Of a DNA stretch of 64,000 nt, positions 1 to 64,000 are shown piece after piece. The stretch is from NCBI RefSeq assembly GCF_014697545.1, contig NZ_JACJSA010000001.1, positions 372,001 through 436,000 on the forward strand. Reading direction: 5' to 3'. The stretch's first letter is position 1. Each line of letters starts with the position of its first letter. Source of the stretch: Oscillatoria sp. FACHB-1407. Lineage in GTDB: Bacteria > Cyanobacteriota > Cyanobacteriia > Elainellales > Elainellaceae. The notes under the pieces were generated by a model. The model saw only the letters and a list, made by a program, of their open reading frames with translations. It made no database searches and was not told where the DNA came from. Position numbers and translations under genes: made by a program.

Positions 1-1122
1 GATTTCACTTGGGTTTCAAGTAGCCCATCTTTATTAACTCGGGTTTTGCAAGTAAACCAAAGGCTTATTGCAGATACTAGAAGATTACAGTATCGACAAG
101 GCTTAAACTGGTTCACCTTGCCTCGCTCACGTTTTGCTGGGATTAATCGTCTTTTACCAAGCCAAATTGTTGATTTCTCAAACGGTCAAGTCGTATCACG
201 ACCGCTGATGCCAGCTATTAACCCAAATCAAAGTTATGAGAAGACCCTGCTTTTAATACAGCAGAGTTTGACTACAACTTTAGAGGGATTGGTATCTGAA
301 GTAGATGGGAGACTATGGTTAGGATTATCAGCAGGTTTAGATTCTCGCGTTATTTTAGCGATCGCTCACGCTGCCAAGATTAATCTAAATCCTTTTACTC
401 GGCTGATGTCACGAATATCGATGGCAGATCGTTTTCTACCTCCCCTATTAGCCCGTACTTGTGGCTATAAACATACATTTCTACGCCAAAAGCCAGGTAA
501 CTCTCGTCAAAATCGTAAACTTCTACTCATAGAACACAGTGCTGAACATGTTTCATCAGGAGATGCTGAACCTTTTCTAAATGGTATTAGAGATGATCTC
601 ATAGGGCTTTCTATTGGAGGTCATGGATGGGAAGTATTTAGAGAGTTCTCTGAATTTGCTGATTTTCCCACTACACTTGATGATCCTAAAATAGTCGCTA
701 AACAGATTGCTATTGTTCATGGGGAGCCAGAAGATTCCTCGGCAACGGCTGGTATTTATGATTGGCTCATGTGGATTTATCAGTATCCTCAAGAGGGGCT
801 AGACTGGCAGGACCGATTTTGCCTCGAACAAGGACAAGCGGGTTGGCTTAGTTCAAAGGAGCAGCTATATGATATGACTCCCTTAGAACGATTCCCTATT
901 CTTAATTCTGCTTATAATTATTCACTAGTGTTAAGTTTGTCTAAAGAGCAACGTACTGGCTCAAAAATTCAACAAGATTTAATTCGCCAGACTTATCCTA
1001 AATTGTTGAAGTACCCTATTCATCTTCCTGATTACTATTTACGTACCCTAAAGACTTTAATTAAGAATCAACTTAAGAGTTTACTCCATCTACATGGTCA
1101 GACAGGAGAAAAGAACAAGTAA
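1..1122 (+). CDS. Asparagine synthase-like protein, 5'-truncated by window edge
   Basis: The reading frame is open to the first base of the window, so the gene starts upstream and only the C-terminal 373 residues are visible. The segment LGLSAGLDSR is an N-type ATP-pyrophosphatase loop of the kind found in the synthetase domain of asparagine synthase (usual form SGGLDS); the second Gly is Ala here. The region after it (charged, helical, C-terminal LIRQTYP segment) fits the AsnB C-terminal domain. The glutaminase half would lie outside the window. It heads a run of glycosyltransferases, and such proteins are common in cyanobacterial exopolysaccharide clusters, where their substrate is usually unknown. 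Family call is good; enzymatic activity is uncertain because of the loop variant. Confidence 0.7.
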   Translation, partial: DFTWVSSSPSLLTRVLQVNQRLIADTRRLQYRQGLNWFTLPRSRFAGINRLLPSQIVDFSNGQVVSRPLMPAINPNQSYEKTLLLIQQSLTTTLEGLVSEVDGRLWLGLSAGLDSRVILAIAHAAKINLNPFTRLMSRISMADRFLPPLLARTCGYKHTFLRQKPGNSRQNRKLLLIEHSAEHVSSGDAEPFLNGIRDDLIGLSIGGHGWEVFREFSEFADFPTTLDDPKIVAKQIAIVHGEPEDSSATAGIYDWLMWIYQYPQEGLDWQDRFCLEQGQAGWLSSKEQLYDMTPLERFPILNSAYNYSLVLSLSKEQRTGSKIQQDLIRQTYPKLLKYPIHLPDYYLRTLKTLIKNQLKSLLHLHGQTGEKNK

Positions 1123-1274
1123 AGATTTTTTGTTAATTAAATATTTGATTAATAGGTATTTTCTGAATAGGTCAGAAACTCAGTATGATTGTGAGCTTTC
1201 TAATTCTGCAAAAATTATCGGTAGCATGATAGCACACTCATAACAGCTAGAACATTGGAATCGCTGGTTAAATT

Positions 1275-2462
1275 ATGAACATTCTGCTTGTTATCCATGA
1301 GCAACTTGATCCAAATTCAGGAGCGGCGGGTAGTACTTTTCGCATTGGGGAGGAGTATCGAAAATTAGGACACAATGTACATTACTATTCAATGGACAGG
1401 TTACCTAAAAAGTTACCCTCTTTAGTTCAACGCTTTCTATTTCCTGAATTTGTAGCTACTCAAATCTTGCAGCTTTCTCGTAAAGAACACTTTGATGTTA
1501 TAGATGCCTCTACCGGAGATGCTTGGTTTTGGGCAAAGCTACTCCGCCATTTTCATAATCACCCTACGCTGCTTGTTACTCGCAGTCACGGATTAGAACA
1601 TTTGAAGAATCTTGCCGACCGAGAAGATGCTCGGCTTGGTAATTTAACCTTAAGTTGGAAGTATAGATTCTATCGAGGTAGCATTCAGTTGTGGGAAGTT
1701 GCAACTTCCATGCAGTGCGCTGACTTAGTTTTTCTATTGAACCAGCAAGAACGCAGCTACGCAATTGAATGTTTGAACGTAAAACCTGAACGTGCTCATG
1801 TTTTTCCAAATGGTATTCCCGACAGCTTTTTAAAGTTGCCTTACGAGCCTTTATCAGATAGTAAAACTTCCCCGTTAAAGATTGCTCAAGTTAGTACTTA
1901 TATCCCTCGTAAAGGGATTCACTATAGTGCTCCTGCGCTGAACCGTATTTTGAGACGGTATCCTAACGTACAGGTTTCTTTTTTTGGGACAGCTTGTTTT
2001 GAATGTCAAGATGTGGCGCAAGTTTATGCGGATTTTGCTCCTGAGGTGCGCGATCGAATTCAAGTCATTCCTCGATTCCAGCATGATCAGCTACCTACCC
2101 TGCTAAGGGGATACCATATTAAACTTTTTCCACCCCTTTCAGAAGGTTTTGGCAAAGCGTTGGTGGAAGCAATGGCGTGTGGATTGGCTCCCATTACCAC
2201 TTCCACACCAGGACCGATGGAAATTGCACGAGATGGGCATGATGCGATCGTTGTGCCACCGCGCGATAGTCAGGCGATCGAAAATGCGCTAGAACGATTA
2301 ATCAACGACCGAGTGTATTTAGAGCAATTGCGTTGTAATGCTTACTCAACTGCTCAACACTTTAGCTGGCAATCCATTGCTCAAGCAAGGTTATGTGCTT
2401 ATGAGGCAACAATACACCAAAAAAATACTGCCTTACATAAATCCTATAGTTTCTTCAAATAA
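1275..2462 (+). CDS. GT4-family glycosyltransferase
   Basis: A 395-residue GT-B fold glycosyltransferase, usual length for GT4. The N-terminus MNILLVIHEQLDPNSGAA is the first beta strand and acceptor-side loop; the C-terminal half has the nucleotide-sugar site SEGFGKALVEAMACG with the E-x7-E pair and a following GPMEI segment. No signal peptide; predicted cytosolic or peripheral at the membrane. It would add a sugar to a lipid-linked or polysaccharide intermediate; donor and acceptor cannot be told. It is followed after 18 nt by the O-antigen-ligase-like gene, so the two are probably cotranscribed. No strong ribosome site is visible before the ATG. Confidence 0.85.
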   Translation: MNILLVIHEQLDPNSGAAGSTFRIGEEYRKLGHNVHYYSMDRLPKKLPSLVQRFLFPEFVATQILQLSRKEHFDVIDASTGDAWFWAKLLRHFHNHPTLLVTRSHGLEHLKNLADREDARLGNLTLSWKYRFYRGSIQLWEVATSMQCADLVFLLNQQERSYAIECLNVKPERAHVFPNGIPDSFLKLPYEPLSDSKTSPLKIAQVSTYIPRKGIHYSAPALNRILRRYPNVQVSFFGTACFECQDVAQVYADFAPEVRDRIQVIPRFQHDQLPTLLRGYHIKLFPPLSEGFGKALVEAMACGLAPITTSTPGPMEIARDGHDAIVVPPRDSQAIENALERLINDRVYLEQLRCNAYSTAQHFSWQSIAQARLCAYEATIHQKNTALHKSYSFFK

Positions 2463-2480
2463 TAAGTAAATTATTAAAGT

Positions 2481-3887
2481 GTGATTGACATGACTAGTCC
2501 AGTAATTGATCCTTCCAATATCAGATCTTCGCATAGGAAAGGATCAATAGCGATTCTGGGTCTGGCGATTTTTCTAACAGTTTTTTTATCAGCAGGTGCA
2601 GGTCGGATTCTAATTCCGCTGTTTCCTTTAAGTACTCTTGTAGTAGGCTTCTTTCTCTATTTTCAGGCTCCTGTTCTTTATGTATCTTTTACCTGGTGGA
2701 TGTGGTTTTTAGCTCCTGTCATTCGTCGCATGATTGATTATCAGAGCGGTTATTTAACACCAGGTCCCTGGACGCTAGTTTCAACACTTGTAACATTCAT
2801 TTCTGTCATCACTTTAATCAAGTATCTTCCAAGAATTAAGAAACAGGAAGCTTTTCCCTTTATCTTATGTTCCGGAGCAGTTTTTTATGGCTTCTTTATA
2901 GGTTTAATTAATAATGAAGCTAGTAGCTCTGTGCTTACTTTTCTAGGGTGGATTAATCCAATTCTTCTGGGGTTTCATCTATACATTCATTGGGAAAGAT
3001 ATCCTATTTATAGCCGACACCTTCAAAAAACTTTTCTATGGGGTGTTTTAGTGATGGGTGTTTATGGGCTTTATCAATACTTTGTCGCTCCTGAATGGGA
3101 TCGTTTCTGGTTAAGAAGTATTGAAGCATCTTCATTTGGCGATCCAGAACCACTAGGAATTCGAGTTTGTAGCACTATGGATGCCCCACAGCCGTTTGCA
3201 GCTGTGATGATGGCTGGTCTAATTCTGTTGTTTAGCAATAATGAGAATTTACGTTTTGCGAGCATGGCGACGGGTTATTTAGCTTTTCTTCTATCCCTAG
3301 CTCGATCGGCTTGGTTAAATTGGGCAGCAAGTTTTCTGATTTTGTTTCCATCTCTTAAGTCTGCTTTACAGCTAAGATTAGTAATCACAATTCTGCTTGC
3401 CTTGATTCTGATTCTTCCCGTTGCCTCGATCGAGCCGTTTTCTACAGTTATCAACTCTCGTTTGGAATCATTTACAAATACATCAACTGATACTAGTTAT
3501 CAAGATCGATCAAGAGGATATATGGAGCTAATGGGGGATGCTCTCACTGAGTTAACTGGAAAAGGTTTAGGTATGTCTATCAATAGCAACAGTATTGGTA
3601 GTAGAGATAGTGGTATCTTATCAATTCTATTTTCTCTCGGATGGTTTGGAACAATCCCATACATTGCAGGAATTATCCTACTGTTTCTTAAATTATTTCA
3701 AGGCTCTGAAAGCCGTTTTGATTCTGTAGCTAGTACATCTCGCGCCATCGCGTTAGGTACGTTTTTACAAATTGGCTTTAACATTATCTTTGAAGGATCT
3801 ATTGGGATAGTTTTATGGGGCTTTTTAGGTGTGGGATTAGCTGCTCATCGATATTATTTACATCAATCTCAATTGATTTCTAATTAA
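2481..3887 (+). CDS. O-antigen ligase/polymerase-like polytopic membrane protein
   Basis: A 468-residue protein with about ten hydrophobic segments and one large hydrophilic loop in the second half (after LILPVASIEPFSTVINSR), the architecture of Wzy_C/O-antigen ligase proteins. The stretch SLARSAWLNW before the loop resembles the conserved region of the ligase family. Expected role: polymerising or transferring lipid-linked glycan at the periplasmic face of the plasma membrane. The start shown is GTG; an in-frame ATG three codons later (2490) is an equally good choice. Neighbouring glycosyltransferases support an exopolysaccharide or O-antigen role. Base composition is AT-rich compared with the rest of the window. 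Confidence 0.75.
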   Translation: MIDMTSPVIDPSNIRSSHRKGSIAILGLAIFLTVFLSAGAGRILIPLFPLSTLVVGFFLYFQAPVLYVSFTWWMWFLAPVIRRMIDYQSGYLTPGPWTLVSTLVTFISVITLIKYLPRIKKQEAFPFILCSGAVFYGFFIGLINNEASSSVLTFLGWINPILLGFHLYIHWERYPIYSRHLQKTFLWGVLVMGVYGLYQYFVAPEWDRFWLRSIEASSFGDPEPLGIRVCSTMDAPQPFAAVMMAGLILLFSNNENLRFASMATGYLAFLLSLARSAWLNWAASFLILFPSLKSALQLRLVITILLALILILPVASIEPFSTVINSRLESFTNTSTDTSYQDRSRGYMELMGDALTELTGKGLGMSINSNSIGSRDSGILSILFSLGWFGTIPYIAGIILLFLKLFQGSESRFDSVASTSRAIALGTFLQIGFNIIFEGSIGIVLWGFLGVGLAAHRYYLHQSQLISN

Positions 3888-3903
3888 CAATTCTAATACA
3901 ACT

Positions 3904-3934
3904 ATAGCAATCCCAAATGATCTAGGACTGCTAT
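3904..3934. terminator. Inverted repeat after the ligase-like gene
   Basis: ATAGCAATCC and GGACTGCTAT form a 10-bp stem with one mismatch about 16 nt after the stop codon. The same GGATTGCTAT word recurs at 5381-5390, so it may be a dispersed repeat end rather than a dedicated terminator. There is no T-run. Confidence 0.35.
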
Positions 3935-3971
3935 GTTCATTACAAGAAAAGTATATTTGAAGTAGGATTTT

Positions 3972-5291
3972 ATGTTCAAATTTATGAAAAAGCTGTCTTT
4001 AAATTGTAAAAAGCTTTACCCTATCCTTTTCATTTTCTCTGTATTTCTTGTTTCTACTTGTTCTTTATCTAGCCAAATCAGTGTTGAACAATCCCGCAGT
4101 GTTCAATCTTTTATAGATATGGTTGGGGTTTCTGTTCATCTTAGCTACGGAGACACAGCCTATGGCAATTATGATGAAATCATCAAATCCAGGCTTCAAG
4201 AGTTAGGCATTCACCATATTCGTGATGGCATATCTTTAGATGATTTAGAAACTCAAGAAAAATTAAAAGATTTAGCGGAATTAAGTATCAAATCTACATT
4301 AGTTATTGACCCAAGAGATGAGATGACTCCTGATAAAGCGGTCACGCTTGCAAAGTTAATTCCTGATTCGCTTGAAGCAGTTGAAGGACCAAATGAGTGG
4401 GACTTAAATCCTGAATTGCAGTATGGAGGGAAAAACTTTCCGGAGGGTGTACGTCAGTTTCAGTCTGAACTCTATAAGGCACTTAAAGATGATCCTGCAA
4501 CTAATCACTTAGAAATTTTAAGCCCTTCGTTAGGTCGCCCACAAAGGGCTTCTGACATAAGAAATCTTCAGTGTGAAGTTGGTAATATGCATAGCTATGC
4601 TGGGGGAAGGATGCCCAGCCATAACTTAGATCGAGTTTGGCTTCCTAGCGCCAAAATATTGTGTAATAGCGATGCCATCATTGCTACTGAGTGTGGTTAT
4701 CACAACGACAAAGATGTTCGCAACCATCAACCTGGTGTTTCTGAAATAGCGGCAGCAAAATACATTTCCCGTCTATTTCCAGAATATTTCAATCGAGGAA
4801 TTAAGCGAGCTTATATTTACGAGCTAATTGACCTCAAGCCAGATCCCAATTTTGATCGCCATAATTGGCACTATGGACTTTTAAACAACGATGGTTCACC
4901 TAAACCTTCTTTTCTTGCCCTCAAAAATTTAGTTACTTTGCTTCAGGAGACAACACAGGATGTCTTTCAACCCTTTTCTCCTCAATCCTTAAACTACACC
5001 ATAAGCGGTAATACTGAAAACATCCATCATACTCTTCTACAAAAACGGAATGGAACTTTCTATCTCATGCTCTGGCAAGAAGTTTCTAGTTATGATTTGC
5101 GATCTAAAGAAGATATTAGAGTTTTGGAAAAAGACTTAGTTGTAACGCTAAACACGAGTATCAGTCAAGCTAAAACTTATCAACCATTACACTCTGTAGA
5201 AGCTCTAGAACAATACTCAAACCCATCTCAAATCAATTTGCAAATTCCTGATCACCTTCTAATCTTAGAATTAGTTCCTAATAAATCTTAA
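3972..5291 (+). CDS. Secreted TIM-barrel glycoside hydrolase-like protein
   Basis: 439 residues. The N-terminus is basic (MFKFMKKLSL) followed by a hydrophobic stretch to about residue 29, ending VSTC30: a signal peptide, possibly with a weak lipobox (Thr before Cys is unusual). The mature part has GIHHIRDGI (around 79-87), VEGPNEWD with Glu142 in the place of the acid/base of clan GH-A glycosidases, and ATECGYH with Glu240 in the place of the nucleophile, about 100 residues apart as expected. A beta-rich C-terminal domain follows from about 330. It probably trims or modifies the polysaccharide made by the surrounding gene cluster. Ribosome site AGTAGGA precedes the ATG. Sugar specificity is unknown. 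Confidence 0.7.
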   Translation: MFKFMKKLSLNCKKLYPILFIFSVFLVSTCSLSSQISVEQSRSVQSFIDMVGVSVHLSYGDTAYGNYDEIIKSRLQELGIHHIRDGISLDDLETQEKLKDLAELSIKSTLVIDPRDEMTPDKAVTLAKLIPDSLEAVEGPNEWDLNPELQYGGKNFPEGVRQFQSELYKALKDDPATNHLEILSPSLGRPQRASDIRNLQCEVGNMHSYAGGRMPSHNLDRVWLPSAKILCNSDAIIATECGYHNDKDVRNHQPGVSEIAAAKYISRLFPEYFNRGIKRAYIYELIDLKPDPNFDRHNWHYGLLNNDGSPKPSFLALKNLVTLLQETTQDVFQPFSPQSLNYTISGNTENIHHTLLQKRNGTFYLMLWQEVSSYDLRSKEDIRVLEKDLVVTLNTSISQAKTYQPLHSVEALEQYSNPSQINLQIPDHLLILELVPNKS

Positions 5292-5327
5292 CTCTAGAAG
5301 TACATAGCGCTCTTATTTGATTTGTAG

Positions 5328-5378
5328 AAAAGTTTGGGTAAGGTGGAGCGGCTTCGCCCCACCTTGCCCAAACTTTTT
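5328..5378. terminator. Long hairpin, probable bidirectional terminator
   Basis: AAAGTTTGGG-T-AAGGTGG pairs with CCACCTT-G-CCCAAACTTT around a short GC-rich loop, followed by T5 on the plus strand and preceded by A4, so it can end transcripts from both sides. It lies between the end of the glycosidase-like gene and the convergent glycosyltransferase. Similar hairpins are common intergenic repeats in cyanobacteria. Confidence 0.65.
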
Positions 5379-5410
5379 AGGATTGCTATAGCTATAGTCA
5401 TCCTGGTTAA

Positions 5411-5520
5411 GATGGGATGCAGGCTTCGACGGGAGTACTCAGCCGAACGGGTGAAACCCTTGGCTGGGGGCGAGGTACTAAAATTACTATTAACCCGGCA
5501 ACTTTAGATCTTGCATTAAT
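5411..5520. ncRNA. Candidate structured RNA element (five nested helices)
   Basis: Between convergent genes, five short inverted pairs are strictly nested: ATGCA 5417/TGCAT 5512, CGGG 5430/CCCG 5494, AGTAC 5434/GTACT 5475, CAGCC 5440/GGCTG 5462, and GGGT 5449/ACCC 5456 with a GAA loop. The asymmetric strand GGGGCGAG (5466-5474) is unpaired. Nesting of this kind suggests an RNA fold. The 5' stretch GGCTTCGACGGG resembles the 5' end of tmRNA, but no tag frame or tRNA-like 3' end follows. Strand and function are unknown, and it may be a repeat rather than a gene. Confidence 0.35.
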
Positions 5521-5553
5521 TAAAGAGGATGGGTTAAATGCATTTTGGGAAAC

Positions 5554-6609
5554 TTAGATTAGTTCTTGATAGACTCTCAAAGTTTCCTCACACACACGAG
5601 ACACTTTGAGCCTGTCTAGATTTTGCTTGGCTCGTTCTCTCCATCTTTGCATTACCTCAGGCTGTTCTAATAAATCCCGTAAAGCGATCGCCAAAGCCTC
5701 ACTACTTAGGGGTGGCACTAATACACCTGCTTGCCCATCATCTAAAGCCTCTGGAATACCATCCACATCAGTTGCCACGATCGCACAACCTGCTTCACGA
5801 GCTTCTGGAATCACTAAAGGAGAAGGATCTTTATGGGAAGCAAGAACAAAGATATCAGTCGCTAATAAATACCGCTGAGGATCTGATTGAAACCCCTCAA
5901 AGTGAATGCGATCTGTAAACTGTGTTGCTTGAGCTTGCGTTTCAAACGTTTCTTTATCAGGTCCATACCCAACGAGGTACAAATGAACATTAGGTACTTG
6001 AATAGCTATTTGAGCAAATGCATCAATTAACTCAGTTATCCCTTTGCGGTGATACATTCCGGCTACGGTTGTAATGGAGGGGCGTCGTAGGGTTACAGGT
6101 TGGTATTCCTTAAGTGGTTTGGTGCGGGGACTACCAAGGGTACCATTATTGACGACTCGCAATTTATCCCAAGAAACACCACGCTGAGCCATAGACAGAG
6201 CAACTGCTTTACTAACAGCAATTACTCTGTCAGCCCAACCCATGAGTACTGCACTTCGTTGAAATTCGTTATGAACTGTGGAAATAACAGCGTATCTAAA
6301 TCCTGTTCTTAAAGTACATGCCAGGACTACACCTGTCATCATATGGGCATGAACAATATCAGGTTGGAACTCTTGAATGATTCTTCGATAGTTCTTTAAT
6401 GCTAGTAATAAACTTACCGGAGTGCGGGATTGATTTAAGAGAAAATGTTGAACTTCATGACTTGTTAAAATTGCTTCGTAATCTCCTCCAGCAGAAGCGA
6501 TACTTACATCATGTCCTAATTGAGACTGTAAACAAGCCAAATCGATTGCTACATTTACGATCCCGTTACCAGTCGCTTTGACATGGTTAAGAATATGTAA
6601 AATTCGCAT
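5554..6609 (-). CDS. GT4-family glycosyltransferase
   Basis: 351 residues from the ATG at 6609, preceded by AGGA at a good distance; an in-frame TTG one codon upstream is less likely. GT-B fold: N-terminal MRILHILNHVKATGNG, the acceptor-side segment HAHMMTGVV, and the donor-site region ASHKDPSPLVIPEAREAG, where the first Glu of the E-x7-E pair is replaced by Asp or shifted. Late segment GQAGVLVPP is typical of GT4. It is the only gene of the glycan block on the minus strand and converges on the glycosidase-like gene. Probable sugar transfer in exopolysaccharide assembly; substrate not predictable. Confidence 0.82.
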   Translation of the reverse strand: MRILHILNHVKATGNGIVNVAIDLACLQSQLGHDVSIASAGGDYEAILTSHEVQHFLLNQSRTPVSLLLALKNYRRIIQEFQPDIVHAHMMTGVVLACTLRTGFRYAVISTVHNEFQRSAVLMGWADRVIAVSKAVALSMAQRGVSWDKLRVVNNGTLGSPRTKPLKEYQPVTLRRPSITTVAGMYHRKGITELIDAFAQIAIQVPNVHLYLVGYGPDKETFETQAQATQFTDRIHFEGFQSDPQRYLLATDIFVLASHKDPSPLVIPEAREAGCAIVATDVDGIPEALDDGQAGVLVPPLSSEALAIALRDLLEQPEVMQRWRERAKQNLDRLKVSRVCEETLRVYQELI

Positions 6610-6935
6610 CAAGAAATCCTCGAATTGTACTTAGTTAATTTTAACTTACTAGATAATATCTATACAACTACCTGGACTATAGAGTAGTTTTAGATAGAGA
6701 TTTGATTGAGTATCACCTTTGAGTAGCACTACCTAAATATTGCCAAATATTATTGGTGCTATGAACCTTTAGATTACTAGAAAACCAAGTGCCCTGAATA
6801 AGTTATCGGTAGTTTTTCTCTAAAAATTTAGACAAGATTACTTAATCATAAGGAGCAAAAAATAAGCTAGTTGATTAACTTAGAGGATCTGTACAAACAA
6901 TCTACTTCAAACGTCATTTATATCTTTACTCTACT
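6610..6935. other. Divergent intergenic region between two glycosyltransferase genes
   Basis: AT-rich, 326 nt, with no coding potential seen. It should hold the promoters of both flanking genes. I see no confident -10/-35 pair, operator or structured element. GTACAAACAATCTAC near 6892 misses the NtcA spacing by one base. Confidence 0.4.
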
Positions 6936-8075
6936 ATGTCTTTATCCATTCTTTGTGTAGGTAATAGCTGGTTTCCTACAATGCCTGGTGGGTTAAACCG
7001 CTATGTCTATGAACTCATTTATCACTTAGCTGCTGAGGATAAAGTAGAGTTATGTGGTGTAGGTTTGCCAGAAACTTCGTCCAGTTTGGCGATTGAACTG
7101 ACTAACTTATCTCAACCAAATATCTCGACGTTGAAACGCTTGTGGTCAAGCTACACTAACTTTAAGCAGAGATCGTTGATAAAGCCAGATGCAGTTAATT
7201 TGCATTTTGCTTTTTATAGCTTTCCATTGCTGACAAGTTTGCCTAAGGATGTGCCGATTACGTTTACATTTCATGGTCCCTGGGCATTGGAAAGTGAGCG
7301 AGAGGGGGGAGGCAAATTAAGTGTCTTCTTCAAAAAATGGGTAGAACAACGGGTCTATCAACGGTGCGATCGCTTTATTGTGCTCAGCAAAGCATTTGGC
7401 ATGATTTTGCATGATCAATATGAAGTACCTTTGGAAAAAATTTATTTGATTCCAGGTGGAGTTGATATCCAACGGTTTCAACCCAATCTGTCGCGTGAAG
7501 AAGCACGAGCCCAGCTCAATTTCCCACAAGGTCGTAAAATTTTGTTTGCTCCTCGTCGTTTAGTGCACCGAATGGGATTAGACAAATTGCTGTTGGCGTT
7601 AACCTACGTTAAGCGACAAGTGCCTGATGTTTGGTTGGCGATCGCTGGTAAAGGACCATTACGCGACGCTTTAGAGAAACAAAGTATTGAACTGGGCTTA
7701 GAGGAGCATGTTCGTTTTTTGGGATTTTTACCCGATGAGCAGTTACCTATTGCATATCAAGCAGCAGATTTAACTGTTGTTCCGAGTCAAGCCCTTGAAG
7801 GTTTTGGGCTGATTTTACTGGAATCATTAGCCTGTGGCACGCCAGTATTGTGTACTCCAGTCGGTGGAATGCCAGAAATTCTAACTCCCTTTGCCCCGCA
7901 ACTCATCACTGAATCTAAGGATATAGGGGCGATCGCTGCTCGATTGCAAGCCTTATTAGAAGGTGAATTGACAATGCCGTCGAGAACAGAATGCCGAGAG
8001 TACGCTGTTACTCATTTTGATTGGCAGAAGATCGCCCAGCAAGTAAGACACGTCCTGCTTGCAAAGAAAATGTAG
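6936..8075 (+). CDS. GT4-family glycosyltransferase
   Basis: 379 residues, standard GT4 length. MPGGLNRYVYEL (around 16-27) is the glycine-rich acceptor-side loop found in many group-1 transferases; TFHGPWALE is the mid-domain His motif; IPGGVDIQRF begins the second Rossmann domain; EGFGLILLESLACG carries the E-x7-E donor site. Cytosolic, no membrane segment. The next glycosyltransferase begins 4 nt after the stop codon, so the two are cotranscribed and probably act in sequence on the same glycan. From here on, HIP1 octamers become frequent again. Confidence 0.85.
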   Translation: MSLSILCVGNSWFPTMPGGLNRYVYELIYHLAAEDKVELCGVGLPETSSSLAIELTNLSQPNISTLKRLWSSYTNFKQRSLIKPDAVNLHFAFYSFPLLTSLPKDVPITFTFHGPWALESEREGGGKLSVFFKKWVEQRVYQRCDRFIVLSKAFGMILHDQYEVPLEKIYLIPGGVDIQRFQPNLSREEARAQLNFPQGRKILFAPRRLVHRMGLDKLLLALTYVKRQVPDVWLAIAGKGPLRDALEKQSIELGLEEHVRFLGFLPDEQLPIAYQAADLTVVPSQALEGFGLILLESLACGTPVLCTPVGGMPEILTPFAPQLITESKDIGAIAARLQALLEGELTMPSRTECREYAVTHFDWQKIAQQVRHVLLAKKM

Positions 8076-8079
8076 TGGA

Positions 8080-9252
8080 ATGGCTCTTAGCATGAAAATT
8101 CTATTTTTAGATCAAAGCGGTAAGTTAGGAGGAGCCGAGTTATCTTTAGCGGACGTCGCCAGTGCCTACCGCGAGAGCTGTTTAGTGGGGTTGTTCGCAG
8201 ATGGTCCCTTTCGGGAACTGTTGGAACGGCAGCAGATACCAGTGAAAACTTTAACGCAACAGTCCATTCAAGTTCGCAAAGACAGCAACATATTTCAAAG
8301 TTTAGGGAGCGTGGGTTCGCTGCTACCGCTAGTCATGAAAGTTGCTAACCTGGCTCGTGAATACGATCTGATTTATGCCAACACTCAAAAAGCGTTAGTG
8401 GTGGGAGCGATCGCTAGCCTATTGTCGCGATGTCCACTGGTCTACCATTTGCGAGACATTCTATCGGATGAGCACTTCAGCTCTACAAATCGTCGAGTTG
8501 CAGTCACCCTTGCAAATCGTTTTGCTCGACTGGTCATTGCTAACTCTAAAGCGACTCAAACGGCATTTATCACAGCGGGTGGACGCTCCGATATATCCAC
8601 AGTGGTTTATAACGGTTTTATGCCTGAAGACTATCAAATTTCCAAAGAGCGATCGCAACAAACGAGGCAGGAATTGGGTTTTGATCAACATTTTGTAGTG
8701 GGTCATTTTAGCCGATTGTCTCCTTGGAAGGGACAACACGTTTTGCTAGAAGCATTAGCATCCTGCCCAGATGATGTTGCTGCAATTTTTGTGGGCGATG
8801 CATTGTTTGGGGAACAGGACTATGCTCAATCTCTACGCCAACAGGTTGCAGCTTTAGGATTAGAGGGCCGCGTGAAGTTTTTGGGTTTTCGCTCTGACGT
8901 TATTCCACTAATGGCAGCTTGCAATCTGATAGCTCATACTTCTACCGCACCGGAACCGTTTGGGCGAGTCATTGTTGAAGCAATGTTGTGTGAACGTCCA
9001 GTTGTAGCGGCTGAAGCAGGAGGAGCTATTGAGCTAGTGGAGCACGGTAAAACAGGTTGGCTTTGTTCACCTGGAAATGCTAAAGCCCTCGCAGATATAA
9101 TTTCATGTTGTAAGACGATGCCAGAAGCGGCGATCGCGATCGCCAAAGAAGCGAAAGCGCACGCTAGCCAACAATTTGACTTGATGACAACAAACCACCA
9201 ACTTGCTAGTTTGATTGAACAATGTCTGAAGGCTGAAACTTCCTTGAAGTAG
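8080..9252 (+). CDS. GT4-family glycosyltransferase
   Basis: 390 residues from the first ATG after the upstream stop (8080); a second ATG at 8092 gives the more typical N-terminus MKILFLDQSGKLGGAEL and may be the true start. KLGGAELSL is the acceptor-loop glycine motif, GHFSRLSPWKGQ opens the C-terminal domain, and EPFGRVIVEAMLCERP holds the E-x7-E pair. Tightly coupled to the preceding transferase. It converges on the giant CHAT protein gene with only 19 nt between stop codons. Sugar specificity unknown. Confidence 0.85.
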   Translation: MALSMKILFLDQSGKLGGAELSLADVASAYRESCLVGLFADGPFRELLERQQIPVKTLTQQSIQVRKDSNIFQSLGSVGSLLPLVMKVANLAREYDLIYANTQKALVVGAIASLLSRCPLVYHLRDILSDEHFSSTNRRVAVTLANRFARLVIANSKATQTAFITAGGRSDISTVVYNGFMPEDYQISKERSQQTRQELGFDQHFVVGHFSRLSPWKGQHVLLEALASCPDDVAAIFVGDALFGEQDYAQSLRQQVAALGLEGRVKFLGFRSDVIPLMAACNLIAHTSTAPEPFGRVIVEAMLCERPVVAAEAGGAIELVEHGKTGWLCSPGNAKALADIISCCKTMPEAAIAIAKEAKAHASQQFDLMTTNHQLASLIEQCLKAETSLK

Positions 9253-9271
9253 AGTTTCTGTTGCTCAAGTT

Positions 9272-12200
9272 TTACCAGGGGCTACCGATCATGGTGAAAG
9301 CTGCCCAGTAGTAGGGGTGGGTCAGGTCGCGCTCATTATTAGCAATGAGTTGAGAAGGAAGGGCGATCGCCGTTCCATCCGACACAAGCAATTGATTTCG
9401 TTCCAGGCGCACCTCTCCTCTCAGCATGGCAATTTGGGTACGGCGCAGTGCCTCCGCTTTAATGGGAGACTGCCGCAACTGCCGATAAAACTCGGTCATA
9501 AAGCCCAACGTGCCATCATCGCTGACGTACCACAAGCTTGCCAGAGCTGTTTTAACCCCCGCTTGCACCGCTAACCCACCAAAGCCCAACTCGGCTTGTT
9601 CATCGCCCAACGCCGTTCGGCAAGCACTCAACACCAATAGATCTACAGGTGGATTGTTGAGATTGAGCCGTCGAACATCGTCCAGTTGCACCTGTTCATT
9701 CCAGAACTGAATGTAGGAATTGCTCAAGCTGCCTGCCCTAAATTCAGCATGGGTTGCCAAGTGGACAATGCGATAGGGAGTTTGCTGCCGTTGCAGTTGC
9801 AAATTCTCTAACGTGAAAGAGTTATTGAGGAATAATTGCCCTGATTCTGCGTTATTGGTGATGGTTGACAACTCAGTAGGTACAGCGGGGAGGTCAGGCA
9901 GTTTGTCTTGAAAATCAGAGGCACCCATTGCCAACACTTGAGCATCACGCAGGTCAGAATAGCGAGTATCCGTCAGGTTAAGGCTGGGCATAAAGCCGAC
10001 ACTGTATTTCTCAACTAGAAACTGTTGTCCATCGTGTAACGCTGCAATGGGAAGCGATCGCAACCCAGCCTCCATGATGAAGGATAAGTTCTCAATATTC
10101 TGCTCCTGCAACTCCGCCTCAATGGGGGTGATCAGCCATTGATAGAGTTGTTGGGCGGGGCGTAGATAGGCAGTGCTGCGAAGACGGCTGCGATCGGTGA
10201 TTTGTCCCAGGAGTTGCGTCGAGGCTTGACGAACCTGCGCCCGTGTCACCCCAGGTACCGGGTAACGAACAGGCTCTCCATCCGAGGTCACGATCAATAT
10301 TTCCAATTGATCCGTGTCACTGGCTGTAGCAGAGAGAGCAATTTCCCCAGTAGTACGGTTGAGGTGCTGAGCAAACTGTTGCGTTGAGGCAGCTTCCCGT
10401 CCGGCAAAATCGTTGTTGACCTGAATCTCATCTGAGACAAAGCCCACATAGATCAGGGCGGGAGTTGTCCCTGTTTGAGTTTGAATTTGTTGCAGGGTAG
10501 TTTGAACAACTCCAAGGTTGGGTGGTTCAATGGGAGGGTCTGTCGGCGGTGGGGGAGGCGGCGGTGGCTCTATCGTTGGGTCGTCGATGGTTTGAGTGCT
10601 GATTTGCACATTGCCCTGAACAAAGTCTCCCTCAATCTGTTGCACCGGAGCCAGCGTGACCGACCCAGTAGTAATAGCTCCGGCTGTGCCATTGGTCGTG
10701 GCATTGCCAATAACAAAGGGAATTTCCGTCGGCTCCCCATTTTCTCGTCCCTCAATCCGCAGAAAAACGCTACCTCCAGTGCCACCATTATTGCCTCCAC
10801 GAGTGGAGATGCTGGTCGTGTTAGTGGCATCTACAAAACCCGTTACTCGGAAATGTCGCCCAGCAAAAACGCGGACATCACCACCATTGCCGTTGCCACT
10901 ACCCTGGGTATTAATCGATCGCACCTCAACATCGCCAATCGGGTCTAAGCCTACCGAGCCACCGTTGCCATTTTGGGTTGCACTGGAGTCGATCGCCCCT
11001 GCTGTAATGCGATCGCGTGCATTGACCTCAATGTCTCCGCCTCCCGTTGCGCCAAACGACAGCAAATCTCCAATTTCGACAATTCCCGCTTCAGCAACCA
11101 GGCGAATGTCTCCCCCTTGAGCCGTTTCAGAACTGGTGTTGAGGTTTCCGGTGGTAGCACTACCACGACGCACCGAGCCATTGCTTTCGAGGGTGATACC
11201 AGCAGGAGCCGTAATGTTATTGACGATGATGTCACGCTCTGCACTGAGTTGAACGGGAGCCGTGATCCCTCCAATGATATCGTTGTTAGCGGTAATCCCG
11301 CCCTGTTCGGCATTGATTTGAGCACCGTTGGTGACGGTGACAGGAGTGTTGAAAATGATGTCGCCACTGGTGTTGATATTGGCAGCAACTTCAGCCGCTC
11401 GTGCGTTGATTTGTAAACCAGCCAGACGCACGGGTCCACCCACTTCACCCTCAAATCGAACAGTGCCCTGGGGAGCATTGACCTGAAAGTTGAAGTTGCC
11501 GCTGACAGAACCGCTAAAGTTAATGGCGTTACCGTTACTGGGGTTAGTGGCGTTGCTAGTCAGGGAGACATTGCCCTGTAGTTCGACTCGGCCAAAGTCG
11601 AGTGGGCTGTCGGTTGTAAGGTCGCGGCGCAGAACGGTGGTTCCCCCCCGGAAACTGGCTCTGGCATCATCTTGCAGAATCAAACCGCTATCTGGAGAAA
11701 ACGTGCCGTCTGTCACCCGAAAGATCACCGGATCACGGAACGTAACGTTGCTGATGGTGATGTTTCCTATCCCAGTGGCAATAGTGATGCTGCGGAAGCC
11801 ATCTGCCAGGGCATTAATGTCAGTCGTGGTGAGATCCAGGATGCCGTTGTCATCAGGCAACCCTACATCACCAACCTCAATCGATTGACTGTCAGGTCGA
11901 GCTTGCAACGTCAAAGACCGTCCTGTAACCGAGCCAACTCCACCCAGCAGATCGATCTCAGAGCCACTCAGGGTCAGGGGTCTAGCTCCTGCGGCAAGGC
12001 TCGCTTCAACAAGGAGCGTGTTAGCTGAGATCGTCAACTCGTCGGTGCTGCTCTGATCCAGAGTGATTGGACTGTTGAAGCGAATGTTGCCCACGGCTTC
12101 GACGCTTCCAGCCAGTTCAGTGGCGATCGCCGTTACGTTTAAGTTACCCAGGTTTGGACCCACAGTCGAACCAAACCGGGCTGTGCCGCTGCCCGCATTC

Positions 12201-15200
12201 ACCGTGAGATTGTTGGATTCACCACCCGCACTGTTGACCACACCAGCAAAGGTGACGTTGCCGCCATTGGTAAAGATGCCGACATCATCACCTATCGTGG
12301 TACGCCTTCGCAGAGTGATGTTTTGTCCCTCGGTGCTGATGCCAGCATTCAGTGTGGTTGCTCCAATCAGGGCGATCGCCGCATCATCAACACCGACTAT
12401 TTCTCCGTTGACCGTGATCGAACCATCGTTCGTTTGAATCGTCGTAGGGTCGCGGAATCCGACCGTATTCACCGTAATCTCACCACGACCATTCTCCCGC
12501 CCAATCGTGATGGAGTTGAAGCCGTTTTGCAGCAAGTTAACCTCTGCGCGGCTGAGCACCAATGCATCATCTGCATCATTACTGGACTCGACACCGCCAA
12601 TTTGAATGTTTCGAGCGGCTGTTGTCGGTTGAATCACCAAATTGCCCGTACCGGAGACAGTGCCGCGAAGGTCAATGTTATTTCCTGCCAGCGTGAGGTC
12701 ACCCTCTGCCCCAACAATATCGCCGCTGATCCGTCCCCCCTCGTCAAATACAAAGACATCGTTGGCATTCCCGGTGGTGATGTTTTCGATGCTGTTAAAG
12801 GTGAACCCTTGCGGGAAGGTGCTGTTGAGATTGCCCTGATTAACGCCAGTAATCGACCAGGTGGTGTTTTGATCCAGCCCAACCAGGGTTGAGCCTCCTA
12901 ACACATTGATGGGACTGGTAAAGGTGACACCGGGGTTGAGGGCGATCGTTCCTGTACCATTCGATCGCCCAATGTCAATGCGGCTAAAGCCCGGTTGCAA
13001 TTGAGCCAGGTCAGCGTCACTGAGATCCAGTGTCGTCACACTACCGCTGTCGGTTCCACCGAGGGCGATCGCTTGGGATGGAGTCAGCGGTTGCAGGGTC
13101 AGCACCCCGGTGCTTTGAATAAAACTGCCCTCCCCTAGAGCCATTTCATCCGCAATTAGGGTGACATTGCCACCTCCGGTAGACTCTACGACGCCCAATG
13201 CAATTCCAGGGACATCGGAAGTGCCGTTCCCCGTGCCTGTAATTTGAATGTCTCCGGTATTGCTGCGAATTGTTCCGGCCCCTACACCGACTCCATTGGC
13301 AACGGCTGTTCCAGTCAGTTGAATTGACCCCGTCCCTGTTGCGGTAATTTGTGAGCTATTAATCTCAATGCCATCGTTGTTATCACCTGTGGCGTTGCTC
13401 AACCCGGTCAGGGTGATGTTGCCATTGACCGTCCGGATTTGGCTATCGGTAAATAACAAAATGCCATCAATGAAAATGCCGTTGCCATTCCCTGTGCCGT
13501 TGAGGGTGATCGTACCAGTGTTGTTGGTTTCAAGCGTCGTGCCAAATGCCAGGGTAATCCCTGTGTTGTTGTTGCCACTACCCAGGATCGAGATATCACC
13601 GCCACCCGCATTCAGCGTTGAGCCATTCAAATCAACGCCTCGAACCCCATTCACATCGCCCACTGCCGCTTGAGTTCTAGGGTTAGTGCCACCGCCTAAA
13701 ACGATGTCACCGCCATTGGAATTTACTTGAGCACCATTCAGGGCGATCGCCCCTGCCCCATTGCCATCGCGATCGGAATTTAGGACAATATCACCGCCAC
13801 CAGTGGTGAGCGTGCCCGTTGCCGTAATGCTGTTATTAGCTTGAGCCGTGACGCTGCTCAGTCCAGTTGTCGCCGTAATGCTTCCCAAAGCAATATCCTG
13901 TCCTGCCTGGAAGGTCAGGTTAGCGTTATCTGCCGTGGTGATAAGGCTACCTGTGGTGTTAATGGAACCCAAGGATTGAAACTGTGTCGGATCGGTAAAT
14001 GTAGCATTGCCTGCCAGTGTCAGGGGTGAGCCACTATTTAAGATAAAGTTTGTGTTACCGGAGATCGTGCCATTGGCGTTGATGGTTGTTCCTGTCAGGG
14101 TGTTGGTGCCATTGGCTCCAGCAGTGCCACCAATTGAAGCTGACCGTGATGTAAGGTTGTTGTTCAGGTTGATGGTAGGTGCTGTAACGGAGATATTGCC
14201 ACTATTTCCAGCCGTGCTGCTGCCACCATTGGCGATCGCTCTGGAACTCACTTCTCCTCCAAGCGTAACCGTTCCAAGGGTAGTGCTAATATCGATGTTT
14301 CCGGAGTTGCCAGCGCGATCGCCTGCTCCCACTGAGGTTGCCTCTGCCGTCACACCTCCAGTAATATTCACGTTGCCTGACGGTGCTCTAACGGTGATAT
14401 TACCTGCGTTGCCAACAAATCCAAAATAACTGAGAGCATTGGTAGTAAGGCTACTGGCCGTGATGCCTCCCGTCGCAGCTTCTAAGAAAATGTTCCCTGC
14501 ATTCCGAGAACTCCCGGTGTAGATCAAGGCATTGATCGCCCCTAGGTTGAGACTATCTCCCAAAATGGTGATGTCAGCTCCAGTTCCGGGGATGATTCCG
14601 ATGTTGGGGGTTCCTGGTACGTATCCAGTGCTAATCGTGCCAGCAGTGGTGTTGACAATTCCTTCAGTGCTGGTGATGGTGATGGCGCGACCGGGGTTAG
14701 AAATGTTGCCTGTGGTGATATCGCCTAACGCTTGGAGGGCGATCGTGGCATTATCGCCACCTGTGATCGTGCCGCCTGTAGTGTTGATGGAACCTGCCGG
14801 AGCACGGAGTGTGACAGGGTCATTGAAGGTGACATCGCCTCCGAGAGTAATGGCTCCGCTACCATTAGCTCGACCAATGGTGATAGAGGCAAAGCCATTT
14901 TGCAGGTTTTGTGCCTCAGCTGTTGTCAGGAAGTTTGCCCCTGCACCGCCTAAAACGATGGGTGTTGCAGGATCTAGCGGTTGCAACAGCAGGTTGCCAC
15001 CACTACTGATAGTTGAGGCAATCTCAAGGCGATCGCCTGTTAACGTGATGTTGCCAGTACTCGTGCTAACAGGTAGGGGAATAAAGACTGATGAGGCACC
15101 CAGATTTCCGGTTGTGCCAGTGATTGAGATATTGCCGCCTACCGACGTAATTGGGCTAGTGATCTGTATCCCTGTGAATGTGGTGCTGTTGCCTGTTAGA

Positions 15201-17938
15201 GTAATGTTTCCATTATTAGAGTTGATGGTTGAGAACAAAATGATGCCCTCACCACCAAATCCCCCAGTTGCGTCGCCAGTGAGTGTAATTGCACCATCAC
15301 CCGACTGAATCGGTTCACGAACCGTGATACCGTCATCATCTCGAGCCGCAGTTCCCGTGACCTGAATGGTTCCTCCACCCGAATTCAATGCACCTCTCAA
15401 GAGAACTCCAGGTACTTCTAATCCGGGTCCACCGATCTGATCGCTTCTGCCAGAGATGGTGATATTGCCTCCGTTAGACGTGATGGGTCCTCGAATGTTT
15501 GTGCCAATTGTGCCATTGGGAGCGGAGAGCGTCACATTACCCGTAGCAGTAATGGCTCCAGTAGTAATGCCATTGCCCGTTTGAATCGTAACGCTGCCTG
15601 GACTGGTTAGACTAAAGCCATTGGCATTAAAAGAGCCTGTTGCTCCAGGAGCTTGCAGGGTAACAGCTTCATTAAAGGCGAGGTTGCCTCCCAGAGTAAT
15701 CACTCCACTGCCATCGGCTCGACCAATCGTCGTCGTACTGAAACCATCGGCGATCGCCGCTAGATCTGTGGCTAACAAATCAAAGGTTCCTACACCACCG
15801 TCTGCTGCTCCACCCAGGGCGATCGCCTGGTTTGGGGTCAGCGGTTGTAGCAGCAGCGCACCCGAACTGAGAACCGTTCCATTACCCGCGACGAAGTTAA
15901 TCTCATTTCCGGTTAGCTGAAAACTGCCGCCTCCAGGGTTCGCAAAGTTGGAGAACAGACGACCCGTTGTGATGGTGCCCCCCGTCATCACGATGTTTCC
16001 ACCTGTGGCATTGCCAGAGAAGGTATCCAGTCGAAACGTACTGGCACTGGTATCAATACCGCCTGCGGCAGTTGTGGTCAGAGTAATGGTTCCAGCGTTG
16101 CCGAAACCACCAAAGGTACGAGCTGTCAAATCAGAGGTGACAATGTTGCCGCCTTGAGTGCTTAGGGTGATGTTTCCGGCAGCACTGTCAGAGGAAGTGG
16201 CATCCAGCCTCCCAGCAACGGTGTTGATGTTTCCTGCTCCAGTTGAAGTCAGGGTGATGTCGCCTGCAATCCCTGGATTTGAGGTGCTGAGGTTGGCATT
16301 AAAGGAATTGGAAAACAGGCTGGCGTTAACGGTGATATTTCCCCCAGCCGTCAGGGCAATGTCGCCCCCGTCCGTCACAATATTGGCATTGACATTAATG
16401 TTGTTATTAGCTTGAGCTGCCAAACCCACCCCTGCTGTTGCGATCGAAACTGGGGCATTAAAGTTAATGTTGTTGGTCGCTTGCAAAATGATGTTGGTAG
16501 TTGCCGCATTGAGAATCGCGGCATCAATGGTATTGCCTCCCACATCGGGATCAGCAAACTGATCCACTTGAGTCAGGTTGCCAAACGATCCGGCTCCCGC
16601 TTGAATCGTGATGTTCGTCGGGTCGAGTAGCAAGGTTCCCGCGTTGCCATTGGGCGCAAGAGTATTCACCTGTCCTCGAAAATCCAGAGTTTCCAGGCCA
16701 GAGACTTCGACAAACCCACCATCGCCTGAGACACTTCCACCCTGAGCAGACACCGTTCCCAGAAATCGGGTTAGCTCGTCTGCCCAGACGATGACTCGTC
16801 CGCCACTGCCATTAGTTAGCGCATTGGCTTGAATCGATGAATTTTGGTCAACAACGGTACGAGAGGCGTTGAACACGCTGCCCTGTCCCTGATAGTCACC
16901 ACCGATGCGAACTGTCCCACCATTTTGAGCTGAGGCGTTGAGGGTTGCACCCAACAGAGCAACGCGATCGCCCAGGATATTGATTTGGGGAACCGTAGAA
17001 ACGCGATTCATTGCGTCTTGGGGATTGGTAACAGCATCTATCACACCGGAAGCGATCGCCGTTCCAGGGGTAGTGGGAATCGGGTTATCTGTGTTGGTTA
17101 GCCGAACTGTGCCGTCGGGATTCACCGTCAGTCCGGTTGCTCCTTCAACATCACCTCCAGTCAATAACTCCGGTAAAGATAAAGGTGTAAAGGGGAGGGC
17201 ATTTGGGCTGGAGCCAGTCGTAGCCGTTTCTAATTCCAGACTTAAGAGCAGTCCTTCCTGGCTGACTCGCACTCGGTTTTCTCCAGGTACAGCGGCGATC
17301 GTCACGGAACCTCCCGGCGCGGAGAGAGTTCCTGTGTTGATCACCGTTCCACCTAATAAAGTCAGGCTCTCTCCCTCAGCAACGGTGAGTTCTCCCGCAT
17401 TCAAAACAGAGCCAGGTTGAGCCACGGTAAAGGCAAACTGATCGGGATTGCCCACTAAATTGGCGTAATCATTGGAGCCGACTGCACTGAACCAGGTATT
17501 GCCAAACCCAATGCCGGTTGCGGTTGTTGCCGTGAAGGAAGCGGGCAGATCGAGCCGAGCATTTGCCCCAAATAAAATTCCGGCAGGATTAATCAGATAC
17601 AGGTTGGAGTTGCCGCCACTCATTTGCAGCAAGCCATTGATGATCGAGGCATCGCCTCCTGTTACCCGACCCAAAATATTTTGAATTTGGGGGTTGGAGA
17701 GAAAATTGGCAATTTCTCCGGCACTCAGTCCAAATTGCTCAAAACTATGAAAGAGATTTTGCCCGTCGCGAGACAGCGTGCCACCCTGAATGTCGTAACG
17801 ACTCCCCTGTCGATTGACCTGGGTATTCGTACCGTCCGGTGCTGCCGTCACTTGCGCGTTGACGGGATTACTCCAGGCAAGTGCTCCGATGGGAGTCAGA
17901 ATTAATGACAAACCAATTTTCGTCAGGCAACGCCGCAT
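9272..17938 (-). CDS. Giant filamentous-haemagglutinin-type protein with C-terminal CHAT protease domain
   Basis: 2888 residues from ATG 17938 (MRRCLTKIGLSLIL; an in-frame TTG lies 15 nt upstream). Signal peptide ends near PVNAQ. A two-partner-secretion domain follows to about residue 150 (typical SNLYLINPAGILFG). Then come about 2200 residues of beta-helical Gly/Asn/Thr-rich repeats. These include five ~75-residue modules (LQPL..., LGG, GF.SITIGR.NGSG, F.DPVTL) starting near residues 690, 983, 1610, 1766 and 2006. A polyproline linker sits near 2460. The last ~330 residues are a CHAT domain: His near 2727 in VHLATHAEF and Cys near 2772 in VLSACRTALGDEQ. The TPS domain predicts export through a TpsB pore, but no such gene is in the window. 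CHAT domains are caspase-like peptidases; substrate unknown. Confidence 0.88.
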   Translation of the reverse strand: MRRCLTKIGLSLILTPIGALAWSNPVNAQVTAAPDGTNTQVNRQGSRYDIQGGTLSRDGQNLFHSFEQFGLSAGEIANFLSNPQIQNILGRVTGGDASIINGLLQMSGGNSNLYLINPAGILFGANARLDLPASFTATTATGIGFGNTWFSAVGSNDYANLVGNPDQFAFTVAQPGSVLNAGELTVAEGESLTLLGGTVINTGTLSAPGGSVTIAAVPGENRVRVSQEGLLLSLELETATTGSSPNALPFTPLSLPELLTGGDVEGATGLTVNPDGTVRLTNTDNPIPTTPGTAIASGVIDAVTNPQDAMNRVSTVPQINILGDRVALLGATLNASAQNGGTVRIGGDYQGQGSVFNASRTVVDQNSSIQANALTNGSGGRVIVWADELTRFLGTVSAQGGSVSGDGGFVEVSGLETLDFRGQVNTLAPNGNAGTLLLDPTNITIQAGAGSFGNLTQVDQFADPDVGGNTIDAAILNAATTNIILQATNNINFNAPVSIATAGVGLAAQANNNINVNANIVTDGGDIALTAGGNITVNASLFSNSFNANLSTSNPGIAGDITLTSTGAGNINTVAGRLDATSSDSAAGNITLSTQGGNIVTSDLTARTFGGFGNAGTITLTTTAAGGIDTSASTFRLDTFSGNATGGNIVMTGGTITTGRLFSNFANPGGGSFQLTGNEINFVAGNGTVLSSGALLLQPLTPNQAIALGGAADGGVGTFDLLATDLAAIADGFSTTTIGRADGSGVITLGGNLAFNEAVTLQAPGATGSFNANGFSLTSPGSVTIQTGNGITTGAITATGNVTLSAPNGTIGTNIRGPITSNGGNITISGRSDQIGGPGLEVPGVLLRGALNSGGGTIQVTGTAARDDDGITVREPIQSGDGAITLTGDATGGFGGEGIILFSTINSNNGNITLTGNSTTFTGIQITSPITSVGGNISITGTTGNLGASSVFIPLPVSTSTGNITLTGDRLEIASTISSGGNLLLQPLDPATPIVLGGAGANFLTTAEAQNLQNGFASITIGRANGSGAITLGGDVTFNDPVTLRAPAGSINTTGGTITGGDNATIALQALGDITTGNISNPGRAITITSTEGIVNTTAGTISTGYVPGTPNIGIIPGTGADITILGDSLNLGAINALIYTGSSRNAGNIFLEAATGGITASSLTTNALSYFGFVGNAGNITVRAPSGNVNITGGVTAEATSVGAGDRAGNSGNIDISTTLGTVTLGGEVSSRAIANGGSSTAGNSGNISVTAPTINLNNNLTSRSASIGGTAGANGTNTLTGTTINANGTISGNTNFILNSGSPLTLAGNATFTDPTQFQSLGSINTTGSLITTADNANLTFQAGQDIALGSITATTGLSSVTAQANNSITATGTLTTGGGDIVLNSDRDGNGAGAIALNGAQVNSNGGDIVLGGGTNPRTQAAVGDVNGVRGVDLNGSTLNAGGGDISILGSGNNNTGITLAFGTTLETNNTGTITLNGTGNGNGIFIDGILLFTDSQIRTVNGNITLTGLSNATGDNNDGIEINSSQITATGTGSIQLTGTAVANGVGVGAGTIRSNTGDIQITGTGNGTSDVPGIALGVVESTGGGNVTLIADEMALGEGSFIQSTGVLTLQPLTPSQAIALGGTDSGSVTTLDLSDADLAQLQPGFSRIDIGRSNGTGTIALNPGVTFTSPINVLGGSTLVGLDQNTTWSITGVNQGNLNSTFPQGFTFNSIENITTGNANDVFVFDEGGRISGDIVGAEGDLTLAGNNIDLRGTVSGTGNLVIQPTTAARNIQIGGVESSNDADDALVLSRAEVNLLQNGFNSITIGRENGRGEITVNTVGFRDPTTIQTNDGSITVNGEIVGVDDAAIALIGATTLNAGISTEGQNITLRRRTTIGDDVGIFTNGGNVTFAGVVNSAGGESNNLTVNAGSGTARFGSTVGPNLGNLNVTAIATELAGSVEAVGNIRFNSPITLDQSSTDELTISANTLLVEASLAAGARPLTLSGSEIDLLGGVGSVTGRSLTLQARPDSQSIEVGDVGLPDDNGILDLTTTDINALADGFRSITIATGIGNITISNVTFRDPVIFRVTDGTFSPDSGLILQDDARASFRGGTTVLRRDLTTDSPLDFGRVELQGNVSLTSNATNPSNGNAINFSGSVSGNFNFQVNAPQGTVRFEGEVGGPVRLAGLQINARAAEVAANINTSGDIIFNTPVTVTNGAQINAEQGGITANNDIIGGITAPVQLSAERDIIVNNITAPAGITLESNGSVRRGSATTGNLNTSSETAQGGDIRLVAEAGIVEIGDLLSFGATGGGDIEVNARDRITAGAIDSSATQNGNGGSVGLDPIGDVEVRSINTQGSGNGNGGDVRVFAGRHFRVTGFVDATNTTSISTRGGNNGGTGGSVFLRIEGRENGEPTEIPFVIGNATTNGTAGAITTGSVTLAPVQQIEGDFVQGNVQISTQTIDDPTIEPPPPPPPPTDPPIEPPNLGVVQTTLQQIQTQTGTTPALIYVGFVSDEIQVNNDFAGREAASTQQFAQHLNRTTGEIALSATASDTDQLEILIVTSDGEPVRYPVPGVTRAQVRQASTQLLGQITDRSRLRSTAYLRPAQQLYQWLITPIEAELQEQNIENLSFIMEAGLRSLPIAALHDGQQFLVEKYSVGFMPSLNLTDTRYSDLRDAQVLAMGASDFQDKLPDLPAVPTELSTITNNAESGQLFLNNSFTLENLQLQRQQTPYRIVHLATHAEFRAGSLSNSYIQFWNEQVQLDDVRRLNLNNPPVDLLVLSACRTALGDEQAELGFGGLAVQAGVKTALASLWYVSDDGTLGFMTEFYRQLRQSPIKAEALRRTQIAMLRGEVRLERNQLLVSDGTAIALPSQLIANNERDLTHPYYWAAFTMIGSPW

Positions 17939-17968
17939 ACCAAAATTCCCCAATTCCCGGTGAACACA

Positions 17969-17983
17969 ATCGAGTAACTCGAT
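17969..17983. promoter_or_regulatory. Palindrome upstream of the CHAT protein start
   Basis: ATCGAGTAACTCGAT is a perfect 7+1+7 palindrome 30 nt upstream of the ATG of the giant secreted protein. Its position in the leader or promoter of that gene suits an operator. The binding protein is unknown. Confidence 0.35.
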
Positions 17984-18089
17984 GTCACTCTACTCTGAAA
18001 TGCACCCTTCTGTGCCTATTACTATGCACGGTTCTCAGGGATTTTGCGGAGTCTGACCGATTTTTCTTTACATTTTGGATGTCTAGCCC

Positions 18090-21000
18090 TCATCCCGGAT
18101 GTGGGATTAATTCGGCCTCTGGTACGGTTGATTGCCCCAATTCTGTCAAGAATTGCAGAGCCTTACTAATGTAAATCGCACAGTCATAGGGTGAGCTTTC
18201 GTAGAAAGAACGCCATGCGGAGGCTTTATGCTCATCATATCGGTCGCCCTCTTTGGCATATCTATCAAGCCATGAAAGGCGCACGGCGTGACCGATTAAC
18301 ACATCAAGAACGATGTATTCCTGAATTTGCAAGTCCGGGTTTTTCTCCGCGATCGCCGCCAGTTCCATCAGTGCCTCAATATTGACTTGCCGATATTCCG
18401 GTGCCTGAATCTTGTTCAGCAGATGCTCCACCCGCAGCGCAAAGTTCTTTTCACCAGGGGTCATCTCCGACAGGATGGGATCACTATCTAATCGATTGCG
18501 CCGTTCTAACTTATCGCCGATGACTACCCCCTTACAGTGCTGCATGACTTTCCAGACGTTGGGGTAGAAGTTTTTGGGCACTCGATTCAGGGAACCGTCT
18601 CGCTGTCGTTGTCGCCACCAGTTGACCGAAGCCTGAGCCTCCACCTGTTCGGGTAAAGCATCCCATTGGATGTTGAATTGGTTGACCCGCAGCGACTCCT
18701 GTCGGAACAGCGATTGATCCAGGTCTGCATAATCGGTCAAAACCTGTTTGAGTCGAGTTTTTACCTCAAACGGGCTGAGTTGCATCAGGTGCTCATACGC
18801 CTCATCCTGGGTGACCTGCAACTCACGCGCCAATTCGCTGGTGATCAGCAAAATCAGATAGCCGACTCGCAGCGTCAACAAGCCGTTAAACAGATGGGGA
18901 TCGGTTTTGATCAGAATGCCGAGGTAGATCAGAATTTCTTGGGTCAGGGGGCGATCGCGGATATCTTGCCGAACAAACTCACGGATCTTTTCCATGATTT
19001 CAGCGTGCGACATCGGGCTAGTAATCAGCGAATCTTCACTGTAGGCTTTACCTACCGCAATCTGTTTTTGCCGCACCAGGATGTCTGTGACTGCATCCGA
19101 TAAGCCAATATCCACTTTGTTGAGCAAACCCGCCGCTCGACGCACCACTGCCCACAGTTGCACCTGACCTGCTTTTTCATATACCTCATTCAGCAGGTCT
19201 TCCACGGTGACGGATTGTCCAGGACCGCCCAAGCCCGTCTCAAACGTCAGTCCGCGCAACCGAGTGAGTGATTCTAACAGTTCAATTTGCTCATACAAAT
19301 TGTTCGATTGTCGCAGGCTCGTAATCAGCAAATGCAGATTGGTTTCACACTCCAGCATAAATTCTTGAGTGCTACTTAACATCCAGTTGCGATCGCCATG
19401 AAAGGTCAGGTAGTAGGGTTTGGGTTGAGCATTTTGTACTGACGACTGAGTGAACTGGAAGTCGTGAATGAAGTCTACTCGTTCAAGGCTGGCGGTTAAC
19501 AAAAAGGATTGCAACTGTCCTAACTTGACCGCTACACCGTTGCAATGTCCGTCGCGCAAGTCTTGGATGAGTTCTAGCAACGGAGACTCATGCTCGAACA
19601 TATCATGCGTCAACAACAGTGTCATCGTCGGACGACCCAACTGTGACCAGTGGCGTTTGATATACGCCAACTCACCTTTAATCTGAGCAACCAAAAAGTC
19701 GTTGTCGAGTGTCAAATAAAACTGCTGTTGATCGAGAAAAGAAGGCAAAAAGACGATCGTTTCACCGCGAATGCGAAACACTCTAGAAGTAGTTAAGCTC
19801 CGCAATCGACGTTTGGGGCGACCACTCAACAACAGTTTGTCATTGCGCCCCACCTGACTATAAACCGCTGCCAATTCACTGGCTTGCCGCACCTGAATCG
19901 GGGCGACTTGCTGAGGAGTTTGAGTCGCGATGCCATAAGTCGCCAGTTTAGATTGCAAGTCTTCGTCTTCGGCTAGCAAGACAATCTGGACTAAGGGTTC
20001 AGCCCGATGTTCTGATCGCAAATGTCGCCCCAGTGGGTCTAAGTCACCCACCGCTAACAACCCATCTTGCAAAAACTTACCTAACAGGAAGAGGCTTTGT
20101 GCCCACACCAGCGGAACATTCTCATTTGCGAGGCGAGGCTGACTGCGGGGGTTGGCTCGTTCCGCTTCGATATGGTCTTTCGGGACGTAATAGAGTTCAG
20201 GCAGGAGAAGACTGCCATTCTGCTCAACCAATAAGCCTTCCAACCGTTCTCGATATTCAGCGGCTTGAGCGCGATCGCCTCGAAATAGGGCATCCAGCAA
20301 CAAATAGGTAAAAAACAGTGGCCATTCACATTCAATGTGTTCAAACTGTTTCAGTTCCCACGGTTCATAGTGCAGACGACTGACCACCTCAATCACCGTC
20401 TGATGACCGTCTCGCAAAAACCGCTTACAGCCATAGTTGCCTTGCAGTTTGCTCACCACATTAGTACGGGTGCGATCGACCAGTGCCACATTCTCAACGG
20501 CAAACGCCGGAAAGCCAATAACACTCAGCAAGGCTGCATCCACTTCCTTTGAAGCCGACTCTCTGGGTAGTAACGATTCCAATGTGACCCGTGCCCGCGC
20601 GATTTCATCGGGTAATACGTGAATCACGGATGCTTGACTACCCCGCACACCAAACAGATCTAGCCCGTTGATGGCTTCCAGTGCAGCTTTTGCCATGCCA
20701 ACGGAGCTAGCATTTAACTCTGGCTTGCCGTGGTTAATTTTGTTACCCCGTTCCCAAATGCCATAATCTGGGGTGCGATAGGCTCGCCCGATGTAATACA
20801 CCAGATTTTGAATGAAGTTGACTTCATCAAGGGTAAAGATGATTTGCAATCCTGAAGCGGTCATCTGCGCCAACATCAGCAGATAAAGCGATGTGGCATC
20901 CAGTTGCAGGTGTCCCCATCCGTCATCGCCCACAACGGTGTCACCCGTTTGCAGGTCATATTTGGCGTGCAGCGCATCCAGCAGATCTTGCGTTTCTTTG

Positions 21001-21356
21001 AAGCGTTCTACCTTATGGGCTTGCCGCATCATGGCAAACAACAAGCCCCGCATCAGTTTGACAACACTGTGTTCTAGCTCATAGGCATAGCCGCGATCGT
21101 CATCAATTTTGCGGTATGCCAACGCCAACCCCCAAACCGCCAAAATGCTGTAGACGTTGTCTCGCACCCAGGCATCGGTGTAATTGCCGTGGGTGTTAAC
21201 CGCTGTGCTGGCAGGTAACAACCCTGTCAAGGGATTCTGTCGTGCCAGAATGACTGTTTTGATCTCCTGGTAATAGGTGTTTAGTTGCGATCGCAGAGAC
21301 ACAAGCGATGGTTGCGATTGATAGGGGAGGTCGCGGTCAGAAGTTGAGGTAGACAT
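18090..21356 (-). CDS. Glycoside hydrolase family 15 / phosphorylase-kinase-alpha-like protein
   Basis: 1088 residues. The N-terminal (alpha/alpha)6-barrel half shows NYTDAWVRDNVYSILAVWGL (around 57-76), WGHLQLDATSLYLL (around 145) and YGIWERGNKINHGKPELNAS (around 200-219), the pattern of the GH15-related domain of phosphorylase kinase alpha/beta subunits and their cyanobacterial homologues. The long C-terminal half is helical and lacks a recognisable enzyme motif. No signal peptide, so probably cytosolic. Activity on alpha-glucans or glycogen is implied by the family, but regulatory rather than hydrolytic function is possible. It stands alone, 151 nt upstream of the start of the secreted CHAT gene in the same orientation. 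No terminator is apparent after it. Confidence 0.8.
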   Translation of the reverse strand: MSTSTSDRDLPYQSQPSLVSLRSQLNTYYQEIKTVILARQNPLTGLLPASTAVNTHGNYTDAWVRDNVYSILAVWGLALAYRKIDDDRGYAYELEHSVVKLMRGLLFAMMRQAHKVERFKETQDLLDALHAKYDLQTGDTVVGDDGWGHLQLDATSLYLLMLAQMTASGLQIIFTLDEVNFIQNLVYYIGRAYRTPDYGIWERGNKINHGKPELNASSVGMAKAALEAINGLDLFGVRGSQASVIHVLPDEIARARVTLESLLPRESASKEVDAALLSVIGFPAFAVENVALVDRTRTNVVSKLQGNYGCKRFLRDGHQTVIEVVSRLHYEPWELKQFEHIECEWPLFFTYLLLDALFRGDRAQAAEYRERLEGLLVEQNGSLLLPELYYVPKDHIEAERANPRSQPRLANENVPLVWAQSLFLLGKFLQDGLLAVGDLDPLGRHLRSEHRAEPLVQIVLLAEDEDLQSKLATYGIATQTPQQVAPIQVRQASELAAVYSQVGRNDKLLLSGRPKRRLRSLTTSRVFRIRGETIVFLPSFLDQQQFYLTLDNDFLVAQIKGELAYIKRHWSQLGRPTMTLLLTHDMFEHESPLLELIQDLRDGHCNGVAVKLGQLQSFLLTASLERVDFIHDFQFTQSSVQNAQPKPYYLTFHGDRNWMLSSTQEFMLECETNLHLLITSLRQSNNLYEQIELLESLTRLRGLTFETGLGGPGQSVTVEDLLNEVYEKAGQVQLWAVVRRAAGLLNKVDIGLSDAVTDILVRQKQIAVGKAYSEDSLITSPMSHAEIMEKIREFVRQDIRDRPLTQEILIYLGILIKTDPHLFNGLLTLRVGYLILLITSELARELQVTQDEAYEHLMQLSPFEVKTRLKQVLTDYADLDQSLFRQESLRVNQFNIQWDALPEQVEAQASVNWWRQRQRDGSLNRVPKNFYPNVWKVMQHCKGVVIGDKLERRNRLDSDPILSEMTPGEKNFALRVEHLLNKIQAPEYRQVNIEALMELAAIAEKNPDLQIQEYIVLDVLIGHAVRLSWLDRYAKEGDRYDEHKASAWRSFYESSPYDCAIYISKALQFLTELGQSTVPEAELIPHPG

Positions 21357-21673
21357 GCTGATGGAGTGAAAAGATTAGTAACGCTATCTGGATCAAAATC
21401 AGCCGATCGTGAAGGAATCTGTAGGGTGTTGAGGTAGCTGCAACTCAATCAAACTGTTCAGATTATCTCTTGTTTAAGAAGTATTTTTGCAGCGCAATTC
21501 TTTTATTGAATCCTTTCTGCTCTGTTCCTGTTCCTCAATCTACACATTAAGTCCGTAAATTTACTTAATCTTTATGGTAGAGACGTGAGTTTTTCCGTAT
21601 CTTTACGTGAAGGCTGATAGGGTTAAAAGATAGAAATCCCCTCAGGGGTTATCCTCCACTTCAAGGAAGCATC
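21357..21673. other. Intergenic region upstream of a small-protein gene
   Basis: 317 nt between divergently transcribed genes. The right end carries the leader of the small gene, including CCCTCAGGGG (a hyphenated palindrome near 21640) and the ribosome site. No RNA gene or repeat was recognised in the rest. Confidence 0.35.
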
Positions 21674-21805
21674 ATGGCTCGTCGCTACAACCACAACCAA
21701 TCTCCGCTCGTTAAAATTGTCTATTCTAAAGTCGTCGTACAGGGCAAAATTGTTCTCGTTCCGCTGGAACTTTACGCTGATGGAACGCTCCAACCCAGCC
21801 ATTAA
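21674..21805 (+). CDS. Small basic protein of 43 residues, unknown function
   Basis: A short frame starting ATG with AAGGAAG seven to ten nt upstream and ending 28 nt before a strong terminator, so it looks like a complete single-gene unit. It begins MARRYNHNQSPLVKIVYSKV and continues with VVVQGKIVLVPLELYADG, alternating hydrophobic beta-strand pattern with an Arg/Asn/His-rich head. No transmembrane segment, no Cys pairs. A small beta-strand protein or a partner subunit is possible. I do not recognise a named family. Support comes from gene signals and amino-acid pattern, not homology. Confidence 0.65.
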   Translation: MARRYNHNQSPLVKIVYSKVVVQGKIVLVPLELYADGTLQPSH

Positions 21806-21833
21806 TCAATCTTCTAAGTGTCCAATCCCGAAC

Positions 21834-21863
21834 GGGGGTAGTGCTTTTAGCCTACCCCTTTTT
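21834..21863 (+). terminator. Rho-independent terminator
   Basis: GGGGTAG pairs with CTACCCC around a 9-nt loop (TGCTTTTAGC region) and is followed by TTTTTATT. It ends the transcript of the 43-residue protein. Confidence 0.85.
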
Positions 21864-22037
21864 ATTGGAATAGTTTGTTGGGGTTGCTTTTTGGGAACAG
21901 TTTATTGAGAGTTGGTTGTCCAAAACAGTTTGTTGAAAATTGTTTGTGAGAAATTGTGCTCAGGCGATCGCCATCCCTTGCATAATGAGTGTGATGCCAA
22001 CGTAAGTGGTGTGGTGTGAGGATAAAGGGAGGAAATT

Positions 22038-22847
22038 GTGGTGCGTGAGTTAACTCAACCGTCGCTAGAGCAGTTTGCCGTATTTGGGTTGCCACTCCAT
22101 CTGTCAAACGATTACTTGGGTTGGCTGTTTCACCAGCATCACCAACAAAATGGAGTCCATGTTGTCACGCTGAATGCCGAAATGTCGATGCAGGCAGAGC
22201 AAAACCCGACGCTCGCCAACATTATTCGTCAAGCTGAGTTAGTAGTGCCCGATGGCTCCGGGATTGTTTTCTATATGTGGCTCCAGGGCAAAAAGGCACA
22301 ACGCTGTCCTGGGATCGAGCTAGCTGAAGCTGTTCTGCGTGCCTCGGCGAATCCTGCTGTCCTGAATTCAGGAACCCTTTCAACCACGGCTCCCTATTCT
22401 GTCTTCTTTTATGGCGGTGCTCCAGGCGTCTGCGAGAAAGCGGCAGAGCAGTGGCAACAGCGCGTTCCCGGATTGGCGATCGCAGGCGTCCAACACGGTT
22501 ACATCTCCCCTGACGAGCAGGAAAACCTGCGGCAAACCCTGAAAACACTGCAACCTGACATCATTTTGGTGGGTCTGGGTGTCCCCCGACAGGAATTGTG
22601 GATTCGCGACAATCGCCATCTCTGTCCTAACTCTATCTGGATTGGCGTTGGCGGCAGTTTCGACATCTGGGCCGGGGTCAAAACTCGCGCCCCCAAGTGG
22701 CTCAGCAACAATGGTCTGGAATGGATGTATCGCCTCTATCAAGAACCCTGGCGGTGGCGACGGATGTTAGCTCTGCCCCAATTTGCATGGCGATCGCTGG
22801 TGTATCGGTTGACGCGATCGAGTAAAGCCGTCAAAGCGCGAGTTTAG
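22038..22847 (+). CDS. WecG/TagA/CpsF-family glycosyltransferase (GT26)
   Basis: 269 residues, slightly longer than the ~245 of the family. Conserved blocks seen: LNAEMSMQAEQNP, ELVVPDGSGIVFYM, GLGVPRQELWI, and GVGGSFDIWAG followed by RAPKWLSNNGLEWMYRLYQE. These define enzymes that move a sugar such as N-acetyl-mannosaminuronate or N-acetylmannosamine onto a lipid-linked acceptor in cell-envelope polysaccharide synthesis. The start is GTG with GGGAGG five nt upstream; a second GTG follows directly. It acts at the cytoplasmic face of the membrane. It is separated from the first glycan block, and no other biosynthetic gene adjoins it. Confidence 0.88.
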   Translation: MVRELTQPSLEQFAVFGLPLHLSNDYLGWLFHQHHQQNGVHVVTLNAEMSMQAEQNPTLANIIRQAELVVPDGSGIVFYMWLQGKKAQRCPGIELAEAVLRASANPAVLNSGTLSTTAPYSVFFYGGAPGVCEKAAEQWQQRVPGLAIAGVQHGYISPDEQENLRQTLKTLQPDIILVGLGVPRQELWIRDNRHLCPNSIWIGVGGSFDIWAGVKTRAPKWLSNNGLEWMYRLYQEPWRWRRMLALPQFAWRSLVYRLTRSSKAVKARV

Positions 22848-22907
22848 GGATAGGGTTCTAAATCTGTTGATAGCCTCTGTAAGACCCCCCTGTAGTTCCT
22901 TTAGTAA

Positions 22908-23195
22908 GGCTACTGTGTATACAGATCTCTGCTTCCTGCCAAATTCGATGCATGGTTGTTGCAAGTGTGTGAAAACCAGGCATTGGGGGAGTCTCCCCCA
23001 AACCCCCATTGGGGGACGCCACTGCCTCCCCCAAACCCCCTAGCAGAAGGTGTTTCGGTTCACCCAAAGGCGCGCTTCGCATCGGTTCCAAGTACGGGTG
23101 CTTCTAATCGGATCAAGCCCCTTGACAAATGCTCAAAGTCCCCCAAAGTTAGGGGATTTAGGGGTCTGGGAGGACTTAGCGTATAGACCATAGCC
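22908..23195. mobile_element. MITE-like element, copy A
   Basis: A 288-bp non-coding element. The left end GGCTACTGTGTATACAGATC and the right end (reverse complement GGCTATGGTCTATACGC) are imperfect terminal inverted repeats. The interior has facing G/C tracts that can fold. Copy B at 50884-51170 has nearly the same length and matches along its whole length in the opposite orientation, including the stretch CCCAAAGGCGCGCTTCGCAT. No transposase frame, so it would be mobilised in trans. Confidence 0.75.
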
Positions 23196-23246
23196 TGGTA
23201 AGGGGGACGGCGACAACCGGGGGTCAGTAGCAATAGCCAAAGATCT

Positions 23247-24299
23247 ATGCAAGAGATTTCGTATCAGTTCGTCGAGCGATCGCCATCTAACACATACCAG
23301 AACTTCGGTGGATTACCCCCTATGAATGCTGGGACTTTGGCGCAACACGCCCCAGATGCCCATTGGATGTTGATTCAAGACGATAAGGGAATTACGGCTT
23401 ACTGCTCTCTTTGGTGGCAAAACGTCCCTACCTATGCCACCCCCCTTATGAAGGGGGACAGGGGGGATCAAGCCTTCGCTCAAAATCAACATCGCCTTGG
23501 TTTAATTGGTCACTATGCCGCTCAAGATGCTGAATCTGCCCAGCTTCTACTCAATCACGCCTGTAACCAACTTGCGGCTCACAGTTGCACTCTCGCCGTC
23601 GCCCCAATGGATGGCAACACCTGGCGACGCTATCGATTGTTGAGCGATCGCGGTACAGAACCCATTTTCTTTTTAGAGCCTGATAATCCCGATGAGTGGT
23701 GTGACCATTTCCGCGAAGCTGGCTTTACTTCCTTTGCAGACTATAGCTCAGGACTAACCACCAACCTGACTCAGGTTGATCCCCGCATGGTGCGAGTCGA
23801 GCAGCGGTTAACCGAGATTGGGGTCAAGGTGCGATCGCTAAATCTGGACAACTTTGAACGAGAACTCCAGCAAATTCATCAGCTATCCCTCATTAGCTTT
23901 CGCAACAATTTTCTCTACACCCCCATCAGCCAAACGGAATTCATCAGCCAATACAGCCAAATCAAACCCTACGTTCAACCGCAGTTGGTGCTTATGGCAG
24001 AACATGGAGATACTTTAGTGGGATTTCTCTTTGCCATCCCCGATTTGCTGCAAGCCAAACGGGGAGAAGCCATCAACACGGTGATTATCAAAACCGTTGC
24101 TGTGTTACCCGGTAAGACTTATGCCGGATTAGGCAATCTTTTGGTGTCACAGTGTCAGGCGATCGCTCATCAACTCGGCTATACCCGTGCCATTCATGCC
24201 CTGATGCACAACGCTAACAACTCACGCAATCTGAGCGATCGCTATGCCCACACAATTCGACGCTACACGCTATTGGCTAAACCATTAGCTCAACTCTAA
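23247..24299 (+). CDS. GNAT-family N-acetyltransferase-like protein
   Basis: 350 residues with two halves. The C-terminal half (about 200-350) has the acetyltransferase pattern: LVLMAEHGDTLVGFLFAIPD (beta strands 2-4), IIKTVAVLPGKTYAGLGNLL in place of the acetyl-CoA loop, and NANNSRNLSDRYAHTIRRYT. The N-terminal half is related to domains found in tandem-GNAT enzymes. A repeat-derived insertion of about a dozen residues (PLMKGDRGDQAF) interrupts the N-terminal half in frame. No signal peptide. The substrate is unknown. The stop codon overlaps that of the convergent tRNA-dihydrouridine synthase gene by four bases. Confidence 0.72.
   Translation: MQEISYQFVERSPSNTYQNFGGLPPMNAGTLAQHAPDAHWMLIQDDKGITAYCSLWWQNVPTYATPLMKGDRGDQAFAQNQHRLGLIGHYAAQDAESAQLLLNHACNQLAAHSCTLAVAPMDGNTWRRYRLLSDRGTEPIFFLEPDNPDEWCDHFREAGFTSFADYSSGLTTNLTQVDPRMVRVEQRLTEIGVKVRSLNLDNFERELQQIHQLSLISFRNNFLYTPISQTEFISQYSQIKPYVQPQLVLMAEHGDTLVGFLFAIPDLLQAKRGEAINTVIIKTVAVLPGKTYAGLGNLLVSQCQAIAHQLGYTRAIHALMHNANNSRNLSDRYAHTIRRYTLLAKPLAQL
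23439..23475. repeat. G/C-tract repeat inserted in frame in a coding sequence
   Basis: CCCCCCTTATGAAGGGGGA then CAGGGGGGATCAAGCC: reverse-complemented this is the GATCCCCCCTGTCCCCCTT type repeat that occurs between genes elsewhere (for example 62751-62775). Here it adds about 12 codons without breaking the frame. Confidence 0.6.
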
Positions 24300-25357
24300 A
24301 CCTCGACGAGTTGAGGTTCGGTGTCTTCGGTCATCTCCCAAGTCGGCATCGATGCCAACCGTGCGATCGCCTGATCGATTAACGCAACCCCTTCTGTCAC
24401 CGACTCAATCACGGCTAACTTGCCGCGTAACTCTGATGCTGCCGGAAACCCCTTGGCATACCAGGTCATATGTTTGCGGGCTTGACGAATGCCGCGATCG
24501 CCCTTGTACTCCCACAACATATGGAGATGGTCACGCGCACACAGCAACCGTTCAATGGGAGTTGGGGGTTGGCGCAACTCTCCCGTTTTGAGGAAATGAT
24601 CTACCTCGCCCACTAAAAAGGGATAGCCCAACGTGCCACGAGAACACATCACGCCATCCGCGCCCGTCAACTCCAGGCAGCGCACCGCCGCGTCTACTGA
24701 AAAAATATCGCCGTTGGCAATCACCGGAATCGTCAGCACTTCCTTGACTTTGGCGATCCACTCCCACCGAGCAGAACCGTTATAGCCCTGAGCGCGAGTC
24801 CGTCCGTGTAGAGTCAACATCTGCGCTCCGGCATCCTGCATCCGTTGGGCAAACTCAACCGCGTTAATTTCCTTATCTGACCAACCAATCCGCGTTTTAA
24901 CCGTAACGGGCACCTTAACCGCATTCACCACCGATCGCACAATGTCTCCTGCCAGTTCCGGTTCCCGCAATAGCGACGAGCCGCCCCCATTCTTAGTGAT
25001 TTTATTCACCGGACAACCCATGTTGATATCAACCGTATCGGCTCCCTCATCGACTGCTTTTTGTGCTGCCTCCGCTAAAAAGTCGGGACGGCAGTCAAAT
25101 AGTTGAATGCTAATCGGTCGCTCGTTCGGGTCAACCTCCATAATTTTGGGTAGCTCTTTGACATAGTGCAACCCTGTTGCGTTGACCATCTCGGTATACA
25201 TCATGGAGTCGGGGGCATATCGCCGCACCAACCGCCGAAAGACGAGATCTGTCACCCCTGATAAGGGCGATTGCAACACCCGGCTTTTGACCTCAAACTG
25301 ACCGATTTTGAGGGGGGTAGACAACCGTTCTTTTAAGTCAGGAGACAGGGAAACCAT
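24296..25357 (-). CDS. dusB: tRNA-dihydrouridine synthase
   Basis: 353 residues, full length. An FMN-dependent TIM-barrel enzyme that reduces uridines in the D-loop of tRNA. Landmarks: QSPLSGVTDLVFRRLVRRY (29-47), ISIQLFDCRPDFLAEAA, catalytic Cys115 in DINMGCPVNKITKNGGG, KTRIGW, the His/Arg segment LTLHGRTRAQGYNG, and phosphate-binding VIANGDIF and GVMCSRGTLGYPFL. The DINMGCPVNK context is that of DusB, though the A/B/C subclass is not certain from sequence reading alone. Single gene, cytosolic. Its 5' side faces the response-regulator gene across 230 nt. Confidence 0.92.
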   Translation of the reverse strand: MVSLSPDLKERLSTPLKIGQFEVKSRVLQSPLSGVTDLVFRRLVRRYAPDSMMYTEMVNATGLHYVKELPKIMEVDPNERPISIQLFDCRPDFLAEAAQKAVDEGADTVDINMGCPVNKITKNGGGSSLLREPELAGDIVRSVVNAVKVPVTVKTRIGWSDKEINAVEFAQRMQDAGAQMLTLHGRTRAQGYNGSARWEWIAKVKEVLTIPVIANGDIFSVDAAVRCLELTGADGVMCSRGTLGYPFLVGEVDHFLKTGELRQPPTPIERLLCARDHLHMLWEYKGDRGIRQARKHMTWYAKGFPAASELRGKLAVIESVTEGVALIDQAIARLASMPTWEMTEDTEPQLVEV

Positions 25358-25587
25358 ACAAACCTATGCCATGAACCAATCAAAACTCAATTTTATCGCT
25401 GTTCTTGCTCAGGCTGTAAAAACGGTTTCAACTAGGCTGAAGTACAGGTTTTTACTAGCCTAACGCCACTTTGTAAGTAACTAAAGATCATGAATGACTA
25501 AGAAGTGGCATACCAGAATTATTTTTTCGTAGTAGCTAATATACCCTCAGGGAGTCATGCCTATTTTCAGTAGAGGCACCCTCCATC

Positions 25588-26274
25588 ATGTCATCTGTTA
25601 CAGAGCAATCTAGCCCTTCCTCTACGACTCTTCCTCCAGTCAGACTTCTCATTGTTGAAGATGACCCAGTAATGCAACTGGGTTTAGAACAGTTTTTTGC
25701 GGATTATCCGCAAGTGGAACTGGTTGGTCAGGCAGCGAATGGTTATGCCGGGGTTGAAATTGCTCTGCAACAGCAACCCGACGTGGTGATCATGGATATT
25801 GGCTTGCCGCAACTGGATGGTATTGCCGCCACACAACAAATTAAGCAAGCCAATCCAGATATTCGGGTAGTCATGCTCACCTCTCACACCGCTGAAACAG
25901 AAATGATCGCGGCTTTGTGCAGTGGAGCAGACGCCTATTGTGTCAAAGGGGTTAGTGTCGATCAACTGCTGCTGGCGATCGCCTCTGCTCAGGAAGGGGC
26001 TGTCTATCTCGACCCTCGCATTGCTCGTCAAGTGGTTGAGCATCTCAAACCATCTACCTCAGCGGCTCCAACGGCTCCCATTGGTCAACTTTCGGAGCGA
26101 GAATTAGAGGTGCTGAAATTGATTGTAGAAGGCAAAACGAACCCTGAAATTGCAGCAGCATTGTTCCTCAGCCCCAGCACAATCAAAGCTCACATTCGCA
26201 GCATTATGAACAAGTTAGCCGTGGATGATCGCGTCCAGGCGGCTGTTGTTGCATTGCGAACTGGGCTGGTTTAG
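25588..26274 (+). CDS. NarL/LuxR-family response regulator
   Basis: 228 residues. Receiver domain (about 15-135) with acidic pair in LLIVEDDPVM, phospho-acceptor Asp70 in VVIMDIGLP, Thr in VVMLTSH and Lys in AYCVKGV. The C-terminal LuxR-type helix-turn-helix (about 163-228) has LSERELEVLKLIVEGKTNPE and STIKAHIRSIMNKL. It should bind DNA as a dimer after phosphorylation. No kinase gene adjoins it, so it is an orphan; partners could be hybrid or GAF kinases elsewhere. A GTA-N8-TAC sequence (25442-25455) lies upstream without a matching -10 box. Confidence 0.92.
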   Translation: MSSVTEQSSPSSTTLPPVRLLIVEDDPVMQLGLEQFFADYPQVELVGQAANGYAGVEIALQQQPDVVIMDIGLPQLDGIAATQQIKQANPDIRVVMLTSHTAETEMIAALCSGADAYCVKGVSVDQLLLAIASAQEGAVYLDPRIARQVVEHLKPSTSAAPTAPIGQLSERELEVLKLIVEGKTNPEIAAALFLSPSTIKAHIRSIMNKLAVDDRVQAAVVALRTGLV

Positions 26275-26410
26275 CAGAAGCATTGCACAAGTTGTGGAAT
26301 GGGCGTTGCAGGTGCACACCATCTGTAAGAAATTGAAGTATAAACGGTAGCTGAGTAAGAAGAGACTTCGCCGTAAGCATGAGCCGAGCCTCAGTGAATC
26401 ACGCTTTGTA

Positions 26411-26449
26411 GTAGCAAGCTCTAAACCCGGTATGAGCTGTGCTTGCTAC
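26411..26449. terminator. Inverted repeat downstream of the response regulator
   Basis: GTAGCAAGCTC pairs with GAGCT-GT-GCTTGCTAC (11-bp stem, two-base bulge) about 137 nt after the response-regulator stop. Without a T-run it is a weak terminator candidate and could be a small dispersed repeat. Confidence 0.4.
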
Positions 26450-26496
26450 CCATAAAAACGCTTTCGATGGAGAATGACTTAAAAATTAGCAGAAAA

Positions 26497-26536
26497 GTAT
26501 CTCGAAATACATAAAAAATTTTGCACACCCTACAAT
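26497..26536 (+). promoter_or_regulatory. Predicted NtcA-activated promoter of the first ABC operon
   Basis: GTA-TCTCGAAA-TAC is a perfect match to the NtcA consensus GTA-N8-TAC. After exactly 20 nt comes TACAAT, which fits the -10 box TAN3T; NtcA class II promoters have a 20-24 nt gap and no -35 box. Transcription would start near 26543, giving a leader of about 215 nt. That leader contains a hairpin (AAAG-CCCC / GGGG-A-CTTT, 26603-26627) and no clear ribosome site directly before the ATG at 26758. Confidence 0.65.
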
Positions 26537-26757
26537 ATATCGATGTGTATATGTTCTTTGATTTCCGTTTTTGATGTTATTAAATGCTTGCCAAATGCAG
26601 ACAAAAGCCCCGTAAAAAGGGGACTTTATCTTGAATTGAATACTTAAAATAAACAAAGGATTTTGCCTCGTGCTCATCCGATTTATTTTCTTTTGCTCAC
26701 TTCTTAAATCACCTTTAAAACTCATTCTTTGACACCTTTCAAAACCTTCTGAGTCAG

Positions 26758-27666
26758 ATGGTGCAACTTCAACTACAACTCGATTGGAAGCCAAACGTTC
26801 AATTTGCTGGTATCTTGATCGCCCACCATCTCAACTGGTATCTCGATCATGGAATTGAACTGGCGATCGTTCCCTGGCGACCCTACCTCAATCAGGTTGA
26901 GATTCTCAAACAAGATGGAAACTGGCTCGTCAGCACCGAAGATAATCTGCTGATTCGGGGGCGAGCCATGGGGCAACCTGTAAAGGCGATCGCCACGATG
27001 ATGCAATACTCTGGTTTGGGCTGGGTTGCGCTGAAATCCTCTGGTATCCGTAGCATTCAGGATTTCGTAGGCAAGCGAGTGGGGATTCATGGAGACGGTG
27101 AAACCGGGCTGAGGATCAGTCTGGCTTACAGCGGACTTAAGGCAGATCAGGTCGAGATTGTCGAGGTGGGATACGACTATGAAGACTTGCTCCGCAAGGG
27201 TGAGTTTGATGCAACGCAGTGTCTTGTCATGGTGGAACCCTTTGAGTTAGCCGCAGCAGGGCTTGATCTTCAAGTGATGCCTGCTTACGAGTGGGGCTAT
27301 GAAGTCTATTCGCAAGTCATTGGCACGACCGATCGCCTGATTGCCGAAGAACCTGAAGCACTGCAAAAATTCTTGAAGGTGACATTTGACGGTTGGCGGT
27401 ATGCCTTTGCCAATGTGGAAGATACCGTTCAAGTGGTGATTGATCACTACCTCAAAGAATCTACACCCGACATTCAACAGCAGATGTTGAATGCTCTTAA
27501 ACCCTTGTTTGAAGGCAAGCTTGGGCTAGAAAAATTGGGTTGGATGGAAGCTTTACGGTGGGAAAAAAGTATTCATTATCTACAGTCCTATGGATTGATC
27601 GATCAACCTGTTACAACAGATGAAATGATGACGAATCAGTTTATGGAAAAGCTGTATATTCAGTGA
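26758..27666 (+). CDS. NMT1/THI5-like substrate-binding protein without signal peptide
   Basis: 302 residues. The opening LQLDWKPNVQFAGILIAHHL is the typical first strand of NMT1/THI5/SsuA-like periplasmic-binding proteins, and VGKRVGIHGDGETG (about 102-115) is the ligand-loop region. Unusually there is no signal peptide or lipobox: the domain begins at residue 2, and upstream in-frame sequence gives none. The protein may therefore be cytosolic, a sensor or a THI5-like enzyme, rather than an ABC-type receptor. It is the first gene after a predicted NtcA promoter and precedes an amino-acid-type ABC system. Ligand unknown; pyrimidine-like or sulfonate-like compounds are the family norm. Confidence 0.78.
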   Translation: MVQLQLQLDWKPNVQFAGILIAHHLNWYLDHGIELAIVPWRPYLNQVEILKQDGNWLVSTEDNLLIRGRAMGQPVKAIATMMQYSGLGWVALKSSGIRSIQDFVGKRVGIHGDGETGLRISLAYSGLKADQVEIVEVGYDYEDLLRKGEFDATQCLVMVEPFELAAAGLDLQVMPAYEWGYEVYSQVIGTTDRLIAEEPEALQKFLKVTFDGWRYAFANVEDTVQVVIDHYLKESTPDIQQQMLNALKPLFEGKLGLEKLGWMEALRWEKSIHYLQSYGLIDQPVTTDEMMTNQFMEKLYIQ

Positions 27667-27787
27667 TTTTTTTGCAGTTTTAGTGCATACGAAGTAGTTC
27701 TCTGAGAGATGTCATTGAGCGATTGTTTGGTTACTAGCGTGTACGGTTCATCTAATTTAATCCTTTGATCTGGATAAGGAGTGTTGC

Positions 27788-28702
27788 ATGAAAGAGTTCG
27801 ACAAGATGCCACAAGAAATCAGCCGCTTGAGCCGTCGTCGGTTTGTTAAATATGGGGCGATCGCCCTTGGAACGGGGATTTTGACTGCCTGTAGCCGTTC
27901 GACTAGTGAGTCCACTGCGCCTGCTTCATCTGAAAGCCCTGCCGCAAGTGGAGGGATCCTGGCAACGATTAAAGAGCGAGGTTATTTCACCTACGGTTTA
28001 GAGGCGGGTTATCGTCCCTTTGAGTTTTACGATGAAAACAACGAGTTGGTCGGGTATGACATCGATCTAGCAATGGAGTTGGGCAAACGCTGGGGAGTTG
28101 AGAGTCGTCCCACACCAACCAACTGGCCTACGGTGATTCAAACCCTCTACAACGGTGGATTCGACTTCATCCTGGGCGGCATGACCGCAACCGCAGAACG
28201 CTATGAGCGCGTCAATTTTTCAGTGCCCTACATGGATGCCAGTTCCGGTTTGTTGATTCGCAGTGGCGAAGGCATTGCTGCTCGCGAAGACCTGAATGGC
28301 AGAGTGGTTGGCACGAAAGCAGGAACTCCCTCGATTGACCAACTCACCATCACCGAAAAAGAGCTAAACATCAAGTATCGGGAGCCGATTAAAACCTTCG
28401 CCGATGATACTGCTGGGTTAGAGGCACTACGAAGCAAGCGAATTGATGCCTACGCCAGTTCCATCGTCAGCATGTTGGAGTTTGCCAAGGTCAATCCTGG
28501 GTTTGAGGTGATCCCCTTCCAATCAGAAAGTTGGGCAGCAGAATACACCTGTGCCGCTTTCCGCAAAGAGGATGAAGACCTGCGGACTGCGTTTAATGAC
28601 GCGATCGCCGCCATGAAACAGGATGGAACGCTGTACACACTGCAAATGAAGTGGTTCCAGCAAGAGTTCAAAAACTTGCCTGATACCCCACCAACCTGGT
28701 AA
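27788..28702 (+). CDS. Polar amino-acid-type ABC transporter, lipoprotein binding protein
   Basis: 304 residues. Twin-arginine export signal SRRRFVKYGAIALG followed by a lipobox ending LTAC (Cys near 36), then a Ser/Ala/Pro-rich linker: a Tat-exported lipoprotein. The solute-binding domain (about 60-300) has YRPFEFYDENNELVGYDIDL, GGFDFILGGMTATAER and GTKAGTPSID, family-3 features for amino acids and related amines. AAGGAG at 27776-27781 precedes the ATG. It is followed at once by two permeases and an ATPase. A partial resemblance in the leader to the 3' half of a TPP riboswitch is judged fortuitous. Confidence 0.9.
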   Translation: MKEFDKMPQEISRLSRRRFVKYGAIALGTGILTACSRSTSESTAPASSESPAASGGILATIKERGYFTYGLEAGYRPFEFYDENNELVGYDIDLAMELGKRWGVESRPTPTNWPTVIQTLYNGGFDFILGGMTATAERYERVNFSVPYMDASSGLLIRSGEGIAAREDLNGRVVGTKAGTPSIDQLTITEKELNIKYREPIKTFADDTAGLEALRSKRIDAYASSIVSMLEFAKVNPGFEVIPFQSESWAAEYTCAAFRKEDEDLRTAFNDAIAAMKQDGTLYTLQMKWFQQEFKNLPDTPPTW

Positions 28703-28750
28703 ACAGAGGTCATCGCATACTCCATCCCCCTTGCGTGAAGCCATCCGCCT

Positions 28751-29458
28751 ATGGACATCCCGTTCATGCTTGAAATCCTGCCTCGGCTGTTGCCTGCGCT
28801 AGGTACCACGCTGGTTGTCAGTTTGCTGTCACTGGCGATTGGTATGGTGTTGGGCATCAGCCTGGGCATGGTGCGGGTGCTAAGCCAATCGGCAAAACCC
28901 ATTCGATGGTTGATCGATGCCTATGTCTGGTTTGTGCGGGGCACCCCCATCATCATCCAAATTTACATTGCCTACTTTTTTCTGCCCATGTTGGGGTTGA
29001 AGTGGAATGTGTTTTGGATCGGGGTTGTGGCGTTGGTGTTTAACTCGGTGGGCTATCAGGTTGAGATTGTCAGAGGGGCGATCGCCTCTGTGGATCAGGG
29101 GCAACTCCAGTCCGCTGCTGCCATTGGTATGACACCCCGAATGGCGATGCTGTGGGTTGTGTTGCCTCAAGCGACTCGTCGCATGATTCCGCCATTAACC
29201 AACGAACTCGCCAATCTAATTAAGGCATCTTCGGTGCTGTCGGTGATCTCGTTGTTTGAGCTAACCAAGGCAGGAGATGCTATCATCGCCTCAACATTTA
29301 AGTTCGCTGAAGTGCTGCTGTTGCAATCCATTTTGTATTTTGCGGTGATTCAACTATTGTCATGGAGCGCAGTTTATCTGGAGCAACGTGTGTTTAATTA
29401 TGGCAATGGCCTGATGGTTAATCCTGTTTCTGGCACTGCCAATCCGCCTGCCATTTAG
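28751..29458 (+). CDS. Polar amino-acid-type ABC transporter permease
   Basis: 235 residues with about five transmembrane segments. The cytoplasmic coupling loop reads QLQSAAAIGMTPRMAMLWVV-LPQA, the EAA-loop pattern of HisM/GlnP-type permeases, and YVWFVRGTPIIIQIYI is the conserved early block of the family. Second gene of the transport set, 48 nt after the binding protein. It would pair with the second permease of the operon in the plasma membrane. An internal Met at 28766 is an alternative start. Confidence 0.9.
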   Translation: MDIPFMLEILPRLLPALGTTLVVSLLSLAIGMVLGISLGMVRVLSQSAKPIRWLIDAYVWFVRGTPIIIQIYIAYFFLPMLGLKWNVFWIGVVALVFNSVGYQVEIVRGAIASVDQGQLQSAAAIGMTPRMAMLWVVLPQATRRMIPPLTNELANLIKASSVLSVISLFELTKAGDAIIASTFKFAEVLLLQSILYFAVIQLLSWSAVYLEQRVFNYGNGLMVNPVSGTANPPAI

Positions 29459-29487
29459 GTTTGCAAGCCCTACTTCCTTAAGTTGCT

Positions 29488-30246
29488 ATGCTGCTAAAGA
29501 TCGAAAATCTCTGCAAGTATTACGGCAAAACGGTGGCCCTCAGCGACGCCAATTTAGAGGTCAAGGCAGGGGAGCATGTCGTTTTGATTGGGGCGTCAGG
29601 TTCGGGAAAAAGTACGTTGTTGCGATGCATCAACTATCTCGAAACGCCAGACAGCGGCAGCGTTTGGTTAGATGGGCAATACATTGGAGGGCAGTTTTCA
29701 CCCAATGGGCAATGGATACCCGATTCGGCTCAACAACTAGCCCGAAAACGGCAGCAGATTGGCATGGTGTTTCAGGGGTTTCACCTGTTTTCTCACTTGA
29801 GTGCTCTGGATAATGTGGCGATCGGACCTCACAAGGTGCTGGGTAAACCCAAATCGGTTTGTCGGGAGTTGGGGCGTTATCTGCTCGATAAGGTGCATCT
29901 GGGGCATCGGGTGAACCAGTACCCCTGGCAGCTTTCAGGCGGAGAACAACAGCGAGTGGCGATCGCCCGTGCCCTGGCAATGAACCCCAAACTGATGCTG
30001 TTTGATGAACCAACGTCTGCGCTTGATCCCCGACTGACCCATGAAGTGCTTCAAGTGATGCAGGAACTGGCGGATGAGGGCATGACGATGCTGATCGTGA
30101 CTCACGAGATGCGTTTCGCCCAAAAAGTTGCCCATCGAGTTATCTTTTTGGAGCACGGCAGAATTGTGGAAGCAGGCTCTACAGAGGCGATCTTCAATCG
30201 TCCGCAGCGTGAGGAAACGCGCCGATTTCTCAGCTATGTGTTGTGA
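29488..30246 (+). CDS. Polar amino-acid-type ABC transporter ATP-binding protein
   Basis: 252 residues. Walker [10 protein letters not shown] (about 34-42), Q-loop [11 protein letters not shown], signature [15 protein letters not shown], Walker [14 protein letters not shown] and H-loop VTHEMRFA are all intact; the order and the [10 protein letters not shown] segment place it with GlnQ/HisP. A 13-residue insertion near [12 protein letters not shown] lies before the Q-loop. It energises uptake by the two permeases flanking it; its stop codon is directly followed by the ATG of the second permease, so they are translationally coupled. Confidence 0.93.
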
Positions 30247-30963
30247 ATGATGATTATGCTGCTGCCCTTTCCCCTCCTCGCCCTCGACATTAATTTCATG
30301 GTGCAAATTGTGCCTGACTTGTTGCGGGCAACGTGGATCACCATTCAAATCAGCGTTCTTGCCGTTCTCTTTGGAATCGTCGCAGGAGTGACCTTAGGAG
30401 GGTTACGGGTTATTGGTCATCCCATTCTCAAAACGCTGATTCAGTGGTTTGTGAACTACGTGCGTGGGGTTCCACCGCTCCTGCACATTGCCTTTATTTA
30501 CTTCGCGTTACCGAGTTTTAACATCACACTGAATGAGTTTTGGACAGGAGTTGTCGCGCTTACTGTGATTGCTACTGGGTACGAAGTTGAGATTGTTCGA
30601 GCCGCATTGGAATCACTCGATCGCGGTCAACGCGAAGCGGCTCTGTCCATTGGTATGGATGAGCGCACCGCCCTATTCAATATCTTGTTACCACAAGCAG
30701 CAAAGCGGATGATTCCAGCGTTAACCAACGAACTGGCTAATGTAGTGAAGACTTCATCGTTACTATCGGTTATTGCGGTGAATGAACTAACGCAGATTGG
30801 CAATGCACTGATCTTTCAACATTTTGTGTTTGCTGAGGTGCTCATTGAAGTATCTATCTTATACTTGATTTTGATTGGTGTATTAACATGGATTTCCTCT
30901 CACTTTGAAAATCATGTCTTTGATTTTGGTACACTAGCCCGGAGTCGTCAGTCTGTTCGTTAA
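30247..30963 (+). CDS. Polar amino-acid-type ABC transporter permease
   Basis: 238 residues, about five transmembrane segments. The coupling loop QREAALSIGMDERTALFNI followed by LLPQAAKRMIP and the block VNYVRGVPPLLHIAFIY mark it as a HisM-type permease, clearly paralogous to the first permease of the operon. Start ATG immediately follows the ATPase stop codon. Having two distinct permeases suggests a heterodimeric channel. Substrate is unknown but belongs to the amino acid, opine or small amine range. Confidence 0.9.
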   Translation: MMIMLLPFPLLALDINFMVQIVPDLLRATWITIQISVLAVLFGIVAGVTLGGLRVIGHPILKTLIQWFVNYVRGVPPLLHIAFIYFALPSFNITLNEFWTGVVALTVIATGYEVEIVRAALESLDRGQREAALSIGMDERTALFNILLPQAAKRMIPALTNELANVVKTSSLLSVIAVNELTQIGNALIFQHFVFAEVLIEVSILYLILIGVLTWISSHFENHVFDFGTLARSRQSVR

Positions 30964-31061
30964 TCTGTTTCAGACTTCTCGTGCATCTCTACACATCGCA
31001 CTTTTCTACAATGATTCGTTTTCACTAAACTGCTTTCCACCCTCCCAGTTTCTCTAATCGA

Positions 31062-31733
31062 ATGCCGCTGCCAGAGTTAACCGACAACATGGACTACAGC
31101 CTGACTGAACGAGTGTTTCACTCCCTCAGGCAAGGCATCCTATCGCTCACCATCAAGCCGAGGGAATACCTGGTGATTGGTGATATTGCTCGCGAATATG
31201 GAGTGAGTCGAACTCCCGTTCGAGAAGCATTGATTATGTTAGAGCGGGAGGGGTGGCTAGAAAATGATGGACGACGAGGAGCCAAGGTCAAAGTGCCTTC
31301 AGCCGACTCGATTTTAGAAGTCATTGAAGTGCAGGCAGCACTGGAATCTTATGTTGTGCGGCGGGCTGCTTCACTGCTCAACTCTGAGGATTTTGATGCG
31401 ATGAAGGAGTTGCTGGATCAAGCGGAAAAAGCGATCGCCAACAACGAACTCGAACAAGCCAGACTTCTCGGAGAATCCTTTCATCAATACCTGGCAAACA
31501 AGCTCAAAAATCGCAGGTTGCGTGCCCAAATTGAGCAGTTACAGGAACATGTCGATCGCATCCGTCCCTTGATCTGGCATCACGCTATTGTTCCTGTTGA
31601 AATCTCTGCAAAACAACACCTTGAAATCTTTAATGCTTTGAAGGTAGGAGATGCCGTTAAAGCAGAAGATTTAATGTTTCACCACACCACCTGGTTTGAG
31701 CAAAAATTAGCTGCCATTCTGAAGGAATTGTAG
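31062..31733 (+). CDS. GntR/FadR-family transcriptional regulator (FCD type)
   Basis: 223 residues. Winged helix domain (about 10-78) with LRQGILSLTIKPREYLVIGD and YGVSRTPVREALIMLEREGW, the signature of the GntR family; the C-terminal all-helical FCD ligand domain (about 88-215) has the metal-binding spacing ESFHQYLA, HHAIVPVEISAKQHLEIFNAL and MFHHTTW. It sits between the two ABC systems, so it probably senses a substrate or breakdown product of one of them and represses or activates the adjacent operons. An in-frame ATG at 31089 is an alternative start. The inverted repeat at 32046-32100 is a possible target. Confidence 0.9.
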   Translation: MPLPELTDNMDYSLTERVFHSLRQGILSLTIKPREYLVIGDIAREYGVSRTPVREALIMLEREGWLENDGRRGAKVKVPSADSILEVIEVQAALESYVVRRAASLLNSEDFDAMKELLDQAEKAIANNELEQARLLGESFHQYLANKLKNRRLRAQIEQLQEHVDRIRPLIWHHAIVPVEISAKQHLEIFNALKVGDAVKAEDLMFHHTTWFEQKLAAILKEL

Positions 31734-31949
31734 GGATTCTAAGCGATCGAAACTCCTGGCTAGACTCAATTAATTGAATTTTATTCTGTTGATATTAGAG
31801 CCAATTTATAAGAGCAATCTTAATCTCTAAAATATCGGCTATTGCTTAATCCTCTTGGGTTGGGCACTTGGCGAATGTATTCATAGCTATTAAAAGGAAG
31901 CCCGCCTTAGAACTATCGGAAATCAAAGGTTTAAAGATCCAATAAAATC

Positions 31950-31989
31950 GTAGTCTCAGATACAGAGTTTTCTCGTAGTTTTTTACAGT
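31950..31989 (+). promoter_or_regulatory. Predicted NtcA-activated promoter of the PotABCD-like operon
   Basis: GTA-GTCTCAGA-TAC matches the NtcA consensus exactly, and TACAGT (TAN3T) begins 20 nt after it, the same gap as at the promoter upstream of the first ABC operon. The start site would lie near 31996, leaving a ~225-nt leader before the binding-protein ATG. The gene-free stretch 31734-32220 is otherwise AT-rich, with an inverted repeat near its right end. Confidence 0.65.
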
Positions 31990-32045
31990 ATATCTATAAA
32001 TATATTTTTGTTTTCACTTCAACTTTTGTTCTCGTTAGATATTTG

Positions 32046-32100
32046 CCAATCAATCATCTTTTTAGCTTGAAGTTCTAGATTGCAGTCCTAGATTGATTGG
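32046..32100. promoter_or_regulatory. Inverted repeat in the leader of the PotABCD-like operon
   Basis: CCAATCAATC and GATTGATTGG are perfect 10-base arms separated by 35 nt, downstream of the predicted start site. They could form a long stem in the leader RNA or be a two-site operator for the GntR regulator encoded just upstream. No attenuator T-run is present. Confidence 0.4.
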
Positions 32101-32220
32101 TATTTTTCACCTTTATCACAACCTCCATTACGACCCAATGGATCTCTAAAATCGTTCCTCAATCGTCTAATTGATGTTGCCTATTTTTCTCAGCAATTCT
32201 CTGTTTTATAGGAGTCATCT

Positions 32221-33393
32221 ATGAACAATTTCAAACCGCCCCATCCTAATTTCAGGACTGTCTACTCTGGCATTAGTCGCCGTAAATTTATCAAATATGG
32301 AGCACTGGCACTGGGAACTGGGGCGATCGCCAGTTGCAGTGGTGCCCCTTCAGAGACAACATCTGTTTCTCCTTCTGCTTCAGCCTCTCCAGCAGAGGAA
32401 AAAATCCTCAATGTTCTGGCATTCTCAGGGTATGAGGAACCTGGAATGTTGGAACCGTTTGAAGCCGCGACAGGCATTAAGGTGAATCTCAAGATTCACG
32501 ATGGGTCTGATGACGAAATGATTGCGCTGATCAAAACTTCCCCTGCTGGCACCTGGGATATCATGACTCCCACGAGTGCCTACATCCCTGCGTTAGCCAA
32601 AGAGGGGGTTTTGATGGAGTTGAATCCGTCGGACTATCCCCTTGATAGCTACCTGCCTCCGTTTGATCAGTGGTCTACCTGCTTTGAAGGTGGCAAGATG
32701 TATGGGTTGCTCAATCGCTTCGGCTACTATGGCATCACTTATGATTCCACAAAGCTCCAAGCCTCCGAAGTGGAGTCACTGGATGTGTTGATGGATCCTA
32801 AACTGCAAGGAAAGATTGCTCTGTTTGACTGGTTTTTGCCAAATATGGGAGTTGTCGCTAAGTGGTTGGGCTTTAATCCTCCCTATCAACTCACAGCAGA
32901 TCAACTGGCGCAAGTTAAGGAGAAGTTGTTTGCCCTGCGTCCTCAAGTGGGCTTGATTGGCAGCACTGCCCAAACGACTCAGGCATTGGCATCGGGTGAC
33001 TTTTGGGTGGCGATCGCCGGAGAGTTCATTCAGGCGGGTCTGGCAGTCGAAGGCAAGCCGTTTTTGGCAAGTGTTCCAAAAGAAGGGGGAGTCACCTGGG
33101 ATCAGGCGGTGATCGTGCTGGGCAATAGCCCTCGTCCTCAAAATGCCGTGAAGTTCTTGCAGTACGTTGCTGGAGCAGAATTTCAGGCAAAACTGGCAGT
33201 GGCTCGGACTTACTACAGCATGGTGCCCAATCAAGATGCGGCGGCTCTGCTGACAAACGATCAACGCAAGCTGCTGAATCTGGAAGATGTGACTAACTTC
33301 CAGCAGAAATTCCTGGCAAATCTCTCACCCAGAGAGCGTCCGGACAACATTGATGAATGGTCAGCCATTTGGGAGGAGTTCAAGAGCTTGTAG
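32221..33393 (+). CDS. PotD-like extracellular solute-binding lipoprotein
   Basis: 390 residues. Twin-arginine motif SRRKFIKYGALALG followed by a lipobox ending IASC (Cys near 40) and a Ser/Ala/Pro linker: a Tat-exported lipoprotein, like the binding protein of the first operon. Domain features of family-1 binding proteins for polyamines and related cations: LNVLAFSGYEEPGMLEPFEA, GTWDIMTPTSAYIPALAKEG and WDQAVIVLGNSPRPQNAVKF. AGGAG lies seven nt before the ATG. It is the first gene of a complete importer, with ATPase and two permeases following. Substrate class (polyamine, putrescine-like or another nitrogen compound) is inferred. Confidence 0.9.
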   Translation: MNNFKPPHPNFRTVYSGISRRKFIKYGALALGTGAIASCSGAPSETTSVSPSASASPAEEKILNVLAFSGYEEPGMLEPFEAATGIKVNLKIHDGSDDEMIALIKTSPAGTWDIMTPTSAYIPALAKEGVLMELNPSDYPLDSYLPPFDQWSTCFEGGKMYGLLNRFGYYGITYDSTKLQASEVESLDVLMDPKLQGKIALFDWFLPNMGVVAKWLGFNPPYQLTADQLAQVKEKLFALRPQVGLIGSTAQTTQALASGDFWVAIAGEFIQAGLAVEGKPFLASVPKEGGVTWDQAVIVLGNSPRPQNAVKFLQYVAGAEFQAKLAVARTYYSMVPNQDAAALLTNDQRKLLNLEDVTNFQQKFLANLSPRERPDNIDEWSAIWEEFKSL

Positions 33394-33487
33394 GTTAGTT
33401 CTAACCCATTTCATTGGGGTTTCATCACTAGCTCTGAATCATTTGAGGGCAAGCCATTGGAAAAGCGGCAAGGTTGAAGTAGGGCTA

Positions 33488-34600
33488 ATGACAGACGCTG
33501 ATTATATTGTTGAGCTACAAAACGTCACCAAACAATTTGGGAGTGGGTTTACCGCAGTTCAACAGCTTTCGTTGCAGATTCGACGGGGTGAATTTCTTAC
33601 CCTATTAGGTGCGTCGGGATGTGGCAAAACCACCACATTACGGATGATCGGGGGGTTAGAAACCGTCTCCAGTGGAGCCATTTACATCGATGGGCGGGAG
33701 GTGACACACACGCCTCCCTACGATCGCCACGTTAGTTTGGTGTTTCAAGACTACGCACTGTTTCCACACTTGACGGTGGAGGAAAACATTGCGTTTGGTT
33801 TGAAGATGCGAGGCATATCCCGCACTCAACGGTTGCTTCAGGCGCGTGACATGTTGGAGTTTGTACAACTACCTCACGTGGCAAAGCGCAAGCCCCATCA
33901 AATTTCTGGAGGGCAGCGACAACGAGTTGCACTGGCGCGATCGCTCGTGTTGCAACCGACCGTGTTGTTGCTGGATGAACCTCTGGGAGCATTGGATGCT
34001 GAATTGCGGCGACAGATGCAGCTTGAGCTAAAACGAATTCAAACGCAGGTGGGAATTACCTTCATTTACGTCACCCACGATCAGCAGGAGGCGTTGACGA
34101 TGAGCGATCGCATTGTCGTCATGCGGCATGGCAAGATTGAACAAATGGGCACTCCGCAGGAGATTTACGACCGCCCTCAAACGCCATTTGTGGCTCAGTT
34201 TATGGGGCAGTGCAATCTGCGCTACGCTCAGGTGATCAGTTTTGATCAGACAACCGTTTCGGTTCTCGATCCGGTGTTTGGCCCACTTCGAGTGCGACGC
34301 GATCGCACCGTTCCCCTATCTCCCCAACAAAGCGTCGTTGTCATGATTCGCCCTGAACGGATGCACATCAGTTTGCAGCGACCACCTCAGATCAACAGTG
34401 TTCAAGGCATCCTCAACGCTCAAATCTACGCAGGGTCAGTGACCCGGTTCGTTGTGCAGGTCGATCACGACGAGATCATCGTTGAGTCGGCCATGCGATC
34501 GCCCCTGGAGGTGGGTAGCCCGGTTTACATTGGTTGGGACGTTGATGATGCGATCGCCCTGTCAGACGGTCATTCTACTCCGGCATTGAGTTATGTCTAA
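33488..34600 (+). CDS. PotA-like ABC transporter ATP-binding protein
   Basis: 370 residues from ATG 33488 (MTDADYIVELQNV); the open frame extends upstream over the end of the binding-protein gene, but that part is not conserved in character. Walker A GASGCGKTT, Q-loop LVFQDYALFPH, signature ISGGQRQRVALARSL, Walker B VLLLDEPLGALD and H-loop VTHDQQEA are all present. The C-terminal ~120 residues form a TOBE-type regulatory domain as in PotA and MalK-like ATPases. Its end overlaps the first permease by eight nt, so the two are translationally coupled. It powers import of the substrate captured by the upstream lipoprotein. Confidence 0.92.
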   Translation: MTDADYIVELQNVTKQFGSGFTAVQQLSLQIRRGEFLTLLGASGCGKTTTLRMIGGLETVSSGAIYIDGREVTHTPPYDRHVSLVFQDYALFPHLTVEENIAFGLKMRGISRTQRLLQARDMLEFVQLPHVAKRKPHQISGGQRQRVALARSLVLQPTVLLLDEPLGALDAELRRQMQLELKRIQTQVGITFIYVTHDQQEALTMSDRIVVMRHGKIEQMGTPQEIYDRPQTPFVAQFMGQCNLRYAQVISFDQTTVSVLDPVFGPLRVRRDRTVPLSPQQSVVVMIRPERMHISLQRPPQINSVQGILNAQIYAGSVTRFVVQVDHDEIIVESAMRSPLEVGSPVYIGWDVDDAIALSDGHSTPALSYV

Positions 34601-35510
34601 TCTCTCCCTCAGGGCAAGTCGTTACAGTGGACAGCAGCAAGGCTATTCCTGGCATTCCGTCTTTGCCGGACTGGGAATCGTTCCAGTCGTGGCGTATTTG
34701 CTGCTGTTTTATCTGGTGCCGTTGGTCTATCTGTTGGCTGCCAGCTTTCGAGTGGCGACTGGGTCGGGCATCGAGTTTGCCCCTGGCTGGACATGGCAAA
34801 ACTATCAGGAGATCCTGAGCAATCAAGCGGCTTGGGTAACGTATGGGCGATCGCTTGGTATTTCCTTTGCCACCGTCGGGTTATCCATCCTGTGTGCTTA
34901 TCCAGTGGCGTACACCCTTGTCTTTGTTTTGCCCAAACGCTACCGACAGACGGCTCTGTTGCTGGTGATAGCTCCCTTTTGGACAAGCTTTGTCGTGCGT
35001 GCCTTCGCATGGCAGTTACTCCTCGCAGATAGTGGATTGTTCAATCGGATTCTCACTGCTCTGTCGCTGCCGGGAGTCGAGATTCTTTACACCCACATAG
35101 CTACAGTTTTGGGCTTTACCGTTTTTGGCACGATGTTGATCACCCTCAATCTCTGTGCCGTCATGGAAGCCATCTCTCCCAATCTGTTAGCTGCCTCAGC
35201 TGACTTAGGGGCAAAACGCTGGCACACGTTTACAGACGTGATTTTTCCTCTGTCTACCCCCGGTTTACTCATCGGCAGCGTGTTGCTGTTCATTTTTGTG
35301 TTTGGCGATTATGTCGTGCCAACGCTGTTGGGTGGAGGCATTCGCACCGTTTTAGCACAAGCGATGGTTGGAGCAATCACCACCCATTTCAACATCCCAC
35401 GAGCAGCGACCTATGCCACGATAATGCTGATCACGATTCTCGCCATCACCTTACCAGTACTGAGCTTAGCCGGACGGGGACTTAATTCTAAAGACTCATA
35501 TCGCAACTAA
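34593..35510 (+). CDS. PotB-like ABC transporter permease
   Basis: 305 residues with six predicted membrane segments. The coupling loop ASADLGAKRWHTFTDVIFPL is the EAA loop of spermidine/putrescine-type permeases. AFAWQLLLADSGLFN in the middle is typical of PotB. Overlaps the ATPase gene and is followed after 39 nt by the second permease. It forms half of the membrane channel. Confidence 0.92.
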   Translation: MSNLSLRASRYSGQQQGYSWHSVFAGLGIVPVVAYLLLFYLVPLVYLLAASFRVATGSGIEFAPGWTWQNYQEILSNQAAWVTYGRSLGISFATVGLSILCAYPVAYTLVFVLPKRYRQTALLLVIAPFWTSFVVRAFAWQLLLADSGLFNRILTALSLPGVEILYTHIATVLGFTVFGTMLITLNLCAVMEAISPNLLAASADLGAKRWHTFTDVIFPLSTPGLLIGSVLLFIFVFGDYVVPTLLGGGIRTVLAQAMVGAITTHFNIPRAATYATIMLITILAITLPVLSLAGRGLNSKDSYRN

Positions 35511-35549
35511 AGGATTGGATAACAGTTACAGCAAATCAGGGAGAGTCAC

Positions 35550-36356
35550 ATGGGCATCGTGCAAGGTCAGGGAGAGCAAAAAGGCAATATTGTCTTATAC
35601 GGATGGTTAGGAACGATACTGCTGCTGATCTACGCGCCCATCCTACTCGTCATGCTGTTTTCATTTAACTCAGGGCGATTTCAGGGGTTTCCCTTCCAGG
35701 GCTTAACGCTGGCGTGGTATCAAGCCATGTTTGCGGATACAGCTTTTGTGGAGTCGTTGCAGTACAGTTTGTGGCTCTCGGTAGCGGTCAGTATTGTGGC
35801 GACCAGTCTTGGCTTTTTAGGAGCGTATGCACTGGTGAAATCGACTTTTGTTGGCAAGACAGCACTAACCGGATTTCTCATCACCCCGATCGCCGCACCC
35901 AGTATTTTGTTAGCGGTTGCGCTGCGCGTGTATTTCTTTCGTCTGGGTTGGCAGTTTTCACTCTTGACCGCTTTCCTTGGTCATCTGGTGTTTGCCTTAC
36001 CGTTGGCGGTGTTTGTGTTGCGATCGCGCCTGTTGCAAATTCCCCTCAATCTTGAAGAAGCCGCATGGATTTTAGGGGCAAGACGTTGGCGATCGCTTCT
36101 AGAAGTGGTGTTGCCCCTTTGTTTTCCGGGGATCGTAGCATCACTTCTACTCACCTTCACTTTTTCTTTTGATGAGTTCATCATGTCCTACTTTTTGACG
36201 CAGTTTGAGGTGACATTGCCGATTAAAATCTGGACTAATTTAATTACCGGATTTGACCCAACGGTGAATGCCATTAGCAGTATTGTGTTTGTACTCTCAA
36301 TGCTTGTAACACTGATTTCTCAACGCCTGCTGGCATCCCAAACCTCAAACTCATAA
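35550..36356 (+). CDS. PotC-like ABC transporter permease
   Basis: 268 residues, six predicted membrane segments. EEAAWILGARRWRSLLEVVL is the EAA coupling loop; SFNSGRFQGFPFQGLTLAWY and SFDEFIMSYFL are PotC-type landmarks. A GGGAGAG ribosome site precedes the ATG. It completes the channel with the PotB-like permease. The deacetylase gene follows after 57 nt without a terminator, so all five genes probably form one transcript. Confidence 0.92.
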   Translation: MGIVQGQGEQKGNIVLYGWLGTILLLIYAPILLVMLFSFNSGRFQGFPFQGLTLAWYQAMFADTAFVESLQYSLWLSVAVSIVATSLGFLGAYALVKSTFVGKTALTGFLITPIAAPSILLAVALRVYFFRLGWQFSLLTAFLGHLVFALPLAVFVLRSRLLQIPLNLEEAAWILGARRWRSLLEVVLPLCFPGIVASLLLTFTFSFDEFIMSYFLTQFEVTLPIKIWTNLITGFDPTVNAISSIVFVLSMLVTLISQRLLASQTSNS

Positions 36357-36413
36357 AATACAAACGCGATTCATCACCTCTCTGATTCAACCATCTACCC
36401 CATAACCCCAATT

Positions 36414-37292
36414 ATGCAAACGATCAATCCTACCGCAACCGTTAAATCAATCCCTATGCCCGATTTCCGAGGACCACAGGGGCAAAAGTGTATTGTCTCC
36501 ATTGGTTGGCATGTGGATGGCGAGTCAGGGGCGATCGCCAGTGACCCTCGTGCAGTAAACCATCTCACTGCTCTCTCTGAAGGAGCCTACGGAGTTTCCG
36601 CTGCTCTGCCTCGTATTCTCGACATGCATCGATCGCTGGATATTCCAGGTTCATTCTTTTTCCCAGGGTATGTAGCAGACCTGCATCCCGACGCAGTAGA
36701 GGCGATCGCCGCCGAGGGACACGAGATCGCCCATCACGGTTACTTACATGAAAACTGCTTCTTTTTAGACAAAGAAGCTCAACGCGACGTATTTCTCAAG
36801 GGCATCGCCGCTCTGGAACGTATCACCGGAAAAGCTCCGGTAGGTTGGAGTGCGCCTACCTGGGGAGTCAAACCCGATACCCTCGAATTGCTCTGCGAAT
36901 TGGGGATGATTTATGACTGTAGCCTGATGGAATACGATATGCCCTATTTGCTCTCAACCCCGGCAGGATCGCTGATCGAATTACCCATCAGCATGGTGTT
37001 AGATGACTGGCAAATCTTTGGAGCCTCTCCCTTTCCCGGTGGTGGAGTGAATGCCACCGCCGAAACCGCATTCCAAATTTGGAAAGAGGAATTCGATGGG
37101 ATGCGGCGATTTGGCGGATTCTTCACCACGACCTTTCATCCCAACCTGATGGGCAGACCCGGACGGTTAAATATGCTCTATCGGCTATTTGAATACATGA
37201 AATCGTTTGATGATGTCTGGTGGGCAACCTGTGAAGACGTAGCACAATATTCGCGATCGCAGGTCACGGCAAACACTAACATCATGAATTGA
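36414..37292 (+). CDS. NodB-fold deacetylase / cyclic amidase-like hydrolase
   Basis: 292 residues, no signal peptide, so cytosolic. NodB-fold motifs: Asp35 in IGWHVDGES, and His108-x3-His112 in AHHGYLHEN as metal ligands; GWSAPTWGVKPDTLELL and TTTFHPNLMGRPGRL supply the later motifs. The WHVDGE form and cytosolic location match the subgroup of HpPgdA, PuuE-type allantoinases and cyclic imidases rather than secreted chitin deacetylases. As last gene of a PotABCD-like operon with an NtcA-type promoter, it most likely hydrolyses the imported compound (an amide, cyclic imide or N-acetylated amine) to release usable nitrogen. That role is inference from context. Confidence 0.82.
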   Translation: MQTINPTATVKSIPMPDFRGPQGQKCIVSIGWHVDGESGAIASDPRAVNHLTALSEGAYGVSAALPRILDMHRSLDIPGSFFFPGYVADLHPDAVEAIAAEGHEIAHHGYLHENCFFLDKEAQRDVFLKGIAALERITGKAPVGWSAPTWGVKPDTLELLCELGMIYDCSLMEYDMPYLLSTPAGSLIELPISMVLDDWQIFGASPFPGGGVNATAETAFQIWKEEFDGMRRFGGFFTTTFHPNLMGRPGRLNMLYRLFEYMKSFDDVWWATCEDVAQYSRSQVTANTNIMN

Positions 37293-37303
37293 GTTCGCGA
37301 TCT

Positions 37304-37501
37304 CTAATCCACCACTCGCAGTAACCCCATCTTGAGGCGATCGAGGACGTGTTTTACCTGTCTCATGTCGCGATCGCTAAGGGGTTGCTCTGACGTTGCG
37401 GCTCTTAGCAAAAACCGCTCATCAGCACGGGTAATTCTGCCAGAGGCAACAATGCGATTGGTGATTTCTTCAATCGTGGGGGCAAGGGTTGAAGGTTGCA
37501 T
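37304..37501 (-). CDS. Small conserved-looking protein, unknown function
   Basis: 65 residues from the ATG at 37501, chosen because GGAG lies eight nt upstream; a longer frame to 37555 is possible but its first 18 residues are low-complexity Cys/Thr. The protein is helical and charged, with TIEEITNRIVASGRITRADE and LSDRDMRQVKHVLDRLKMGL, suggesting a helical bundle or adaptor. It converges with the deacetylase gene (12 nt between stops). I do not recognise the family. Confidence 0.55.
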   Translation of the reverse strand: MQPSTLAPTIEEITNRIVASGRITRADERFLLRAATSEQPLSDRDMRQVKHVLDRLKMGLLRVVD

Positions 37502-37771
37502 AATACCAACTCCGGGGGGACAAAGAGTAGTACGAGCACACAGAGTACTCGTCAAAATTACTGAGTCACTCTTCGCGATCGCCCGTCCCCATCCGGAAAA
37601 TCTTTAAAGTATCTTTACATAACCTTTCACAAAAATTTGACTTGCTTAGAGTAAGACACACAGTTTGTAGGAGTAATGCCATCGACAATTAGGCTTTGCA
37701 AATACTCACGGAATTCATGCCTGAACGCATCGCCCCTCGCACTGCGTAAAATCCGACATCGCATACACTAG

Positions 37772-40168
37772 ATGCTATCTCCAATCAATGCTCTGTGGTA
37801 TTTCTTGATGTCATTCGACAAGATCTTTGAAAAGCTACTTGAACAACTGGTTAGCCTGGGACCAGCCGCAATCTTTTTTGTGATTGCAGTACATGAATGC
37901 TGGCTTTATATAGACCCCAATAGCCCTGATGGGGATTTGCGAAAAGCCTTTTTGTTTGCTTGTGCTGGAGCAGCCTGGGTGTTTGTGTTCAAGCTTTTGT
38001 CTGATCTGTGGAATGAGATTTGGCAATCGCGTCGAGCTTCGGTGGCTAATTCAATTGTCAACCGAGTTGAAGCACTGAATCGAGCGTTGCGATGGAAGCT
38101 ATCGAGTTTTGAGCGGCAGTATTTGGACTGTCAGGCATACGATTGCTATGACTATCGGGTAGAAGGCTATCAACCCTTTGGCATCAAAATGGTGATGTTA
38201 GAAGAGGTATTTGTGCCGTTGGAGTTGGTGGGTAGCCAGGTAGAGGGACAGGCAACCCACATGATATTAAAACAGCGGCAACGCTTGAAACAAGGCTCTA
38301 TAGAACCCTCTAATCAAGATGAAAACAACTGGAAGATTTGGGAGTTTTTGGCACAGACAAAGAAGTCACCAGCCTATCGACATATGGCAATTTTGGCAGC
38401 AGTTGGCTATGGCAAAACGACCCTGCTCAAGCACATTACTTTGAGCTATGCCAAACAGTTGCCCGTTGTGCGGCAATACAAAGCCCCAAAGCTGATCCCC
38501 ATCTTGTTGTATTTGCGCGACTTACGTGAGGTTTTTGATCAAGCGAAATCCACATTTCCCAGCCTGCCTGATCTAATTCACACTCATCATCTAAAGCGAT
38601 TGCCCGATCATGACCGCCTCAATGTTCCCGAAAACTGGGCAAAGAACCTACTGCAAGCAGGTCGGGCACTGGTGATGTTTGACGGGTTTGATGAAGTAGC
38701 TGAAAAACGTCGGGGTGATGTCAGCGAGTGGATCAGCCAGCAAATGCATCGTTATCCAAAGTCGGTGTTTATTCTCACATCGCGCCCACCCGGATATGAA
38801 AAGCATTACACTGCCGAAAGACCCGAAACGACGCTTTATGTTCGAGCATTTAACAACAAACAGCGGAGTGAGTTCCTGCATAAATGGTATGCCTGTCAGG
38901 AACGCTATGACCGGGGTGGACGAAACACTCCAGATGTGCAAGCTACGGCTGAACGCCAAGCTAACAACTTGTTACAACAGCTAAAGCAGCGTCCAAAGCT
39001 GTCTGAGATGGCAGACAATCCACTCCTGCTCAACATGATTGCCACTGTGCATCGGTTTCATCCTGGAGATGCATTGCCCAAATATCGGGCGGAACTCTAT
39101 GCCAACATCTGTAAGCTGCAACTCGTGGATCGCCCCCAGGCAAAGGGCATCCCCATGTTATTAAACCTGGAGAATAGCTTGAAGCTGTTGCGAATCATCG
39201 CTCTCAAGCTGATGGAGTATCCCAGTGGACGGCTTCCTGACATTACAGGGGGGCGATTGGGTGACTGGATTAGACAACCCTTGGTGTCAATCAACTATGG
39301 TGTAAAGCCAGAGCAATGGATTGAGCAAATTGTGACAATCAGCGAATTGCTGGTCAAGAAGGAAGACCGAGGCAACGATCAGGACAGTATTTATGAATTT
39401 GCTCACCTCAGTTTTCAGGAGTATCTAGCGGCAGAACAGATCAAAATCTTGCAGCAAGAATTGATGATTTCAGAACGGTTTGAGGTGACAGAATGGCGCG
39501 AAACGATTTTGTTGTATGCGGCTCAAACCAACCCCACACCGCTGGTTCAGGAAGCCTGTCGGCGTAACACTCGTGAAGCTCTGCAACTAGGATACGACTG
39601 TGTGCGTGAATCGCCCAACCCTGTTGACCCAGAGGCATTTCAAGAGCTGCAAGCTCTGCGTTATCAGCCTCTCGAAACCTATCTGGCTCAAGGGCAATGG
39701 AAAGAAGCCGATCAAGAAACCTGGCACATGATGCTCCGCACGGTTGGTAAAAGTGAAGACCAAGTTTTGTGGATAGATGACCTTCACACGTTTCCCTGTG
39801 ATGACTTACTTCGCATTGACCAACTCTGGGTGAACTATAGTCAGGGCAAATGGGGTTTCAGCGTGCAAAAGGCTATCTACTTGTCGTCAGAAGTTGGGGG
39901 AATCGCCAATGGACGATCTGAGCGGGAGGCATGGTATAAATTTTGCGATCGCGTGGGTTGGCGCAAGGGCGGCAACTGGGTGACTAACTATGACTATCTC
40001 AATTCTGACCTCGAAAAATCTCTTCTAGGAGAATTTCCATGTTGGTGGGGTTCTAGCGGTCATCAGGGTATGTCGGTGCTGCCGCCTTCTGCTGTGATAC
40101 CACCTTCTTCTGCTCACTTCCCTTTTCTAGTGCACAGACTTGTAGACTGTAGCACGAGCCAGTCCTGA
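37772..40168 (+). CDS. Membrane-anchored NACHT-domain NTPase
   Basis: 798 residues. Two hydrophobic segments near the N-terminus (about 28-46 and 55-75) anchor it. The NTPase core has Walker A AVGYGKTTLLK (Gly212-Thr217), Walker B ALVMFDGFDEVAE (Asp304, Asp307, Glu308), sensor ILTSRPPGY, and the NACHT-type NPLLLNMIA and FAHLSFQEYLAAEQI. The C-terminal region (about 560-798) has no recognised repeat or effector domain and ends in a Pro/Ser-rich tail that may be frame-shifted relative to relatives. STAND NTPases of this type sense stress or phage and oligomerise; role here is inferred. No partner gene adjoins it. An in-frame ATG at 37808 is an alternative start. Confidence 0.85.
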   Translation: MLSPINALWYFLMSFDKIFEKLLEQLVSLGPAAIFFVIAVHECWLYIDPNSPDGDLRKAFLFACAGAAWVFVFKLLSDLWNEIWQSRRASVANSIVNRVEALNRALRWKLSSFERQYLDCQAYDCYDYRVEGYQPFGIKMVMLEEVFVPLELVGSQVEGQATHMILKQRQRLKQGSIEPSNQDENNWKIWEFLAQTKKSPAYRHMAILAAVGYGKTTLLKHITLSYAKQLPVVRQYKAPKLIPILLYLRDLREVFDQAKSTFPSLPDLIHTHHLKRLPDHDRLNVPENWAKNLLQAGRALVMFDGFDEVAEKRRGDVSEWISQQMHRYPKSVFILTSRPPGYEKHYTAERPETTLYVRAFNNKQRSEFLHKWYACQERYDRGGRNTPDVQATAERQANNLLQQLKQRPKLSEMADNPLLLNMIATVHRFHPGDALPKYRAELYANICKLQLVDRPQAKGIPMLLNLENSLKLLRIIALKLMEYPSGRLPDITGGRLGDWIRQPLVSINYGVKPEQWIEQIVTISELLVKKEDRGNDQDSIYEFAHLSFQEYLAAEQIKILQQELMISERFEVTEWRETILLYAAQTNPTPLVQEACRRNTREALQLGYDCVRESPNPVDPEAFQELQALRYQPLETYLAQGQWKEADQETWHMMLRTVGKSEDQVLWIDDLHTFPCDDLLRIDQLWVNYSQGKWGFSVQKAIYLSSEVGGIANGRSEREAWYKFCDRVGWRKGGNWVTNYDYLNSDLEKSLLGEFPCWWGSSGHQGMSVLPPSAVIPPSSAHFPFLVHRLVDCSTSQS

Positions 40169-40188
40169 GCTTCCTCCAATAGCTAGAT

Positions 40189-40212
40189 CCCCGGCTGCTT
40201 GAAGCAGCCGGG
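40189..40212. terminator. GC-rich hairpin between convergent genes
   Basis: CCCGGCTGCTT pairs with AAGCAGCCGGG with almost no loop, and CTAG words flank it. It sits between the convergent NACHT and 4-TM protein genes and probably blocks transcripts from both directions. It lacks T-runs. Confidence 0.5.
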
Positions 40213-40215
40213 ATG

Positions 40216-40719
40216 CTAGATGCCAAACGGTTTCACCCATTTTTGACCGATCGCCCAATTCAACACTTGCTGAGCGATCGCAAACAAGACAATATTTTGC
40301 AGCACCACGCTACTCCAATCGATGAGTTGATCCAGGGTAATAGTATCTACCTGTAAATCAATCTGGGCTAACCCGCGAATCACCCCAAAGGCAAGAACAG
40401 CACCTGCTTTGAGTTGAGGATTGTTATCTTGCCGAACAATGTATCGATAACTGACTCCAAACAACAATCCAGTGGCAAGGGCGATCGCTCCTTGAAGCAA
40501 CGTCGATAGCTGGATCGATAAACCCCACGAGGCTTCTTGAAACAGGGGCAGAATGAGTGCCGAGGCAAAAGCCGCAAGACCTGTGGCGATCGCGCCAACA
40601 ATTCCCGCTTTTAAGGATTCAATGCGTTCTGTGTTTGACTCCATTTTGTCCCAAGATTCATAGCGATCGCCCGCTCTTTGTATTACCAAACGCCGTAAAG
40701 AGGCTGGAATTGCAGACAT
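40216..40719 (-). CDS. Four-helix membrane protein, unknown function
   Basis: 167 residues with four hydrophobic segments: AGIVGAIATGLAAFASALIL, LLQGAIALATGLLFGVSYRY, AGAVLAFGVIRGLAQID and VVLQNIVLFAIAQQVLNWAI. A short charged N-terminal tail faces the cytoplasm. It resembles small integral membrane proteins common in cyanobacteria, with no catalytic motif. It lies downstream of the coiled-coil/TPR gene on the same strand, separated by a strong hairpin. Function unknown. Confidence 0.7.
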   Translation of the reverse strand: MSAIPASLRRLVIQRAGDRYESWDKMESNTERIESLKAGIVGAIATGLAAFASALILPLFQEASWGLSIQLSTLLQGAIALATGLLFGVSYRYIVRQDNNPQLKAGAVLAFGVIRGLAQIDLQVDTITLDQLIDWSSVVLQNIVLFAIAQQVLNWAIGQKWVKPFGI

Positions 40720-40773
40720 CTACTCTTGTTGCATAACTCGTTGCGATCGACGTCGAAAGCTTCAGGTTGATTA

Positions 40774-40806
40774 AGATCTGCGACTTCTCAAAGAAGTCGC
40801 AGATCT
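40774..40806 (-). terminator. Strong hairpin after the TPR protein gene
   Basis: AGATCTGCGACTTCT and AGAAGTCGCAGATCT form a perfect 15-bp stem with a 3-nt loop, nine nt beyond the stop codon of the coiled-coil/TPR gene. It probably ends or stabilises that transcript. Confidence 0.6.
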
Positions 40807-40814
40807 GGGTGTAG

Positions 40815-43790
40815 TTAACGAGCATCCCCAACGATTTCGCGGAACCACTCGTCGTTCCAAATTTCCTCAAAGCTGGTGTCGGTCTTTGCCTCCTGGCGAT
40901 ATTTGGGATTCAGCCCGATCGCCTGTTGCAAGCTACCCAATGCCAGGTCAGACTTGCCCTGTAGGGCATAGGAAACCGCTTTGTTGTAGTGGGCACTGGC
41001 GTAATCGGGTTTGAGTTCGAGGGCACGATCGAAGCTGGCGATCGCTTCCCGGTCGCGTCCCAATTGCACCAGAGCCGCACCCTTCTTGTCGAGGGCTTTG
41101 AAAGAATCGGGGTTAATCCGCAACACCTGATCAAAGGCAGCTAAGGCATCCTCGAAGCGTTCTAAGGTTTCCAGTGCCATGCCCTTGTTGAGCCATGCGG
41201 TGGCATCATCGGGATCAACCTGAGTGGCGCGATCGAAGGCAGCTAGAGCTTCTTCGTGGCGTTGCAAGGTTCCCAGAGCCACCCCTCGATTGACCAGTGC
41301 CTCGTGATAGTCGGGCTTGAGTTCCAACGCTTTGTCAAAGGCGACGATCGCATCGTCAGTACGCTTCAGACGGTTCAGCGTGATGCCCCGATTCAGCCAC
41401 ACTTTATGGTCGGCAGGTTGCCGCTCAACAGCTTGATCAAAGGCGGTGAGGGCTTCTTTATAGCTCTTTAACTCGCGCAGAGAGATGCCGCGATGATAGG
41501 GAATATCAGTATGGTCGGGGTTGAGAGCCAGGGCGCGATCGAGGGCAATAATGGCTTGCTCGTGCTGTTGCAACTCTTGCAATGCCAATCCGCGACGATA
41601 CCAGACGTCGGGGTTGTTGGGTTGCACCTTGACCACCTCTTCGTATTGGGCGATCGCCTCTTTGTAGCGTCCCTCTGCAAACAGCGCATCTCCCTGATTG
41701 ATGTAGCTCTGCGCCGTCATAAACAACTTGGGATTGTTGGCGCGGATGGTGTCCAGTTGCTCCATCAGCAATCGCAGTTTTTCCTGCTCTTCGCTCATAA
41801 AGGATTCCGCGATGAACTGGGGTGACAGTTCTGCCAACTGCTTCAAGATCTGGTCTTTTTGAGTCTGGGCATCGGTTTGAATGTGATTCAGTTGCTCTGC
41901 CAGATCGATCGCCAGTTTGCCAAAGTTCTGAACAGCGTTTTCCTGTTGCTTTTGCACGCCCGATTCGAGTTCCGACAGCTTGGCGGTGAACTTGGCTTCC
42001 AGTTGTTCTACCTTTTGCCGCAACACATCCCGTTGATTGCGCGTGTCGTCCTTGAGTTCCGTAAGTTGGGCAATAACATCGGTTTCCAGCTTACCCAGTG
42101 CCTCCAGCAGCAATTCCTTGCGTCCATCTGCTGTGGAGCGCAACTCCGCCAGTTGGTTGCCAAACTCCGCCTCTAAGCGTTGCAGCGTTTGCAGCGTGGC
42201 ATCCTTTTGTCCTTGCACCTCGCTTTGAATTCCGGCAAACTGCCCCATGAAGTCCGCTACTGTCTGTTGTAACTGCTGAATCGTGGCGTCTTTCTGCCCC
42301 TGTACATCGGCTTGAATGCCAGCAAACTGCCCAGTGAACTCGGCTGCCACCTGTTGGAGTTGCTGGATAGTATTGTCCTTCTGCCCGTATACGTCTGCCT
42401 GAATGCCAGCGAATTGGCTGGTGAAGTCAGAGGAAACCTTCTCTAAATAGCCCAGAGTGCCTTCTTTTTGGGACTGCACTTCCGCCTGCAAACCAGCGAA
42501 TTGGGCAGTGAACTCGGTCGCGACTCGCCGCAGGTCTTGGAGAATGCTGTTCTTTTGCTGTTGGATATCGGCTTGCAACCCAGAAAACTGTCCGATAAAC
42601 TCGGTTGCCGATCGCTGCAAGCTCTGGATCGTGCTGTCTTTTTGGAAGCGGGCATCCGACTGGAGGGTGTTGAGTTGGTTGGAGAAGTCGGCGATCGCCC
42701 GCTGAAAGTCTTGCAACGCCAAATCCCGATGTCCATACAGATCAGACTTGAGGCTGGATACCTCACCCACAAAGTCGGACTCTAGCTTCCGCAGATAGTC
42801 CAGAATCAGGTCTTTTTGCTGGATAATGCGGGTTTCGGCTCCCTGTCGCACCTCATTCAATTGGGGCACAATATCGGCTTCCAGCTTGGTGAAGTGCTCG
42901 AATACCTGATCACGCCGTTCGGTTGTGCCGGATTGGAGTTGCCACAGTTGCGCCACAAACTCATCTTTGCGAGAGCTAGCTACCACATGCAGATCGCGCA
43001 GTTGGGCGGCAAAGTCGTCTTTTTGAGTGACGGCTTGCGATCGCACCTCACCCAGATAGCGGTTAAATTCATCCCGATGGGTCGCGGCCGTCTTTTGAAT
43101 CTCTGCCAGACTCGCTCCAAAGGTAGCCTCCGATTGCTCTAGATTGCCCAGGGTCAGGTCAGCCCGTTCCTGAGTTGCCTGCTGCAACGCCTCCAGTTGA
43201 TCGGCAAACTCCGATTGGGAAATTCCCATTTTGTCTTTTGCCGCAGTCACCTGAGCCGTCAAATCCGCCAGGGTCTTTTCCTTGAGCTTGTTGAACTCGG
43301 TCAGCAGTTTGGCGATCGCCTCCCGCTTTTCCTTCACCTCGGCTTGAAACTCATCTGCCTCACCGCTTAGCTCATCGGCGATATCTTCGGCATCGCGCAG
43401 CACCTCGTTGACACTCTTGGTCGCTTGCTTGATCTGTGCTTCCAGGTCAGAGAGTTCGTTTAAGTGCGCTTTGACCGCATCGGCAACCTCTCGCACCACC
43501 GCTCGCCGCAGAATAATCAACGTGGCGATCGCCCCACCAATCAACAACGCCAGAGCCGCCAACAGCACATTGAAGAGAATAATGGTACGGTTAAAGGCTT
43601 GTCGAGCATCGGCTTGAAGTTGATCCAATTCAGCTCGATCGGCAGTGTTTGCCTGGGCGATCGTCCATTCTGAATGGCGTTGGATTGGCGATGGTTCCGC
43701 GTGGACGACCCCGACCGACAGCAACACAGCAGCCAGTGCAAGACCGTTCTGCAACAGGTGTGCTAACAATGCCGGGTTTTTACGTTTCAT
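40815..43790 (-). CDS. Membrane-anchored coiled-coil protein with 29-residue repeats and C-terminal TPRs
   Basis: 991 residues from ATG 43790 (MKRKNPALLAHLL), preceded by GAGG at good spacing; a longer frame exists. Signal peptide ends near VVHA-EPS. One membrane helix (ILFNVLLAALALLIGGAIAT, around residues 70-90) is followed by RRAVVRE, placing the rest in the cytoplasm. About 500 residues form a coiled coil of roughly fifteen 29-residue units, best in units such as NSILQDLRRVATEFTAQFAG, each ending in a QK or RK pair. The last ~300 residues are eight TPR units (EALAAFDRATQVDPDDATAW type) and an acidic tail with FEEIWNDEWF. A scaffold or spacer between membrane and cytosolic partners is likely. 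Upstream on the same strand lies an MscS channel. Confidence 0.8.
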   Translation of the reverse strand: MKRKNPALLAHLLQNGLALAAVLLSVGVVHAEPSPIQRHSEWTIAQANTADRAELDQLQADARQAFNRTIILFNVLLAALALLIGGAIATLIILRRAVVREVADAVKAHLNELSDLEAQIKQATKSVNEVLRDAEDIADELSGEADEFQAEVKEKREAIAKLLTEFNKLKEKTLADLTAQVTAAKDKMGISQSEFADQLEALQQATQERADLTLGNLEQSEATFGASLAEIQKTAATHRDEFNRYLGEVRSQAVTQKDDFAAQLRDLHVVASSRKDEFVAQLWQLQSGTTERRDQVFEHFTKLEADIVPQLNEVRQGAETRIIQQKDLILDYLRKLESDFVGEVSSLKSDLYGHRDLALQDFQRAIADFSNQLNTLQSDARFQKDSTIQSLQRSATEFIGQFSGLQADIQQQKNSILQDLRRVATEFTAQFAGLQAEVQSQKEGTLGYLEKVSSDFTSQFAGIQADVYGQKDNTIQQLQQVAAEFTGQFAGIQADVQGQKDATIQQLQQTVADFMGQFAGIQSEVQGQKDATLQTLQRLEAEFGNQLAELRSTADGRKELLLEALGKLETDVIAQLTELKDDTRNQRDVLRQKVEQLEAKFTAKLSELESGVQKQQENAVQNFGKLAIDLAEQLNHIQTDAQTQKDQILKQLAELSPQFIAESFMSEEQEKLRLLMEQLDTIRANNPKLFMTAQSYINQGDALFAEGRYKEAIAQYEEVVKVQPNNPDVWYRRGLALQELQQHEQAIIALDRALALNPDHTDIPYHRGISLRELKSYKEALTAFDQAVERQPADHKVWLNRGITLNRLKRTDDAIVAFDKALELKPDYHEALVNRGVALGTLQRHEEALAAFDRATQVDPDDATAWLNKGMALETLERFEDALAAFDQVLRINPDSFKALDKKGAALVQLGRDREAIASFDRALELKPDYASAHYNKAVSYALQGKSDLALGSLQQAIGLNPKYRQEAKTDTSFEEIWNDEWFREIVGDAR

Positions 43791-43856
43791 TGGGTCATCC
43801 TCATTCAGGGTAGACGTGCGGTTCAGGGCAGTTCCCCTAGTGGGGTAATCGCTCAT

Positions 43857-44428
43857 CTTACTTAAGGTTAATCAAAGTTGAGCCTGGTTTGGAATCAACT
43901 TTGGGTGATTTCACTATTTGTAGTTAAAGAGGTCATTTGTCAATGGTCAATGGGGAGTAGGGAGTAGGGGAGTTTTGAGGGTTGAGTTAAGGGTCATTGG
44001 TCACTGATTGTCAGACACAAGTTTTGAGAGTTGAGTTTAACGCCTCAGCCGCCCCATTCATCCCTGACCCTTGGCATTAACGATCATGAATTAAATAAAT
44101 CCGCAAACGGTACGGGCGGGTTTAGCAGACCAATCTGAACCATGCAATGGGCTTGACGGCAAAACCGCCCTACCAAATATTGACGATTAACCATTGACGA
44201 TTAACCATTGACCCTTAACCATTGACCCTTAACCATTGCCCCTTAACCATCAACCCTTAACCATTGCCCCTTAACCATCAACCCTTAACGATTGGCGATT
44301 GACCATTGCCCCTTAACGATTGACGATTGACCATTGACCATTGACCCTCAACCCAGTCCTACTCCCCATTCCCCATTCCCTACTCCCTCTTTTTTATCCT
44401 TGATCGCTTATCCTTATCTCTTTCTTCC
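43857..44428. repeat. Gene-free stretch with degenerate CCATTGACCCTTAA repeats
   Basis: Between the MscS-type and TPR genes. From 44179 to 44353 about a dozen imperfect 13-15 nt units of the types CCATTGACCCTTAA, CCATTGCCCCTTAA and CGATTGACGATTAA follow each other. Flanking text such as CATTTGTCAATGGTCAATGG (43933-43952) carries the same word inverted. Such arrays are frequent intergenic repeats in cyanobacteria. No gene or terminator is seen in the rest. Confidence 0.75.
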
Positions 44429-46261
44429 CTACTCCCGCTTATTGGCTTGATTGATTTTATCGATTATTGAGGGTTCTTCTTCAATATCTAACGAATTGCC
44501 AAACCAGAGAGACTGTTGCGGCACGCCGATCGCAATGCCTGCCCGATCAAACGCCAGTTTTAGCCGTCGCCGATATTCCCGCGCCACTTCCCATTGCTTC
44601 AGGGGTTGAGTCTTGATCCACAGCGAGATCGTCGTGCCCATGTAGTCGAGCTTGTCTATTCCCAGCACCAACGGCTTCTCCAGGATCAACTCCCGCCAGT
44701 AGGGGGCGTTGCTCATGTCCTGCGCCACCTGATCGACCACTGCCAACGCCTTATCGATATCAGCGGTATAGGCGACATCCACGCGCAATGCCACCCGCGA
44801 CCATTCCTTTGATAGGTTTTGCACGATCGTAATGGCACTGTTGGGAATGGTGATTAATTGCCCCTCTTCGTTTCGGAGTTGGGTAATCCGCAGGTTCATG
44901 TTTTCCACTAACCCAGATACCGTACCAACAGTGATCACATCCCCAACGCCATACTGGTCTTCTAGCAAGATAAAGAAACCATTGATGATGTCTTTAATCA
45001 AGCTCTGGGAGGCAAAGGAGATGCCCAAACCGATGATCCCAGCCCCGGCAAGGAGTGGACCCACCTGTACCCCAACCAGCGATAGGATGGCGATCGCCCC
45101 ACTGCCGACGAGAATAAACGCTACAACCCCCTTAATCACCCGTGAAAAGGTCGAAAACCGCAACGCGACCCGCTGAGAGGTTTCCGGGGCAAAACTGACG
45201 CTGTTTTGCAGCACCCCAAAGAAGCGATCGATCAACACCTCCATCAACCGCACTGCTAAGTAGGTGATAAAGGCGATCGCCAGCATTTTAGCGGGCACCT
45301 GCATCGCCACCAGCAGAGCCGTTTGCAGCCAGCGGGAGTAGGGGAACAACCCCAGAATCAGCAGTACCCCACCGCCCCAAATCAGCATTTGCAACAACTG
45401 CAACAATCGGCGTTGAATGTCATTTACGCCTTTGCGCTGCCGATTCTTGAGTTGCCGTTGCAACAGCGTTGTCATCGACACACCAGACGAAGTATCTCCG
45501 GCGATCGCCTCATCGGAGGCTTGCGACATCTGCTGAGACTCCACCTTTGCCTGAGCCGACAGCCATCGTCGTTCGCGTTGCAGCATTCGCTGCATTGCAG
45601 TGACCACAACACTAGCCAGCACCATCGCCACAAAAATACCAATCCCCCAGGGAACCTGCTGCCGCAAAAAGGCAGGCTGGCGTTCTTGCTTGGCTCGTAA
45701 CAGTGCCCCTTCAATAATGTCGGTCAATTCCTCTGCCCACGTTTCCAGGTCTGTGGCATGAATTTGAGCATCCAGCGAGGTGACGGTCATAATTTGCTCA
45801 GTCACCGTCTCATCTCCCGCCCGGTAATTGGCGTAGATAATCGGCTGGCGACTGTCCGGATCAACCTCAAAGTAAACCTCCAGGGAGTCCACCTCAAAGT
45901 TGCTAGTAACAATCTGCTGAAGTTTGTCCTGAATTACCTTGACCCGCAACGTTAGCGGATCAACCGTTCCAGCCGCTGAAGGAGCATCAACAACCGGGGC
46001 AGCAATGGAGAAGAGCCGATAGCCATCCAACCGCACCACATCTCGTGCCACCGCATCCCCGCTATTCAGAAAACTCGCAAATGCCGGGATATTGAACCGG
46101 ATGCTGGAACTGGGGGAAGGCTGCACCGAGGGTAAATTGGGAGCCTGCCCCCAACTCAGCGGAGCAGCCATTAAGACCAGCAGCACAGCACTAGTGGCTA
46201 AAATTGCGCCTTTGGTAAGCCATGTGCTGTTACGTTGACGCTTCGTTCGACGAATACCCAT
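44429..46261 (-). CDS. MscS-family mechanosensitive ion channel
   Basis: 610 residues. Signal peptide ending PLSWGQ, a periplasmic domain of about 160 residues, then membrane helices (IGIFVAMVLASVVVTA; a group near 285-410). The MscS core has AGIIGLGISFASQSLIKDII as the pore-lining helix region, EDQYGVGDVI and the beta domain with GLVENMNLRITQLRNEEGQL and IPNSAI. The large N-terminal domain is longer than in E. coli MscS and typical of cyanobacterial members. It opens under hypo-osmotic membrane tension. Same orientation as the TPR protein 572 nt away; a functional link is possible but not shown. Confidence 0.9.
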   Translation of the reverse strand: MGIRRTKRQRNSTWLTKGAILATSAVLLVLMAAPLSWGQAPNLPSVQPSPSSSIRFNIPAFASFLNSGDAVARDVVRLDGYRLFSIAAPVVDAPSAAGTVDPLTLRVKVIQDKLQQIVTSNFEVDSLEVYFEVDPDSRQPIIYANYRAGDETVTEQIMTVTSLDAQIHATDLETWAEELTDIIEGALLRAKQERQPAFLRQQVPWGIGIFVAMVLASVVVTAMQRMLQRERRWLSAQAKVESQQMSQASDEAIAGDTSSGVSMTTLLQRQLKNRQRKGVNDIQRRLLQLLQMLIWGGGVLLILGLFPYSRWLQTALLVAMQVPAKMLAIAFITYLAVRLMEVLIDRFFGVLQNSVSFAPETSQRVALRFSTFSRVIKGVVAFILVGSGAIAILSLVGVQVGPLLAGAGIIGLGISFASQSLIKDIINGFFILLEDQYGVGDVITVGTVSGLVENMNLRITQLRNEEGQLITIPNSAITIVQNLSKEWSRVALRVDVAYTADIDKALAVVDQVAQDMSNAPYWRELILEKPLVLGIDKLDYMGTTISLWIKTQPLKQWEVAREYRRRLKLAFDRAGIAIGVPQQSLWFGNSLDIEEEPSIIDKINQANKRE

Positions 46262-46550
46262 GCAATACCAACATTCATCACACCCATTATGGAGAATAGT
46301 TTGGGGTTGATGTCTTCCCCAGGCAGGACTCTTCTAAGAATGATCCCCACCTGTCAACCCCGCTCCTCCACCTCCATACGAACGCGATTAATCGCGTCCT
46401 GCCTTCCTCCACTCGCTTCTCTTGACAAACTCGCTTATGGGATCGCTCTTTAGAGGGGAAGGTTCACAAACCAGATTAGGATATAAAAGTTTGAATGCTC
46501 TCTAATCCCATCAGCAACTGCACCGTTTTATACGTTTGTCCACCCATCCC

Positions 46551-48074
46551 ATGGATTTAGCCCCTGCCAAGCTCTCGTCAACTTCAGACATCCCCCTGGC
46601 AAATCCTACTGAGGGGAACGTATCTGTCGCCGTGACCCCAACCGGGGAAGAGCTTTGCATTGCCCCACCTGAAGAACAGCTTCGCCTTCCAGAGAGTCCT
46701 GAGTCCAACGTCTCACCCACCGTTTCAAAAGAGGCGATTCGTACCAGTTTGAGAGCCTCTACGTTGGATGGGGTCTTCGCGACGATCTTTTCTAACATCG
46801 CAGGTGGGGTATTACTCAGCAACTTTTTAGTCGAGTTGAATGCCAGTCCCGTTGAAGTGGGTATGTTGTCGTCGATCCCCATGGTGGCAAATCTGCTGCA
46901 ACCCCTGGGAGCATACCTTGCCGATCGCAGCCACAGTCGCCACTGGTATTGCCTCTGGATTTATGGACCGTCGCGGTTGTTTTGGTTAGTGCTGATCCTG
47001 GCGATTTTGCTGTTTCCGCACCAATTCACCCCCGATCGACTGGTTAAGCTGACCCTGGCGATCGTGCTGGCGAGTCATTTTCTCGGTGCGCTGGGCAGTG
47101 CTTCCTGGTTGAGTTGGTTGGCGGCACTGGTTCCCAGACGATTACGAGGACGCTATTTCGGCATTCGCAATAGTGCAGCGAGTTTGACAAATCTAATTTC
47201 TGTCCCTATCTTTGGGGTCATTATCTCTAACTGGCGAGGTGACGCGATTCAGGGCTATGGAGCCGTTTTAGCGTTGGGTCTGTTTGCCGGAATCGTCAGT
47301 CTCGGCTTTCAGTATTTCATGGTGGACGTTGATCCCCAGGTTCAAAAAGCAACTGCCCTGAAGTCAGAATCCGTTCAGTCATCTGCTCCCACAACAGACA
47401 CTCCACCTTCAGGCATGGCTTCATCGGACGTTCCTCCTGCCTGGTTTCAGGATTACAACTTTCTGCGATTCTTGTTGTACTTTGGCGGTTGGATGTTTGC
47501 CGTCAACCTGAGTGCGCCATTTTTCAACCTGTATCTGCTCGATAACCTCAACTTAGACGTCAGCCTGGTCACTCTCTACAACAGTTTGAGTGCTGGGGCT
47601 AACTTGTTGATGCTGATTGTCTGGGGGCGACTGGCAGACCGCTCCAGTAACCGTTCAATTCTCATCGTTGTGGGCATTGCAGTTGCGCTAACACCCGTGC
47701 TCTGGTTGGGTACGGGCACGGATTCACTCTCGATCTGGCTGTGGTTGCCATTACTGCACATCCTCGGTGGGGGGACATGGGCAGCGATCGACCTGTGTAG
47801 CAACAACATTCAGTTGGGAGTCGCCCCGGTTTATCACCAGGCGACTTATTTTGCGATCGCCGCTGCCATTGCCGGGGTGAGTGGTGCCCTGGGCACTACC
47901 GTTGGCGGTTATCTAGCCGAGTTTACTGACTACGGGGGTCTGTTGGGATTATTTGCCCTGTCGAGTGTTTTGAGGTTGATCGCGCTGCTGCCATTGATAT
48001 TTGTTCATGAGCAACGTGGGCAAACCCTGCGCCAAATGACGCGCATCCTGTTCTCAGCCCAAACCGAGGAGTAA
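46551..48074 (+). CDS. Major facilitator superfamily transporter
   Basis: 507 residues from ATG 46551. An unusual ~65-residue hydrophilic Pro/Glu-rich head (LASSTSD... PPEEQLRLPESPES) precedes about twelve membrane segments. LLQPLGAYLADRSHSRHW (about 114-131) is the loop 2-3 MFS motif A variant, and a central cytoplasmic loop (SESVQSSAPTTDTPPSGM) separates the two halves; the second half has WGRLADRSSNRSI at the matching position. Proton-coupled import or export; substrate unknown. Transcribed divergently from the channel gene. Confidence 0.85.
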   Translation: MDLAPAKLSSTSDIPLANPTEGNVSVAVTPTGEELCIAPPEEQLRLPESPESNVSPTVSKEAIRTSLRASTLDGVFATIFSNIAGGVLLSNFLVELNASPVEVGMLSSIPMVANLLQPLGAYLADRSHSRHWYCLWIYGPSRLFWLVLILAILLFPHQFTPDRLVKLTLAIVLASHFLGALGSASWLSWLAALVPRRLRGRYFGIRNSAASLTNLISVPIFGVIISNWRGDAIQGYGAVLALGLFAGIVSLGFQYFMVDVDPQVQKATALKSESVQSSAPTTDTPPSGMASSDVPPAWFQDYNFLRFLLYFGGWMFAVNLSAPFFNLYLLDNLNLDVSLVTLYNSLSAGANLLMLIVWGRLADRSSNRSILIVVGIAVALTPVLWLGTGTDSLSIWLWLPLLHILGGGTWAAIDLCSNNIQLGVAPVYHQATYFAIAAAIAGVSGALGTTVGGYLAEFTDYGGLLGLFALSSVLRLIALLPLIFVHEQRGQTLRQMTRILFSAQTEE

Positions 48075-48497
48075 TATAACGTGAATGGGGATCGGGGTTT
48101 TGGATGATATCAATTTGAATTGTGAAGGCGACAAATGCTTGTACGGGTTTGGCAGTGTCAACCCCCTCCCCAACGCTGATTTGCCCATAAAGCTCTTTAA
48201 ATCGATATGAGTTGGGGTAAGAGTTCGCCGCTTTTTACAGCTCTGTCCGGCTCGGATATAACCCCTTTTGAATAATATTTGAGCGATCGCATAAATGTCG
48301 ATCTATAGTTGTGTGATGTAACACACTATTTCAGTTTGTGTTGATAGGTTACGCTATCCGCTATCGTCTCTTGCCAGAGCTGCACTAGCTATAGCGCATC
48401 CGCTATTCTGTCCTGGGGTAGTTATGACCCACCTATGGTGCAAGGTATTGTCAGCAGTGACGAGGCGAGATTGGTTAAGTTTTTTTAGGAATCCATC
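48075..48497. other. Upstream region of the SPS/MshA-like gene
   Basis: 423 nt with no convincing gene. TAGTTGTGTGATGTAACACACTA (48306-48328) is an imperfect inverted repeat with arms of eight to nine bases and may be an operator. CCGCTAT words recur at 48357, 48363 and 48409. AGGAA before the ATG serves as ribosome site. Confidence 0.4.
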
Positions 48498-49784
48498 ATG
48501 CTTCCAACACATTCAAACCGGATTGCTCTTATTTCCGTTCACGGCGACCCCGCTGTTGAAACCGGACGCGAAGAAGCAGGCGGACAAAACGTTTACGTGC
48601 GTCAAGTCGGTGAAGCTCTGGCACAGCGAGGCTGGCAAGTCGATATGTTTACTCGTCGTAGCAGCGTTCAGCAGCCTAAAATTGTTGAACATTGCGACGG
48701 TTGTCGTACGATTCGTCTAACGGCTGGACCGGAAGACTTCATTGGACGTGATCACCTGTTTGATTACTTGCCCGAATTCGTTAATCAATTCCTCCTGTTC
48801 CAAAAGCAAGAGGGTATTCAATATCCTTTAATTCATACAAACTATTGGCTATCCTCCTGGGTGGGAATGCAATTGAAAAAGCATCAGCCGCTGATTCAAG
48901 TGCACACCTATCACTCCCTGGGAGCTATTAAATACCGAGCCATTTCAGACACCCCGGCGATCGCCAGCAAACGTCTCGGCATCGAGAAACAGTGTTTAGA
49001 AACGGTCGATCGCGTTGTCGCAACTAGCCCTCAAGAAGAGGAGCACATGCGTCAATTTGTCTCGACCAACGGCAGAATCGATATGATTCCCTGCGGCACT
49101 GACATTAAGCGGTTTGGCAGCGTTTTACGGGCGGAGGCACGGCAACAGTTAGGGCTTGACCCGGATGACAAAGTCGTGCTGTATGTCGGTCGCTTTGATA
49201 AGCGCAAAGGGATCGAAACCCTCGTCAGAGCTGTTGGACAGTCCAGCTTAAGAGGACAGGCAAACCTGAAGCTGATGATTGCGGGTGGCTATACTCCCGG
49301 TCAAAGCGATGGTATCGAGCGCGATCGCATTGTTGGCATCGTCAACGAACTGGGCTTGACCGACATCACCCACTATCCCGGACGGTTAGATGTAGAACTC
49401 CCCATCTATTACGCAGCGGCGGATGTCGTCGTCGTGCCGAGCCACTACGAACCGTTTGGGCTTGTCCCGATCGAGGCGATGGCGTGCCGTACCCCCGTTG
49501 TTGCCAGTAATGTGGGTGGGTTGCAGTTCACGATCGTCAACGAAGTCACCGGGTTACTCGTTCCACCCAAGGATGAGGCTGCTTTTGCGCAGGCGATCGA
49601 TCGCATTCTTAGCGACCCAGCGTGGCGTGACCAACTGGGGCAAACAGCTCGCCATCGAGTTGAGATTGGCTTCAGTTGGGATAGCGTGGCTGGAGGCTTG
49701 GGCTATCTGTATAACAAATTGTTGGCACAACCTGTCTCCGTTGAGCCAACTCCGGTTAAGACAGTGGCAGAGGTCGCAGCGTAG
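48498..49784 (+). CDS. GT4 glycosyltransferase of the sucrose-phosphate-synthase/MshA-like group
   Basis: 428 residues. ISVHGDPAVETGREEAGGQN (opening) and VYVRQVGEALAQRGW match the first strand and glycine loop of MshA and sucrose-phosphate-synthase-like GT4 enzymes; HTNYWLSSWVG, HTYHSLGAIKY, YVGRFDKRKGIETLV and PSHYEPFGLVPIEAMACRTP (E-x7-E donor site) follow in order. Cytosolic. Sucrose-phosphate synthesis (UDP-glucose to fructose-6-phosphate) or another sugar-phosphate transfer is plausible; no phosphatase domain is fused. Adjacent genes do not decide the reaction. Single gene with its own terminator. Confidence 0.8.
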   Translation: MLPTHSNRIALISVHGDPAVETGREEAGGQNVYVRQVGEALAQRGWQVDMFTRRSSVQQPKIVEHCDGCRTIRLTAGPEDFIGRDHLFDYLPEFVNQFLLFQKQEGIQYPLIHTNYWLSSWVGMQLKKHQPLIQVHTYHSLGAIKYRAISDTPAIASKRLGIEKQCLETVDRVVATSPQEEEHMRQFVSTNGRIDMIPCGTDIKRFGSVLRAEARQQLGLDPDDKVVLYVGRFDKRKGIETLVRAVGQSSLRGQANLKLMIAGGYTPGQSDGIERDRIVGIVNELGLTDITHYPGRLDVELPIYYAAADVVVVPSHYEPFGLVPIEAMACRTPVVASNVGGLQFTIVNEVTGLLVPPKDEAAFAQAIDRILSDPAWRDQLGQTARHRVEIGFSWDSVAGGLGYLYNKLLAQPVSVEPTPVKTVAEVAA

Positions 49785-49815
49785 ACATCTGCGTCCAAAT
49801 TCAAGGTAAATTCAA

Positions 49816-49845
49816 GGATGGGTAGAAGCGTTGCTCTGCCCATCC
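49816..49845 (+). terminator. Rho-independent terminator
   Basis: GGATGGGTAGA pairs with TCTGCCCATCC (11-bp stem with a G-U pair), followed by TATTTTA. It ends the transcript of the SPS/MshA-like gene. Confidence 0.75.
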
Positions 49846-49865
49846 TATTTTACGTGAATTCGGGA

Positions 49866-49996
49866 TAAGGATTTCGGCGGTTAAAACCGCCGCTATCGGA
49901 GCACAACCGACCCGCGTCGGTTCGGCAAATCCTGCTTTTTCCGGAGTCCGCGTCGGCGGACTTGGCTCCAGTAGCCGCGAATTCATTCGCCAGGCT
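49866..49996. repeat. Hairpin-rich dispersed repeat, copy 1
   Basis: Three successive small palindromes: GGCGGTTAAAACCGCC, AACCGACCCGCGTCGGTT and GTCCGCGTCGGCGGAC, then AGCCGCGAATTCATTCGCC. The copy at 62618-62746 has the same order and spacing with base changes that mostly keep pairing. It is a widespread type of cyanobacterial intergenic repeat; RNA fold is likely but function unknown. Confidence 0.75.
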
Positions 49997-50153
49997 CTTA
50001 AACCGAACTGACGTTATTTTGTATTGGTAGCAGCATCTACTGGATAAAGTACAGAGTGTGGGGATAACCCCCTCCCTGACTCTGACGCTGATCGTAGGGC
50101 TATAAAACCTCAGCGACACCTGCTGACTCCAGGTTCATCTAAACGAGGCGGTC

Positions 50154-50645
50154 ATGTCTACAGCATCCCCCCAACCCAACCCACTCGTCGGTATCTGGAA
50201 ACTTGTCTCCGTAACCGCGATCCACGCGAATGGAACCGTAACTCCAGACCTGTATGGAGCGAACCCGTTAGGCTATATTACCTACACGGCGGATGGTCAT
50301 ATGATGGTGATGTTTTCCAGATGCGATCGCCCACCTCTAAGTCGCGATATTCAATCTCCATTGAGCCAGGAGATGCAGGCTATCCCCATCGGAGAGTTAG
50401 CCCAGGCGTTTACCAGTTTCAGTGCCTACGCGGGAAGCTACACCGTGGAGGGAGATACCGTTCGACATCACCTCGACATTGCATCGATTCCCAATCGGGT
50501 AGGGACAACATTAGTGCGGACGTTTACGGTTGAAGGCGATCGCGTCACCTTGAGAACACCGGAGGTCATCAGTGACGGTGTTGTGACCGTTTTTGAGTTG
50601 ATCTGGGAACGTAATCCATCATCTTCAGTGTCTTTAACTTGTTAG
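50154..50645 (+). CDS. Lipocalin-like domain protein
   Basis: 163 residues, one beta-barrel-like domain. NPLVGIWKLVSVTAIHANGT at the N-terminus, GYITYTADGHMMVMF, AYAGSYTVEGDTVRHHLDIA and VRTFTVEGDRVTLRTPE are the repeated beta strands of the lipocalin-like_5 family. No signal peptide. These proteins bind small hydrophobic molecules or are encoded near secondary-metabolite genes; no ligand is evident. GAGGCGG precedes the ATG. The gene stands alone between two repeat elements. Confidence 0.8.
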   Translation: MSTASPQPNPLVGIWKLVSVTAIHANGTVTPDLYGANPLGYITYTADGHMMVMFSRCDRPPLSRDIQSPLSQEMQAIPIGELAQAFTSFSAYAGSYTVEGDTVRHHLDIASIPNRVGTTLVRTFTVEGDRVTLRTPEVISDGVVTVFELIWERNPSSSVSLTC

Positions 50646-50883
50646 GAAAACGTTGCATATCCCTCAATCCCTCCTCTTAACCCTCTTTTGTCACTCTCTT
50701 CGTAAACAAATCTCATACAGACCTCGTTTCCAAACTCCTGCCTGGAAATAGAGTTACAGAGGTTCTGCCTCCTAAAGCAACGGTTGCAAGGAGAGCTTCC
50801 ATGAGTACATTCCCAGTGCAGTTGCAGTTAACCTGCTGTGTGTCAATCCAATGCACCCTCGCCCTAAATCTCTCTCCCAAAAT

Positions 50884-51170
50884 GGCTACGGTGTATACAC
50901 AGATCCTCTCAACCCCCTAAATCTTCCAATTCTGGGGGACTTTGAGCTTTCCCAAACAGCTTGTCATTACTAAAAGTACCCGAACTGGGTACAGATGCGA
51001 AGCGCGCCTTTGGGTTAACTCAAACACCTTCTGCTAGGGGGTTTGGGGGAGGCAGTGGCGTCCCCCAATGGGGGTTTGGGGGAAGACTCCCTCAATGCCT
51101 GGTTTTCAAGCGATTGAAACAACCAAACCTCTGATTTACAGAGAAGCAGAGATCTGTATACACAGTAGCC
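50884..51170. mobile_element. MITE-like element, copy B
   Basis: 287 bp, ends GGCTACGGTGTATACACAG and (reverse complement) GGCTACTGTGTATACAGATC. Copy A lies in the opposite orientation. The sequence outside these ends is also inverted-repeated: ACCCTCGCCCTA at 50855 and its partner at 51188-51199 with CTCTCCCAAAATG, so the total palindromic unit is about 345 bp. The rest of the gene-free stretch 50646-51370 shows nothing else. Confidence 0.75.
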
Positions 51171-51370
51171 CCATTTTGGGAGAGGGCTAGGGTGAGGGTT
51201 GTGTTTTCAAGGTTTTCAAAAAAGTCGCACATCGCATGATTTATAGCTTTGGTCAGAAAGCTTAAGGCAAAGGCAATGGCACAAACCCTGATGTTGGGGA
51301 GGCTTTCTGATTCGCCTCCGCCCCATTGAATGTGGCTACGGCTATACCTACAAACCTCTTTCAATCGGTA

Positions 51371-54300
51371 TTAGAGCATTAACCGGGCGATCGCCTCCAC
51401 TAACTCATCTGGCTCTATCGCACCCGACAAGATTCGCTGAATTCCGCTGGTCAATATCTCCTGCGAATCGCCTTCATTCGGGTCACTTGCCAGCGCAACC
51501 ACAGGAATTGCCTCCCCAAACGCTTGAGTCCACAACCGCAATCGGTGCATCAGTTCATCGTCATTGTCACGCAGGGCTTCCAGGGTGCTCACCAACACAT
51601 CCGGTTGCGATCGCGCTAATTCTTGCAGCACTGCCTCCGTTGAAGTGACAACGGTGACGGTTGCCCCGGCTTGTTGCAACGTTGCAGCAATTAACGCTTG
51701 TGTATCGTCGGCTGTGCCCACCAGCAAAACCTGCTTTGCTTGCAACATGGCTTCAGGTGTCGTGTGCTGTAGCGCATCAACGGGGGAGTCTGGCTCATCC
51801 GGATGCACTGGCAGTCGAACGGTAAAGACTGCCCCCTTTCCTATGCCTTCGCTGGCAACCTCAATGGTGCCCCCGTGCAACTCAACTAGATGACGGGCGA
51901 TCGCCAACCCTAAACCCAACCCACCCACCGAGCGAGTGGATGTGCCATCGGCTTGTCGGAAATAGTCAAACACGTAGGGCAAGAAATCGGAACTGATGCC
52001 TTTTCCAGTATCGCGAACGGTAATTTGAGCATAGGTGGCAGTTGGGGAGTGGAGGTTGGAGGCAGTGGAGTTCTCATCCACACTCTCCGGTTCTATGGTT
52101 TCCAGGCGCACCTGGACTCGTCCTCGCTCCGGCGTAAATTTCACGGCATTAGACAGGAGATTCCACATCACTTGTTGGAGCCGTTCCTGGTTACCCAACA
52201 CCGCCGGAACGGTGACATCTAACTGAGTCTCAATCGCAATCGATTTCGCTTGCGCTGACAACCACACCGTGGCGATCGCCCCTTCAATCACCTCCACAAG
52301 ATGCACCGGACAGCAGTTCATGGTCAATTTGCCCTGCAAAATCCGGGAAACATCGAGTAAATCTTCTATCAATTGTGCTTGCTGGCGGGCGTTGCGATCG
52401 ATCGTCTCCAATGCCTGATCGACCATTTCCGATGGCAGATGTCGAGTGCGTAGCAATTTAGTCCAACCCAAAATTGGGTTGAGTGGCGTTCGCAATTCGT
52501 GCGAGAGCACCATCAAAAACTCATCCTTGATCCGGTTTGCCGCTTCTGCTTCAGTGCGGGCGGCTCGTTCTAATTGCATCAGGCGATCGCGTTCCATTTC
52601 AGCCTGTCTGCGATCGCTTAAATCCAACACGAAGAAGACTCCACTCTCAATCGTGTCTTGAAACGTTGCCCCACCACACAACACAGGCACTCGCGACCCA
52701 TCTCGACGAAAGAATTCCTTTTCAAAGGGAGGGCAAACCCCAGTCTCACGAATCTCTGCCAGCGCGCGTTCATCTAACTCGGCATACTCGGATGGGGTCA
52801 GAACTCTCCACCCTGGCTGCTCCGCAAGAAACTGTTCGCGGGTGTAGCCCAGCAGTCTCAACAGGGCATCATTGGCATCAGAGATGGCTCCTGCAATCGT
52901 CCAGAAGCCCATACCAATCATGTTGGACTCCATCACCCGTCGAAAGCGAATTTCGCTGTCCCGCAGCGATCGCTCCACTTGCTTGACTTCTGTAAAGTCG
53001 GAGGTGATGCATAAAATCGATTCCACCATGCCATTAGGGGCAAACTCCGGCACCAGGCGAGCAAAGTAATAACGGGTTCCATCGGGGGCAGGAAACTCAA
53101 ATTCATAGGAGCAGGGCTGACCTGTTACGAAAACCTGTTGCATCCGTTCTTGCCACAGATTTCGCAGATAGATTGGCATATTCAGGTCAGCATTGGTTTT
53201 GCCAATAAACGCTTCTGGTGGCAACCCCGTTGCTCTGGTAATAGCCGCATTGATGTACACATGGCGAAAGTTGTGATCCATCCGGGCGATAATATCGGGA
53301 GAATTATCTGCCAGTGTCTTAAATCGCTGTTTGCGACGCGCCAACTCCTGCTCATAGCGTTTCAGGTCATCAATATCAGTGCTGGTGCCAACCCACTTCA
53401 CTACTTGCCCGCGATCGCCCTTCACGGGGACACAGCGACCCAAAAACCAGCGATAGCTACCATCCGCCATGCGATAGCGAAACTCAGCTTCTCGCACATC
53501 ACTATCGCGCATGGAGGTGGCTTCCTTTGCCTGGAGGTGTGGCAGGTCATCAGGATGAACCAGATGTTCCCATCCCTCCCGATCGACCTCCGTCAATGTT
53601 ACACCGAGGGCTTGCTGCCATTGCTGATTGGCGTAGTCTACTTTGCCTTCAGCATTTTGTGTCCAGACCAGTTGGGGCATCGCCTCCGCCAGAGTCCGAT
53701 AAAGGGCTTCACTGGCTTTAAGTGCCTCTTCTGCCTGTTTGCGTTCGCTAATATCACGAGTGGTGATGGCGATGCCATCTCCTAAGGGCACAACTTGATG
53801 ATGGAGCCAGGAGGCTGCAACGCCGGGCATCGTGTGACTGGGAAACTCCTCCACTAAGGGAATTCCCATCTCAACAACCTGCTTATATTTCTCAAAAAAA
53901 CCCTGACTTAGATTGATTGGCAGTAACTCACACAGGTTCTTTCCGACAACTTCAGCTTTTGTGCGGGAGATGAGTTTTGCTCCATGTTCGTTTAAATCGA
54001 CAAACTGAAAATCAACAATCTCTCCAACTCTATTTCGCACACTTCTGAGAATATAAATCGCATCAAAGCTACTCTCTGCGGCAGCATGAAACCGAGCATC
54101 ACTCTCACGTAAAGCAGCTTCAGTTTTCTCTAGATCAATTAAGTGTCTGCGATTACGGTGATGAACAAGACGTAAGTCAACCTCTAGACGACTAATCAAG
54201 AGTGTAGTGAGGCTAAAAATAATTAGTTCAGCGATCGCCGCACTGTGAATTGGCAAAAATGTGTAGAGCGGTGGCAGTAAAAAATATCGAGTGACTAAGA

Positions 54301-54487
54301 CCGATAAAACGGTTGCAGCAAATCCTGCTCCGCGCCCACCATACCAGGTGCTAAAGGTGACAGCCAGGAAAAATAACGGTAATACGGTAGGAGCTAACAG
54401 CGATTGCAATAGCAGCGTTAGCACAAGTGCCAGGGCAACCGATCCGACAGCTACCCCGTAACGTAGTAGTCGAACGGGTCTGAGCAT
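51371..54487 (-). CDS. Hybrid PAS-rich sensor histidine kinase with degenerate receiver
   Basis: 1038 residues. Order: membrane domain of the DUF4118/KdpD type (about 8-115, with AVTFSTWYGGRGAGFAATVL), four PAS domains (about 125-245, 255-375, 385-505, 507-630), dimerisation/phospho-acceptor helix with His663 in VLSHELRTPLNP, and an ATPase domain with N box NLLSNAVKFTP, DTGKGIS and GLGLGLAIARHLVELHGG. The last ~125 residues fold like a receiver, but the acceptor position is Thr968 (PDVLVSTLEAL; Asp expected), and the acidic pair near the start is replaced (LLVGTADD). It cannot be phosphorylated in the normal way. Input signal unknown. Transcribed divergently from the bilin-GAF kinase. Confidence 0.9.
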   Translation of the reverse strand: MLRPVRLLRYGVAVGSVALALVLTLLLQSLLAPTVLPLFFLAVTFSTWYGGRGAGFAATVLSVLVTRYFLLPPLYTFLPIHSAAIAELIIFSLTTLLISRLEVDLRLVHHRNRRHLIDLEKTEAALRESDARFHAAAESSFDAIYILRSVRNRVGEIVDFQFVDLNEHGAKLISRTKAEVVGKNLCELLPINLSQGFFEKYKQVVEMGIPLVEEFPSHTMPGVAASWLHHQVVPLGDGIAITTRDISERKQAEEALKASEALYRTLAEAMPQLVWTQNAEGKVDYANQQWQQALGVTLTEVDREGWEHLVHPDDLPHLQAKEATSMRDSDVREAEFRYRMADGSYRWFLGRCVPVKGDRGQVVKWVGTSTDIDDLKRYEQELARRKQRFKTLADNSPDIIARMDHNFRHVYINAAITRATGLPPEAFIGKTNADLNMPIYLRNLWQERMQQVFVTGQPCSYEFEFPAPDGTRYYFARLVPEFAPNGMVESILCITSDFTEVKQVERSLRDSEIRFRRVMESNMIGMGFWTIAGAISDANDALLRLLGYTREQFLAEQPGWRVLTPSEYAELDERALAEIRETGVCPPFEKEFFRRDGSRVPVLCGGATFQDTIESGVFFVLDLSDRRQAEMERDRLMQLERAARTEAEAANRIKDEFLMVLSHELRTPLNPILGWTKLLRTRHLPSEMVDQALETIDRNARQQAQLIEDLLDVSRILQGKLTMNCCPVHLVEVIEGAIATVWLSAQAKSIAIETQLDVTVPAVLGNQERLQQVMWNLLSNAVKFTPERGRVQVRLETIEPESVDENSTASNLHSPTATYAQITVRDTGKGISSDFLPYVFDYFRQADGTSTRSVGGLGLGLAIARHLVELHGGTIEVASEGIGKGAVFTVRLPVHPDEPDSPVDALQHTTPEAMLQAKQVLLVGTADDTQALIAATLQQAGATVTVVTSTEAVLQELARSQPDVLVSTLEALRDNDDELMHRLRLWTQAFGEAIPVVALASDPNEGDSQEILTSGIQRILSGAIEPDELVEAIARLML

Positions 54488-54811
54488 GTAACCGTTTATA
54501 AATTTTCTTATTAAAGTTAAATTTAATCGGAATCACCCATTAATCTAGAGTGGACACGTCAGTTTCTACACCTCTCTCTAGACCGAAATATTAATTATCT
54601 TTATTGGCTGTAAAAAAATGACTTTGGTATTTGTTAAGCAGGACGTGTAGCGTTAATTGGACATCTGTCGAAAATGTGCAAAGTAGTCTTGCACTGATTC
54701 AATTTCAATTATTTCTTCTGTACATATTATTAATTTCTTTAGCCACTTTGTAGATTACTGCTCTTTGTAGTGAATACTACAAATACTCGTGTCATCTACG
54801 TTGCGCTACTT
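54488..54811. promoter_or_regulatory. Divergent region between the two sensor kinases
   Basis: AT-rich. GTAGTGAATACTAC (54767-54780) is a palindrome of the form GTA-N8-TAC with GTAGT/ACTAC arms, 31 nt before the preferred start ATG; no -10 box lies at the NtcA distance, so it may be an operator for another protein. No RNA gene is seen. Confidence 0.35.
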
Positions 54812-57800
54812 ATGTCTTCCCATCAAGCTTGTTTAGAACAGGTTTTGGAACAGATCACTTATTTCTCTCAGCAGATTCAACTCGCTTCTGATCTTGACGC
54901 CGTATTAGATGTCACAGTCACAGGAGCTAGAGAGCTTTTGAAGAGCGATCGCATCCTGATCTACCGCTTGTTACCCGATGGAGACGGAGTAGTAACTGCT
55001 GAGTCCATCAGCCATCCATCATTCTCCTTGCGAGGGCAATTAATCTACGACCCCTGTTTTCAGACGACATGGAATCAACGCTATCAACAGGGAGAGATTA
55101 CCGCGATCGCCGATCGAGAAACAGCCCATCTTGCCCCCTGCTATTACGAGCTACTTCTGCGGCTTCAGGTACACGCCAATCTGGTTGTGCCGATTTTGCT
55201 GCAATCAGGCGATCGCCAACACCCTCCCATGCTCTGGGGGTTGCTCATCGCCCATCAATGCCAAGCCCCGCGCTACTGGCAACCCCTTGATCTTCAGATC
55301 TTGCGCCATCTCGCCATGCAACTGGGGTGCAAGCTAAAAACGCTGACAACTAATCGCCCTGAGCAAGACTTGCAGCGATCGCTACAAGCATTGCACCACA
55401 GTCGGGTCATGATTTCGCTCTACACGATGGATGGGGTGCCATTATTGCAAAACCTGGCGGCTTTGCGCTGTTTTGGGGATAGCTCACAAGCCCAACCCCA
55501 ACAGAGCCATTCCTTTTTGAGCCGTTTTGTTGACCCCACCGTAGGTCAGCAGGTAATGCACGAACTTGAACGAAGAGAGCGGTTCGACATCAAAACAGAA
55601 GTCTTAACACGGGCAGGGGTGCGCTGGCACAGGGTAGATGGGCAGTGTGTCAAAGACCCCATTACGGGCGCATCTCTCATCTTGATCAACGAAGACGACA
55701 TTACTGACCAACAGGTGGCACTGAGCGATCGCCTGCAAGCTGAGGCACAACTGGAGGCACAACAAGCATTTCTGCATCAAATTATCGATACGGTTCCCAG
55801 TTCCATCTTTGTTAAAGACTGGGAGGGGCGGTGTCTGGTGGTAAACCAGGCAAGTGCCAGCATTCACGGCAGTACTATCGAAGCCATGCTGGGTAAACGA
55901 GAAGTGGACTTTAACCCCAACTTCAAGGGGGAACAGCTAGAGCAGTTTTTAGCCGCTAATCGAGTCACGATGGCAAACCGTCAGACTCAACAGCAAATTC
56001 AGCAGATTACGACAGCGAGCGGCGAGGTGCGCTGGTATCAAACCGTAGTGCGTCCCTGGATTGACTCCAGTGGCTATGTTCAAGGGGTAATTGGCAACTC
56101 CGTTGACATCACCGAACTGAAACAGATCGAAGCGGCACTCCAACAAAAATCGGAGCGACTCGCAACCATCATCACGGTGCAACAAGACATCGCCCTTAAA
56201 CATCCCAATCTGGATGCAGTCATGGCGTTGATTGTGGAACACGCGCAGAAGTTAACCCACGCTAACGGCTCTGTAATCGAATTTGTCGAAGCAGACAAGT
56301 TAATTTGTCGGGCAGCCAGTGGCACAGCATCCTCCTATCTGGGCTTTCGGTTCGAGGCTGCTAACAGCCTATCGGGACACTGTATCGCAACAGGCAAAGC
56401 TCTATTGTGCGACGATGTGGAAACAGATCCACGGGTTAATTTAGCGGCTTGCCGTCAAATGCAGGTGCGATCGATGGTCGCGCTTCCCCTGGTGGCTTCG
56501 GGGGGGTGTGTTGGTGTGCTCAAGGTCTTTTCTCAAACCCCTGCGGCGTTCACAAATCAGGATATTCAAACGCTGCAATTGATGGCGGGGTTTCTCACCG
56601 CTTCGATTCAACTGGCGACTGAGTTTGAGTCCAAAAATGCCCTCCTCAATGCCCTCCAGGAAAGTGAAGATCGATACCGCTCGGTTGTTACGGTCATGTC
56701 AGAGGGGGTCGTGCTTCAACAAGCCGATGGGCTAATCACCGCCTGCAACAGCAGTGCAGAAAAAATCTTAGGGCTGACTCAAGCCCAAATGATGGGACGC
56801 AATTCCATTGACTCGCGCTGGCAAACCATTGATGAGGATGGCTCTCCCCTTCCCGGTGACATGCATCCCGCTATGGTGACCCTGCGAACCGGAGAACCCC
56901 AATCTAATGTTGTTATGGGGGTTCATAAACCCGATGGCAATCTTACCTGGATTTCTGTCAACTCTCAACCACTGATCCATTCCGGTGAGTCTCGTCCTTA
57001 CGCTGTGGTGACGTCTTTTGTGGATATCACAGCGCAAAAGCAAGCTGAAGTCAACCTGCGCCACCAGGCAGAGCGAGAGCAGATGATTTCAGCGATCGCC
57101 CAACACATTCGTGAATCCCTCGATCTCAACGCCATTCTCAATACCACCGTCACAGAGGTACGTCACTTTCTACAGTGCGATCGCGTCATCATCTACCGCT
57201 TTAACCCTGACTGGAGCGGAGTTGTTGTGACGGAATCCGTTGCTCCTGCCTGGAGTTCTATTCTCAATCTGGAAATTTGTGATACGTACTTCGTTGAAAA
57301 TCATACAAAGGCATATGCCATCGGAGCCATTCAAGCCAGGGATGACATTTACAGTTCAGGGCTGAGTCAGTGCCACATCGAGTTGTTAGAAACACTCCAG
57401 GTGAGAGCCAAACTGGTTGTTCCCATCTGGCAGGGCGATACGCTGTGGGGGTTGTTGATAGCTCATCAGTGTAGTGCTCCTCGTCACTGGCAACCACTAG
57501 AACGGGAATTACTCCTACAGTTGGCAACTCAGTTGGCGATCGCCATCCAACAATCTGAGCTATATCGCCAGGTGCAGCATTTAAACACCCATTTAGAACT
57601 GCAAGTGCAGGAACGAACCCTGCAACTGCGACAGGCATTAGCTTTTGAGGCTCTATTGAAGCGTATTACTGACAAGGTGCGTGACAGCCTGGACGAGCAA
57701 GCAATTTTGCGGTCTGCCGTGCAGGAATTGGGACAGGGATTAAACACGATCTGCTGTGACACAGGCATCTATAGTGCCGATCAAACCCTATCTACAATCG

Positions 57801-58903
57801 TCTACGAATTCAGCAACATCTCATCCTCAGCGCAGGGCAAAACCTTTGCGATCGCCAACGCCTCTCACAGCGAAGTCTATCAATATTTGCTGCAAGGACA
57901 GGTCTGCCAGTTCTGCGATATGGCTCCGAATCCGCTCCGATCCGAACAGCAAAAGCTATCGGTGCTGGCTTGTCCGCTGATGGATGATCAGGGTGTGTTG
58001 GGCGACCTCTGGCTGTTTAAGGCGTCCGAGTCAGGCTTTGACGACCAGGAGGTGCGATTGGTGCAACAGGTCGCAAACCAATGTGCGATCGCCCTGCGTC
58101 AGTCGCGGCTCTATCGCGCTGCTCAAAATCAAATTGAGGAGTTAGCCCGCTTAAACCAACTCAAAGACGACTTTCTGAGCACGGTGTCTCATGAACTCCG
58201 AACACCCATGTCCAGCATGAAAATGGCGATTCAAATGCTGGAAATTTGTCTGCGTCCCTTCGATGTTTTTGAGTCAGATACCAACCCTATCAATCGCTAT
58301 TTCCAGATTTTGCAGACGGAATGTCAGCGAGAAATTACCCTGATCAACGATCTGCTTGATCTGACTCGTATTGACTCCGGTTCAGACCCGTTAAACCTAT
58401 CGCCAATCCATCTCCAGTTTTGGGTTATGCATGTGTCAGAACCCTTCTTCCAACGCACCTATCATCAGGAACAACGCCTGGAGATGCTCATTCCTGACGA
58501 CTTGCCTCCATTTACCACCGATCTGCTCTACCTGGAACGAGCCCTCACCGAACTGCTCCACAACGCTTTTAAGTACACTCCACCGGGCGAAACGATCACT
58601 GTCTCCGCCCGTCTAGCCGAAGACCAATCCACAACAAACCGTTTGACAGCCGACAACACCAATCACTTTCTCTTCATTGAGGTCAGCAACTCCGGGGTCG
58701 AAATCCCCGAAATCGAGCGCGATCGCATTTTTGATAAGTTCTATCGCATTCCTAACAACGACCCCTGGAAGCATGGTGGCACCGGGTTGGGGCTATCCCT
58801 GGTGAAGAAGCTCGTGCAGCGACTGGGCGGCACGATTTGGGTCGAGAGTGGCGACAACCTCACCCGCTTCATCATGCAGTTCCCGCTCGAACCATCCCTG
58901 TAA
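54812..58903 (+). CDS. Multi-GAF/PAS sensor histidine kinase with two cyanobacteriochrome-type GAF domains
   Basis: 1363 residues from ATG 54812 (a GTG at 54770 is in frame). Order: GAF1 (about 20-175), PAS-like region, PAS (around 325-450), GAF (about 470-610), PAS (about 620-745), GAF2 (about 770-930), coiled linker, GAF (about 960-1100), phospho-acceptor His1127 in [11 protein letters not shown], and ATPase domain with [21 protein letters not shown]1 has the Asp-x-Cys-Phe motif DPCF (Cys82) and Cys110-Tyr in [11 protein letters not shown]2 has the canonical bilin attachment pair Cys854-His855 in [20 protein letters not shown], with DTYF (824-827) where Asp-x-Cys-Phe would be. No membrane segment. 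A light-sensing soluble kinase is likely; colour tuning cannot be read from sequence. No response regulator adjoins it. Confidence 0.88.
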
Positions 58904-58910
58904 TCTGTAG

Positions 58911-59117
58911 CCTGTGCTGGGTTTGATCCTCCCTAGCCCTCCTTAGAAAGGCTAGCGTGTACACAGAAGTTTCCTCAGCCCCCTAAATCCCCCAATTCTG
59001 GGGGACTTTCTTAGCCTGTGCTGGGTTTGATCCTCCCTAGCCGTCCTTAAAAAGGCTACCGTGTACACAGAAGTTCCCTTAGCCCCCTAAATCCCCCAAT
59101 TCTGGGGGACTTTGAGC
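58911..59117. repeat. 104-bp tandem duplication
   Basis: Two adjacent copies beginning CCTGTGCTGGGTTTGATCCT at 58911 and 59015, with few differences, each carrying GGCTA(G/C)CGTGTACACAG and CCCCCAATTCTGGGGGAC. They are duplications of a MITE end plus a G/C-tract repeat, directly after the bilin-GAF kinase gene. Confidence 0.8.
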
Positions 59118-59210
59118 GGTATGAGGCGGATCGGAAGTCCCCCAATTTTGGGGGGTTGGGGGGCAAATGCAGGGTTTTGAGGTTGATACAGGAGATGTAT
59201 GTACACCGAG
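59053..59210. mobile_element. Shortened MITE-like copy C
   Basis: Left end GGCTACCGTGTACACAG, right end GTATGTACACCGAG (reverse complement CTCGGTGTACATAC). The interior is the G/C-tract palindrome GTCCCCCAATTTTGGGG and GGCAAATGCAGGGTTTTGAG, which recurs at 62784-62876. It overlaps the second unit of the tandem duplication. Confidence 0.55.
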
Positions 59211-59284
59211 GGAACCGGAGTTCAAGTCCCCCTTCTTAAGGGGATTTAAGGGGATTGTGCAGACTGACGCACGACTCTCTGCAA

Positions 59285-59452
59285 CTCGTTCACGAGTATC
59301 CAGGACTCTCGCACGAGTATTAAACACTCTCGCACGAGTATCAAACACTCTCGCATGAATATCCAGAACTCTCGCACGAGTATTAAACACTCTCGCATGA
59401 GTATCAAACACTCTCTCACGAGTATCCAGGACTCTCACACGAGTATCCAACA
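59285..59452. repeat. 21-bp tandem array with palindromic core
   Basis: Eight consecutive 21-bp units of the type CTCTCGCACGAGTATCAAACA; most keep the core CTCG-CA-CGAG, a small inverted repeat. Decayed units continue to about 59500. The period is a multiple of three, so an opposite-strand frame reads a heptapeptide repeat, but nothing else supports coding. The rest of the gene-free stretch 58904-59680 is repeat DNA. Confidence 0.85.
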
Positions 59453-59680
59453 CTCATCCAAGAACGATCGCCTCTCATCCATGAGTCATCGATCCTCTCG
59501 CTTGAGCATCTGAGTCAGATTCCCGGAGTCTTGAGAATTCCAGGGATCGGATACCAACTCCCCAAAGCAGAACCACAGATAGGGTAGGGGTGGTTCGTGA
59601 ACCACCCTGACAAACGATCCAAACCCTTGCACTTACTAAAACCTTTGCCAAAATAGAAATGCCCCCAACACGTCTCGCCC

Positions 59681-62569
59681 ATGACCCCCGACGACTTACT
59701 CGCCCTGATCGATCGCGCCGCTGACGAAGGGTGGACAGAACTTGACCTCTCAGGCAACGGGTTGACGGAATTGCCAGGGGCGATCGCCAAGTTGACCCAA
59801 CTAGAAAAGCTGATCTTGGGGAAGGTAGAAAAATGGGAATGGGTAGATAATAAACCCGTCCCAACATTGGTGACGAATGAACTCAAAGCATTGCCGGATG
59901 AACTGGCAGCATTAGAAAAGTTGCGATCGTTGGACATCAGTGGCAATCCGTTAGAGGTTGTCCCAGAGGTGGTGCTAAAGCTTCAACAGTTAACGTCTCT
60001 AAGGTTAGTTAGCACGAGCTTGTCAGACATTAGCGCGATCGAAGCCTTGACCAATCTGACGCAGCTTTACCTCGATAACAACCAAATCAGCGACCTCAAG
60101 CCGATCGAAGCCTTGACCAATCTGACGCTGCTTTACCTCTCTAACAACCAAATCAGCGACCTCAAGCCGATCGAAGCCTTGACCAATCTGACGCTGCTTT
60201 ACCTCTATAACAACCAAATCAGCGACCTCAAGCCGATCGAAGCCTTGACCAATCTGACGCAGCTTTCCCTCTATAACAACCAAATCAGCGACCTCAAGCC
60301 GATCGAAGCCTTGACCAATCTGACGCTGCTTTACCTCTCTAACAACCAAATCAGCGACCTCAAGCCGATCGAAGCCTTGACCAATCTGACGCTGCTTGAT
60401 CTTGAGAATAATCGGATTACTGAAATTCCGGTAGCAATTGCCCAACTCAACCAGTTAGATAAACTCGATCTACGGGGTAATCCGATCAGCATTCCCCCTG
60501 ATATTCTTGCGCCCAAACCTGGTGAGACCCGTCCTGATGCTCGCCCCATTCTCGACTACTATTTCCGCACCCAAGACCCCAACCAGACCACTCATCTCTA
60601 CGAAGCCAAAATCTTGATTGTGGGCGAAGGCGGGTCAGGAAAAACCAGTCTTGCTCGCAAACTGCTTGACCCCGATTACAAGCTGCCCTCTGAAACAGAA
60701 GATACCTCCACCCAAGGAATTGATATTCTCCGTTGGGAGTTCACAGGGCGCAACCAGCAACACTATCAAGTCAACCTGTGGGATTTTGGCGGACAGGAGA
60801 TCTATCACCAAACCCACCAGTTCTTTCTCACCGAACGCTCTCTCTATTTGCTCGTAGCCGATAGCCGCAAAGAAGATACAGATCACTACTTTTGGCTAAA
60901 CATTATCCGCCTACTCAGCAACGACAGTCCGGTGCTCTTGATCCAGAACGAAAAACAAAATCGCACCTGCAACTTAAACCTGCGTGAACTCCGGGCTGAA
61001 TTTGAGAGCCTCAGACCACCGCTAAGCACCAACCTGGCTGACAATCGTGGACTCTCCGAAGTACAAACCGCCATTCAACATAACCTGGAAGACCTGCTTC
61101 CCAACGGTATTCCCTTTCCCAACTCCTGGCTCAATGTTCGCTATGCCCTTGAAAACGATGGGCGCAACTATATTGATTTCGCCGACTATAGAGATATCTG
61201 CCACTATCACGGCATTACCCGCCACGAGGAAATGTGTGACTTGAGCCATTTCCTCCATAGCCTTGGCATCTGTCTACATTTCCAAAAAGACCCGGTTCTA
61301 CGCCATCGTCTTATTCTCAAGCCCAATTGGGGCACAACAGCGGTCTATAAAATTCTCGACAATCCCAAGGTCAAACAACAACTGGGACAGTTTTGCAACG
61401 ACGATCTAAACAACATCTGGCAATCTCATCAGTATGCCGATATGCGCTATGAGCTACTGCAATTGATGAAGGAGTTCAAAGTCTGCTACGAGATTCCACG
61501 ACGGCAAGGCAACTACATTGCCCCCCATCTGCTCTCACCTACTCCACCTGACTACATCTGGGATAACAGCCAAAATCTGATTTTGCGCTATCGCTATCAA
61601 GGCTTTATGCCCAAAGGCATTCTCACTCGCTTTATTGTTGAAATGCACGAGTTGATTGAAAACGTTTCCGATCCAGACCAGGCTCTAGTCTGGAGACACG
61701 GCGTTGTGCTCAATCAGGGACGTGCTCGTGCTGAAGTAATTGAACGCTCCCACGATCGCGAAATTCGTATCCGATTAAGCGGCAACAACCAGCGAGACTT
61801 GCTCGTGACGCTCAACTACGAATTTGAGAAAATTCACAAGAGCTTTGATGAGAGGTTAAACTATGACACGCTCATTCCCTGCAACTGCGCCACCTGCAAA
61901 CTGAGATCTGAACCTTACACCTACACCCTTGATCGACTGAAGCAATTTATTGATCAACGTCGTCCGACGATCCAATGCTATGAAAGCTCTGAAGATGTCA
62001 ATGTTCGCCGTCTATTGGATGACTCCATTGAACCGACTGTGGATCACCGACTGCGGGAGATGGGCGATCTCGAATTAGACAAGATGTCTCGATTTTTAGG
62101 AACGCAGGAGCTAGCTGAGCGATTCAATATCAACATCTATAACACCCAACATCAAGGAGATCACAAACCCATGACCGAGATTACCAATAACAACCAGGGC
62201 GCAAACATCGCCAACCTCGTCAACGAAGCTAAAGACAACGCTCAAGTCACCGCCTCCAACTTCACCCAGACCAGTGGTGTCTCCACCACCGACCTGCTGC
62301 AAATCATCAACACTCTGCGTCAAACCGTTGCCCAGTTGCCTCAAGAGACTCAAGCAGAGATCATTGTCGATCTGGAGGATGTCGAAGACGAGATCAAAAA
62401 ACCAGAGAATCAACGCAATCCGACCCGCCTGAAAAAGCGTTTAACTGCCCTGCTTGCCGCAGCTTCCGTCGCCGCCACCTCCGTTGCCGCAATGAATGAG
62501 TTCACTGGCAACGTCATCGATCTGGGTGACAAGTTAGGCATTGAGCTTCAACTTCCCGCTGCCCCTTAA
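59681..62569 (+). CDS. LRR-Roc-COR (Roco-type) GTPase with C-terminal extension
   Basis: 962 residues. N-terminal leucine-rich repeats (about 12-285), of which five are the almost identical 22-residue unit NNQISDLKPIEALTNLTLLY. Roc GTPase: P-loop GEGGSGKTS (315-323), threonine switch DTSTQGID, switch II LWDFGGQEIYHQTHQFF, and VLLIQNEKQNR where an Asn-Lys-x-Asp base-recognition motif would be. COR domain follows (about 480-800). The last ~130 residues (from about 831) contain SGVSTTDLLQIINTLRQTV and a hydrophobic AAASVAATSVAAM segment. Roco proteins dimerise through COR and act as nucleotide-controlled switches. No kinase domain is present. A second ATG at 62171 with AAGGAG could give a separate C-terminal product. 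Confidence 0.9.
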   Translation: MTPDDLLALIDRAADEGWTELDLSGNGLTELPGAIAKLTQLEKLILGKVEKWEWVDNKPVPTLVTNELKALPDELAALEKLRSLDISGNPLEVVPEVVLKLQQLTSLRLVSTSLSDISAIEALTNLTQLYLDNNQISDLKPIEALTNLTLLYLSNNQISDLKPIEALTNLTLLYLYNNQISDLKPIEALTNLTQLSLYNNQISDLKPIEALTNLTLLYLSNNQISDLKPIEALTNLTLLDLENNRITEIPVAIAQLNQLDKLDLRGNPISIPPDILAPKPGETRPDARPILDYYFRTQDPNQTTHLYEAKILIVGEGGSGKTSLARKLLDPDYKLPSETEDTSTQGIDILRWEFTGRNQQHYQVNLWDFGGQEIYHQTHQFFLTERSLYLLVADSRKEDTDHYFWLNIIRLLSNDSPVLLIQNEKQNRTCNLNLRELRAEFESLRPPLSTNLADNRGLSEVQTAIQHNLEDLLPNGIPFPNSWLNVRYALENDGRNYIDFADYRDICHYHGITRHEEMCDLSHFLHSLGICLHFQKDPVLRHRLILKPNWGTTAVYKILDNPKVKQQLGQFCNDDLNNIWQSHQYADMRYELLQLMKEFKVCYEIPRRQGNYIAPHLLSPTPPDYIWDNSQNLILRYRYQGFMPKGILTRFIVEMHELIENVSDPDQALVWRHGVVLNQGRARAEVIERSHDREIRIRLSGNNQRDLLVTLNYEFEKIHKSFDERLNYDTLIPCNCATCKLRSEPYTYTLDRLKQFIDQRRPTIQCYESSEDVNVRRLLDDSIEPTVDHRLREMGDLELDKMSRFLGTQELAERFNINIYNTQHQGDHKPMTEITNNNQGANIANLVNEAKDNAQVTASNFTQTSGVSTTDLLQIINTLRQTVAQLPQETQAEIIVDLEDVEDEIKKPENQRNPTRLKKRLTALLAAASVAATSVAAMNEFTGNVIDLGDKLGIELQLPAAP
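60041..60400 (+). repeat. 66-bp nearly identical tandem repeats inside the LRR region
   Basis: Units starting GAAGCCTTGACCAATCTGAC occur at 60041, 60107, 60173, 60239, 60305 and 60371 (the last partial). Differences between units are confined to a few bases coding the variable residues (CGATAA, CTCTAA, CTATAA and GCAGCTT/GCTGCTT). Near identity at synonymous sites implies recent expansion or homogenisation. Confidence 0.95.
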
Positions 62570-62617
62570 TGTGTTCCCACGATCTAGCCGCTCATCTTTG
62601 TGTAGTTCACATCCAAT

Positions 62618-62746
62618 AAAAATCTTGGTGGTTGAAACCGCTGCTACACAAACAAAACCGTTCTGCGTCGGTTCAACAAACCCTTATCTCCGGTAGTCCG
62701 CGACGGCGGACTTCGTCTCGATAGCCGCGAATTTATTCGCCAGGTG
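62618..62746. repeat. Hairpin-rich dispersed repeat, copy 2
   Basis: Same order of palindromes as the copy at 49866-49996: GTGGTTGAAACCGC, AACCGTTCTGCGTCGGTT, GTCCGCGACGGCGGAC and AGCCGCGAATTTATTCGCC. It begins the gene-free stretch between the Roco gene and the last gene. Confidence 0.75.
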
Positions 62747-62756
62747 TTTGATCCCC

Positions 62757-62876
62757 CCTTGCCCCCCTTAAAAAGGAGGGAACCGGATCGGAAGTCCCCC
62801 AATTTTGGGGGGTTGGGGGGTTGGGGGGCAAATGCAGGATTTTGGGGTTGATACAGGAGATGTGTGTACACGGTAG
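62757..62876. repeat. G/C-tract repeat and right end of the MITE family (copy D)
   Basis: CCCCCCTTGCCCCCCTT at the left, then GGATCGGAAGTCCCCCAATT, an expanded GGGGGGTTGGGGGGTT run, GGCAAATGCAGG and the end GTGTGTACACGGTAG. It matches the right half of copy C, with one extra GGGGGGTT unit. Confidence 0.65.
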
Positions 62877-62904
62877 ATTTGATATAACTCAACCAAATCA
62901 ACCC

Positions 62905-63972
62905 TTATCGCGTCAACTGAACCACCGTCGAAGTCGTTTGCGCTTCCTCACCGTCAGGTGGCATCCAGGAAATCCCCTGAATCTCCACCGTCTGAAACAA
63001 TGGATTAATCGTAAAACTGCTCCGAAACGCCACCGTTTGTCCAGGTTGCACCTCAACCGGAATAATGTCCTCCCGACCTGTCCGGAAGATATCCGGCGCA
63101 TTCGCAGACGTCGCTTTGTAGATTAAAGAAAGTTGGGTAATGGGTTGGCTCGTGTGATTGGTGATGCAACCGATCAGATAATCGGCTCCAGAGTCATCAT
63201 TCGCTCCTTGAAAATCGACTTGATTAATTTCCACAGGCAACGATTCGGGAGTAGTAGAGATAGACGGGCATCTCCCCGACCCAACCGTTTGAGTTTCGGT
63301 CGATGAGACGGCAGCAGACAGACCGACATCTCTAGGAATCGTTTGATTCGTATTGCGTTGAGCGATCGCCAACTGTTCTTGCAGTTCCACAATTCGCGTT
63401 TGAGCCGTGTCATAGTTAGCACTGCTAGCCGGGACAGCTTGCAGCAATTGGATTGCTTTTTCCAACTTGTGACTCACCATGATCCAGTCATCTACCGATG
63501 CAGCGGACTGCGACCAACCGAGTGCTTGTTGAGCGATCGCCTGTCCTTCTGCAAACGTATCAATTGGTTCTGCCACGGGAGGTGTTACCTGTTCATAGGA
63601 AACAGGCAGGGCACTGGTTGCATCCGGTGAGGGAACTGAGGTCGAAGCTGCCAGTTCACCCAATCCAACCTTCAAACCAACTCCGCTCAAGATCACGACA
63701 CCTGCCGCCAGTGATAATCCCCGCATCCAATATTGGCTTTTCTTTTGAGCAACAGGAACCGTGCTGACCTGCACTCGGACAGTCGGTTGAGCGTGAGGAG
63801 TAGCTGGTTGTGATACAGATTTGAGTTTAGAGGGTGATTGAGCAGGTGATTTTTTTAAAGTCGATCTGAGTTTAGTAGAAGACTTTTGCTTCGCCACTTG
63901 AAGTACAAAATCAAACTTCTGCTCAAGAGCATCAGAATTAGAGTAGAGTTTTTTACTATTGAGTAGAGTCAT
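62905..63972 (-). CDS. Single-pass membrane protein with FxLYD-like C-terminal domain
   Basis: 355 residues. A basic, Ser/Lys/Pro-rich cytoplasmic head (about 1-80), one membrane helix (GLSLAAGVVILSGVGLKVGL, about 85-104), a Pro/Ser linker, a helical segment (FAEGQAIAQQALGWSQSAAS to NYDTAQTRIVELQEQLAIA, about 135-210) and a C-terminal beta domain (about 235-355) with GADYLIGCITNHTSQPITQL and GQTVAFRSSFTI, the pattern of FxLYD-type extracytoplasmic domains. The helical part recalls TPR-like spacer regions in cyanobacterial serine/threonine-kinase or protease neighbours. Function unknown. It converges on the repeat strip after the Roco gene. Confidence 0.7.
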   Translation of the reverse strand: MTLLNSKKLYSNSDALEQKFDFVLQVAKQKSSTKLRSTLKKSPAQSPSKLKSVSQPATPHAQPTVRVQVSTVPVAQKKSQYWMRGLSLAAGVVILSGVGLKVGLGELAASTSVPSPDATSALPVSYEQVTPPVAEPIDTFAEGQAIAQQALGWSQSAASVDDWIMVSHKLEKAIQLLQAVPASSANYDTAQTRIVELQEQLAIAQRNTNQTIPRDVGLSAAVSSTETQTVGSGRCPSISTTPESLPVEINQVDFQGANDDSGADYLIGCITNHTSQPITQLSLIYKATSANAPDIFRTGREDIIPVEVQPGQTVAFRSSFTINPLFQTVEIQGISWMPPDGEEAQTTSTVVQLTR

Positions 63973-64000
63973 GGCTGTAAATGAAGAAATAAGTTGGCGT

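Follow-up and report, generated by a model that had tools for sequence, protein, structure and literature searches.

The colour of a cyanobacteriochrome (CBCR) is normally predicted from a few sequence motifs, and several groups of these photoreceptors have been set apart in this way. Typical members of the DXCF type, which carry a second cysteine in an Asp-x-Cys-Phe motif, are described as binding phycoviolobilin and switching between blue and green (PMC11284453); according to another account, DXCF domains isomerise phycocyanobilin usually, but not always, and their photoproducts span teal to orange (PMC5578081). The residue directly following the canonical cysteine has received attention, too: a histidine there is said, with reference to Sato 2019, to suppress formation of the thiol adduct and to be important for thioether cleavage in the 15E state (PMC9415938), and a tyrosine, in engineered scaffolds lacking the DXCF cysteine, is reported to stack on the bilin and to favour biliverdin binding or fluorescence (PMC6336887, PMC9378818). 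Outside the DXCF type, a WXDXXL motif is given as the mark of extended red/green (XRG) CBCRs (PMC11284453), DXXF as that of the NpR3784 subfamily, for which a red dark state is stated (PMC5578081), and a protochromic triad with Leu after the cysteine as that of RcaE-type domains (PMC9415938). For PPHK, a histidine kinase of Leptolyngbya sp. JSC-1, absorption of the Pg form is reported at 562 nm (PMC11480761).

The window, that is, the whole stretch of 64,000 nt from Oscillatoria sp. FACHB-1407 analysed here, encodes a histidine kinase (Table 1). It is probably a soluble, light-regulated kinase whose two bilin photosensors, the DXCF-type GAF1 and the single-cysteine GAF2, differ in colour; sequence, predicted fold, alignment, grouping and the recurring pairing of both domains point this way, and bilin binding and colours are predicted from them. 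The residues reported in the first-pass annotation, Cys82 (in DPCF), Cys110-Tyr111, DTYF and Cys854-His855, are all present in one translated frame at positions confirmed by script, for which an in-frame GTG at 54770 is an alternative start. Its view that two CBCR GAF domains of differing type reside in one soluble kinase is borne out by alignment to solved CBCRs and by the predicted CBCR fold: the cysteines align with the chromophore-binding cysteines of the solved proteins. Pfam places GAF (PF01590) in four stretches of the protein, together with PAS domains, and HisKA and HATPase_c with HELRTP identify it as a sensor histidine kinase. The 19-residue segment of highest mean hydrophobicity (1.88, Kyte-Doolittle) falls within the GAF domain spanning 466-599, which gives no indication of a membrane helix.

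Table 1. Features of the kinase gene and its divergent neighbour, with positions in the window and basis of assignment.
Feature	Position	Strand	Basis
Divergent neighbour, DUF4118-PAS histidine kinase, receiver-like C-terminus (below Pfam cut-off)	51371..54487	-	Pfam
CBCR sensor histidine kinase, 1363 aa	54812..58903	+	translation from ATG 54812, Pfam
GAF1 region (residues 1-186), DXCF-type CBCR GAF domain	54812..55369	+	phmmer, predicted fold
DPCF motif (80-83), second cysteine Cys82	55049..55060	+	ungapped alignment to TePixJ DPCF
Canonical Cys110 and Tyr111	55139..55144	+	aligned to TePixJ Cys-His
Site behind GAF1 lacking about 158 residues of the closest kin (linker and PAS-like stretch)	55355..55363	+	kin alignment
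PAS domain (326-437)	55787..56122	+	Pfam
GAF domain (466-599), without CBCR cysteines	56207..56608	+	Pfam, alignment
PAS domain (621-728)	56672..56995	+	Pfam
GAF2 (771-912), CBCR GAF domain without DXCF cysteine	57122..57547	+	Pfam, alignment, tree, predicted fold
Cys823, directly before Asp of DTYF, rare position	57278..57280	+	census, scripted positions
DTYF motif (824-827)	57281..57292	+	translation
Canonical Cys854-His855	57371..57376	+	translation
Lys867 (canonical Cys +13), characteristic of the GAF2 group and aligning to the lysine of RcaE	57410..57412	+	alignment
Fourth GAF domain (about 946-1096), without canonical Cys	57647..58099	+	L008 696-846 (L008 starts at residue 251)
HisKA (1118-1190), HELRTP at 1127	58163..58381	+	Pfam, scripted positions
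HATPase_c (1238-1360)	58523..58891	+	Pfam

Judged by its residues, GAF1 is an ordinary DXCF dual-cysteine domain, with the second cysteine in Asp-x-Cys-Phe and the canonical cysteine for ring A of the bilin. At E<=1e-3 it has hits to 22 distinct PDB sequences, the best at 1.9e-34, and phmmer places its DPCF on the DPCF of TePixJ and Cys110 on the canonical cysteine with zero gaps between. The AF2 model (pLDDT 92.9) has the CBCR GAF fold and compares with TePixJ (PDB 4glq) at Z 24.0 and an rmsd of 2.2 Å over 149 residues; since miRFP670nano and bacteriophytochromes reach similar Z, this score speaks for the fold only. The GAF1 group comprises 29 rows gathered by hand from a tree of 214 domains, as sets of 10 and 19 below an unresolved fork, and 28 of them keep the second cysteine. 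That GAF1 might attach its chromophore through one cysteine only, as had been proposed, is thus unsupported: both cysteines are there at the spacing of TePixJ.

The change from His to Tyr next to the anchor cysteine had also been called uncommon, which a census of the CBCR domains collected here does not bear out. From 321 distinct domains, 217 were counted after leaving out 37 with fewer than 110 filled columns and 67 without the canonical cysteine; among them are five PDB references, one of which is engineered (miRFP670nano, H87Y). Cys-Tyr is carried by 62 of the 156 domains with a second cysteine, next to 89 with Cys-His, three with Cys-Asp and two with Cys-Leu, fractions that are not those of random samples because likeness to GAF1, GAF2 or PPHK was the criterion for collecting the rows. 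By source, Cys-Tyr accounts for 5/18 second-cysteine domains in the organism's own genome (GAF1 included), 35/85 in the scan of genome contigs, 22/52 at other loci and 0/1 among the references. The rule of thumb is amended accordingly: Tyr after the canonical cysteine is common among DXCF domains. Cys-Asp is found in three of the 29 GAF1-group domains (L012, L054, L056). Separately, a further CBCR GAF domain of the organism's own genome (L039, C5:49000-52000) has a large insert with DRCVLR before DTYL, resembling the insert-Cys type, and its anchor is Cys-Tyr.

Cys-Tyr was considered as the mark of a single DXCF lineage, and this was rejected: over 151 rows the Tyr/His state requires at least 29 changes on the best 214-row tree (from which three long-branch rows of the 217 had been left out), and well-supported branches alone, with all other rows counted as a third group, force at least eight. 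The state is nevertheless more clustered on this tree than in shuffles. The codon of Tyr111 is TAT, one base apart from the CAY of His, and the GAF1 rows of L059 and L060, near-identical otherwise, differ at exactly this position. Two further columns go with the tyrosine, Pro at the X of DXCF (58/62 Cys-Tyr vs 51/89 Cys-His rows) and Gly at Cys-35 (53/62 vs 35/89); their independence of kinship was not confirmed, the eight independent pairs of supported branches including too few informative ones. From the roles reported for Tyr in the engineered scaffolds and for His in adduct control, it might be that Tyr111 shifts the adduct balance of GAF1.

The assignment of GAF2 is less simple. It matches 99 distinct PDB sequences at the cut-off used for GAF1 (best 2.2e-59), its closest solved relatives being PPHK, with 90 of 160 residues identical, and miRFP670nano; its model (pLDDT 83.5) reaches Z 24.0 vs 6oap and 24.9 vs 3w2z, with phytochromes at similar Z, so that no lineage is drawn from these scores. 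By its residues, it fits none of the XRG, NpR3784 and CcaS/RcaE marker sets in full, although it is from such sets that colour is usually read. In place of WXDXXL it has I-C-D-T-Y-F, in which Ile replaces the Trp and Phe the Leu. The DXXF of the NpR3784 subfamily is present as DTYF, but the phenylalanine in beta1 is not (DRVIIY in GAF2 vs DRVFVY in PPHK; parental NpR3784 has F25). As for the green/red protochromic triad, the lysine is there as Lys867, with His855 standing for Leu and Thr825 for Glu; the position of this lysine we take to be that of Lys261 in the Glu/Leu/Lys triad of RcaE.

Lys867 is shared by the domains that group with GAF2. This group comprises 21 domains, 20 of them without the second cysteine, and Lys at Cys+13 is found in 20 of the 21 rows (L150 has Glu) vs 12 of the 196 others, where the first fraction describes the group and not a random sample, as many of its rows were fetched by likeness to GAF2. 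The 12 others are nine Cys-Leu domains without a second cysteine, RcaE among them, one Cys-Leu domain with it, one Cys-Ala domain and one DXCF domain with Cys-His. On the trees, the GAF2 group stands apart from the PPHK/NpR3784 rows, from the red/green NpR6012g4 and from RcaE, so one lysine marks both the GAF2 group and a green/red lineage that sits elsewhere. Support for the 21 rows is SH-aLRT 92 in the 214-row tree; in a more careful tree of 52 thinned rows, without long-branch rows and with the DXCF-Cys, Cys+1 and Cys+13 columns removed, it is 94/84 for the 16 thinned rows of the group and 97/86 for 15 of these.

It is possible, if on the unlikely side, that GAF2 is a plain member of the NpR3784 subfamily, together with PPHK, and would have a red dark state and a variable photoproduct. 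Its DXXF is the motif stated for that subfamily (PMC5578081), PPHK and the NpR3784-derived miRFP670nano are its best solved relatives, and a single clade of the GAF2 group and the PPHK/NpR3784 rows is not rejected by the AU test (p 0.3). Nevertheless, the two sets of rows separate in both trees that hold enough of them, and three positions tell them apart, measured against a PPHK-like set of only five rows: the beta1 Phe is present in 4/4 natural PPHK-like and 0/21 GAF2-group rows (NpR3784 had Phe there before engineering), Cys+8 is Phe in 5/5 and Leu in GAF2 (with Phe in L212 of its group), and Cys+13 is Asn in the four natural rows and Lys in 20/21. A separate lineage for the GAF2 group is likely but, given the AU result, not proven. 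One of its members, L116, has DSCF, which points to loss or renewed gain of the second cysteine inside the group or close to its base. No description of the group was found in the open-licence literature, which is a weak negative. More doubtful is a wider proposal drawn from the sequences, namely that GAF2 is part of a single-cysteine CBCR lineage not described so far, which has lost the cysteine of DXCF, has acquired a lysine of the RcaE type independently, would run a protochromic photocycle, switched by pKa, with Cys-His replacing Cys-Leu, and is recurrently paired with a DXCF blue sensor in front of kinase or c-di-GMP outputs. If GAF2 were protochromic, it would represent a second route to pKa-switched photoreception.

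A dual-cysteine cycle of GAF2 by way of Cys823, at residue 823 of the stretch CDTYF (823-827), seems very improbable. A cysteine directly before the Asp motif occurs in two of the 217 domains, and second cysteines have arisen elsewhere, for example, in helix alpha3 of AM1_1186g2 (PMC6628166); however, none of the 19 other rows of alignment A3 has Cys at this position, the closest having Arg or Thr, and Cys823 is thus private to the window protein.

The two domains recur together. A GAF1-group and a GAF2-group domain lie in one frame in 12 proteins, that of the window included, and a 13th pair (G003, L049/L020) is split over two frames; the 13 come from 11 genome records, not all of which could be matched with one another, with two each in the window genome and in G003. 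The split of L049 (G003 C8), which in G003 is the counterpart of the window kinase, reflects a frameshift or an assembly error. GAF1 keeps the second cysteine in 12/13 pairs and GAF2 lacks it in 12/13, both being true in 11; the exceptions are L212, without the second cysteine of GAF1, and L116, with that of GAF2, while L217 is without the Asp of GAF2. The GAF2 motif reads D[TSN]YF in 10/13, the others being DSCF (L116), DTHL (L212) and GTDF (L217). Six pairs precede a HisKA/HATPase output (the window protein, L025, L048, L050, L217 and L049, the last because its alignment with the window protein extends through residue 1360 of the latter) and seven a GGDEF output (L060, L055, L057, L059, L116, L211, L212). 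The middle region varies also, L050, L055, L057 and L116 being shorter with fewer domains between GAF1 and GAF2. Of the 291 genomes sampled from the class, 17 have kin of GAF1 at E<=1e-44, its own genome included. GAF1 and GAF2 would form a two-colour pair that recurs while its outputs are exchanged, the colours being predicted; its presence before both kinase and GGDEF domains lets one ask whether the two-colour logic is a portable unit.

The window copy differs from its kin behind GAF1. In the closest, L025, L048 and L049, the protein is longer by about 150-160 residues at this place, and the more distant L056, L059 and L060 have extra residues there, too; in L025, L048, L053, L056 and L060 the extra stretch reads, by eye and not by a Pfam assignment, as a linker and a PAS-like region. 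With the frame of the window gene kept and its closest kin longer, loss of a domain in the window copy would be the simplest reading. The missing stretch, and the end branch of GAF1 (0.38), the longest among the four rows of its smallest subgroup, would also be compatible with GAF1 or GAF2 being a non-photoactive remnant and with the kinase sensing something else through its other GAF/PAS domains; this appears improbable, as both cysteines of GAF1 and the canonical one of GAF2 are kept and the frame is open over 1363 codons.

A 68% identical counterpart of the DUF4118-PAS neighbour is located divergently beside L049 in G003, and because this arrangement is conserved in that one other genome, the two kinases may work together. 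Behind the kinase gene, the window has two tandem arrays, one at 58908-59113 made of two copies of a 104-base unit (95%) and one at 59291-59455 with some eight copies of a 21-base unit (81%), followed at 59681-62569 by a gene for an LRR-Roc-COR protein in whose leucine-rich repeats lies a 66-base tandem array of 5.5 copies (96%); on the minus strand, a frame of 2893 aa (9272-17953) combines an N-terminal TPS secretion domain with a C-terminal CHAT domain.

In the genome (8.13 Mb, 66 contigs), a search with GAF1 gives 37 hits at E<=1e-5, counting GAF1 itself and GAF2. The genome encodes one ferredoxin-dependent bilin reductase and two heme oxygenases, so that a bilin supply is plausible. For the two-sensor kinase favoured here, the following scenario is proposed. 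In GAF1, Cys110 would hold the bilin at ring A and Cys82 would reversibly attack C10, so that the dark state would absorb blue light and the photoproduct longer wavelengths; the latter would most likely be green should the bilin be isomerised to phycoviolobilin, and orange if it is still phycocyanobilin. Tyr111, where many relatives have His, would probably tune protonation or packing of the bilin without abolishing its binding. GAF2 would hold phycocyanobilin through Cys854 alone and hence presumably absorb at longer wavelengths in both states, and Lys867 may set the pKa of the bilin as in green/red CBCRs. Both signals would pass through the PAS/GAF linkers to HisKA/HATPase, by which the kinase could compare or combine two colours.

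Among described systems, the GAF domain of TePixJ (a DXCF blue/green CBCR; PDB 3vv4, 4glq) resembles GAF1 in the DPCF second cysteine, the identical spacing to the canonical cysteine, the predicted fold and Leu at Cys+8, with 56 of 135 aligned residues identical; GAF1 differs by Tyr instead of His after the canonical cysteine and by an insert before the LWGLL strand. NpF2164g5 and the engineered miRFP670nano H87Y share the tyrosine directly after the canonical cysteine, but they are without the DXCF cysteine that GAF1 has in addition. PPHK (PDB 6oap, "dual sensor histidine kinase"), whose CBCR GAF domain is the nearest solved relative of GAF2, likewise couples light input to a histidine kinase, yet GAF2 lacks its Phe residues in beta1 and at Cys+8 and has Lys at +13. 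The NpR3784 subfamily, from which miRFP670nano was derived, has DXXF and a single canonical cysteine in common with GAF2, but not the absence of the beta1 Phe, and it lies apart on the trees even though joining the two is not rejected statistically. Finally, the green/red CBCRs CcaS and RcaE (PDB 7ckv, 8k9o) share with GAF2 the lysine at canonical Cys +13, whereas GAF2 has Cys-His instead of Cys-Leu, Asp-Thr instead of the Gln-Glu of RcaE, and a place elsewhere on the tree.
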